Shown here: one piece after another, positions 1-34,619 of the stretch
Numbering within the stretch: position 1 is the stretch's first letter
Layout: each line of letters opens with the position of its first letter
Assembly (NCBI GenBank): GCA_903847405.1
Contig: CAINDP010000039.1
Span: 1-34,619 of the forward strand
Length of the DNA stretch: 34,619 nt
DNA from: an uncultured Myxococcales bacterium
GTDB taxonomy: Bacteria > Myxococcota_A > UBA9042 > DTJE01
Direction of reading: 5' to 3'
Translations under genes and position numbers: made by a program
Notes under the pieces: generated by a model
What the model saw: the letters and a program-made list of their open reading frames with translations, nothing else
Told to the model about the DNA's origin: nothing
The model's database searches: none

Positions 1-1308
1 CTGCCCGGGGATCCCGGCATCGACGTGCCGCCGCTCCCGCCCCAGGCGAAGATCCGCTTCATCCACCTCAGCGAGGACACCCCGCCCGTGGACTTCTTCC
101 TCAACGACGCGGAGCCCGCGCTGGTGACGTACCTCCAGTACAACAGTTCCACGATCTACCGGGAACTGGACCCCGGCGCCTACAACATCGACATGGCCCT
201 CGCGACCGGGGGGCTGGCCTACTCGCTGGTCGATACGGGCAAGTGGTCCCTGGAAGCCGGAACGCCCCGCACGGCCTGGGTCTACGACGCCTACGCCGCC
301 GTGAAGATCGGCATCCTCAGCGACGACTACGCCGGCCTGGCCTCCGGCACGATTCGCATCCAGGCCGTCCACGCGGCGACCGGCCTGGGCCCGATCACCC
401 TGTCGCACCTCCCCGCCGACGGCGCCCCCGTCCCCCTCCTGCACGACGTGGACATCGGCACCGCCAGCGGCCCCCTGGACCTGGCCGCCGGTTCGTTCCG
501 GCTGGGTGTGGACCTGAACAACGACGGGACGCCCGATACGACCTTCACCGTCACCGAACTGGAGGCCGGCGACGTGGCCGACGTCTTCCTGATGAAAAGC
601 TATGGCAGGTTGACCCTGAAGATCCTGCCGCAGGTCGGCATGTACCAGGTCGAGGCGGACTACGTCGCCCCGACCACGGCCCGCGTCCGCCTGGTCCACC
701 TGTCCGATTCGTTCAGCCTGGACGTGTTCGCCGACAACACCGAGCCTGCGCTCTTCCAGGACATGGGTCCCTCGACCGGCACGCCCTACGCGGAATTTGC
801 GCCCGGCCCCCACAACTTCGACGTCGCCCCCGACGGGCTGGGCCTGGCCGGCTCCGGGCTGGACACCGGCCAGATCGACCTGACGGTCGGCACGTCCTAT
901 ACCGTCATGCTGTACAACGTCTATTCGGCCCTCCAGACCCAGGTCCTGGTGGACGACAACTCGGACCTGGACGCGTCAAAGGTCCGCCTGCGCTTCGTCC
1001 ACGCGGCAAACGGCTACAGCCACCTCGACTTCTACAACGTCGTGTCGTTCGGCCCCTTCAGCCCGCTGTGCTCCTCGGAGTTCGGCATGGCGGACGCCAC
1101 GGCGGATCTGCCGACCGATGGCTTCCTGCTGGGCATCGACGAGCAGGATTCCAGCAAGCCGCACTTCGCCTTCCAGCTCCCGCCGATGCAGGGCGGCACG
1201 GTGGTCAACCTGTTCGCCGTGAAGTTGAACGGGGAGTTCTACGTAATCGCCCAGATGCCCGACGGCACCTACTCGCGGTTGGACAAGATGGCGCCGGGAA
1301 CCTGGTAA
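1..1308 (+). CDS. DUF4397 repeat protein, 5'-truncated by window edge
   Basis: The frame is open from base 1, so the start and any signal peptide lie upstream. A GTG at 25 is in frame but has no convincing ribosome site and falls in the middle of a proline-rich linker. The visible 435 residues contain two DUF4397-like units. Each opens with a strand of the type IRFIHLS or VRLVHLS followed by a V/LDxF segment, and each has a second half that begins with a similar strand (IRIQAVHAA, LRFVHAA). A DLNNDGTPD loop near residue 175 looks like a calcium-binding loop. DUF4397 proteins are usually exported cell-surface or matrix beta-sandwich proteins of unknown function. The gene converges on the SDR gene, with only 22 bases between the two stops. 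No enzymatic motif was seen. The family call is good; the role is unknown. Confidence 0.8.
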   Translation: MPGDPGIDVPPLPPQAKIRFIHLSEDTPPVDFFLNDAEPALVTYLQYNSSTIYRELDPGAYNIDMALATGGLAYSLVDTGKWSLEAGTPRTAWVYDAYAAVKIGILSDDYAGLASGTIRIQAVHAATGLGPITLSHLPADGAPVPLLHDVDIGTASGPLDLAAGSFRLGVDLNNDGTPDTTFTVTELEAGDVADVFLMKSYGRLTLKILPQVGMYQVEADYVAPTTARVRLVHLSDSFSLDVFADNTEPALFQDMGPSTGTPYAEFAPGPHNFDVAPDGLGLAGSGLDTGQIDLTVGTSYTVMLYNVYSALQTQVLVDDNSDLDASKVRLRFVHAANGYSHLDFYNVVSFGPFSPLCSSEFGMADATADLPTDGFLLGIDEQDSSKPHFAFQLPPMQGGTVVNLFAVKLNGEFYVIAQMPDGTYSRLDKMAPGTW

Positions 1309-1330
1309 CCGCCCCCGCCGCGCAGCGCCC

Positions 1331-2278
1331 TCACGAACGCACCTTCCGCACCGCCGCCACCGCCGCCGCGATCCCCGACGCGTAGGGGGTCGGCGTGAAC
1401 GCGAACCGCGTTTCGAACTTCGTCGAGTCGAACACGTAGGGCGCGGTGTTCTGGTACAGCATTTCGACCACTTCGTGCACCAGCGGGTTGAACAGGCCCC
1501 CCACGTGGACCATCCAGGGTCGCAGCAGGCTCAGGCGGGGCTCCCGGCCGAAGGCCCGGGCCGCCAGTTCGATGAACTGGTTGCCGGTCAGGGGCGGCGC
1601 CGCGGTCGGGAGGTGCCAGACCTGGCCCCAGGCGTCGTCGGATTCCGCCAGCAGCGCGATGGCCGGCCCGCAGTCGGGCGTGTACGTGAAACTGTGGGGC
1701 TGCGTCGCATCGCCGATCCACTGGGGCGCCTTCCCCCGGGCCAGGCGCTGGAAGATCATGAAGTGCGGCACGCTGTTGTTGCCGGCCCCCGGTCCGTAGA
1801 AGTCCGCCGACCGGGCGATGCACGCCTTCAGCCGACCGGCCTTCGTCGCGTCCAGCAGTTCCGCCGCGATCCGCGACCGGACCTCCCCCTTCCGGCTGCA
1901 AGGGTTCACGGGGGTGGACTCGGTCATGGGCCCGTCGACGCGGCCGTACATGTACACGTTGTCGAAGAACATCAGGCGCGCGCCGCGGTCGGTGCAGGCC
2001 TGGATGGCGTTGTGCATGATCCGGGGCCACTGGACGGTCCAGACGTCCACGGAATACGTCAGCCCCGGCAGCAGGTACACGGTGCTCCCCGGCAGCACCG
2101 CCTCCTTCATGGCATCGGGGTTCAGCAGATCGGCCTTCACGACTTCCGCGTTCGGCAGCGCGTAGCCCCGGCGCGACACCAGGCGCACGTCCTGGCGCCG
2201 CTCCAGCAGCGTCTTCGCCAGCGAGTTCGCGATGGGCCCCCCGGCCCCCAGCAGCACGTGCTTTCCGAATTCTTCCAT
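1331..2278 (-). CDS. atypical NAD-dependent epimerase/dehydratase (extended SDR)
   Basis: A 315-residue Rossmann-fold protein. The N-terminus carries the nucleotide-binding loop GAGGPIA near residues 11-17, followed by a KADLLNP segment where SDRs bind the adenine. A VYMYG motif near residue 105 and FYGPG near 165 match the extended SDR family of nucleotide-sugar epimerases and dehydratases. The usual YxxxK pair is not clear: around the expected lysine the sequence reads PCSRKG, without the tyrosine four residues before it. The catalytic mechanism may therefore differ. The ATG at 2278 is preceded by GGGAGGGGGGGTG; an in-frame GTG immediately upstream is an alternative start. It lies 28 bases downstream of the alpha-2-macroglobulin gene and is probably cotranscribed with it. 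The substrate cannot be told from the sequence. Confidence 0.85.
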   Translation of the reverse strand: MEEFGKHVLLGAGGPIANSLAKTLLERRQDVRLVSRRGYALPNAEVVKADLLNPDAMKEAVLPGSTVYLLPGLTYSVDVWTVQWPRIMHNAIQACTDRGARLMFFDNVYMYGRVDGPMTESTPVNPCSRKGEVRSRIAAELLDATKAGRLKACIARSADFYGPGAGNNSVPHFMIFQRLARGKAPQWIGDATQPHSFTYTPDCGPAIALLAESDDAWGQVWHLPTAAPPLTGNQFIELAARAFGREPRLSLLRPWMVHVGGLFNPLVHEVVEMLYQNTAPYVFDSTKFETRFAFTPTPYASGIAAAVAAVRKVRS

Positions 2279-2306
2279 CACCCCCCCCTCCCACCGGCGC
2301 GGCGAA

Positions 2307-5300
2307 TCACTTCGCTTCCAGCGGGGCGCAGGTCGTGGTCGAGGCGCTGGTCGGGTCGTAGTACAGCGACGCCTTCGAATCGGGGCACTTCACCTTCAGC
2401 GGGTGCGCGGCCACCAGGGCGTAGTTCAGCGTCAGCGTCTCGCCGGGCTGGATCGCGTCCACGTACACCATGATCTGGCGGTCGGTCGTTTCGAACTTGG
2501 AAATCAGCCGGTCCGCCACGGCCTTTTCCAGCAGTTCGGCCTGGAGGTCGAACCCCGGCGGCAGGCCCAGGTCCACCAGGACCATCGGGGCCACGACGGT
2601 GGACACGTTGGTCACGGTGGCCGTCACGTTCACGGTGTCGTTCACGGCCATCGTCGTCTTGTCGTACGCCATCGAAATCTGCAGCGGGCCGTTTTCCGGG
2701 TTCGTGGCCGATCCGGGCTCGAAGTGCGACCACACCACCTGGTACATCAGCGTGCCGGTGCCCTCGAAGGCCACGTCCACGACGTTCGGTCCCACGGGAT
2801 CCACGCTGCCCGACAGGTCGAACTGGAAGAACACGTCCGCGTTGTCGCTGGTCACGACCAGCGGCGATTCCGGCGTGCCGTTCAGCGTCACCGTCACGGT
2901 GCCGGCCGCGTCCTGGGCCAGGGACGTCAGGGATGCGACGAACGCCTTCAGGGTCAGGATGGTCGCGTGCGTCGTGCCCCAGTTCCCGAAGGTGTCCTTC
3001 TTGGTCGACAGGAAGCCCAGGGCCTGGGACACCAGGTCCGGGCTGCGGCCGGCCTTCAGCAGGGCCAGCACCGCCAGCGCCGTGACCTCCACGTCGCTGC
3101 CCCCGCCCTGGTAGTAGCAGTCGGACTGCGCCACGTCGGCCTTCCAGTGAACGGTGCCGCCCTCGCTGACGGCCCGGCCCGCCAGGTCGTCGAAGGCCGC
3201 CGTCGTCGCGGACCCGTTCGGATCCAGGAACGCCAGGGCGTTCGCGCACAGGGCCAGCGCATAGGTCGTCGAGGTCGCGGCCAGGTGCGTGCGGATGTAC
3301 GACGTCACGTTCCCGGCGCCTTCATTCGCCCCGCCCAACGCCCACCCGATGAAGCACGTGGTCATCAGGTCGTCGTACTGCACGGTCGCGAACTCGCTGC
3401 CCCGCGCCTCGTGCCAGGAGCCGTCCAAGGCCTGCTTCGTCCGCAGGAAGTCCGCCGTCCGCGGCACGATCGCCTCGTCGATGTCCATGACGGACCCGAT
3501 GTCGGAAAACTCCATGATGCCCATGCCGGACAGGATCAGGTTCGCCGGGTCCGGGTCGCCGAACCACGTGAAGCCGCCGCCCGTGCACTCGTAGGTCAGC
3601 AGGCGCTGGTAGCCCAGGCTGGTGAACTCCCGGGCCTTCAGTTCGATTTCGGGCGTGATCTTGCCGGACACCGCCTGGTACTGCAGGACCAGCGCGTCGG
3701 GCCACAGGGTGGCCGTCGTCTGCTCGAAGCACCCCGAGGGCATCTGGAGGATGCTGTCCAGGCCCTCGACCACCTGCGACATCACGCCGGGGAACACCTT
3801 GACCAGCAGGTTCGGCGTGCCGGGGATGGCCGTTTCGGGGTAGGTGATCGTCTGCGTCACGGGCACCGTCAGGCGGCCCGAGGCCTGGTCCCGGACCTCG
3901 ACGCCGTCGGGCAGCACTTCGACCGTGCGCATCACCGCGTCGGACACGTCGCCGCCCAGGCCCGTGATGGTCACGCCGTGCCAGCCGACCACCTTGGCCC
4001 GCAACCCGACGTTGATGCCCTTCACCGCGCCCGCGGGGACGTCCACCGTGATGTCCGCGCCCGTGGTCAGGTCCGCCCAGGCGCCCGCCGAAATCGTCAG
4101 GTGCACCTGCTGGTCCGTGTCCAGGTAGTTGTACACGGCCACCGGGAACGCGACCTCGTCGCCCCGGCGCAGCACGCGCGGCAGGCTGACGTCCACGAAG
4201 AAGGGCTGGAACACCGTCATGCCCTTCGTCACCGAGCCCAGGCGGCCGTCGGCGCTGTTGGCCAGGGCGGACAGCCGCCATTCCGTGATGCTGTCGGCCA
4301 TCGGGAACTGCAGCGTCGCCTCGCCGTTGCCGTCGGTGATGACGGCCGGGTTCACGTACAGCGTTTCGGGGAACCAGTTGCGCACGCGGGGCTTGTCGCC
4401 GCCCCCGCTGCCGGAGTCGCTGGTGGGCGGGGCGCCCGAGTCGGCCGACGCCGCCGCATCGGCGAAACCGCCGGGATTCGGGCCGCCGCCATTGGTCCAG
4501 TCGTCCTCCATCCCACCACGGTCCATGGCCTCCCACATCTGGAACGTCGCGGACCAGTCGTCGGCGGTGTCCAGGCGCTCGTCGGGCCCGCTGCTGCGCA
4601 TCGCGACGGTGTAGTTGTCGCTGGAGGTGAACCGGTACAGGTTGCCGAAGAAGTCGTAGAACAGGCGCTGGCCCAGCAGGAACGGGATCATCGTGTCCCA
4701 GTTCAGGCTGCCGGCGCTGGTCAGGCCCTGCAGCATCGTCAGCACCCGGGTGCGATTCGTGTCGTAGTAGGGCTTCAGGACCGTCGCGGCCCCGGCGAGA
4801 TCCTTGTCCCACGACGACGCCGCCTCGGCCGATCCGGTGCTGCCCAGGGCCGCGAACGCCGCACGGGCCTCCTTTTCGCGCCGGGCCACCGCCGTCGGAT
4901 CCTGGTTGTCGTCGGTGACGATGCCGGTCAGATCGAAGGCCGCGCCGTGGATTTCGTACTGGGGCTGGCGGATCGCGTCCTCGATTTCGAAGTACGTGCG
5001 CAGCAGGCCGGGCTGGTTGTCGGACAGGGCGTACACGGCCTCGTCCACCACCTGGACGCCCAGGGCCGCGACGACGCCCTGGCCGGTCGAGCCGCGCGTC
5101 ACCTTCAACGCCACCTTCGCCCCGTCCGCGGGGGCATATTTCGCCTTGTCGGGCGTGACGGTCACGGTCAGCGCGTCGGCGCCCTGCACGAACACCACGT
5201 GCTCGTTGCGGACGATCCGGCCCTGGTTCGACAGGTAGTAGGCCGCGATCACCAGGTCGCCGGCCATCTCGCCGTCCAGGTCCACTTCCACCGCTGCCTT

Positions 5301-7136
5301 CGCGGCAAGCAGGTCCAGCGATTCCTGCCGGACCACGCGGCCCGAACGGATGAAGTCCACGTACACGCGATCCTTGGCGTCGGGGGCCAGGATCGTCACG
5401 GCGGCCGTTTCGCCCACCTGGTAGATCGCCTTGTCCGTGCGGACCAGAACGGCCTCGCCCGACTGCCCGGGCACCAGCGTGAACGGCGTGGTCACGCTCT
5501 GGCCGTCGGCGGTGTGCGCGGTGACCGTCAGCGTCGCCCCGGCCTTGTCGGGGGTCCACGGGAACTGGCCGACGCCGGACGCATCCGTGTTCGCGGCGAC
5601 CGGCGCGTCGGACCCGATGGCGACGGACACGTCGGCGGCCACGGGGGCCCCCGCCGGGTCGTTGACGAACACGTAGATGACGTTTTCCACGCCGGCGACG
5701 GGCGTTCCGCCCTCGGGGATCAGCAGCACCGACAGGGCCGACTGGGCCACCACGATGGCCGTGTCCTTGCGGATCTGCTGGCCCGCAGTGTCCGTGACCT
5801 CCAGACTGGCCTTCACGAGGGCCTTGCCCTGCTCCAGGGGCTGGCCGACCAGGTAGGCCGGAAACTGCACGCTGAACGCGTACAGGCCTTCCGCGTCGGT
5901 GGCGCCGCTGACGGTCGCGAAGTCGCTGAAGTCCACGTCGAAGGCGGAAAAGACGATCTTGACGGCGCCGCCGGACACGGGCTTGCCGAAGAAGTACCGG
6001 GCGTTGACGGTGCCCTTGATCGTGCTGCCAACGAGGTACCAGCCCCGATCCAGGGCCAGGGCCGCGTTGAACTTGGGCAGGACGTAGCGGTCCACGGTGA
6101 CGGCCTTTTCGGTCGTCGTGTCGCCCACGGTCGCCTTGATCTTCCACGTTCCGACGTTGATCTGGGACGCGATCTGCATCTTCGCGCTTGCGATGCCGAA
6201 GTCCGACGCCTGGGACCGCTGCTTGAACACCTTGTTGCCCTTGCCGTCCAGGATTTCGATCAGGACCTCGGCGCCCGCGTCGGGATGCAGGCGCGGCTTG
6301 CGCAGGGACAGGACCCGCACGTGCATTTCCTGGCCGGGCTGGTAGAGGGGCTTGTCCGTGGTGACCAGGACGCGGCGCAGGCGCACGACCTCGGCCGTGG
6401 CCAGGGCCTCGACCTGCGTGCCTCCCTCGGCGGTGGTCTGGGCCGACAGGTCCAGGCTGCCGGCCTCGTCGAAGACCAGGTCCGCCTGGGCCGCGCCGAA
6501 CCCGTCGGTGGTGACGTTGACGGTGCGCTCCACCAGGCGGGGCGTGCCGTTGTCATCGACCGTCAGCACGGCCTTGAGGGACACGTTCTGGTTCGCCAGG
6601 GGCAGGGACGACACCGGGTTCCGGGCGAACAGCTTCACGCGGGTGGATTCGCCCTGGGTGTACGCCTTGGGCCCCAACAGAACGACCTGCCCCTTGGGCA
6701 GCACCACGAACAGGCTGCGCAGGCCGGTCAGGGTGCCGACGTTCGACTCGACGCGATACCGCAGCAGGTGGGCGGCCTGGGTGGCGGGGGCATCCAGGCC
6801 CGTCGGGGCCGGGAGGCGCACGGTCACCGTTTCGGCGCCGCTGTCGAACTGGAAGGACGCGACGCCCTGGACCTGGGAGGTGCCGTCCAGGGGCTGGACC
6901 AGCGCCACCACGCGCCCCGCGATGTGCCCCTCGCCCTCGCAGCGCAGGACCAGCGACAGGACCAGGTCGGTGCCGTCCAGCACGCCCGCGATGTCGGTTT
7001 CTTCCATGCTGAGGGGCCCGGTGGCCGTCACTTCGGGCACCGGGGGTACGGGAATGTCCGGAGTCCCGCCTCCGAAGCAGGCGGCGAGCCCGGCGACAGC
7101 GGCAACCAGCAGCACCGTTGCGATGCGACGTACCAT
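2307..7136 (-). CDS. alpha-2-macroglobulin family lipoprotein with thioester
   Basis: A 1609-residue protease-trap-type protein. The chosen ATG (7136) follows GGGGAGGG and gives a clean lipoprotein signal ending LAAC with Cys20. The residue after Cys is Phe, not Asp, so outer-membrane sorting is expected. Macroglobulin domains follow: a TDKPLYQPGQ motif near residue 260 (MG2), VDRYVLPKF near 347 (MG3) and a second TDKAIYQVGE near 566. Residues about 870-920 form a Gly/Ser/Asp/Pro-rich segment in the place of a bait region, followed by NWFPETLYVNP opening the A2M domain. The thioester motif is GCFEQ, with Cys1136 and Gln1139, inside an alpha/alpha-toroid thioester domain (about 1100-1400). A receptor-binding-like beta domain runs from about 1480 to the end. 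In the family, proteolysis of the bait exposes the thioester and traps the protease covalently. No penicillin-binding protein 1C gene is adjacent, unlike in the E. coli yfhM arrangement. Confidence 0.93.
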   Translation of the reverse strand: MVRRIATVLLVAAVAGLAACFGGGTPDIPVPPVPEVTATGPLSMEETDIAGVLDGTDLVLSLVLRCEGEGHIAGRVVALVQPLDGTSQVQGVASFQFDSGAETVTVRLPAPTGLDAPATQAAHLLRYRVESNVGTLTGLRSLFVVLPKGQVVLLGPKAYTQGESTRVKLFARNPVSSLPLANQNVSLKAVLTVDDNGTPRLVERTVNVTTDGFGAAQADLVFDEAGSLDLSAQTTAEGGTQVEALATAEVVRLRRVLVTTDKPLYQPGQEMHVRVLSLRKPRLHPDAGAEVLIEILDGKGNKVFKQRSQASDFGIASAKMQIASQINVGTWKIKATVGDTTTEKAVTVDRYVLPKFNAALALDRGWYLVGSTIKGTVNARYFFGKPVSGGAVKIVFSAFDVDFSDFATVSGATDAEGLYAFSVQFPAYLVGQPLEQGKALVKASLEVTDTAGQQIRKDTAIVVAQSALSVLLIPEGGTPVAGVENVIYVFVNDPAGAPVAADVSVAIGSDAPVAANTDASGVGQFPWTPDKAGATLTVTAHTADGQSVTTPFTLVPGQSGEAVLVRTDKAIYQVGETAAVTILAPDAKDRVYVDFIRSGRVVRQESLDLLAAKAAVEVDLDGEMAGDLVIAAYYLSNQGRIVRNEHVVFVQGADALTVTVTPDKAKYAPADGAKVALKVTRGSTGQGVVAALGVQVVDEAVYALSDNQPGLLRTYFEIEDAIRQPQYEIHGAAFDLTGIVTDDNQDPTAVARREKEARAAFAALGSTGSAEAASSWDKDLAGAATVLKPYYDTNRTRVLTMLQGLTSAGSLNWDTMIPFLLGQRLFYDFFGNLYRFTSSDNYTVAMRSSGPDERLDTADDWSATFQMWEAMDRGGMEDDWTNGGGPNPGGFADAAASADSGAPPTSDSGSGGGDKPRVRNWFPETLYVNPAVITDGNGEATLQFPMADSITEWRLSALANSADGRLGSVTKGMTVFQPFFVDVSLPRVLRRGDEVAFPVAVYNYLDTDQQVHLTISAGAWADLTTGADITVDVPAGAVKGINVGLRAKVVGWHGVTITGLGGDVSDAVMRTVEVLPDGVEVRDQASGRLTVPVTQTITYPETAIPGTPNLLVKVFPGVMSQVVEGLDSILQMPSGCFEQTTATLWPDALVLQYQAVSGKITPEIELKAREFTSLGYQRLLTYECTGGGFTWFGDPDPANLILSGMGIMEFSDIGSVMDIDEAIVPRTADFLRTKQALDGSWHEARGSEFATVQYDDLMTTCFIGWALGGANEGAGNVTSYIRTHLAATSTTYALALCANALAFLDPNGSATTAAFDDLAGRAVSEGGTVHWKADVAQSDCYYQGGGSDVEVTALAVLALLKAGRSPDLVSQALGFLSTKKDTFGNWGTTHATILTLKAFVASLTSLAQDAAGTVTVTLNGTPESPLVVTSDNADVFFQFDLSGSVDPVGPNVVDVAFEGTGTLMYQVVWSHFEPGSATNPENGPLQISMAYDKTTMAVNDTVNVTATVTNVSTVVAPMVLVDLGLPPGFDLQAELLEKAVADRLISKFETTDRQIMVYVDAIQPGETLTLNYALVAAHPLKVKCPDSKASLYYDPTSASTTTCAPLEAK

Positions 7137-7220
7137 GATTCCCTCCCCGTTCAGGACCGAAAAAGTGTCGTACGCAACCATTGTCGGGAATGGCGAGACA
7201 GGAATCAATCCCGAACCATT

Positions 7221-8624
7221 TCAACCGCGTTCGGACGGCGGACTGCCCTCCTCGAACACCTCGTCGTGGATCATCCCCTTCTTCATCTTGGTCTGCAGGA
7301 TCCACGTGAAGATCGTCTTGTGGATGCGGTCGCCCCGCGCCGGGTCCTTGAACCGCCGGGCCATGAACCGCGTCCGTTCCCAGATCGCCTTCAGCGAGTA
7401 GCCTTCCCGCGCAACGCGCTGCCATGCCGCCAGCACGTCCGCGTCCTTCAGCGTGGGGTGCCGGAGGTTCAGGAACCGGCCGTCGTCCAGGCGGCCCTCG
7501 GCCAGCAGCCGTTCGTGCAGCCGCGTCCCGGGCAGGGCCTTGATGGGCGAAATCACCGGGATGATGTGGTTCTCCCGGCAGAACGCCAGCGTCGCCTCCC
7601 AGGATTCCAGCGTGTCGGTTTCGTAGCCCACGACGAACCAGCCCGACACCACCAGCCCCTGGTCCTGCAGCCAGCGGACGTTTTCCGCCATGCGCCGCAA
7701 CGGATCCTCGCCGCCGCGCACCCCCATCTTGCGGATCGCCCCGCTGGCCGCCAGCGTCGCCGGCGAGATCGACTCCATCCCGACCATGACGTACAGCAGG
7801 CCGGCACGCACCGCGGCCTGGATGACCGCGCGGCCCTTTTCGTCGCCCACGGCGTCCAGGTTCCCCTGCCCGCACCAGAAGCGGCGCTTCTTCAGCCCCG
7901 CGACGCGCGCGTACAGATCCAGGTAATAGTCGTAGGTCGCCGCCTTCCCGAAGACCGTGTCGTCCAGCAGGTAGTAGTAGTTCCGGAACGTGTCGATTTC
8001 CGCGGCGACGTCAGCCGCGGGCCGGGTGCGGAACCGCCGTCCGAACAGGGACGGCACCGCGCAGAAGTCGCAGTCGATCGGGCAGCCCCGCATGGCGAAC
8101 ACCGTGTCGAAGCGGTACGACCGCCGGTACAGTTCGCGACGGGCGACGGGCAGGGCCGACAGATCCGCGTAGCCGTCCACCTGGTGCAGCGTCGATTCCG
8201 GCGAGGGCAGTACGAACGGCACCGGCGAACAGACATAGAAGTCCTTCAGCGTACCGCGGGCGACGTCCTCCACGATCGTCGGCCACAGCGGCTCGCCCTC
8301 GCCCACGGCCACCGCGTCGGCATGCTCGCGGACGCGGATCGGCACGGCCGAGGCCTGGGGTCCCCCGATCACCACCTTCACGCCGCGGCGACGGAAGGCA
8401 TCGGCGATCGCGTAGGCCCGGTTTTCCCCGGTCAGGCGCATGCTGATGCCCACCAGGTCCACGTCCATCGCGGTGTCCACGTCGTCGTCCCACAGCAGGT
8501 CCACCAGGGTGTAGGTGTGGCCCGGCGCGGTGGCGGCCAGCAGCGGCAGGGACAGGGGCATGAAGGGATCGTTGCGGCGCAGCGGGTCGGTGCGGGAGGC
8601 GGCAAGGAGCAGGAGGATCTTCAT
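7221..8624 (-). CDS. B12-binding radical SAM protein
   Basis: A 467-residue enzyme. The N-terminal ~130 residues resemble a cobalamin-binding Rossmann domain (MKILLLLAAS at the start, VVIGGPQAS and VGEGEP further on). A radical SAM core follows, with the 4Fe-4S motif CPIDCDFC. The LDDTVFGK and VGMESISP segments and the VVGYETDT strand are typical of the BchE/HpnJ-like group, which performs methylations, ring closures or rearrangements of lipids, tetrapyrroles and natural products. The substrate cannot be assigned. The start at 8624 was chosen because MKILLLL is the usual first strand of the B12 domain. An upstream ATG at 8660 falls between the -35 and -10 of a good candidate promoter, so it is unlikely to be in the mRNA. 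The gene is followed 84 bases later by the alpha-2-macroglobulin gene on the same strand. Confidence 0.88.
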   Translation of the reverse strand: MKILLLLAASRTDPLRRNDPFMPLSLPLLAATAPGHTYTLVDLLWDDDVDTAMDVDLVGISMRLTGENRAYAIADAFRRRGVKVVIGGPQASAVPIRVREHADAVAVGEGEPLWPTIVEDVARGTLKDFYVCSPVPFVLPSPESTLHQVDGYADLSALPVARRELYRRSYRFDTVFAMRGCPIDCDFCAVPSLFGRRFRTRPAADVAAEIDTFRNYYYLLDDTVFGKAATYDYYLDLYARVAGLKKRRFWCGQGNLDAVGDEKGRAVIQAAVRAGLLYVMVGMESISPATLAASGAIRKMGVRGGEDPLRRMAENVRWLQDQGLVVSGWFVVGYETDTLESWEATLAFCRENHIIPVISPIKALPGTRLHERLLAEGRLDDGRFLNLRHPTLKDADVLAAWQRVAREGYSLKAIWERTRFMARRFKDPARGDRIHKTIFTWILQTKMKKGMIHDEVFEEGSPPSERG

Positions 8625-8650
8625 CGCTTCGAGGCCCCGTCGGTCGCGGA

Positions 8651-8679
8651 ACGCTACCATCGGCGGGGCGGGTTTTCAA
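8651..8679 (-). promoter_or_regulatory. candidate sigma70-type promoter for radical SAM operon
   Basis: On the minus strand TTGAAA (8679-8674) is followed after 17 bases by TAGCGT (8656-8651). This lies 27 bases upstream of the chosen radical SAM start. It would drive the radical SAM, alpha-2-macroglobulin and SDR genes. Predicted from the sequence only. Confidence 0.4.
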
Positions 8680-8832
8680 CGCGGAGCCCCGCCGGCCCTG
8701 CCCCCCCGCCCGCATCCGCCACGGCAGGCCCACCTGTCGCCATGTCCAAGGTTGCCAATTTTCCCCAAGGCCCCACCTTCCACTACCATGTGGGGGTATC
8801 GCCATCGCGATCCAGGTTTTTGGGAGGTCCGC

Positions 8833-10251
8833 ATGAACATCCGCACGCTTTCCGCCGTCGTCCTGCTGGTGACGCTGGCTGCAACAGGTTCCGCGACCGC
8901 GCAGGAACGGGTCCTCGGGCTGGACGAGGCCGTCCGCATGGCACTGGATGCACACCCGGCCATCGCGGCCGCGAACCTGGACCTCACGGCAGCGAAGGAG
9001 TCCGAGGGCGTGGCCCTGTCGGGCTTCCTGCCCCAGGTGGGCCTGACGGCGGGCTACCAGCGGACCACCGCCAACTTCGCCAGCACGCCCGGCACCTCGG
9101 ACATCACCACGGCGCGGCCGCCCCTCAGCGGCGACACGTACAACTACTTCACCGTCGGCGCCACGCTGGTCCAGCCCATCTGGGACTTCGGCCGCACGCT
9201 GGGCGCCTACCGGGCGGCCCAGGCCACGGTCGCGGGCGCCGCGCTGGGGGTCGCCGTATCGCGCCTGGACCGGTGGAACCGGGTCGTGGTGGCGTACTAC
9301 GGCGTGCATGCATCCCAGCGCCTGGTGGACGTCGCGACGCGGACGCGGGACGCGGTCCGGCGCCACGCCCAGGTGTCCGAGGCGTTCTACAAGGTCGGGT
9401 CCCGGCCGCGCCTGGACATGATCCGGGCCCAGGCGGAAGCGCAGTCGGCCGAAGCGGCCCTGGGCGTCGCGATCCAGCGATTGGACCTCGCCCGCTCGAC
9501 CTTGCTGACCTTCATCGGGCTGTCCGAACGCTTCGACTTCACGGTGGCCCCCCTGGACCTCGGCGCCGCGGAACCGGCGACCGATCTGGAGTCGTCCGTG
9601 GACGAGGCCCTCAAGAGCCGCCCCGAACGCGCGCGGATGGAAACCTCCATCCAGGCCGCCCAGGCCGCCGTAACCCGGGCGATGGGCGACTGGTTCCCGA
9701 TCCTGTCGGCCGGCATGGGATTCACCGACGCGGGGACGAAGATCAACGACATGGCCTGGAACTGGAACGTCAGCGTCGGCCTGACGTACCCGCTGTTCTC
9801 CGGCCTCGGGACGCTGCACGGCTACCGGGCGGCGAAGGCGAACCTGGAAGCGATGAAGGTCCGGTTGCGCGAGTTCGACCTGGGCATCCGGGCCGAGGTC
9901 GAGCAGGCCCGCCTGCGGATCGTCGAAACCAGCGCGCGGCTGCAGCCCCTGGGCGCGGCGGTCGCGGCGGCCAACGAGGCGATGCACCTGGCCGAGGAGC
10001 GGTACAAGGCCGGCGAGGGCAACGCCGTGGAGTTCATGGACGCGCGGAAGGGCGCCGCGGACGCCGAGACCGAGGTGGTGCGGGCCGAATACGAAGTCGG
10101 CCTGGCCTGGACGGCCTTCCAGAGGGCCCTGGGCACCCTGCCGAAGGCCTACCGCGCGACGTCCAATCCTCCCGAGCGCGCAGGCGCAGGCGGTGGGTTT
10201 CCGCAGGAAACTCTCGCCGGAGCCGAAGCCGACTCGGGACGATCCAACTGA
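8833..10251 (+). CDS. TolC-family outer-membrane channel protein
   Basis: A 473-residue outer-membrane efflux family protein. The ATG at 8833 follows TGGGAGG with a five-base spacer and begins a Sec signal peptide (hydrophobic core about residues 8-20, cleavage near ATA-Q). The mature part shows the duplicated layout of TolC: LGLDEAVRMALDAHP opens the first helical repeat, with long amphipathic helices and a second half containing YRAAKANLEAMK and AEERYKAGEGN. About 30 residues of hydrophilic tail follow the last helix. TolC proteins form trimeric channels that normally dock with a membrane-fusion protein and an inner-membrane pump. No such partner is encoded here; instead the gene is the first of an exopolysaccharide operon, 65 bases before the Wzz-like gene. 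A role in polysaccharide or oligosaccharide exit is inferred from this context only. Confidence 0.9.
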   Translation: MNIRTLSAVVLLVTLAATGSATAQERVLGLDEAVRMALDAHPAIAAANLDLTAAKESEGVALSGFLPQVGLTAGYQRTTANFASTPGTSDITTARPPLSGDTYNYFTVGATLVQPIWDFGRTLGAYRAAQATVAGAALGVAVSRLDRWNRVVVAYYGVHASQRLVDVATRTRDAVRRHAQVSEAFYKVGSRPRLDMIRAQAEAQSAEAALGVAIQRLDLARSTLLTFIGLSERFDFTVAPLDLGAAEPATDLESSVDEALKSRPERARMETSIQAAQAAVTRAMGDWFPILSAGMGFTDAGTKINDMAWNWNVSVGLTYPLFSGLGTLHGYRAAKANLEAMKVRLREFDLGIRAEVEQARLRIVETSARLQPLGAAVAAANEAMHLAEERYKAGEGNAVEFMDARKGAADAETEVVRAEYEVGLAWTAFQRALGTLPKAYRATSNPPERAGAGGGFPQETLAGAEADSGRSN

Positions 10252-10261
10252 CGCAGGTTCC

Positions 10262-10291
10262 TTGACGATCGGTCGTCGGCCGCGCTACCGT
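10262..10291 (+). promoter_or_regulatory. candidate promoter upstream of the Wzz-like gene
   Basis: TTGACG (10262-10267), an 18-base spacer and TACCGT (10286-10291) lie in the 65-base gap after the TolC-like gene. The -10 resembles the TAGCGT of the radical SAM promoter. It could give the copolymerase and downstream genes their own start. This is a pattern match only. Confidence 0.35.
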
Positions 10292-10304
10292 GCGGCGTTC
10301 CGGC

Positions 10305-10310
10305 AGGAGG
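10305..10310 (+). promoter_or_regulatory. ribosome binding site deciding the Wzz-like start
   Basis: A consensus AGGAGG stands six bases before the GTG at 10317 and only three before the GTG at 10314. It lies downstream of the in-frame GTG at 10290, which would make the site part of the coding sequence. This selects 10317 as the start. Confidence 0.65.
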
Positions 10311-10316
10311 CTCGTG

Positions 10317-12347
10317 GTGCCAGGTTCCGGCAACGAAACACAGGGCGACGAGATCAAGCTCCCCTTCGACCTGGGGACCATCCTCGCCGCGATCCGGCGG
10401 CGCGCGCTCCTGCTGGGAATCATCCTGCTGGTGGCGGCGACGGCGGGTGCGGCCGGCGGGATCTTCCTGGGCAAGCGCACCTACCAGGCGGAAACGGTCC
10501 TGCGGTACACGCCCGTGGGCGACAAGATCGCCAGCGCCGGGACCGCACTGCAGACCGAGCAGAACCAGGTCAAGATCACGCAGAACCTGGCCCGCGTGCG
10601 GATGCTGCTGTCCATCGAGGCGTCGCTGGAGGCCATCGGCGCGGCCCTCCAGGTCGGCACGGCCAACAACAGCAGCCTGATGTTCATCCGGGCCACCTGG
10701 AACGACGGCCCCATGGCCGCCGCCATGGCCAACACCCTGCGGGACGTGTACCTCGACGCCTGGCTGGCGGCGCAGGCCGTCAACCTGCGCCTGCTGTACG
10801 ACCACGCGGCGTCCGAACTGAAGAACCTGGACGCCCAGGCGGACAAGTACAACCAGCGCATCGCGAGCCTCGAGGAACAGGCAAAGGCCGAGCAGGAGGA
10901 CGCCGCGAAGGAGGGCAAGGGAAACGCCACCTTCAAGCTGCAGAACCTGCAGCAGGCCATCGCATCGGACCAGTCGCGCCGGGCCAACATGGCGGAACTG
11001 GCGCGCCGCGAATCGGAAATCTCCCGCGCCCGCAGCCTGCGGTCCCAGGACCTGATCTCGCCGGCCGAGTTCGAGCGGACCATGGCGTCCTACAAGAGCC
11101 AGGCCGCCGTGACGGTGGACACGGGCCAGATCAAGGCCTGGAAGTCCCAGATCGACCAGTTGTCCCAGCAACTGGCGTCCCAGAGCCCCGAGGGCAGTTC
11201 CACCCTGTCGCTGCTGCAGGCCACGCTGCTGCGGTCCTACGACGTGGACATGCAGCGCGTGACGTCCCAGCAGAAGGTCGCCGACATCGGTGGCGCCCTG
11301 GACCTGCTGATCGAGGTCAAGGCGCACAACGCCGTCCTGGAAAAGCCCTCGGGCGCCCTGTCGCCGCTGATGGACTCGGGCAAGGGGTCGAAGGTTGCCG
11401 GCGATCCGATCCAGGATCGCATGTCCCTGCAGCACACGCTGACCCGGGTGCTGACGGCGTACGGCAGCGAAGGCGGCGTGTTCGAGGTCATCGCCGAGGC
11501 CGAGGAGCCCGTCTTCCCGACGAAGTCCACGCGCAAGCTGCTGGCGATCGCGATCTTCCTTGGCCTCCTGGGCATGGGCGTGGTCGGCGTTTCGCTGTTC
11601 GAGGCGCTTCATCCGACGATGCGCTCCGCCGCCGAGGTCCGGGCCAAGCTGGACCTGCCGGTCCTGGGCGTCCTGCCGTGGGTGCGCCGCGAGGGGCTGG
11701 TCCTGCCCTGGAAACCGGGAGGACACCTGGTCGAGTCCGCGCGACTCCTGGCCGAGCGCACCCGGGCGAAGGCGCCGAAGGCCGGCGCGCGCATCGTGAT
11801 CACCAGCGCGGGCCGCGGGGATGGGCGCTCCCTCGTGACGTCGCACCTGGCGGCGGCCCTCGGCCAGCGCGGCGAGCGGGTGCTGCTGGTGGACGCCGAG
11901 ATCCGCGACCCCCGCAACCCGACGGGCCTGGAGTACCTGAGCCCCGTCGGCCAGGACGCGATGCGCGGGGTCGGCGACCTGGTCCAGGGCGAACGCGTCG
12001 CGATGAGCGACATCGTGCTGAAGACGGTGCTGACGGGCGTGGTGCTGCTGCCCCGCGGGCGACCGGCAGCCGCGCCCGAGCCGCTGGGCGGCACCCTGAT
12101 GCGCGACGTGCTGGAGGAAGCCTCGGCCCGGGCGTCCATCGTCCTGGTCACCGCGGCGCCCGCGCTGCCGACCGTGGATGCGGAACTGGTCGCCCGGCAC
12201 TGCGACGGCGTGATCATCGCGGTGCGGGCGGGCAAGACCCGCGCCGCCGCGGTGCGCCGGGCGGTCAAGCGCCTGGAACTGGCCAAGACGCCGGTCCTGG
12301 GCGTCGTCCTGGTCGGCGTGCGACGTGCCTTCCTGGATCTGGACTGA
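10317..12347 (+). CDS. Wzz/Wzc-like polysaccharide copolymerase with degenerate kinase domain
   Basis: A 676-residue inner-membrane protein for polysaccharide chain-length control. The GTG start is set by AGGAGG six bases upstream. Domains in order: a short cytoplasmic N-terminus, TM1 about residues 29-52, a large periplasmic coiled-coil region rich in Ala/Gln/Glu, TM2 about 407-430, then a C-terminal cytoplasmic P-loop domain resembling bacterial tyrosine kinases (BY-kinases). The P-loop domain looks inactive. Walker A reads GRGDGRS, with Arg504 in place of the essential lysine. The Walker B region reads VLVTAAP, without the aspartate. There is no C-terminal tyrosine cluster; the protein ends FLDLD. 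The Walker A'-like VDAEIRDP (Asp526) is kept. It therefore resembles a Wzc fusion whose kinase has become a structural module. It is followed 15 bases later by the GT26-deacetylase gene. Confidence 0.9.
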   Translation: MPGSGNETQGDEIKLPFDLGTILAAIRRRALLLGIILLVAATAGAAGGIFLGKRTYQAETVLRYTPVGDKIASAGTALQTEQNQVKITQNLARVRMLLSIEASLEAIGAALQVGTANNSSLMFIRATWNDGPMAAAMANTLRDVYLDAWLAAQAVNLRLLYDHAASELKNLDAQADKYNQRIASLEEQAKAEQEDAAKEGKGNATFKLQNLQQAIASDQSRRANMAELARRESEISRARSLRSQDLISPAEFERTMASYKSQAAVTVDTGQIKAWKSQIDQLSQQLASQSPEGSSTLSLLQATLLRSYDVDMQRVTSQQKVADIGGALDLLIEVKAHNAVLEKPSGALSPLMDSGKGSKVAGDPIQDRMSLQHTLTRVLTAYGSEGGVFEVIAEAEEPVFPTKSTRKLLAIAIFLGLLGMGVVGVSLFEALHPTMRSAAEVRAKLDLPVLGVLPWVRREGLVLPWKPGGHLVESARLLAERTRAKAPKAGARIVITSAGRGDGRSLVTSHLAAALGQRGERVLLVDAEIRDPRNPTGLEYLSPVGQDAMRGVGDLVQGERVAMSDIVLKTVLTGVVLLPRGRPAAAPEPLGGTLMRDVLEEASARASIVLVTAAPALPTVDAELVARHCDGVIIAVRAGKTRAAAVRRAVKRLELAKTPVLGVVLVGVRRAFLDLD

Positions 12348-12362
12348 ACCGGGAGTCGACCG

Positions 12363-14024
12363 ATGAGCCCGCGAAAGCGACGCGACGAAACGACGCCGCA
12401 GGATCTCCCGGTGGCAGGACCGGGTGCGGAAACCCAGCAGGTGGACATCCTGGGAATCCGGTTTCCCCTGTGGACGCGGGACCAGGCGCTGGGGGCCCTG
12501 CTGCAGCGCCTGCGCCAGCACCGGACCTCGGGCGTCTGCTTCCCCGACATGTCCTCGATGAACGTCGCGTGCGAGCAACCGGACTTCCGCCGACTGCTGC
12601 AGGAGCGCCTGCTGGTGCTGAACGACGGCGCCGGCCTGGCCTGGGCGTCCTGGCGCCGCGGAAAGCCGTTCCCGGCCAACCTCAACGGCACCGACCTGAC
12701 GCCGGCCCTCCTGGACGCGGCGCCGGCCGGGACCCGGGTGTACCTGGTCGGAAGCCGTCCGGACGTGATCGCCCGGGCCCGCGACCGGTTGTCCAAGCGT
12801 TTCACCCACATCGTCTTCGTCGGCCACGACCACGGATTCTTCGACGTGGACGGCGAGGAGGCCGTCGCGGCGGAAATCGCCCGGTGCAAGCCGGACGTCG
12901 TCATGGTCGGGATGGGCAACCCGCGGCAGGTGCGCTTCATCGGACGTCGCCTGGACGACCCGCGCCTGCAGGGCATCCTGTGGCTGGCCGTGGGCGGGTT
13001 CTTCGAGTACTGGGGCGGCAACCTCCGCCGCGCGCCGGAGTGGGCGCGCAGGTCCCGGCTGGAGTGGCTGTACATCGTGTCCCAGCAGCCGTACAAGTCC
13101 CGGCGCTACTTTGCGGGGATCCCGCGCTTCCTGGGGCGCTGCCTCGCGGCGGACCTCGAAGGCGCCCACGACTGGCCCGGCGTGGACGGCAACGGCCGGT
13201 CGGTGGCTTCCCCCACCCTCCGCAGCCATGTGAAGAGCCTGGCCCGGATGGCCACTGCGCGGATGGCCCGGGCGGCAGGGGCCGGCGACCCGGACGCCCC
13301 CCGCATCCTGTGCTACCACGGCGTGTCGCCCCACAACGAGGACGAGTGGTGCGTGACGCCGGATCAACTGGCCGCGCAGATGGCCGAACTGTCCCGGACC
13401 CGGGTTCCGGTGGACCTGGCGGCGATCCAGGCGTGGCTGCGGGGCGAGGCCGACCTGCCGCCCCGGGCGGTCGCCGTGACCTTCGACGACGGCTACCTGG
13501 ACGTCCTGCAGGACGCCGCGCCGATCCTGGCCCGGTTCGGGGTGCCCGGCGCCGTGTTCGTGTCGCCCGCCCTGGTGCGGGGCGGCGCCTCGGCGGCGCA
13601 TCCCGAGTTCCAGGTGCGCCGCCCCCTGATGGATGCCGCCCAGGTGCGCGAAATCGCGGCCGCCGGGTGGACCCTCGGCTCCCACGGGATGACCCACGCT
13701 CCGCTGGCCCACCTGGACGCCGCCCGGGCTCGTCACGAAATCGTGGACTCCAAGACGGAACTGGAATTCCTGCTGGGCCAGCCGGTCACGCTGCTGGCCT
13801 ACCCCTACGGAACGCCCGGCACGGTGTCGGCCCGGGAGCACGCGCTGGCCGCCGAGGCCGGTTACGATGCCGCCATGGTGGCCATCACCGGCACGCTGCG
13901 ACGCACCGACGATCGGTTTGCCCTGCCCCGGGCCAAGGTTCTGGGCACCGACGACCCGCACACCTTCACGGCGATCCTCGACGGCGCGATGGACGTCTGG
14001 CGCGTGATCGAACGGACCCACTGA
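12363..14024 (+). CDS. GT26 (WecG/TagA/CpsF) glycosyltransferase fused to NodB polysaccharide deacetylase
   Basis: A 553-residue two-domain protein; the ATG follows GGGAG with a seven-base spacer. Residues about 28-260 match the WecG/TagA/CpsF family: FPDMSSMNVA, the acidic NDGAG, LNGTDL, GMGNPRQ and a VGGFFEYWGGN...RAPEW segment ending EWLY. Known family members transfer N-acetylmannosamine or its uronic acid to a lipid-linked sugar at the cytoplasmic membrane face. The family GxPKQE motif has Val in place of the Glu here. After a linker (about 262-310) comes a NodB domain: TFDDGY with Asp375/Asp376 and SHGMTH with His441/His445, so the Asp-His-His metal site is intact; AYPYG follows. No signal peptide was seen, so both activities would be cytoplasmic, acting on the lipid-linked intermediate. 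The fusion implies that the sugar is deacetylated at or soon after transfer. The domain calls are firm; the substrate is inferred. Confidence 0.9.
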   Translation: MSPRKRRDETTPQDLPVAGPGAETQQVDILGIRFPLWTRDQALGALLQRLRQHRTSGVCFPDMSSMNVACEQPDFRRLLQERLLVLNDGAGLAWASWRRGKPFPANLNGTDLTPALLDAAPAGTRVYLVGSRPDVIARARDRLSKRFTHIVFVGHDHGFFDVDGEEAVAAEIARCKPDVVMVGMGNPRQVRFIGRRLDDPRLQGILWLAVGGFFEYWGGNLRRAPEWARRSRLEWLYIVSQQPYKSRRYFAGIPRFLGRCLAADLEGAHDWPGVDGNGRSVASPTLRSHVKSLARMATARMARAAGAGDPDAPRILCYHGVSPHNEDEWCVTPDQLAAQMAELSRTRVPVDLAAIQAWLRGEADLPPRAVAVTFDDGYLDVLQDAAPILARFGVPGAVFVSPALVRGGASAAHPEFQVRRPLMDAAQVREIAAAGWTLGSHGMTHAPLAHLDAARARHEIVDSKTELEFLLGQPVTLLAYPYGTPGTVSAREHALAAEAGYDAAMVAITGTLRRTDDRFALPRAKVLGTDDPHTFTAILDGAMDVWRVIERTH

Positions 14025-14114
14025 CCCCCCCGAAGCATGTCGTCCTCCATTGCCGGAAAACGCCGCCCGGTTGACTCTGCCCTCCCCGGGCCCCATCCTG
14101 CCTGCAACGCCCCC

Positions 14115-14120
14115 GGGAGG
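14115..14120 (+). promoter_or_regulatory. ribosome binding site supporting a TTG start for GH9
   Basis: GGGAGG stands six bases before an in-frame TTG at 14127. The ATG at 14037 has only a weak upstream site. Starting at the TTG gives a compact, conventional signal peptide. Confidence 0.55.
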
Positions 14121-14126
14121 AACCGG

Positions 14127-16814
14127 TTGCATCGACCCCATCGCACCGCAATTTCCGCGCGCCTTGCCGTCCTCCTGGTGCTGTCGGGGCTGGTCCCGGC
14201 CCTGGCGCCCTGCGCAGGCGCCGCGCCGCGCAAGGGCCCGGCAACCTTCGACCCGACCTTGCGAATCGAACGGTCGGCGTCCCTGGACGTCCCCCCGCCC
14301 GGGGCCTGGGACATGCGCATGGTCTCGCCGACGGTCATCGAAATCGACTGGATCAACAGCGCCCCGAAGGGCGGCAATCCCCTGACGTGGGACTTCGTGA
14401 AGGGGAACCAGGCGATCCTTCCGCCGCCGTCCGCCTTCGAAGTGCGCGCCGGCGGCGCGATCGTGGCCGTCCAGGCGGTCGGGTTCCGGCGCCGCCCGAC
14501 CTTCGCCCCGAAGTCCCGTCGGGATCTGCGAATCGGCAACGCCCTGTACCTGCGCCTGGCTTCGCCCGTGCCCGAAAACGCCGAGGTGCGGGTCCGCAAC
14601 CCGTCCGCCGACATCTGGACCGGCGCCGACGCCCTCGTGGCCCGGATGGATCCCCTGCGCTGGTCCGCCGCTATCCACGTGGCCCACGTCGGGTACGCGG
14701 TGGGTTCGGCCAAGCGCGCCGCGGTCGGAACGTGGATGGGCTCCCTCGGCGAACTGCCCGTCGGGGAAGGGACGCCGTTCCGGATCGTCGATGCGGGGAC
14801 GGGCCAGGTCGCCTTCAGCGGGCGACTGGTGCACACGACCGAGGACGGGTTCGAAAACGAGATCCTGCCGAACCAGCAGATCCGGGAGGCCGACTTCACG
14901 CAACTGGACCGCCCCGGTTCCTATCGACTGGTGGTACCCGGGCTGGGCGCGTCGGCCCAGTTCCGGATCGATCCGGGGCTGCCCGCCCTGCTGGCCCGGA
15001 CGCTGGCGCTGGGCCTGCTCCACCAGCGCTGCGGATTCGCCCTGGACCTGCCGTTCACGCGGTTCGTCCACAAGACCTGCCACATGGCGCCCGCGATGGT
15101 TCCCGCGCCCGACGACGCACGGTTCAACGATCGGCTTTCCGGCCTCCAGGAAGGGAAGTCCCGGGAGGACCAGGCGGCGCCGCTGCTGGATTCCGTGCGA
15201 AACGCCCTGTTCCCGTATTCGCGCCCCGGACCGGTGGACGTCCACGGCGGGCACCACGACGCGGGCGACTACGGAAAGTACGTGACGAACAGCGCCGCGC
15301 TGGTCCATGCCCTGGTGCTGGCCGTGGACGCCTTCCCCGGGGTCGCCGACCTGGACAACCTGGGCCTGCCCGAAAGCGGGGACGGAAGGCCCGACATCCT
15401 GCAGATCGCGACGTGGGAGGCGGATTTCCTGGCCCGGATGCAGGACGACGACGGCGGCTTCTATTTCCTGGTGCATCCGCAGAACCGCCCCTACGAGGAC
15501 GACGTGATGCCCGATCGCGGCGACCCCCAGGTCGTCCTGCCGAAGAACACCTCGGCGACCGCAGCGGCCGTGGCTGCCCTGGCCCAGGCAGGCTCGTCGC
15601 CCCGGATGCGCAGCGACTTCCCGACCCAGGCGGCCGACTACCTCGCCCGCGCCCTGAAGGGCTGGGGATTCCTGGAAGCCGCGTGGGGCCGGCACGGGCG
15701 AAAGGCGTCGTACCAGCGCGTCACCCACTACGGGGACCAGTTCGAGGATTCCGACGAAATCGCCTGGGCCGCCATGGAACTGTGGCTGGCGACGGGCCAG
15801 GAACGTTTCGCCGAGGAGGCCCGGAGGGGCTTCGACCCGCTGGACCATCGCCGGACCCGCCGGTGGGAGTGGGTGCCGCTGACCGAGGGCTACGGAAACG
15901 CCACCCGGTCCTGCGCCCTGGCGCCCCGGACGGGCCATCCCTTCGCGGCCCGGCTGGACAAGGACCTCCAGCAACGGTGCCGGAAGGAACTGGACGCGGT
16001 CGGCGACGAACTGGCGTCGTGGGCCCTGGCCTCCGCATACCGGACGTCGTTCCCGACGGAAAACAAGCGGTTCCGGACGGCCGCGTGGTACTTCAGCCCC
16101 GAAAACGCCTTCGATCTGGAGGTGGCCGGGGTCGGCCGCAACCGCCCGGACCTGCAGGCCGTGGCGGCGTCGAACTTCGACTACGCCCTGGGCGCGAACC
16201 CCGTGGACGTGTCCTTCGTCGCCGGGCTGGGCCGGAACCGTCCGCGCAACATCGTCAGCCAGTTCGCCCTGAACGACCACCGCGCCCTTCCCCCGACAGG
16301 CCTCCTGGTGGGCGACGTCACGGCGGGCCCGGCGTGGACTCCCGAATACCAGCACGACCTTTCCCGCCTGGCCTTCCCGCCCGACGGGGACAAGGAAACG
16401 CGCGCTCCGTACCCGATGTACGACCGGTGGACCGACGCCTGGAACGTCCAGACCGAGGCGACGGTCGTGCCCCAGGGCCGGGCGCTGGCCGCGGCGGCGG
16501 CATGGATGGCCCGGACGCCCCTGAAGAACCAGGCCTGGCGCTCCGTGGCGGCCACCATCGTCCTGCCGGAAACCCGGGTCCGGGCCGATTCCCCCGTCCA
16601 CCCGCGCCTGAAGGTGGACGGCATGGACCTGGCGACCGCCCAGATCGCCTGGGAGGCCTCGGGGCTGGAACCGGACGACGGGCCGAACCCGGTGTTCGTG
16701 TTCCCGCGCGCAGGCGCCCACTGGCTGGAAGCCGAGGCGACCTGGCCGGACGGCCGCAGGGCATTCGCCCACCTGGACGTGACCGTGGACGCTGCCCCCC
16801 AGAGGCAACCATGA
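14127..16814 (+). CDS. secreted glycoside hydrolase family 9 (endoglucanase-type) protein
   Basis: An 895-residue exported enzyme if translated from the TTG at 14127 (GGGAGG six bases upstream); an ATG at 14037 would add 30 residues before the signal peptide. The signal has a hydrophobic core about residues 12-26 and a likely cleavage after AGA. An N-terminal Ig-like CelD_N domain follows, ending with the characteristic adFTQLDRPGSYRLVV segment. The (alpha/alpha)6 GH9 catalytic domain contains DAGD (Asp378, Asp381), PESGDGRPDIL, NFDYALGANP and a late Glu777 in QTEATV that fits the proton donor. The last ~90 residues form another Ig-like domain. GH9 enzymes cut beta-1,4-glucans, and a few members act on glucosamine polymers. 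In this operon it would process the locus polysaccharide in the periplasm or outside. Its stop overlaps the next start (ATGA). Confidence 0.9.
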   Translation: MHRPHRTAISARLAVLLVLSGLVPALAPCAGAAPRKGPATFDPTLRIERSASLDVPPPGAWDMRMVSPTVIEIDWINSAPKGGNPLTWDFVKGNQAILPPPSAFEVRAGGAIVAVQAVGFRRRPTFAPKSRRDLRIGNALYLRLASPVPENAEVRVRNPSADIWTGADALVARMDPLRWSAAIHVAHVGYAVGSAKRAAVGTWMGSLGELPVGEGTPFRIVDAGTGQVAFSGRLVHTTEDGFENEILPNQQIREADFTQLDRPGSYRLVVPGLGASAQFRIDPGLPALLARTLALGLLHQRCGFALDLPFTRFVHKTCHMAPAMVPAPDDARFNDRLSGLQEGKSREDQAAPLLDSVRNALFPYSRPGPVDVHGGHHDAGDYGKYVTNSAALVHALVLAVDAFPGVADLDNLGLPESGDGRPDILQIATWEADFLARMQDDDGGFYFLVHPQNRPYEDDVMPDRGDPQVVLPKNTSATAAAVAALAQAGSSPRMRSDFPTQAADYLARALKGWGFLEAAWGRHGRKASYQRVTHYGDQFEDSDEIAWAAMELWLATGQERFAEEARRGFDPLDHRRTRRWEWVPLTEGYGNATRSCALAPRTGHPFAARLDKDLQQRCRKELDAVGDELASWALASAYRTSFPTENKRFRTAAWYFSPENAFDLEVAGVGRNRPDLQAVAASNFDYALGANPVDVSFVAGLGRNRPRNIVSQFALNDHRALPPTGLLVGDVTAGPAWTPEYQHDLSRLAFPPDGDKETRAPYPMYDRWTDAWNVQTEATVVPQGRALAAAAAWMARTPLKNQAWRSVAATIVLPETRVRADSPVHPRLKVDGMDLATAQIAWEASGLEPDDGPNPVFVFPRAGAHWLEAEATWPDGRRAFAHLDVTVDAAPQRQP

Positions 16815-17449
16815 CGCCCCCCTGTGAGATCGATCCCCTGGAAGCCCGTTGTGCCGCGATCGTGCGCGACGGCCAGGGCGACGCCGCCCACGACGTCGCG
16901 CACATCCTGCGCGTCGTTTCCACCGCCAGGCGCCTGGCCGTGCAGGAAAATGCCCGCCTGGACGTCGTCGTGCCGGCGGCCTGGCTGCACGACTGCGTGA
17001 CGGTCCCGAAGGACTCCCCGGACCGCCCCCGGGCCTCGCGCATGGCGGCCGCGCACGCCGCAGGCCTCCTGGCATCCTGGGGGCTGGACCCGGCGCGGGT
17101 GGCCGAAATCGCCCACGCCATCGAGGCCCACTCGTTCACGGCAGGCATCCCGCCGCGCACCGTGGAGGCCCGGGTGGTCCAGGACGCGGACCGGCTGGAC
17201 GCCCTGGGTGCGGTGGGCCTGTCCCGGTGCCTGATGCTGGCGGGCGCCCTGGGCAAGCCCCTGGCAACCCCCGAGGACCCCTTCTGCGAAGCCCGCCCAC
17301 CCGACGATTCGCGATCGGCCGTGGACCACTTCTACACCAAGCTCCTCGGGCTGGCCGCGACGATGCAGACGTCCACCGGACGCGACGAGGCCCGCCGGCG
17401 AACCGACTTCCTCCAGTCCTTCCTGGCCCAACTGCGCAGCGAGTTGTAG
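16811..17449 (+). CDS. HD-domain phosphohydrolase (YedJ-like)
   Basis: A 212-residue soluble protein. Its ATG overlaps the GH9 stop in an ATGA, so translation is probably coupled. HD-family metal ligands are visible: the HDVAH segment (His27, Asp28, His31), the HD pair His60/Asp61 in WLHDC, and a later VVQDADRLDALG whose Asp is near residue 128. Length and layout match small HD hydrolases such as E. coli YedJ, which act on phosphate monoesters or nucleotides; the real substrate is unknown. There is no signal peptide, so it is cytoplasmic, unlike the secreted enzyme before it. It is the last gene of the operon and converges on the flippase gene. A short hairpin repeat sits just after its stop. 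Confidence 0.88.
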   Translation: MTPPCEIDPLEARCAAIVRDGQGDAAHDVAHILRVVSTARRLAVQENARLDVVVPAAWLHDCVTVPKDSPDRPRASRMAAAHAAGLLASWGLDPARVAEIAHAIEAHSFTAGIPPRTVEARVVQDADRLDALGAVGLSRCLMLAGALGKPLATPEDPFCEARPPDDSRSAVDHFYTKLLGLAATMQTSTGRDEARRRTDFLQSFLAQLRSEL

Positions 17450-17451
17450 GC

Positions 17452-17474
17452 GAAATGGGGACAGACACCATTTC
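17452..17474 (+). repeat. REP-like hairpin element, copy A
   Basis: GAAATGG and CCATTTC form a perfect 7-bp stem around the loop GGACAGACA. It starts three bases after the HD gene stop and lies between two convergent genes, where it could also help end transcription. It has no T-run. The core GGGGACAG recurs in the elements at 27504, 28866, 29003 and 29059. Confidence 0.6.
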
Positions 17475-17480
17475 CGGCGG

Positions 17481-19013
17481 TCACCGCCTGACGAGGATCC
17501 GCCGCACGACGGCCCGGTCCTGCGGGGTCATCCCCAGGACCACGAACAGGCCCGCGAACACCAGGCAGCCCGCCGCCGCCTCGGCCAGCACCGCGGCGAG
17601 GTTCGGGGGCGGCAGGATCGCCTTCAGCCCCATCATCGCGGCCCAGGCGCCCAGGGCAGGCAGCAGCGACGGGACGAACACGCCCCGCACGTACTCGACG
17701 GCCCCGATGCCGAACGCATGCCGGACCAGGGCCACCACCACGCAGACGTCCACCAGCGCCGTCGCCGTCAGCGTGCCCAGCGCCACGCCCGGCAGGCCGA
17801 TCCACCACACCAGCAGCAGGCTGGCGCCCAGGTTCACGGTCATGCTCAGGAACGCCGCCCAGGCGGTCAGGCGATGGTGCCCGGTCATGCTGAACACGCC
17901 CGAGGCGACCATCTGGGGCACCAGCAACGCCACCGAGGTCATCAGGATCGTCATCACCACGGCCGCCTCGCCGTAGTCCGGCCCGACCCAGGCCGAAAGC
18001 GCCTCGCGTCCCAGGGCCAGCGACGCCACCGCCATCCCCGCGGCCGGCGCCAGCGCGAACCGGGCGCCGGTGATCAGCAGGGCACGAACGTCGTCCTTCC
18101 GCCCCGCACCGCTCATTTCGGCCGCCAGCGGCCCCAGGACGTTGACCCCCTGCTTGATCAGCATCAGGGCGTTTTCGGCGACCTTCAGCGCCACCCCGTA
18201 CAGGGCCACCGCCGTCAGCGGCAGGAAGGCGTTCACGATGATCGGATCGGTCCGCAGCAGCACCAGCGACGATACGGTCACCACGAACTGCGCCGCACTG
18301 ATCCACACCGCCGACCCCAGCAGGGTCCGGTCGAAGCGCCGCACGGATATCCGCAGGTCCGGCGTCGTCGCAAACGCCGCGACGACATACACGACATGCT
18401 CGACCGCGAAGGCCGCCAGGTTCGCCCACGCCAGCCCGATCAGGCCTCCCCCCATCTCCAGGGCGGCAACGGACGACACGGCATACAGCAGGGTCCCGCC
18501 GGCCTGCAACAGGTTCACCAGGCCGATCCGCCCGTTGCCGAACAGGATCGAACGGAACATCCCGAACGGCAGGCTGACCGCGATCGACCGCGCCGCCAGG
18601 ACCCACAGCAACGGCAGGGCCGCGTCCCGCTGGGTTTCGGGAATCCCGAACAGGTCCGCGTAGACCGGCGTCATCCCGGCGACGATCGCGGCGGCCAGCA
18701 GCGCCAGGCCCAGGTACACCGCCATCATCGTGCTCAGCATCCGGTTGCGGCGATCGACCGCCTCCAGGCCCCCGCGCGCATGGACGGCCCCCCGGGCCTC
18801 CGCCGTGAACCGGATTACCGTGGTCGTGAACCCGAAATCCACCAGGGACAGGAAACCCAGGACCGAAAACGTCAGCGTCCACAGGCCGAACCCGGCATCG
18901 CCCAGGTGCCCGATCATGTAGGGGACCAGGGCCAGTTGGACCACGATGACGACGCCGTATCGCAGGTACGACGTCAAGGTGTCGGTGGCCACGCGTCGCG
19001 CGTGTCCGCTCAT
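17481..19013 (-). CDS. Wzx-type oligosaccharide flippase (MOP superfamily)
   Basis: A 510-residue polytopic membrane protein with an estimated 12-14 hydrophobic segments. The N-terminus (TLTSYLRYGVVIVVQLALVP) and the early pattern LGDAGFGLWTL...LVDFGFTTTVIRF are typical of polysaccharide flippases, which move undecaprenyl-diphosphate-linked repeat units from the cytoplasmic to the periplasmic face. Charged residues such as Arg/Asp within helices fit a substrate-dependent translocation path. The ATG at 19013 overlaps the stop of the polymerase gene in an ATGA, so the two are likely translationally coupled. It is the last gene of the phosphodiesterase-polymerase-flippase operon. Pairing with a Wzy-type protein supports a Wzx/Wzy pathway. 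Confidence in the family is high; the transported unit is unknown. Confidence 0.9.
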   Translation of the reverse strand: MSGHARRVATDTLTSYLRYGVVIVVQLALVPYMIGHLGDAGFGLWTLTFSVLGFLSLVDFGFTTTVIRFTAEARGAVHARGGLEAVDRRNRMLSTMMAVYLGLALLAAAIVAGMTPVYADLFGIPETQRDAALPLLWVLAARSIAVSLPFGMFRSILFGNGRIGLVNLLQAGGTLLYAVSSVAALEMGGGLIGLAWANLAAFAVEHVVYVVAAFATTPDLRISVRRFDRTLLGSAVWISAAQFVVTVSSLVLLRTDPIIVNAFLPLTAVALYGVALKVAENALMLIKQGVNVLGPLAAEMSGAGRKDDVRALLITGARFALAPAAGMAVASLALGREALSAWVGPDYGEAAVVMTILMTSVALLVPQMVASGVFSMTGHHRLTAWAAFLSMTVNLGASLLLVWWIGLPGVALGTLTATALVDVCVVVALVRHAFGIGAVEYVRGVFVPSLLPALGAWAAMMGLKAILPPPNLAAVLAEAAAGCLVFAGLFVVLGMTPQDRAVVRRILVRR

Positions 19014-20509
19014 GTCAGGCCCCCTTCCCGCGCCCAGACGGGCGGTTCATCCCGGATCGGAACCCATTCGCCCGTGATCTGCGGCTGGCGTCCGGGCGTC
19101 CCGGGTGCCGTCGGTGCTCCGCCCGGGGGCGTCGTCGGTCCGCCGTCTTCCGTCCCCTTCGTGCCGTCCGGCGGCACGTCGATCGTCCGCCGGGCCTTCC
19201 GCGCGGCAACGGCGGCCACCCGCGACACCTCTGCCAGGCCCACGGACAGCCCCGCACAGAACAGGAACATGTAGAAGATCGGCGTGATCCGGAAGACCCA
19301 CTCCAGGAACCCGGACAGGTGCAGGACCAGCATGCCCAGGGCGATGGACGCCTGGACCAGCCCGTCGAACCCCCTCTGCCGGAACGCCTGGAACGACGCA
19401 TGCCACAGGAACCGCAGCAGCACCATCGCGAACACGACCAGCCCGATCCAGCCCATCTCGGCGGCGGTCAGGAAGTACACCTCGTGGCACACCCCCTTCT
19501 GCTTTTCCGCGGCCATGATCTTGATCATGCTGTTGTATTTCGGGGTGTTGGTCAGCACGTACGAAAACTGGTTGACGCCCACGCCCAGCGGATTGTCCGT
19601 CGCCATGGCCGCCGCGGCGCGATTGAACTCCTCGCGCGCCATGTGGGAGGACTCGGGCGCCTCCAGGAACCGTTCGACGATGCTGCGACCGGTGATCAGC
19701 CCCCCCAGCCCCAGGGCGCCGACCACGACCAGCGACGCGACCGTGACACGGATCGACTTCGTCTTCCGGTTCGCGACCAGCAGGACCCCCAGGATCGCGA
19801 ACAGCGAAAGGACCATGCCCGCCCGGCTGAACGTCATGACCACGGTCAGCAGCATCGCCATGACGGCTCCCAGGCTGACCAGCGACGCCGACGTCGACAG
19901 CCAGCGCGAGGCCAGGCCCATGGCCAGCAGGATCGGAAGCACCTGGTTCAGGAACAGGGGCACCGTGTTGGAGTGATCGAAGGTCGCCGGGATCCGGTAC
20001 AGGCCCTGCCCGTACTTCTGGTACATCGCGTACAGCGCAAACAGGATGCCGATGGCCAGGATCCCGCGCCACACCGACTTGATCGGGACCCCGACCCGCA
20101 GGACGTTGACGACCGTCCAGTACAGGACGAACCCGCGCAGCATCTTCCAGATCGTGAACGACGCCAGCAGTCCCTGGGGCGCGTCGATGATCGACAGCAC
20201 CGCCACCCCGAAGTACAGCACCATCAACCCGGTGTTGTAGGGGATCCAGGAAATCCGGCCGGGCTTGCGCGCGATCACCGCCAGGGCCAGCGACCACGTG
20301 ATCAGGTCGGCCAGCGTGACCTCGAAGCCCCGGTCGGGCCCCCGGTAGGTTTCGATCGACAGGAGGTGCATGTTGCCGTGATCGCCCAGGCCGGTCGCGA
20401 AGATCAGCGCGGAAAACAGGTATCCCCGCAGTTTTTCGGACCGCCAGGCCAGGAACGTCATCATGGGCACGGCGAAGATCATCAGCAGGGCGAAGACCGC
20501 GTACTTCAT
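19010..20509 (-). CDS. O-antigen ligase/Wzy-type polysaccharide polymerase
   Basis: A 499-residue multi-spanning inner-membrane protein. The ATG at 20509 follows GGAGGGGCGGC. It has the Wzy_C/O-antigen ligase pattern: many hydrophobic helices, then a large periplasmic loop with NPLGVGVNQF near residue 305 and CHEVYFLTAAEMGWIGL near 340. The His followed by an E-L-type helix is the usual active-site region, with HE where HN is commoner. The family joins undecaprenyl-linked oligosaccharides into polymers or ligates them to an acceptor; with an adjacent Wzx and a Wzz-like protein nearby, polymerase is the more likely role. Residues about 436-499 form a hydrophilic Pro/Gly/Thr-rich tail that is not part of the family fold and is probably cytoplasmic. 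Its stop overlaps the flippase start. Confidence 0.88.
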   Translation of the reverse strand: MKYAVFALLMIFAVPMMTFLAWRSEKLRGYLFSALIFATGLGDHGNMHLLSIETYRGPDRGFEVTLADLITWSLALAVIARKPGRISWIPYNTGLMVLYFGVAVLSIIDAPQGLLASFTIWKMLRGFVLYWTVVNVLRVGVPIKSVWRGILAIGILFALYAMYQKYGQGLYRIPATFDHSNTVPLFLNQVLPILLAMGLASRWLSTSASLVSLGAVMAMLLTVVMTFSRAGMVLSLFAILGVLLVANRKTKSIRVTVASLVVVGALGLGGLITGRSIVERFLEAPESSHMAREEFNRAAAAMATDNPLGVGVNQFSYVLTNTPKYNSMIKIMAAEKQKGVCHEVYFLTAAEMGWIGLVVFAMVLLRFLWHASFQAFRQRGFDGLVQASIALGMLVLHLSGFLEWVFRITPIFYMFLFCAGLSVGLAEVSRVAAVAARKARRTIDVPPDGTKGTEDGGPTTPPGGAPTAPGTPGRQPQITGEWVPIRDEPPVWAREGGLT

Positions 20510-20546
20510 GCCGCCCCTCCGGCCCCGCCGCGCCGCACCGTCACCG

Positions 20547-21698
20547 TCACAGTCCCAGTTCCGACAGAACGACCCTCTTCAGATCCGCCAGGCCGGAGGG
20601 CCGCGGCGCATCGCGCGTGTTCGAGCCGTAGAAGGCGACCGAATCCTTGTCGTCGGGCGCATAGCCGTGCATGCCGGGAATGGACCGCAGACCCATGTGC
20701 GACGGCACGATCAGCACCCCGGGATCGGCCAGCCAGAACCGGTCCCCGTACCGGTGGCCCGGGAAGTCCACGCCCCAGGCATGCAGCGTGTCGTCGTCCA
20801 CCATGTGCCCCCGGGGCTCCTCGGCCATGGTCGCCTCGATGCGCTCCCGGGCGCCGTCCCGGAGGTACCAGAACCGCGCCGTCGTCGAATCGTACACGGC
20901 GGCATAGTCGACCCCGAAGCGCAGGCCGGTCCGCTCCACCCGCGCCATCACGTCGCAGGTGTCCTTCACGTCGGTCATGCCGTGGTCGGAAAACACGTGG
21001 ATCCGGACGTCGTCGTACCGTTCGTGGGCGATGGCCAGGATCCGGCGAATCCGTTCCTCGTACCAGCGCAGCCGATCGACGACCGCCGCCGACTTCGTGC
21101 CGTTGGCGTGCAGGACGGCGTCCAGCGACGCCAGGAACAGCCAACCCATCGCGATCCGTCCCTCGCCGACGTCCCGTTCCAGGCGCGCCAGGTTTTCGAC
21201 CTCCGGCCGGCGCCAGTCCGACAGCGAGAAGGGGATGCCCCGCTCGCGCAGCGGGTCGAACACGGTCTTCTGCCCGCCCAGGATCCCCCCGGGGAAGTAG
21301 ATGTCCTTCTTTTCGATGTAGTCCATCAGCGGCAGGACGTTCCAGGGCACGTTGTACAACTGGAAGTACCCGTTCCAGCCCAGCGCCCGACCCACCCCCT
21401 TGCTGATCCACGACCGCACGCGCCCCCGGTCCACGACCGACGAGGGCAGCACTCCCATCAGGCGCAGGGCGCGAAACGGCGAATGCGGCGGGTCGTACAC
21501 GAAAAAGCTGAAATGGCCGTGCTCCCGGGGCGTCACCCCGGTCAGGATGGTGGGGTCGCACGTCGAGGAATACCCGAAAACGGTTCCCAGCGGCGCCTTG
21601 TGCGTCAGCACATCGTCCAGGAAGGGGATCCGCTGGGCCAGTTCCCACCCGAACGCATCCACGAACACGGACAGCACCAGACGTCCCGAGCGCGCCAT
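20547..21698 (-). CDS. type I phosphodiesterase/nucleotide pyrophosphatase (alkaline phosphatase superfamily)
   Basis: A 383-residue protein; the ATG follows GGGGGGCAGGA. Motifs of the two-metal alkaline phosphatase fold are visible: SVFVDAFGW with Asp14 at the N-terminus, YSSTCDPTILTG with a likely nucleophilic Thr or Ser at 45-46, FSDHGMTD near residue 237, and GMHGY near 340. Together they fit the nucleotide pyrophosphatase/phosphodiesterase subgroup. There is no signal peptide or membrane helix, so it would act in the cytoplasm, which is uncommon for a phosphodiesterase in a polysaccharide operon. It is the first gene of the operon containing the polymerase and flippase, 37 bases before the polymerase. 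It may hydrolyse a nucleotide sugar or a phosphoryl-linked intermediate, but the sequence does not show which. Confidence 0.87.
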   Translation of the reverse strand: MARSGRLVLSVFVDAFGWELAQRIPFLDDVLTHKAPLGTVFGYSSTCDPTILTGVTPREHGHFSFFVYDPPHSPFRALRLMGVLPSSVVDRGRVRSWISKGVGRALGWNGYFQLYNVPWNVLPLMDYIEKKDIYFPGGILGGQKTVFDPLRERGIPFSLSDWRRPEVENLARLERDVGEGRIAMGWLFLASLDAVLHANGTKSAAVVDRLRWYEERIRRILAIAHERYDDVRIHVFSDHGMTDVKDTCDVMARVERTGLRFGVDYAAVYDSTTARFWYLRDGARERIEATMAEEPRGHMVDDDTLHAWGVDFPGHRYGDRFWLADPGVLIVPSHMGLRSIPGMHGYAPDDKDSVAFYGSNTRDAPRPSGLADLKRVVLSELGL

Positions 21699-21724
21699 TC
21701 CTGCCCCCCAAGACCGTCGCGTTC

Positions 21725-21756
21725 TTGACGCGCACGGATGCGATGCGCAACGATAG
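21725..21756 (+). promoter_or_regulatory. divergent intergenic region with possible promoter
   Basis: The 96-base gap between the phosphodiesterase start (21698, minus) and the deacetylase-GT2 start (21795, plus) must carry the signals for both operons. On the plus strand TTGACG (21725-21730) is a good -35, and AACGAT at 21749 is a weak -10 after 18 bases. On the minus strand TATCGT (21756-21751) could be a -10, but no good -35 was found. Confidence 0.25.
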
Positions 21757-21794
21757 CACACCCGTCCTCCGAGGGACCTGTTCCGGGAGACACG

Positions 21795-23510
21795 ATGCCC
21801 GACGCACCTGTGCCGGACCCGACGCTCGACGTCCCGACCGGGCTCCCCGCCCCCCGGCGCCACCTGCTGACCGTCGTGGTGGAGGACTATTTCCAGCACT
21901 CCGCCTTCAGCAACCTGATCCAGCCGGACCGCTGGCGGCGCTTCGAGGCCCGGGTGGGCACGAACACCCGGCGGGCGCTGGCGCTGCTGGACGAATACGA
22001 CATCAAGGCGACCTTCTTCACGGGGGGCTGGATCGCCGAAAAGATGCCCGACATCCTGGCCGAGGTCGCCGGCCGCGGGCACGAAGTGGCCAGCAAGGGC
22101 TTCTATCACCGCCCGCTGCGGGAAATGTCCCACCGCGAGTTCCGGGACGACCTCCGGCGCTCCCGCGTGGCCATCGAGCGCGCCTCGGGGGTCCGCTGCT
22201 GGGGCCATCGCGTCGCCCAGGGCACCTTCACGCCGGAGGACCTCTGGGCCCTCGACGTGCTGGCTGAGGAGGGCTTCGCCTACGACTCGTCCTTCTTCCC
22301 GCGCCTGGCCGACATCCGCAAGGAGCCCTGGCGGCGCTACCCGCACCTGCACCACCACGCCGGGCACGACCTCTGGGAGGTGCCGTTGTCCAGCGTGGGG
22401 CCCGCGTGGATGTCCATCCCGGCCGCGGGGGGCAACTACTTCCGCCAGATGCCCCCGGGCCTGATGCGCATGGTGGTCGAATCCTGGGACCGGGCGCTGG
22501 ACGCTCCGTTCAATCTGTATTTCCACGTCTGGGAACTGGACCCGGAAATGCCGCGCATCGATGCCGTGAACCGCCTGACGCGGGTCCGGCAGTACCGCAA
22601 CCTGGACAAGATGGAGGGCATCCTCCGGGACTACTTCGCGCGCTACCGGTTCGGCAGCATCGCGGCGCACCTGGGCCTGGACCCGGCCGCACCGGCTGCG
22701 ACGCGCGCCGCCGAGGATGTCCTTCCGGCCGGCGCACGGGCCTCCAAGCGTCGCAAGGCGTCGCTCCCGCCTTCGGACGAGCCGCCCGTGCCCATCACGA
22801 TCGTCATCCCGCTGTTCAACGAGGAGGAGGCCCTCCCCTACCTGCGCAACACCCTCGACGAAGCGATGCTGGACTTCTACCGGCGCTACGACGTGAAGTT
22901 CGTGTTCGTCGACGACGGCAGCACCGATTCCACCTGGAACGTCTTGCGGACCATGTTCGGCCAGCGGACCAACTGCGCCTTCGTGCAGCAACCGAAGAAC
23001 AGCGGCGTGGCGGCGGCGATCCTGGCCGGCATCCGGGCCGCCACCACCGAGGTGGTCTGCTCGATCGACTGCGACTGCACCTACGATCCGCGGCAGTTGC
23101 TGGAAATGATCCCCATGATGACCGACGGCGTGGACATGGTGACGGCGTCGCCGTACCACCCGCAGGGACAGGTCATGAACGTGCCCGAGTGGCGTCTGGC
23201 CCTGTCGAAGGGCCTGTCCTTCCTGTACCGCCGCCTGCTCCACAACCACCTCGCGACCTACACGGCGTGCTTCCGGGTGTATCGTCGCTCGGCGGTGGAG
23301 CAGGTCGAAGTGACCGAGGGCGGCTATCTGGGCGTGGTGGAAATGCTGGCCCGGATGGATCTGGCGGGTTCGCGCATCGTGGAGGCGCCCGCCGTGCTGG
23401 AGGTCCGCATGATGGGCCAGTCCAAGATGAAGGTGGTCCGGACGATCCGCGGACACCTGGGCCTCCTGGCCCGCATGACCGCGACTCGATTCCGGGGGAA
23501 GGTCACGTGA
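21795..23510 (+). CDS. polysaccharide deacetylase (DUF3473-like) fused to GT2 glycosyltransferase
   Basis: A 571-residue protein; the ATG follows GGGAGA. Residues about 15-300 match the NodB/DUF3473 deacetylases of exopolysaccharide loci (VEDYFQHSAF, ATFFTGGW, then WALDVLAEEGFAYDSS and the late YFHVWELDP). Three motif positions differ: the usual DVEDY is VVEDY (Glu30-Asp31 kept), the metal-ligand motif SHGxxH is SKGFYH (Lys101 for the first His, His105 kept), and the usual GYRAP is GHRVA. Residues about 332-571 form a family 2 glycosyltransferase: VIPLFNEEEA, FVDDGSTDST and a DxD-like SIDCDCTYD, resembling polyprenyl-phosphate glycosyltransferases but without C-terminal membrane helices. The protein has no signal peptide. 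The gene starts operon 2, and its stop overlaps the next start (GTGA). Domain calls are firm; deacetylase activity is doubtful. Confidence 0.9.
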   Translation: MPDAPVPDPTLDVPTGLPAPRRHLLTVVVEDYFQHSAFSNLIQPDRWRRFEARVGTNTRRALALLDEYDIKATFFTGGWIAEKMPDILAEVAGRGHEVASKGFYHRPLREMSHREFRDDLRRSRVAIERASGVRCWGHRVAQGTFTPEDLWALDVLAEEGFAYDSSFFPRLADIRKEPWRRYPHLHHHAGHDLWEVPLSSVGPAWMSIPAAGGNYFRQMPPGLMRMVVESWDRALDAPFNLYFHVWELDPEMPRIDAVNRLTRVRQYRNLDKMEGILRDYFARYRFGSIAAHLGLDPAAPAATRAAEDVLPAGARASKRRKASLPPSDEPPVPITIVIPLFNEEEALPYLRNTLDEAMLDFYRRYDVKFVFVDDGSTDSTWNVLRTMFGQRTNCAFVQQPKNSGVAAAILAGIRAATTEVVCSIDCDCTYDPRQLLEMIPMMTDGVDMVTASPYHPQGQVMNVPEWRLALSKGLSFLYRRLLHNHLATYTACFRVYRRSAVEQVEVTEGGYLGVVEMLARMDLAGSRIVEAPAVLEVRMMGQSKMKVVRTIRGHLGLLARMTATRFRGKVT

Positions 23511-24940
23511 CGACGAAAGGCACACGAACGAAAGCGGCTGCGAAACCGGCCCGTGCCGCGGCAGGCGGCGATGCCGGCAACGGCCTGCACCGGGTCCCCG
23601 GTCCGCCGCGTTGGGCCGTGGTCGGCGGCGGGATGCTGGGCCTGACCCTCGCCCACCGCCTGGCGGGACAGGGCAAGGACGTCACGATCATCGAGGCCGC
23701 CCCGCACCTGGGCGGCCTGGCATCCGCCTGGACGATCGACGGTATCACCTGGGACCGGCACTATCACGTCATCCTGGCCTCGGACGGGCACCTGCGGCGC
23801 GTCCTCGCGGAAATCGGCCTGGACGGCGACATGCAGTGGGCGACCACCCGCACCGGCGTCCTGGCCGACGGCCGCCTGATGTCCCTGTCCAACACCATCG
23901 AGATGGCGACCTTCCCGGTGCTGAACCTCGTGGACAAGGCGCGCCTGGCCGCCACGATCCTGCATGCCTCGCGCATCGAGGACGGCCGCCCCCTGGAATC
24001 GATCCCCGTCGCCGACTGGCTGACGCGCTGGTCGGGCCGCCGCGCCTTCCAGCGCTTCTGGCTGCCGCTCCTGCGCAGCAAGCTGGGCGACAACTACCGG
24101 CAGACGTCGGCGGCGTTCATCTGGGCCACGATCCGGCGCCTGTACGCCGCCCGGCGCAGCGGCCTCAAGGAGGAGCGTTTCGGGTACGTCGCCGGCGGCT
24201 ATGCCCGCGTGCTGGAGCGGTTCGCTTCGACCCTGGCCGCGGAGGGCGTCCACCTGTCCCTGGGCCGTCCCGTCGCGCGGATCTTCGCCGACGCCGGCAC
24301 CCCGACCGTCCAGTTCGCCGACGGCGCGCGCGAAACGTTCGACCGCGTCGTCGTCACCGCAGCGGCGCCCCTGGCCGCCCGCCTGTGCGACGGCCTGTCG
24401 CCCGACGAACAGGCGCGCCTGGCGGGCGTCAAATACCAGGGCATCGTCTGCCCCTCCGTGCTGCTGAAACGCCCCCTGGGGGGCTTCTACGTCACGAACC
24501 TGCTGGATCCGGCGCCCTTCACCGGCGTCATCGAAATGTCCGCCCTGGTGGACCGCGACCGCTTCCTCGGCGGGCGCCATCTCGTGTACCTGCCGCGGTA
24601 CGTGGCCAGCGACGATCCGTTCCTCAAGGTCCCGGACGACCAGATCCGCGCGACCTTCCTCGAGGCCCTCTTCCGTATGTTCCCGGATCTGCGCGCCGAC
24701 GACGTGCTGGCCTTCAAGGTCAGCCGCGTTCCGTACGTCATGGCGCTGCCGACCCTGCACTACTCGGATCGCCTTCCGTCGGTCCGCACGTCGATCCCGG
24801 GCGTCTACACCCTGAACTCGGCCCACATCGTGAACGGCACCCTCAACGTCAACGAAACCGTCCAACTGGCCGAGCGCGGCGCCCGTGCCTTCCAGGGCGA
24901 ATGGGTCGGCACGGACCTGCCTCCGCTGGACGGACCATGA
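23507..24940 (+). CDS. FAD-dependent oxidoreductase (protoporphyrinogen oxidase/amine oxidase-like)
   Basis: A 477-residue flavoprotein. It starts at a GTG overlapping the previous stop in GTGA, with GGGGGAAGG upstream. After about 35 Lys/Ala-rich residues comes the FAD-binding fold: VVGGGMLGLTLAHRL, then the IIEAAPHLGGLAS segment. A C-terminal NETVQLAERGARAF helix ends the FAD-binding domain. The fold groups with NAD(P)-binding Rossmann/amine-oxidase-type and HemY-like proteins that are often found next to glycosyltransferases and deacetylases in exopolysaccharide loci. No membrane helix is evident. The reaction is unknown; oxidation of a lipid-linked sugar, or a mutase-like role as in UDP-galactopyranose mutase, are both possible. 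A deacetylase gene follows after seven bases. Confidence 0.85.
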   Translation: MTTKGTRTKAAAKPARAAAGGDAGNGLHRVPGPPRWAVVGGGMLGLTLAHRLAGQGKDVTIIEAAPHLGGLASAWTIDGITWDRHYHVILASDGHLRRVLAEIGLDGDMQWATTRTGVLADGRLMSLSNTIEMATFPVLNLVDKARLAATILHASRIEDGRPLESIPVADWLTRWSGRRAFQRFWLPLLRSKLGDNYRQTSAAFIWATIRRLYAARRSGLKEERFGYVAGGYARVLERFASTLAAEGVHLSLGRPVARIFADAGTPTVQFADGARETFDRVVVTAAAPLAARLCDGLSPDEQARLAGVKYQGIVCPSVLLKRPLGGFYVTNLLDPAPFTGVIEMSALVDRDRFLGGRHLVYLPRYVASDDPFLKVPDDQIRATFLEALFRMFPDLRADDVLAFKVSRVPYVMALPTLHYSDRLPSVRTSIPGVYTLNSAHIVNGTLNVNETVQLAERGARAFQGEWVGTDLPPLDGP

Positions 24941-24947
24941 GGTGACC

Positions 24948-25937
24948 ATGAAACCGATCGCCAGCCTTTCCCTGGACCTCGACAACCTCTGGTCCTACAT
25001 GAAGGTCCACAACGACCCCGGGTGGGACACCTTCCCGTCCTACCTCGATCTGGTGGTCCCGCGCGTGCTGGACTTCCTGGAGTCCCGACGCCACGCCATC
25101 ACGTTCTTCATCGTCGGGCAGGATGCCGCGATCGACCGCAACCGCGAGGCGCTGGCGCGCATCGGCAGTTCGCGCCACGAGGTGGGCAACCACTCCTTCG
25201 CCCACGAACCCTGGCTGCACCGGTACACGCGGGCCCAGGTGGACGACGAAATCGCCCGGGCCGAGGACGCCATCGTCGCCGCGACCGGCCGTCGGCCCAC
25301 CGGCTTCCGGGGCCCGGGCTTCAGCGTGTCCACGACCGTCCTGGAGGTCCTGGCCGCCCGGGGGTACCGCTTCGACGCCTCGACCCTCCCGACGTTCATC
25401 GGGCCCCTGGCCCGTGCCTACTACTTCATGACCGCGCGCCTGGGCTCCCAGGAACGCGAGGAGCGCGGCGCCCTGTTCGGAACGGTCCGCGACGGCCTGC
25501 GTCCGGTGACCCCGTACCGGTGGAACCTGCCCTCCGGCGCCTCCATCGTCGAGATCCCCGTCACGGTCTTCCCGGTGGCCCGCGTGCCCTTCCACCTGTC
25601 GTACGTCCTGTACCTTTCGACGTTCTCGGAAACCGCCGCGCGCCTGTACTTCCGCACGGCCCTGGACGCGTGCCGCCGCACCGGCGTCGAGCCCTCGATC
25701 CTCCTGCACCCCCTCGACTTCCTGGGCGGCGACGACGTGAAGGAACTGGCCTTCTTCCCCGCCATGAACCTCCCTGCGAAGGTGAAACTGGAACGGGTCT
25801 CCCAGTACCTCGGGGACCTCGCGGAGCGCTTCGAGATCCTGCCCATGGGCACCCACGCCCGGGCGCTGGAGGGCCGAGCGGACCTTCCCGTCCGTGACCC
25901 GGACTTCGCCGAAATGCCCGCTGCCGCGGCGCCGTGA
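24948..25937 (+). CDS. polysaccharide deacetylase (NodB family), stand-alone
   Basis: A 329-residue protein; the ATG at 24948 follows GAGGTGACC. The NodB metal site is complete: LSLDLDN at the N-terminus (Asp10, Asp12) and GNHSFAH with His82 and His86, followed by TGFRGPGFS in the GxRxP position. A late ILLHPLDF contains the conserved histidine of motif 5. It would remove N- or O-acetyl groups from a sugar intermediate or polymer. There is no signal peptide, so it is predicted to be cytoplasmic, acting on lipid-linked precursor. It differs clearly from the two deacetylase domains fused to glycosyltransferases in this window. It sits between the FAD oxidoreductase (seven-base gap) and the polytopic membrane protein (seven-base gap), so all are very probably one operon. 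Confidence 0.9.
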   Translation: MKPIASLSLDLDNLWSYMKVHNDPGWDTFPSYLDLVVPRVLDFLESRRHAITFFIVGQDAAIDRNREALARIGSSRHEVGNHSFAHEPWLHRYTRAQVDDEIARAEDAIVAATGRRPTGFRGPGFSVSTTVLEVLAARGYRFDASTLPTFIGPLARAYYFMTARLGSQEREERGALFGTVRDGLRPVTPYRWNLPSGASIVEIPVTVFPVARVPFHLSYVLYLSTFSETAARLYFRTALDACRRTGVEPSILLHPLDFLGGDDVKELAFFPAMNLPAKVKLERVSQYLGDLAERFEILPMGTHARALEGRADLPVRDPDFAEMPAAAAP

Positions 25938-25944
25938 GGCGTTC

Positions 25945-27456
25945 ATGAACGAACTGGCCCGTCGTCTGACCGCCTCCATGCCCCTGCACGTCGCCGCCCT
26001 GATGGTGGTGACGTTCTTCGCCTGGGGCACGCCGGTGCCGACCGGGAACGAGGAGCACTACCTCGTGGTCCTGCGCGGCATGTGGGACCCGTCCTTCCTG
26101 CCGAACGACTGGACCTTTTCGACCTCCCTCCCCGACCGCTGGACCTTCGACGCCCTCTTCGGGGCCCTGGCCCTCGTCGTGCCCGTGGAGGCCATCGCCT
26201 GGGGCGGTCGCCTGGTCTGCTGGGCCCTGTCCCTCTGGGCCATCCTGCGCATCGGGCGACGGATGTCGGTCCCCCTGCCCCTGGCCGCCGTCGCCACGGC
26301 CCTGTGGATCCTGCTGGACCAGTCCCTGGTGGGCGGGGAATGGATGATCGGCTGGTTCGAAGCCAAGGCCGTGGCCTGGGTGTTCCTGCTGCACGCCATC
26401 GACGCGGCGATGGCCGGGCGATGGACCCGCGCCGCCGCCTTCGCGGGTCTGTCGGCGACCTTCCACCCGGCGGTGGGCGTGGTCGGCGGCGCGTCCCTGG
26501 CCCTGGCGGTCCTGGCGGTGCATCGGCCGTTGCGCGACCTCTGGAAGCCCGCCCTTGTCGGGGTGGCCTGCGGGCTGCCCGGGGTGATCCAGGCCGGCCT
26601 CATGACGATCGGCAGCGAACCGTCCACCGTCGACGACTGGCGCTTCCTGTCCACGTCGTTCCTGCGGATCCACATGGACGCCTCGACCTTCGACGTGGGC
26701 CTGATGGCGGCCCTGGTCCTGACCATCGCCTTCACCGTCACGTGGGCGCACCGCATGCGGGCACGGCCCGAATTCCGGATCCTGGCCTGGCTGCACGTGA
26801 TTCCGGCCGTCCTGTTCGCGGTCGGACTGCTGGCCCATGCGACCGGAGCCTGGAACCTGATGGCCCTGACGCCCTATCGACTCCTCCCGGCGATCAGCCT
26901 GCTGGCGTTCTGCCTGGCGGGGGCGTCGGCGCTCGCAGAGGCCTCGGTCGGCGCCACGGGAAGGGTCGCACCCCTCCTGGCCGCGGGCGCACTCCTGTGT
27001 CTTCCGGCCCTCCCCTCCCTGATCAAGGCCGAGGGCGCCCGACTTGCCAACGCATGGAATCCCCAGCCGGATTCCTACGAACTGGCCTTCGAGTGGATCG
27101 CTACGAGCATCCCCGATGGGGAAATCGGACTCGTGCCCCCGTGGAGGGGAGACGCGACCCTCCGCTCCCGTCACGGCCAGGTGGTCCACTGCGCAATGCC
27201 TCGATATGACAAACTTTCCGAGTGGCATCGCCGGATCGCAGACCTCCTCGGGGACGTGACCACCGCCGATTCCAGGGACCTTGGCCTGTCGTGGATCCGG
27301 GCGAAGGAGGCCTGGAAAACCCTGTCGGAACCCGACGTTGCCCGCCTGGCCTCGGAGTACCGCGCCACCTACCTCGTGACCGAGGCCAACTACTCGTTCC
27401 CCCTGGCATTTATCGCCCGCGAAGTGAAGGTCTACCGCCTCGCCCCACCCCCTTGA
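25945..27456 (+). CDS. polytopic membrane protein, possible GT-C-type glycosyltransferase
   Basis: A 503-residue inner-membrane protein; the ATG follows GTGAGGCG. A short N-terminal tail precedes a first helix (about residues 14-30). A loop with GNEEHYL and DPSFLPNDWTFS follows, then about nine further hydrophobic helices to about residue 365. The last ~135 residues are soluble (YELAFEWIATSIPDGEIGLVPPW... to the end) and probably periplasmic. An acidic pair in the first extracytoplasmic loop, many helices and a C-terminal soluble domain are the layout of GT-C glycosyltransferases that use polyprenyl-phosphate sugars. It resembles membrane proteins annotated as DUF6798, but that is recalled, not computed. 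With the GT2 domain of the operon resembling polyprenyl-phosphate sugar synthases, a donor-acceptor pair is plausible. Function is not proven. Confidence 0.8.
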   Translation: MNELARRLTASMPLHVAALMVVTFFAWGTPVPTGNEEHYLVVLRGMWDPSFLPNDWTFSTSLPDRWTFDALFGALALVVPVEAIAWGGRLVCWALSLWAILRIGRRMSVPLPLAAVATALWILLDQSLVGGEWMIGWFEAKAVAWVFLLHAIDAAMAGRWTRAAAFAGLSATFHPAVGVVGGASLALAVLAVHRPLRDLWKPALVGVACGLPGVIQAGLMTIGSEPSTVDDWRFLSTSFLRIHMDASTFDVGLMAALVLTIAFTVTWAHRMRARPEFRILAWLHVIPAVLFAVGLLAHATGAWNLMALTPYRLLPAISLLAFCLAGASALAEASVGATGRVAPLLAAGALLCLPALPSLIKAEGARLANAWNPQPDSYELAFEWIATSIPDGEIGLVPPWRGDATLRSRHGQVVHCAMPRYDKLSEWHRRIADLLGDVTTADSRDLGLSWIRAKEAWKTLSEPDVARLASEYRATYLVTEANYSFPLAFIAREVKVYRLAPPP

Positions 27457-27503
27457 AATCCGCCCGTTCAGGACAAGTGTTGTGGTGAATTCGAACCGGT
27501 TTC

Positions 27504-27528
27504 CGAGGTGCCTGTCCCCTAAACCTCG
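27504..27528 (+). repeat. REP-like hairpin element, variant copy B
   Basis: CGAGGT and ACCTCG form a perfect 6-bp stem around a loop containing GCCTGTCCCC. The TGTCCCC core is shared with the other hairpins in this window. It lies in the gap after the polytopic membrane protein gene. Confidence 0.45.
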
Positions 27529-27531
27529 TCG

Positions 27532-27598
27532 GCCTCCGTGCCGATGAAGAGGAGGTTTGCGCGACTCCCCACCCGCAGCGTTTCGTCAGCACGGAGGC
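27532..27598 (+). repeat. 10-bp inverted repeat in the leader of the sugar transferase
   Basis: GCCTCCGTGC (27532-27541) is matched exactly by GCACGGAGGC (27589-27598), with 47 bases between. It lies 76-142 bases before the sugar transferase start, so if transcribed it would form a long stem in the leader. No known riboswitch consensus was recognised. The 27457-27673 gap holds this repeat, hairpin B and no clear promoter. Confidence 0.4.
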
Positions 27599-27673
27599 GG
27601 CGGGGTGGATGGCCTTTCGGGGGGCTGTCCGACGAGGGGTTCGGAAATCAACACGGGGAACGGGGGTACGAAG

Positions 27674-28840
27674 ATGTTGCTGGCCGCACTGAGCCGTCGC
27701 GCTCGCGGTCGGGCCATGCAGGTCTGGATGGGCCATATGCCCGGGATCGTGTCCCGGGACGAGTTCCATCGACTGCTGGCCAGGGAACGGGCGCGTTCCG
27801 ACCGCAATTCGCACGCATTCTCGCTGGTGGTATTCCGGACGTCGGGGGCGCCGTCGAACCTGGTTCGACGCGTCGCCGAACTGCTGCGGGACCAGCGCCG
27901 CCTGACCGACGACGTGGGCTGGGTGGATCCGCCCGACCTGGGCGTGCTGCTGCCCGACACGCCCGCCGCGGGCGCGCGCCGCTTCGCCGAAAAGATGCAC
28001 GCGGTCCTTCAGAAGGGGAGCTGCGACGTCGAGGATCGCATCTACACCTACCAGGGCAACTCCGACGATTCCTCGATGTGGGCGCCTCCCCCCCGTTCGA
28101 CGGACCGCGGGCAGGCGGAAGCGGCGACCGGTTCGCCCGCCGCCCTGGTGGAGCCGCAGCCCGCCAACCAGGTCGCGCTGGCCCCGACGCGTTCCACGCC
28201 GATCGTCCGGGTCGAGGACCTTCGCACCTTCTTCCTGAAGCCGTTGCCGACCTGGAAACGCGCGATGGACATCGTCCTGTCGGCCCTGATGCTGCTGATC
28301 CTTGCGCCGGTTTACGCGGCAGTGGCCATCGCGGTGCACCTGTCGGGCCCCGGGCCGATCATCTTCCGCCAGCCCCGGGCGGGCCCGGGCGGCAAGCCGT
28401 TCACCTTCTACAAGTTCCGCACGATGGTCCCGAATGCCGAGGCGCTGAAGGCTACCCTGCGGGTGGTCAACGAGGCCGAGGGTCCGGTGTTCAAGATGCG
28501 GAACGATCCGCGCGTCACCTCGGTGGGCCGTGTCCTGCGCCGCACCAGCCTGGACGAACTGCCCCAGTTGTGGAACGTGCTGAAGGGCGACATGTCGCTG
28601 GTCGGCCCCCGGCCGCCGACCCTCGACGAAATCCCGTCGTACGAGCCCTGGCAGAACCGGCGCCTGGAACTGACCGGCGGAATCACGGGAATCTGGCAGA
28701 CCAGCGGCCGCCACCAGGTCGGCTTCACCGACTGGATGCGGATGGACGTCCAGTACTCGAACCACCGCTCGCTGGGCATGGACGTGAAACTGCTGGCCAA
28801 GACGGTCTGGGCCGTGTTCTCCGGCCGCGGCGCGTCCTGA
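27674..28840 (+). CDS. priming sugar transferase with degenerate GGDEF-like N-terminal domain
   Basis: A 388-residue protein; the ATG follows GGGGGTACGAAG. The C-terminal half is an undecaprenyl-phosphate sugar-1-phosphate transferase: KRAMDIVLSALMLLI starts the membrane hairpin helix at about residues 196-223, followed by KFRTM near 247, DELPQLWNVLKGDMSLVGPRP near 294 and GITGIWQTSGR. It would attach the first sugar phosphate to undecaprenyl phosphate. The N-terminal ~110 residues resemble a shortened diguanylate cyclase domain: FHRLLARERARSDR and FSLVVF resemble the first helix and strand, and LGVLLPDTPAAGARRFAE matches the segment after the signature. The signature itself reads DPPDL (85-89), so catalysis is not expected. 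An RLTD motif (76-79) sits five residues before it, the spacing of the c-di-GMP inhibitory site. A Pro-rich linker joins the domains. Direct c-di-GMP control is inferred. Confidence 0.9.
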   Translation: MLLAALSRRARGRAMQVWMGHMPGIVSRDEFHRLLARERARSDRNSHAFSLVVFRTSGAPSNLVRRVAELLRDQRRLTDDVGWVDPPDLGVLLPDTPAAGARRFAEKMHAVLQKGSCDVEDRIYTYQGNSDDSSMWAPPPRSTDRGQAEAATGSPAALVEPQPANQVALAPTRSTPIVRVEDLRTFFLKPLPTWKRAMDIVLSALMLLILAPVYAAVAIAVHLSGPGPIIFRQPRAGPGGKPFTFYKFRTMVPNAEALKATLRVVNEAEGPVFKMRNDPRVTSVGRVLRRTSLDELPQLWNVLKGDMSLVGPRPPTLDEIPSYEPWQNRRLELTGGITGIWQTSGRHQVGFTDWMRMDVQYSNHRSLGMDVKLLAKTVWAVFSGRGAS

Positions 28841-28865
28841 TCCTCGCAACCCTCGCCAACGCACC

Positions 28866-28890
28866 GAAATGGGGACAGCCTCCGATTTTC
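28866..28890 (+). repeat. REP-like hairpin element, copy C
   Basis: GAAATGGGG and CCGATTTTC flank ACAGCCT; the arms pair imperfectly. It is nearly the reverse complement of copies D and E in the same intergenic region. Confidence 0.6.
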
Positions 28891-29002
28891 GCAAGTCCCC
28901 GTTCCCACAGCAGCCGCTGACATCTGGTTTATCGGCGACTCCTCCCGACCTCCCGTACGATCTTCGCAAGCCTTGTCCTGACGGTCCCCAGCCGGTGCGC
29001 AG

Positions 29003-29026
29003 GAAATCGGAGGCTGTCCCCATTTC
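29003..29026 (-). repeat. REP-like hairpin element, copy D
   Basis: On the minus strand it reads GAAATGGGGACAGCC followed by TCCGATTTC, an imperfect stem-loop that differs from copy C by one T. It lies in the first 56-bp tandem unit. Confidence 0.6.
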
Positions 29027-29058
29027 CCCTGTCCTGACGGTCCCCAGCCGGTGCGCGG

Positions 29059-29082
29059 GAAATCGGAGGCTGTCCCCATTTC
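29059..29082 (-). repeat. REP-like hairpin element, copy E
   Basis: Identical to copy D over its 24 bases. It lies in the second 56-bp tandem unit, 57 bases or more from the end of the outer-membrane protein gene. Confidence 0.6.
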
Positions 29083-29140
29083 CGAGTTCGTCGTGGTTCA
29101 CGAGAGGCTCACGAGAGGGCGGGAGATTCGAGGAAGGAGG

Positions 29141-30616
29141 TCAGAACGCCGCGGCGGTGCGGGCCAGGATCGTGTACTTGGCCAGTCCTCCGACGTCGAA
29201 GCCGCCGTAGGAGCCCAGGGCTTCCTTGGCGCGGTCCAGGACGGGCACCTGGGCGGCGACGCCCAGCCGGAACCCCCACAGGTTGAACTGCAGTCCCGCC
29301 ACGACGAACAGCGACCGGAACGCGCCGGCGTTGTGCAGCCCCTCCAGGCCCTCCAACTGGCCGATGATCGACACCGGGAAGTGCGGCAGGAGGGTCAGGC
29401 CGGTGCCGTACTGGAAGACCTCGGCATTCGAGGCCGCGTCCATGTCGCGGACGCGAGCCTGCAGCCAGAGGTCGCCGTGAACCTGCAGCGACACCCACTT
29501 CGCGTCCACGCCCGCCACGATGTACGGCGCGAACGTCAGGTACCCGTACAGGTACTTCGAGGCCTGGAACAGGTCCGCCATCAGCGACACGCGCTCGCTG
29601 CCCGTGGAGGTCGGCAGGTAGGTCGACAGGCCCACGGTGACGCCCAGGCTGGCGTGCCGCACCGGGAACGTCCAGCCCGTCGCCACGTCGAGGTTCAGGT
29701 TGCCCAGATCGAACGACGTTCCCGAGCCCTGGACACCCAGCGACATCGGCACGCCCAGACGCAGTTGCACCTGCTTCAGATCCACGTTCGCGTAAGGCTC
29801 CAGGCGGACGTCGGCGGTGCTGTCGGCCAGGCGCCGGGCCAGGAGGATGGCCGAGGTCCGCTGGGCGGTTGGAATCGTCGACAGGTACTTCTGGACCGCC
29901 GCGATGTCCGCCGCGCTGGTGATGCCGACCGACTTCAGCGTCGTCGCCAGCGTCGTGGGATTCGAACTGGCCGCGACGATGCCGTTCCACTGGGAATCGG
30001 GGATGCTGTCCAGGACGTTCAGGGCCTGGCCGGTGTAGGTCGCGGCCTGCGTCGCGCAGTTCGGGTCCGTCGAGTTGGCGCACGCGGCGGTGACGCCGGT
30101 GTCGATCAGGGCGCTGCGGCTGCTGGCGAGGACCAGGTTCAGGGGGACCACCTGTCCGGCGATGCCGATTTCGACGCGGTACGTTTCCGTGGGCGCCTTG
30201 ACCGAGTGGCCGACGAACAGGTCGCTGCCGGCGAACGGCGGGTCCTTCCGGGTGAAGGTCGCCTTTTCTTCCTTCTTGCCGTTTGTCGCCGGAACGACGC
30301 CGGCCGCAGGCGCGTCGATTCGCCGCGGCAGCATCGCGTCCGCCGCGCGGGCGGGCACGGCCGGTGCCGTCGGGGCAACCGTCACGGCCACCGGGGCGGC
30401 AGCGATCGGCGCGGGATCCGGCGCGGGATCCGGCGCAGCGCGCAGGACGACGGGTTCGGCGACGGGCTCGACGGCCGGAACAGTCGCGCTGGCGCCCGGG
30501 TAGAGCCGGTCGCCAATTCCCGGGAAGAAGTCATCCGCCCGGGCCGTGGCCGAGCCCAGCAGAAAGAACGCCAGCATCGCCGAGGAAAAACAGGGGATGA
30601 ACGGCGGTTTCTGCAC
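29141..30616 (-). CDS. predicted outer-membrane beta-barrel protein with Pro/Ala-rich linker
   Basis: A 491-residue protein of no recognised family. The GTG start at 30616 is preceded by GGGAGGGAAGGATC. A signal peptide has a hydrophobic core about residues 12-22 and cleavage near ARA-D. A Pro/Ala/Val-rich segment of about 60 residues follows, including a short PDPA repeat encoded by a 12-bp tandem repeat at 30408-30436. Next comes a helical stretch with two cysteines near ACANSTDPNCA. The rest alternates polar and hydrophobic residues, as in amphipathic beta strands (for example VSLMADLFQASKYLYGYLTF), and the protein ends in phenylalanine, as many barrel proteins do. It lies 164 bases downstream of the dehydrogenase gene on the same strand. 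A porin-like export role for the polysaccharide is possible but unproven. Confidence 0.8.
   Translation of the reverse strand: MQKPPFIPCFSSAMLAFFLLGSATARADDFFPGIGDRLYPGASATVPAVEPVAEPVVLRAAPDPAPDPAPIAAAPVAVTVAPTAPAVPARAADAMLPRRIDAPAAGVVPATNGKKEEKATFTRKDPPFAGSDLFVGHSVKAPTETYRVEIGIAGQVVPLNLVLASSRSALIDTGVTAACANSTDPNCATQAATYTGQALNVLDSIPDSQWNGIVAASSNPTTLATTLKSVGITSAADIAAVQKYLSTIPTAQRTSAILLARRLADSTADVRLEPYANVDLKQVQLRLGVPMSLGVQGSGTSFDLGNLNLDVATGWTFPVRHASLGVTVGLSTYLPTSTGSERVSLMADLFQASKYLYGYLTFAPYIVAGVDAKWVSLQVHGDLWLQARVRDMDAASNAEVFQYGTGLTLLPHFPVSIIGQLEGLEGLHNAGAFRSLFVVAGLQFNLWGFRLGVAAQVPVLDRAKEALGSYGGFDVGGLAKYTILARTAAAF
30408..30436. repeat. 12-bp tandem repeat inside the outer-membrane protein gene
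   Basis: GGCGCGGGATCC occurs twice in tandem, followed by a partial third copy. On the coding strand it encodes the PDPA-PDPA part of the proline-rich linker. Length variation here would change linker length by multiples of four residues without a frameshift. Confidence 0.6.
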
Positions 30617-30780
30617 GATCCTTCCCTCCCGGTGGGATTCGCACTCGAAACATCATCGGGATTCGCGCGCCGATTCTCTACCCCATCGCCAAAAGCGGCG
30701 CCGGGACTGGCGCATTTCGGAGGGGGCGGAGGCGGAAAATCCGGATTGGTCCTGCGAATGCCCGGGCGGGAAGGGGGGAA

Positions 30781-32514
30781 TCAGGGGTTCGGTCCGTCCC
30801 CGAAGGCGCAGTCCACGAGGGTCGAGCGAACGTCCTCGAAGCCCGGGAGGGGGTCCGGAGGCAGGGGATCCACGATCGCGCAACCGGTCGTGCAGGTGCC
30901 GGCGATGCGCTGGACGTCGGCGAACACGATCCGCTGGAAGTCCGTTTCGGCATACCGGGCGTTGTAGAAGTCCGCCAGATCGGCCACTTCCCGCGCGACG
31001 CCCCGCTCGACCGCCTGGAATCCCGCCACGACCTCGTCCACCAGGCCCTGGCCCGGCACCTTGCGCCCCCGGCCGATGCCCGTGTAGCCCACGCCGTGGG
31101 ATTCCACCGCCTGGCGCCCTGTCAGGTTGCACCCGTCCACGAACCCCTTCAGCGTCGGGGCGCCCGCCGCCAGGATCCCGGCCACGTCGTCGGCATAGAC
31201 CCGGTGGCCGGTGCAGGCGATGGCCACCTCGGCCCCCCGCATGGCCTTGGCCAGATCGGGCTGGAAGTGGGCATTCAGGTCCGTGCGCATCAGGTTCTGA
31301 TCCCCCAGGCGCACGTAGGGGTCCGTCAGCGTGACGTGCGCCCCCCGGCCCAGCAGCAGGCGCGCCAGGGTCAGGGTCGGCGAGTTCCGCGTGTCCTCGG
31401 AATCGAACCGGTAGGCCGTCCCCAGCAGCACGAACTTCCGGCCCTCGATGTCCCCGAAGGCCCGCTCGGCCAGGTGAAGCGTCGCCATCGGCGAGGCGTC
31501 GTTGATCTTCCGCGCCCGCAGGATCAGGCTGTTCCGACCGTCATGGCCCGCCTCCAGGCGCCGCCACCACAGGAGGATGCCGTCCTTGGGCAGGCAGTGG
31601 CCGCCGACGCCGACCGTGGGCACCAGCAGGCCGCCCGTGGGTACCGCCGTGGGGTTGGCGGACGCGCCGTCGGTCTGGGCCAGGCGCACGTTCACCGCGT
31701 CCCGCAGCGCGAAGAAGTCCACCTCGTGGTCGTCGCACCAGCGGACGACCTCGGCGGCGTAGGCGATCCGGACGTCGCGGTAGGCGTTTTCCAGGGTCTT
31801 GACCATTTCCCCGGTCAGGCTGTTCGTGGGCAGCAGGATCCCCTGCGTCACGATGCGCCCGTACAACCGGTGGATCAGTTCCGGCGTGGCCGGGTTCAGT
31901 CCCGCGACGATCTTGTCGGAATCGCGAACGCGCTCGACCAGGCGGCCGGGCATCACGCGGTTCGGACTGTTGCCCAACAGGATGTCCCGGCCGTCCACCA
32001 GGCCGTGCCGGGCGAACAGGTCCCGCACCAGGGTCGCCATGGAGGACGGCGCCAGCGTGGACTCGAACACCACCAGGGGGATGTTGCCGGCCGGGCGTTT
32101 CGCCAGCGCCGCCGCCAGGCCTTCCAGGGCGTCGAACAGCGGGCCGTAGTCGGGGCCGAACCCCTTCTTGTCCGTCTGGACGCACACCAGCACCACGTCC
32201 GCATCGGACAGCGTGGAAATGTCGTGGGACGCGTCCAGCAGGCCCGCCGCGACCGACTCGGCCACGACGCGGTCCAGGTCCGGCTCGACGCCGCCGATGG
32301 GCGACTTTCCCGCGTTGATGGAATCGACCTTCCAGCCGGAGGTCGGCGAGGCGCGCTGGATGACCGTCACCCGGGCGGGCGTGTCGCTGCCCTCGCAGAT
32401 CCGGGCGTTGGCCAGCATGGCGGCCATCGGCATCCCGACGATCCCGGGCCCGATCACGCCGATGCGACGAACCGACCAGCCCTCGGGCCGGCCATCGATC
32501 AAGGTCAGGGGCAT
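30781..32514 (-). CDS. nucleotide-sugar 6-dehydrogenase (UDP-HexNAc/UDP-glucose dehydrogenase family)
   Basis: A 577-residue protein; the ATG at 32514 follows a consensus AAGGAGG with a five-base spacer. The N-terminal NAD-binding loop GPGIVGMP is near residues 23-30. NSPNRVMPGRLV matches the conserved PERVxPG segment of UDP-HexNAc dehydrogenases such as WecC and WbpA. NSLTGEMVKTLENAYRDVRI contains the active-site lysine-asparagine helix. The catalytic cysteine is in GVGGHCLPKDG. A C-terminal nucleotide-sugar-binding domain follows (GTAYRFDSEDTRNSP, then TDPYV). The enzyme would oxidise C6 of a UDP-sugar to the uronic acid. About 100 residues after the normal end (from about 470) form an unusual extension with CTTGC and a Pro-rich patch. 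The gene lies 37 bases after the asparagine-synthase-type gene, suggesting linked functions. The exact sugar is uncertain. Confidence 0.92.
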   Translation of the reverse strand: MPLTLIDGRPEGWSVRRIGVIGPGIVGMPMAAMLANARICEGSDTPARVTVIQRASPTSGWKVDSINAGKSPIGGVEPDLDRVVAESVAAGLLDASHDISTLSDADVVLVCVQTDKKGFGPDYGPLFDALEGLAAALAKRPAGNIPLVVFESTLAPSSMATLVRDLFARHGLVDGRDILLGNSPNRVMPGRLVERVRDSDKIVAGLNPATPELIHRLYGRIVTQGILLPTNSLTGEMVKTLENAYRDVRIAYAAEVVRWCDDHEVDFFALRDAVNVRLAQTDGASANPTAVPTGGLLVPTVGVGGHCLPKDGILLWWRRLEAGHDGRNSLILRARKINDASPMATLHLAERAFGDIEGRKFVLLGTAYRFDSEDTRNSPTLTLARLLLGRGAHVTLTDPYVRLGDQNLMRTDLNAHFQPDLAKAMRGAEVAIACTGHRVYADDVAGILAAGAPTLKGFVDGCNLTGRQAVESHGVGYTGIGRGRKVPGQGLVDEVVAGFQAVERGVAREVADLADFYNARYAETDFQRIVFADVQRIAGTCTTGCAIVDPLPPDPLPGFEDVRSTLVDCAFGDGPNP

Positions 32515-32551
32515 GGTGTCCTCCTTGTGAATCGCGGCGAGTTCACGCCGC

Positions 32552-34435
32552 CTACGGTGCATCAATGAACGTTCGATACCACAGTTCCAGGTTCAGCAGG
32601 CCCCACAACCGCCGCCCGAAGGCGTGCTCGCGGTCCAGCAGGCCTTCCACGGCGGTCGTGTCGAACAGTCCGCGCTGGCGGCAACGGTCGGACAGCAGGA
32701 CGTCCGCGAACAGGTCCCGGGCCTTGTTCCTGGCCCACAGGTGCAGCGGCACCGGGAAGCCCATCTTTTCCTTGCGGGCCAGGATGCGCGCGGGAACGAT
32801 GTCGCCGATGGCCTTCTTCAGCACGTACTTCATTTCGGCCCCCTTGAACTTCATCGCGGGGGGCATGCAGGTCACCAGGTCCACCAGGCGGTGGTCCAGC
32901 AGCGGCACCCGGGACTCCAGCGAGTGGGCCATGCTGACCCGGTCCTCGACGTGGAGCAGGGCGGGCAGGCTGGACACCATGTCGAAATGCGTCATGCGGT
33001 TGAAGAAGGACTGCGTGTCCGGGTGGTTGAACACCGACTGGAACCGGGCGAACGTCCCTTCGTGATCGAACGCCGCCCGGAAGTCGTCGGTGAACAGGCT
33101 GACCATGCCGCCGCTGCGGTCCACCAGGCGGAAATACCGGCGGTCCTGGGGCTCGAAGGCGCCCTCGGACCAGAACTCCCGCAACATCGGCACGTACTGC
33201 TTCAGGTACGGCAGGTTCGGCAGGATCGACTTCAGCGACACGATGTGCTCGCCTTCCTCGTTGTTTTCGAAGATGGCGCCCTTGATGGCCTGCTCGAGGT
33301 AGGCCACGACATACCGCGCGTAGCCGCCGAAGATCTCGTCGCCGCCCTGCCCTCCCAGCGCCACCGTGACCTGCTTGCGCGCGAAGCCGGACACGATGTA
33401 CTGCGGGAACAGGCCGGGGCCCGCCGCCGGTTCGTCCATGTGCCAGGCCAGGTGCGGCATCAGGTCCACGAACTCCTGCTCGGTCGGGTGGATCACGAAG
33501 GACGTCGCCCCGCAGGCGTCGGCCGCGACGCGGGCGTACTCGGACTCGTCGAACTCCGGCCCCTCGGCGAAGGCGCCCGTGAAGGTCTTCAGCGGCTCGC
33601 CGGCATACCGCGCGGCCAGCATCGTCACCAGGGACGAATCGGTTCCCCCCGACAGGTAGGTCCCGACGGGCACGTCCGAGCGCATCTGCAGGCGCACCGA
33701 GTCGGCGATCGTTTCGCGGATCCGGTCCTTGAAGTACTCCTCGGTGTGGTACGTGTCGACCTGGAAGCGGGGCTCCCAGTACAGGGTATCGCGCACCGTC
33801 AGGTCGCCCAGGTCGATCGTGAGGTAGTGGCCCGGCCGGACCTTGACCACCCCGTCGAACATCGTGGCGTCGGACAGACAGAACTGGAACGTCAGGTAGT
33901 CGCGCACCGCGGCGGCGTCCGGCTGGGCGCGCACGTCCGGGTGGCGCAGCAACGCCTTGATTTCCGACGCGAACAGCAGCCGCTCGGGGGTCGCGTGCAG
34001 GTACAGCGGCTTGATGCCGAAGTGGTCCCGGGCCGCCACCGCGATGCCCCGCGCCCGATCCACCAGCAGGAAGGCGAACATCCCGTTCAGGCGCTCGACG
34101 AACGCGGGGCCGTGCTGCAGGTAGCCCTGCAGGATGACCTCGGTGTCGGACGCGGTCTGGAACTGGCACCCCAGGCTCTTCAGTTCCTCGCGCAGCTCGA
34201 CGTAGTTGTAGATTTCGCCGTTGAACGCGATGACGGCCGGACCGCTGTGCATGGGCTGGTGGCCGGTGGCCAGATCGATGACCGACAGGCGCAGGTGGTG
34301 CAGGCCGACAGGACCGTCGATCCACTGCCCCTCGTCGTCCGGACCGCGATGGCGAATCACGTCCGCCATGCGGGTCAGCACGTCCGACTCCACCCGGTTT
34401 CCGGGACGCTGGAACACACCGACCAGTCCGCACAT
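32552..34435 (-). CDS. glutamine-dependent asparagine synthase-type amidotransferase
   Basis: A 627-residue enzyme. Cys2 follows the initiator Met and is the glutaminase nucleophile after Met removal (MCGLVGVF). RHRGPDDEG and FNGEIYNY complete the N-terminal Ntn-hydrolase domain. The synthetase domain has the ATP pyrophosphatase loop LSGGTDSS and later GGQGGDEIFGGYARY. Length and motifs match AsnB. Homologues in polysaccharide loci amidate uronic-acid carboxyls of nucleotide sugars or repeat units instead of aspartate. Its position directly before a nucleotide-sugar dehydrogenase favours that role here, but sequence alone cannot separate the two. The ATG at 34435 is preceded by GGTGAG. A candidate promoter lies 33-60 bases upstream. 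Confidence 0.93.
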   Translation of the reverse strand: MCGLVGVFQRPGNRVESDVLTRMADVIRHRGPDDEGQWIDGPVGLHHLRLSVIDLATGHQPMHSGPAVIAFNGEIYNYVELREELKSLGCQFQTASDTEVILQGYLQHGPAFVERLNGMFAFLLVDRARGIAVAARDHFGIKPLYLHATPERLLFASEIKALLRHPDVRAQPDAAAVRDYLTFQFCLSDATMFDGVVKVRPGHYLTIDLGDLTVRDTLYWEPRFQVDTYHTEEYFKDRIRETIADSVRLQMRSDVPVGTYLSGGTDSSLVTMLAARYAGEPLKTFTGAFAEGPEFDESEYARVAADACGATSFVIHPTEQEFVDLMPHLAWHMDEPAAGPGLFPQYIVSGFARKQVTVALGGQGGDEIFGGYARYVVAYLEQAIKGAIFENNEEGEHIVSLKSILPNLPYLKQYVPMLREFWSEGAFEPQDRRYFRLVDRSGGMVSLFTDDFRAAFDHEGTFARFQSVFNHPDTQSFFNRMTHFDMVSSLPALLHVEDRVSMAHSLESRVPLLDHRLVDLVTCMPPAMKFKGAEMKYVLKKAIGDIVPARILARKEKMGFPVPLHLWARNKARDLFADVLLSDRCRQRGLFDTTAVEGLLDREHAFGRRLWGLLNLELWYRTFIDAP

Positions 34436-34467
34436 CGGGACTCACCAAAGGTTCGAAAGGCCGCTAC

Positions 34468-34495
34468 ATTCTAAGGGGGTGTCGGGCGATCGCAA
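34468..34495 (-). promoter_or_regulatory. candidate sigma70-type promoter for the asnB-type/dehydrogenase operon
   Basis: On the minus strand TTGCGA (34495-34490) is followed after 16 bases by TAGAAT (34473-34468). It lies 33 bases upstream of the asparagine-synthase-type start. The inverted repeat 34478-34508 overlaps it. Confidence 0.4.
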
Positions 34496-34508
34496 AACCG
34501 GCGACACC
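34478..34508. repeat. 7-bp inverted repeat overlapping the promoter
   Basis: GGTGTCG (34478-34484) pairs with CGACACC (34502-34508) across 17 bases. It spans the -35 hexamer and most of the spacer, a position where a dimeric regulator could act. It could also be chance in such GC-rich DNA. The remaining bases to 34619 hold no gene; a TACGCT at 34592 could be a plus-strand -10 for a gene beyond the window. Confidence 0.3.
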
Positions 34509-34619
34509 GAAAAGCCGCCTCAGGGCAACGATTCGTAGTCCCTGCGGGGGGGCGATCGATGTCCGCTCTTTTCCTGCGGCCTGGGTCGGGGTACGCTGCG
34601 CAGGTACCCCCGGTCGATC

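Follow-up and report, generated by a model that had tools for sequence, protein, structure and literature searches.

In HpPgdA, a protein of the NodB fold, Asp12 and His247 hold a water molecule and Asp14, His86 and His90 bind the ion (PMC3084791). The same fold has been reused without a metal in the allantoinase PuuE, which PMC10967932 describes as non-metal-dependent and altered in the motifs MT1 and MT2. Damage to MT1 and MT2 is also described for the CE4 pseudoenzymes BA3943, Ba0150 (4M1B) and EcCDA (2VYO), which keep the NodB fold and which, as far as the partial descriptions go, are apparently not joined to a glycosyltransferase. Such NodB pseudoenzymes are known singly, and their roles are mostly unexplained. 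The deacetylase of the XrtA system (TIGR03006) combines the domains PF01522 and PF11959 (DUF3473), and in the Arn pathway ArnC moves N-formyl Ara4N to undecaprenyl phosphate, ArnD deformylates it and ArnT transfers the sugar (PMC12748117). No report on a DUF3473 deacetylase, an XrtA/exosortase deacetylase or a deacetylase-GT2 fusion was found in the literature searched, the scope of which took in little of the subscription literature.

Here we describe a gene in which a NodB/DUF3473-like half that has probably lost its catalytic function is joined to a glycosyltransferase of the GT2 type. It lies in the window, by which we mean the whole stretch of 34,619 nucleotides analysed (G+C about 69%), and is composed as follows:

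21738..23510, + strand: fused NodB/DUF3473-like putative pseudo-deacetylase and GT2, open reading frame of 590 aa
21861..22673, + strand: NodB and DUF3473 half, residues 42-312 (Pfam; fold matches over residues 36-314 of the model)
22788..23501, + strand: GT2 half, residues 351-588, without a predicted transmembrane segment

An alternative ATG start at 21795 corresponds to Met20 of this frame and gives a protein of 571 aa; the earlier note on this DNA used that start, so that its Lys101 is Lys120 in the 590-residue numbering. Pfam places Polysacc_deac_1 at residues 74-166, DUF3473 at 184-310 and Glycos_transf_2 at 354-522. The best NCBIfam model is TIGR03006 (XrtA system polysaccharide deacetylase), which is matched by all 14 fused proteins that we aligned, with 247.1 bits for the window protein, under the curated cut-off of 276.2. 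The domain pair is that of the XrtA deacetylase; unlike that enzyme, the window protein falls below the cut-off, has lost the base Asp and the first metal His and carries a fused GT2. Exosortase (PF09721) had no match in the window's genome (G000, 96.7% complete), and among the fused genomes it is absent from all 7 in the window's class and present in all 7 outside it; a link to XrtA is thus not general, since exosortase accompanies only half of the fused genomes. Simple membership of an XrtA system was ruled out by the TIGR03006 score and by the genome lacking exosortase.

Of the 52 genomes of the window's class, 7 have a full-length fused relative. Such relatives were also found in 7 of 188 genomes taken from the phylum (a set that overlaps the class set), in 5 of 79 in the order of G064, in 6 of 90 in the class of G179 and in 1 of 57 in the class of G138. 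Together these are 14 distinct genomes, the window's included, all of them aligned; every genome searched belongs to one phylum, and among these genomes no fused protein with intact deacetylase motifs was found. Identity to the window protein ranges from 89% down to 49%, and two close relatives met in the contig scan are uncultured Myxococcales metagenome-assembled genomes. In the plasmid and phage collections no record covered 80% of the query, and viral contigs gave none. For comparison, 31 unfused DUF3473-type homologues were aligned with the 14 fused proteins: 27 are loci from the genome searches that match in the deacetylase half, and annotated plasmid records supplied the other 4. This set leaves aside a weak match in the window's own genome (L007, 32% over residues 80-298), the matches for which no locus was given and all but 4 of the 238 plasmid records.

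The earlier note had pointed to three motif differences in the NodB half (VVEDY, SKGFYH and GHRVA) and had read them as lost activity or altered chemistry. All three are present on the alignment with the unfused homologues, and the following codons mark the positions concerned, as assigned from that alignment:

21876..21878, + strand: Val47, in the place of the catalytic-base Asp of MT1
22095..22097, + strand: Lys120 (AAG; Lys101 of the earlier note), in the place of the first metal His of MT2
22107..22109, + strand: His124, the second metal His, retained
22209..22211, + strand: Arg158, the Arg of MT3, retained, with the following Ala-Pro replaced (here by Val-Ala)
22524..22526, + strand: His263, the His of MT5, retained, with the following Pro replaced by Val

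In MT1 the window protein reads TVVVEDYF against xxVDVEDYF in the unfused homologues, all 31 of which have the base Asp. None of the 14 fused proteins has it; they carry Val (5), Ala (6), Gly (2) or Gln (1) instead. In MT2 it reads ASKGFYHR against xxHGxxH, that is, Lys120-x-x-x-His124; the first His is found in 31/31 unfused and 0/14 fused proteins, so that none of the fused orthologues has the normal His, and the second in 31/31 and 13/14. Lys120, the conservation of which had been proposed as a check, holds in 12 of the 14 and gives way to Gln in L014 and to Gly in L042. In MT3 (GHRVAQG against GYRAPSx) the Arg is kept in all 14 fused proteins, the Ala is replaced in all 14 and the Pro in 10, being retained in the other 4. 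MT5 adds a fourth active-site change, with the His retained in 14/14 and His-Pro turned into His-Val in 13/14. With regard to the CE4/NodB features, then, the window protein lacks the base Asp of MT1, has a broken His-x-x-x-His pair and keeps the MT3 Arg and the MT5 His. A separate observation concerns L074 (G250), the one fused protein with Arg in place of the second metal His: both metal His are absent there (SKGYRRR), and its genome is also the only fused one without a match to the second deacetylase described below.

From Asp12 and Asp14 of HpPgdA, and from the D-x-D of that second deacetylase, DEAC2, which lies in the same alignment columns, the Asp47 equivalent can be taken as the base and the Glu49 equivalent as the metal acid; by this comparison, the Asp lost from VVEDY would have been the catalytic base and not the metal acid. 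In the profile alignment to 3rxz, the column of Lys120 falls on a His, and MT1 lies outside the aligned part. We also scanned residues 40-316, where 44 columns are conserved in at least 90% of the unfused set. Only D47, H120 and A159 are replaced in 14/14 fused proteins (P264 in 13/14), and all three universally replaced columns sit in active-site motifs. On this alignment, the active-site replacements in the fused proteins far exceed chance. The absence of the base Asp and the first metal His from every fused protein supports the proposal of lost activity or altered chemistry, and the loss of normal metal-dependent deacetylation from the fused NodB half appears well supported. Sequencing error or a one-off change was ruled out, since 14 fused proteins, taken from different assemblies, show the same losses.

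The fused proteins have also gained residues of their own. N233, Q237, W250, F262 and R287 are specific to the fused clade and fixed in 14/14, and the H-x-x-Y-G-x-P loop of the unfused family has become a W-R-R-F/Y-P-H-x-H loop (residues 198-205), in which H205 is found in 12/14 and H203 in exactly those 12 fused proteins that have Lys120, being absent from the other 2. It might be argued that this His-rich loop, standing where the canonical loop is gone, supplies new ligands for a re-sited metal and that the domain still binds metal and deacetylates, and the exact tracking of Lys120 by H203 speaks for such an account. However, the base Asp is lost as well in all 14, L014 has neither loop His, H203 is also His in 7 of the 31 unfused rows within a loosely aligned stretch, and the co-occurrence of H203 and Lys120 rests on two deep branches, which means one or two events. 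We consider a re-sited metal very unlikely.

The predicted fold bears on a second alternative. The model of the fused protein is of moderate quality (pLDDT 75.7, pTM 0.53), and the relative placement of the two halves is not fixed by it. The best match to the predicted N-terminal half is 3rxz (Z 23.2 over 239 residues, rmsd 3.2), a NodB barrel, followed by HpPgdA (3qbu, Z 22.6), PuuE (3cl6, Z 20.9), ArnD (Z 19.2) and the pseudoenzyme BA3943 (Z 18). With PuuE among the closest folds, with E49, D50, R158 and H263 invariant in 14/14 fused proteins and with the new clade-specific residues N233, Q237, W250 and R287 equally fixed, the NodB half could still be an enzyme in which Lys120, His124, Arg158 and His263 carry out another hydrolysis or an elimination without a metal. 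A catalytic Lys should be invariant, yet L014 has Gln and L042 has Gly at this position, and L074 has Arg in place of His124. The motif losses of PuuE differ from those of the fused protein, and its context is unrelated. We know of no metal-free NodB enzyme of this kind in such a setting, and altered metal-free chemistry seems to us unlikely.

In a tree of the NodB half, the 14 fused proteins form one clade (support 100/100), which persists when the motif columns are removed (100/99). L042, which has Gly at position 120, is the deepest fused branch in the drawn tree; the Asp and the His may therefore have been lost before Lys120 became fixed. L042 (G138) sits in an open frame of 1782 aa. Estimates of dN/dS for five pairs, by NG86 only and with dS near 1 in some of the pairs, gave 0.08-0.18 for NodB, 0.09-0.18 for DUF3473, 0.05-0.29 for GT2 and 0.27-1.0 for the linker. 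The two halves are thus held by purifying selection of about equal strength, which indicates that the NodB domain is maintained and is not debris; by these estimates, the NodB half is a maintained pseudoenzyme. A decaying domain was ruled out by its low dN/dS. It is conceivable that the protein was once bifunctional and that its deacetylase half, made redundant by DEAC2, is now a structural spacer, given that the adjoining DEAC2 could supply the activity and that the GT2 half stands alone elsewhere (L046, see below). Against such a vestige speak the purifying selection, equal in the NodB and GT2 halves and relaxed in the linker, and the pocket residues, which stay invariant in all 14 proteins although overall identity to the window protein falls to 49%; we regard it as highly improbable.

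It had also been claimed that the GT2 half keeps DDGS and a DxD-like motif. Both are there, as VDDGS and DCDCTYD, and the Asp residues D392, D393, D444 and D446 are invariant in 14/14, as are S395, R557, G560, S562 and K563, so that the half has DDxS, DxD and a C-terminal R-x-x-G-x-S-K. By sequence, the closest solved structure is the dolichyl-phosphate mannose synthase (DPMS) 5mlz, then ArnC, with GtrB lower; the fold matches of the modelled C-terminal half are 5mlz (Z 24.8), GtrB (Z 22.3) and ArnC (Z 21.6). In sequence and predicted fold, therefore, the GT2 half looks like the polyprenyl-phosphate sugar synthases DPMS, GtrB and ArnC, and 5mlz and GtrB share the three motifs. GtrB and ArnC bear C-terminal transmembrane helices. 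The chains of 5mlz and GtrB run beyond the aligned part, whereas in the window protein no transmembrane segment rises over the hydropathy threshold in the 590 residues and a pseudo-NodB domain is added at the N-terminus. An unfused relative of the GT2 half, of 269 aa and about 42% identical to it, is found in G112 (L046, positions 1471-2280). The gene after it is presumably a UDP-GlcNAc 2-epimerase.

The genes around the fusion are as follows:

17481..19013, - strand: Wzx-like flippase
19010..20509, - strand: O-antigen ligase/polymerase-like protein (Wzy_C)
20547..21698, - strand: divergent phosphodiesterase/nucleotide-pyrophosphatase-type protein (PF01663), a conserved neighbour in the window's family
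23507..24940, + strand: FAD-dependent amine-oxidase-like protein (PRK07233 type), overlapping the end of the fusion
24948..25937, + strand: DEAC2, a separate NodB deacetylase with the intact motifs LDLD, NHSFAH, FRGPGF and LHPLD
25945..27456, + strand: MEM, a polytopic membrane protein with a predicted GT-C-like fold (model pLDDT 68)
30781..32565, - strand: nucleotide-sugar 6-dehydrogenase
32552..34435, - strand: AsnB-type amidotransferase

The FAD gene is near the fusion and on the same strand in 11 of the 14 loci (window counted), and the three loci without it are near contig ends. DEAC2, two genes downstream of the fusion in the window, was found in 13 of the 14 fused genomes; there was no match in G250, where the fusion sits at a contig end. 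In 12/14 loci (window counted) the two genes are linked and run on one strand; the copy in G026 is on a separate contig. The N-H-S-x-x-H motif is present in 13/13 DEAC2 proteins and the D-x-D in the 12 whose match reaches it, the match in L100 starting at residue 41. Within the window's class, DEAC2 occurs in 7 of the 52 genomes, the same 7 that bear the fusion, an overlap for which the chance is 7e-9 if relatedness is ignored and 6e-4 within the window's family alone. DEAC2 is co-inherited and mostly co-located with the fusion. MEM is linked to the fusion in 6/14 loci, and its weak model is GT-C-like: no Foldseek match fell below E 0.001, the best 16 rows are all GT-C enzymes (E 1.2e-3 and worse), and almost every VIA row is a GT-C enzyme or a complex that contains one, ArnT included, with Z up to 14.1.

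In several parts the set may be compared with the Arn pathway: one half of the fusion is close in predicted fold to ArnC and the other to ArnD, DEAC2 is a co-inherited NodB protein whose motifs are intact, and MEM is a possible GT-C enzyme. Unlike ArnC and ArnD, both folds are here in one chain, the ArnD-like half appears dead and the GT2 has no predicted transmembrane segments. What sets the protein apart from the CE4 pseudoenzymes, as far as these are described, is the fusion of the dead domain to a GT2, its occurrence as one clade across several families and the intact deacetylase gene that accompanies it. That a dead domain is retained beside a normal deacetylase gene suggests reuse for holding or steering a substrate. 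The earlier note had suggested that the fold may now bind sugar and so present the GT2 domain with its acceptor. Such reuse is plausible, since the purifying selection and the invariance of E49, D50, R158 and H263 indicate that the pocket is preserved. However, the acceptor of a polyprenyl-phosphate sugar synthase, which the GT2 resembles, would be a lipid phosphate, and the acceptor may thus be the wrong partner; the pocket could equally well meet the sugar donor, the lipid-linked product or the live deacetylase encoded nearby.

We think it probable that the fused protein is a cytoplasmic polyprenyl-phosphate sugar synthase with a pseudoenzyme NodB domain, working in a lipid-linked-sugar module like that of ArnC, ArnD and ArnT, in which a separate protein acts as the live deacylase and the fused NodB domain has a binding or regulatory role without catalysis. 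The GT2 half would load an N-acylated sugar onto polyprenyl phosphate, and the dead NodB pocket (E49, D50, Lys120, R158, N233 and H263) would hold the sugar or the lipid-linked sugar unhydrolysed and thereby tether or gate the GT2. Deacylation by DEAC2 would follow, in the manner of ArnD acting after ArnC, and the product might go to the GT-C-like MEM in the role of ArnT. The simplest account, we infer, is that the dead NodB domain binds without cutting, in the service either of the GT2 or of the hand-over to DEAC2. More tentatively, the pocket may have been rebuilt on Lys120, the ammonium group of which would replace the metal ion, into a metal-free sugar site that takes up the GT2 product, a polyprenyl-phosphate N-acyl sugar, and passes it to DEAC2, so that one NodB domain recognises and the other cuts; this we offer as a possibility, if not a likely one.

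What is new against the Arn pathway is that the GT2 carries a second, dead NodB domain. A dead deacetylase that is fused to an active-looking GT2, fixed in a clade and co-inherited with a deacetylase with intact motifs allows a definite role to be tested with simple mutants. In automatic annotation such a gene would probably be labelled a deacetylase or a bifunctional enzyme, which is likely to be wrong for the first half. Elsewhere in the window, a WecG/TagA-type transferase is fused to another NodB domain (12363-14021, +), the motifs of which (VTFDDG and GSHGMTH) are apparently intact. A glycoside hydrolase family 9 protein lies amid the polysaccharide genes (14037-16814, +) and also adjoins the locus in G001 and G002, and an alpha-2-macroglobulin family protein is encoded at 2310-7208 on the - strand.

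Follow-up and report, generated by a model that had tools for sequence, protein, structure and literature searches.

The plus-strand gene at 27674..28840 of the window (the whole stretch of 34,619 nucleotides that was analysed) encodes a protein in which a degenerate GGDEF domain precedes a monotopic phosphoglycosyl transferase. The N-terminal domain is a true member of the GGDEF superfamily, and the pattern of residues lost and kept makes it probable that this domain is a c-di-GMP receptor acting on the transferase. In all relatives checked the catalytic residues are lost but the signal-binding site is kept, so that c-di-GMP probably controls the first step of polysaccharide synthesis. The fused architecture forms a family that extends across at least two phyla.

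Gene product and catalytic domain

The gene and its parts are as follows.

27674..28840, plus strand: pseudo-GGDEF/monotopic phosphoglycosyl transferase fusion, 388 residues (ORF translation and family matches)
27731..28054, plus strand: degenerate GGDEF domain, residues ~20–127 (profile, model and Foldseek)
28061..28231, plus strand: disordered linker, residues 130–186 (pLDDT <50; 25–55% identity between orthologues)
28250..28837, plus strand: catalytic phosphoglycosyl transferase domain, residues 193–388 (PF02397; Foldseek matches to PglC, 8e37, and WbaP, 8t53)

Among orthologues MLxAALxRR is conserved, which supports a start at 27674. Reading of the same coordinates on the minus strand gives a 563-residue antisense open frame in this GC-rich DNA and was rejected in view of the overwhelming family evidence for the plus frame. 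The C-terminal half matches the Pfam family PF02397 (Bac_transf) over residues 195–382 with an E value of 6.1e-64 and 215 bits against a cut-off of 27, and the closest NCBIfam subfamily is TIGR03025 (exopolysaccharide polyprenyl glycosylphosphotransferase), with a score just under its own cut-off. In the full-length AlphaFold2 model (pTM 0.60), the catalytic domain is confidently predicted, the linker is disordered and how the two domains lie relative to each other is not fixed; Foldseek matches this model to PglC, WbaP and WspR. The catalytic domain contains a single membrane-entering helix and an intact Asp-Glu dyad (D294–E295), which we take to be the catalytic dyad by analogy with PglC and which is invariant in 30 aligned sequences. 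A match to PF13727 is absent from a Pfam scan of the full protein, and the N-terminus is instead a soluble GGDEF fold; a large transferase of the WbaP/WcaJ type, with four transmembrane helices and a CoA-binding-like DUF, was rejected on these grounds.

Substitution rates were compared between the protein in its own genome (G000) and that in genome G001, which belongs to the same genus. The catalytic domain has a dN of 0.075 and a dS of 0.413, and the N-terminal domain a dN of 0.052 and a dS of 0.498. The resulting dN/dS of ~0.1 in the N-terminal domain, compared with ~0.67 in the linker (dN 0.347, dS 0.517), indicates purifying selection that holds the domain as tightly as the catalytic part. 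A decaying remnant was rejected given this low ratio and the retention of the domain over two phyla.

Fold, lost active site and retained I-site of the N-terminal domain

A single-sequence phmmer search of the PDB returned a diguanylate cyclase with an E value of 4e-5. A family profile built from 13 family domains and searched against the PDB matched 3ign (3.7e-14), GcbC (1.4e-11) and WspR (~3e-6), with weak matches to PleD (E 0.04) and PelD (E 0.8). The GGDEF models of Pfam and NCBIfam miss the full protein (E 0.14–0.23, below cut-off), and the Pfam model matches seven of the 13 family domains when these are scanned singly, with a best E value of 1.8e-4. The AlphaFold2 model of the N-terminal domain, computed from a five-row alignment, has a pLDDT of 80.6 and the order α-β-α-β-β-α-β. 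Foldseek places c-di-GMP-bound GcbC first for this model (E 4e-7, probability 1.00); the TM scores to c-di-GMP-bound GcbC and WspR are ~0.83–0.84, and the best 50 matches are GGDEF structures throughout, including WspR and PleD. A chance resemblance to GGDEF was rejected on the family-profile and Foldseek E values. An earlier note, made from the DNA sequence, had read the N-terminus as a shortened diguanylate cyclase-like domain and had suggested a comparison of its predicted structure with GGDEF folds together with a profile search. The reading is borne out by the modelled fold, by the family profile and by Foldseek; the profile search itself divides, the family profile matching clearly and the single-sequence Pfam and NCBIfam searches remaining below cut-off.

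The positions discussed below are the following.

27794..27805, plus strand: R41 and R44, equivalents of PleD R313 and WspR R198 (position in the alignment and distance from the metal-Asp column)
27899..27910, plus strand: RLTD, residues 76–79, the RxxD of the I-site (R76 in 25/25 and D79 in 25/25 family members)
27926..27940, plus strand: DPPDL, residues 85–89, the lost GGDEF motif (GGDEF lost in 25/25 family members)
27992..27994, plus strand: K107, equivalent of PleD R390, WspR K273 and PelD R402 (alignment)

Conservation was assessed in an alignment of 25 family domains (from Myxococcota, Planctomycetota and one Methylococcaceae genome) with 47 canonical GGDEF domains, the latter taken from the own genome and phylum and chosen in part because they resembled the family profile. 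Fifteen positions are at least 90% conserved in the canonical domains; twelve of these are lost in the family, and R44, R76 and D79 alone stay at or above 90%. The two metal aspartates are among the losses, as are the GGDEF motif, the arginine preceding it and, in GHxxGD, the G and the D. An active cyclase with an odd signature was rejected because the catalytic positions are missing throughout the family. The stretch from the metal-Asp column (PleD D327) to the RxxD arginine measures 21 residues here and 19–25 in the family, against 32–33 in the canonical domains (n = 47), with 11 residues of the P-loop/GHxxGD stretch deleted in the 388-residue protein.

The WspR and PleD sequences were placed by PDB search. 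WspR residues R198, R242, D245 and K273 correspond to R44, R76, D79 and K107, and since all four have counterparts the protein has the complete WspR I-site set. The counterpart of PleD R313, which we take to be an I-site residue, is R41. Among members with an intact helix, R44 is kept in 23/24 and R41 in 24/24, and over all members R44 is kept in 23/25. The five-residue spacing from RxxD to GGDEF is the same as in PleD and WspR.

The translation confirms the positions that the earlier note had given for DPPDL in place of GGDEF and for RLTD exactly five residues before it, and the shortened stretch agrees with its remark that FKxxND and GHxxGD are missing. Its proposal that orthologues might keep RxxD while losing GGDEF holds in every family member. 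Its further suggestion, that c-di-GMP acts on the sugar-committing enzyme, is supported by these results as a probable reading. The note had missed both the retention of R44, the second I-site arginine, and the extent of the architecture, which it took to be unusual. Unusual it is, being found in seven of 379 Myxococcota genomes, all of one family; it is not unique, as three copies occur in the own genome and more in Planctomycetota.

Family distribution and polysaccharide locus

The three enzymes of fused architecture in the own genome lie on contigs C39 (the window), C43 and C82. In the sampled Myxococcota the strong matches all belong to genomes of the own family; the other matches listed among the 379 genomes score at most 63 bits, and those inspected are ordinary cyclases. 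Fused proteins are present in Bythopirellula and Mariniblastus and in a single Methylococcaceae genome, and seven more were found in 246 genomes of Planctomycetota (the phylum of Bythopirellula). In the tree of transferase domains, all Myxococcota and Planctomycetota members group together in a clade without unfused enzymes (SH-aLRT 94), and the N-terminal domains of the same fused transferases form one clade against canonical GGDEF (SH-aLRT 96). The transferase domain of the Methylococcaceae protein (L007) falls outside the clade, with a single clade not rejected (AU p 0.37); the protein may have arisen by an independent fusion, or its long branch may be misplaced.

Several related arrangements were also observed. 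The closest orthologue (L125, G001:C136:35519-36684) carries a frameshift in the linker that splits the N-terminal domain from the transferase and that may be either a sequencing error or a true division of the gene. Genome G006 encodes a stand-alone pseudo-GGDEF copy of 134 residues (L120:3133-3537, minus strand) in which RSTD is kept and which has no transferase within 3 kb downstream; by analogy with EpsW, it is possibly a trans-acting partner. On C82, a GGDEF gene of canonical type is found ~7 kb upstream of the fused paralogue (G000:C82:46172-46657 and 53509-54726) and is possibly a dedicated cyclase. Small priming transferases with an N-terminal STAS domain occur in cyanobacteria (L035, L043, L057, L060, L069 and L076; the STAS domain was confirmed by Pfam in L060 and recognized from sequence in the other five), and a protein titled Deltaproteobacteria (L062) has an N-terminal receiver domain. 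These STAS- and receiver-fused enzymes are other cis-regulated priming transferases; they share with the present protein a small monotopic transferase behind an N-terminal regulatory domain and differ in the type of that domain.

The genes around the transferase include the following.

17481..19013, minus strand: Wzx-like O-unit flippase (NF041503, E 1.4e-21, below its own cut-off)
19010..20509, minus strand: Wzy/O-antigen ligase-type polymerase (PF04932, E 3.7e-15)
21738..23510, plus strand: polysaccharide deacetylase (XrtA-type, DUF3473) fused to a GT2 glycosyltransferase; syntenic in relatives
24885..25937, plus strand: polysaccharide deacetylase (PF01522); syntenic
25894..27456, plus strand: hydrophobic membrane protein with no Pfam match, just upstream of the transferase; adjacency kept in four relatives
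30781..32565, minus strand: nucleotide-sugar dehydrogenase (TIGR03026, above cut-off); syntenic
32552..34435, minus strand: asparagine synthase-like amidotransferase, akin to the XrtA/PEP-CTERM system (family matches)

An FAD oxidoreductase is also encoded in the locus, and the gene order around the transferase is conserved in genomes G001, G002, G005 and G011. Judged from these family matches and the gene order, the locus is a conserved Wzx/Wzy-type polysaccharide locus. No diguanylate cyclase or c-di-GMP phosphodiesterase was found within the window; c-di-GMP signalling is present in the genome, as indicated by 24 GGDEF and 19 PilZ matches genome-wide.

Elsewhere in the window, a WecG/TagA-type glycosyltransferase and a polysaccharide deacetylase share one frame (12363-14024, plus strand), which is an unusual pairing. 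Just downstream of the transferase gene, the 23-nucleotide sequence AAATCGGAGGCTGTCCCCATTTC occurs in perfect inverted/direct copies at 28866-28888, 29004-29026 and 29060-29082, two copies being inside a 56-nucleotide tandem duplication, with a weaker copy at 17453-17469; it looks like a REP-type intergenic repeat. A 17-nucleotide inverted repeat with a 33-nucleotide loop (27532-27598) lies between the upstream membrane-protein gene and the transferase start and has no Rfam match. For the leader, Rfam gave nothing at gathering thresholds, and a c-di-GMP riboswitch or another known RNA there was rejected accordingly; two weak Rfam matches near the gene are far below cut-off.

Proposed control by c-di-GMP and competing explanations

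The domain shares with the active diguanylate cyclases WspR and PleD the GGDEF fold, the I-site residues and the RxxD-to-GGDEF spacing, and differs from them in the absence of an active site, in the 11-residue deletion between the metal Asp and RxxD and in the fusion to a transferase. It also resembles PelD (Pel) and BcsE (cellulose): these are strongly degenerate GGDEF domains linked to exopolysaccharide that have lost the P-loop and helix and still bind c-di-GMP through the retained RxxD (PMC2170427, PMC7439463). PelD and BcsE are, however, separate subunits of synthase-dependent systems, whereas the present domain is part of the enzyme that primes a Wzx/Wzy-type pathway. A dead A-site with an intact I-site is likewise found in the Myxococcus histidine kinase SgmT and in PopA, where it is used as a c-di-GMP receptor (PMC3509222); their outputs are a kinase or a localization factor and, unlike here, their GGDEF-like motif is only lightly degenerate. 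In Myxococcus xanthus the exopolysaccharide priming transferase EpsZ is under post-translational control (PMC12802240), as is proposed here, but EpsZ belongs to the large transferases and its regulator is a phosphorylated receiver protein acting in trans, whereas the present enzyme is of the small type with a cis-acting domain of another kind.

The enzyme would initiate a Wzx/Wzy-type exopolysaccharide as its polyprenyl-phosphate hexose-1-phosphate transferase. In the predicted WspR-like I-site, R76, D79 and K107 would be supplied by one domain and R44 (with R41) by a second, and c-di-GMP, probably as an intercalated dimer, would bridge two N-terminal domains. Acting through the flexible linker, such bridging would alter how the catalytic domains pair or sit at the membrane, and priming activity would be raised at high c-di-GMP. 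Given binding, it is quite likely that c-di-GMP raises priming rather than lowers it: c-di-GMP is usually a positive signal for polysaccharide synthesis, and the receiver protein EpsW~P of Myxococcus is proposed to activate EpsZ by stabilizing the dimer (PMC12802240). Small transferases are functional monomers (PMC12802240), and activation could therefore run by a route other than dimerization.

The same residues allow other readings. A dead GGDEF fold might be a protein–protein or dimerization module that binds no nucleotide, with R44, R76 and D79 stabilizing the packing of helix and hairpin. Equivalents of R76 and D79 are near-universal in active GGDEF domains too, the RxxD arginine being present in 45/47 canonical domains, so that its retention in the family could partly be structural; the fold positions L93, G100 and A101 are likewise kept, and the stand-alone copy in G006 is of the sort expected of such a module. 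However, among the 15 canonical invariants it is exactly the WspR c-di-GMP contacts that survive. We know of no structural reason for keeping R44, R76 and D79 all together. WspR binds c-di-GMP at its I-site through R242 and through R198 of another domain, and mutation of either, the counterparts of R76 and R44, yields nucleotide-free protein (PMC2270323). We consider a nucleotide-free module unlikely. The evidence for a receptor is less uniform at position 107: PelD needs R402 and R402A abolishes its c-di-GMP binding (PMC2170427), yet the counterpart of this residue is variable here, basic in some clades and D, E, Q, A or T in 13/25 members or close to it, so that not every family member need bind.

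The domain might also sense another nucleotide, either UMP or a UDP-sugar, like the DUF of WbaP, or GTP or (p)ppGpp, and so balance the use of lipid carrier. The WbaP-type accessory domain does bind uridine nucleotides, and UMP inhibits WbaP (PMC10942596). We nevertheless regard this as very improbable: in no member does the cyclase pocket (metal aspartates, P-loop and GGDEF) survive, its parts being either deleted or substituted, and the I-site alone is left. The known ligand of the I-site is c-di-GMP. A variant of the preferred explanation, differing from it in sign, is that c-di-GMP binding has an inhibitory or relocating effect on the transferase, with the locus switched off or moved at high c-di-GMP. 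Binding at the I-site of cyclases is inhibitory and locks the domains in an inactive pairing (PMC2270323), and the I-site of SgmT and PopA controls localization (PMC3509222). Against this, the known cases, PelD and BcsE among them, are mostly ones in which c-di-GMP promotes exopolysaccharide, and we think inhibition or relocation improbable.

Each half of the fusion is of an already known kind, and regulatory fusions to such transferases exist (receiver and STAS). Our literature search returned no paper joining a phosphoglycosyl or sugar transferase with GGDEF; the fusion survey of O'Toole 2021 (PNAS) lay outside the search. We lean towards regarding these proteins as a family of priming glycosyl-phosphate transferases not described before, found in Myxococcota and Planctomycetota, with c-di-GMP acting directly on the enzyme. 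The family offers a natural series that varies in one I-site residue (107). For synthase-dependent polysaccharides, post-translational control by c-di-GMP is known in detail, but for Wzx/Wzy pathways it is poorly understood (PMC12802240). If the domain is a receptor, c-di-GMP would directly and allosterically switch the step that uses a shared and limited lipid carrier, undecaprenyl phosphate, and Wzx/Wzy-type polysaccharides would then be under allosteric c-di-GMP control in cis, as is known for synthase-dependent ones.
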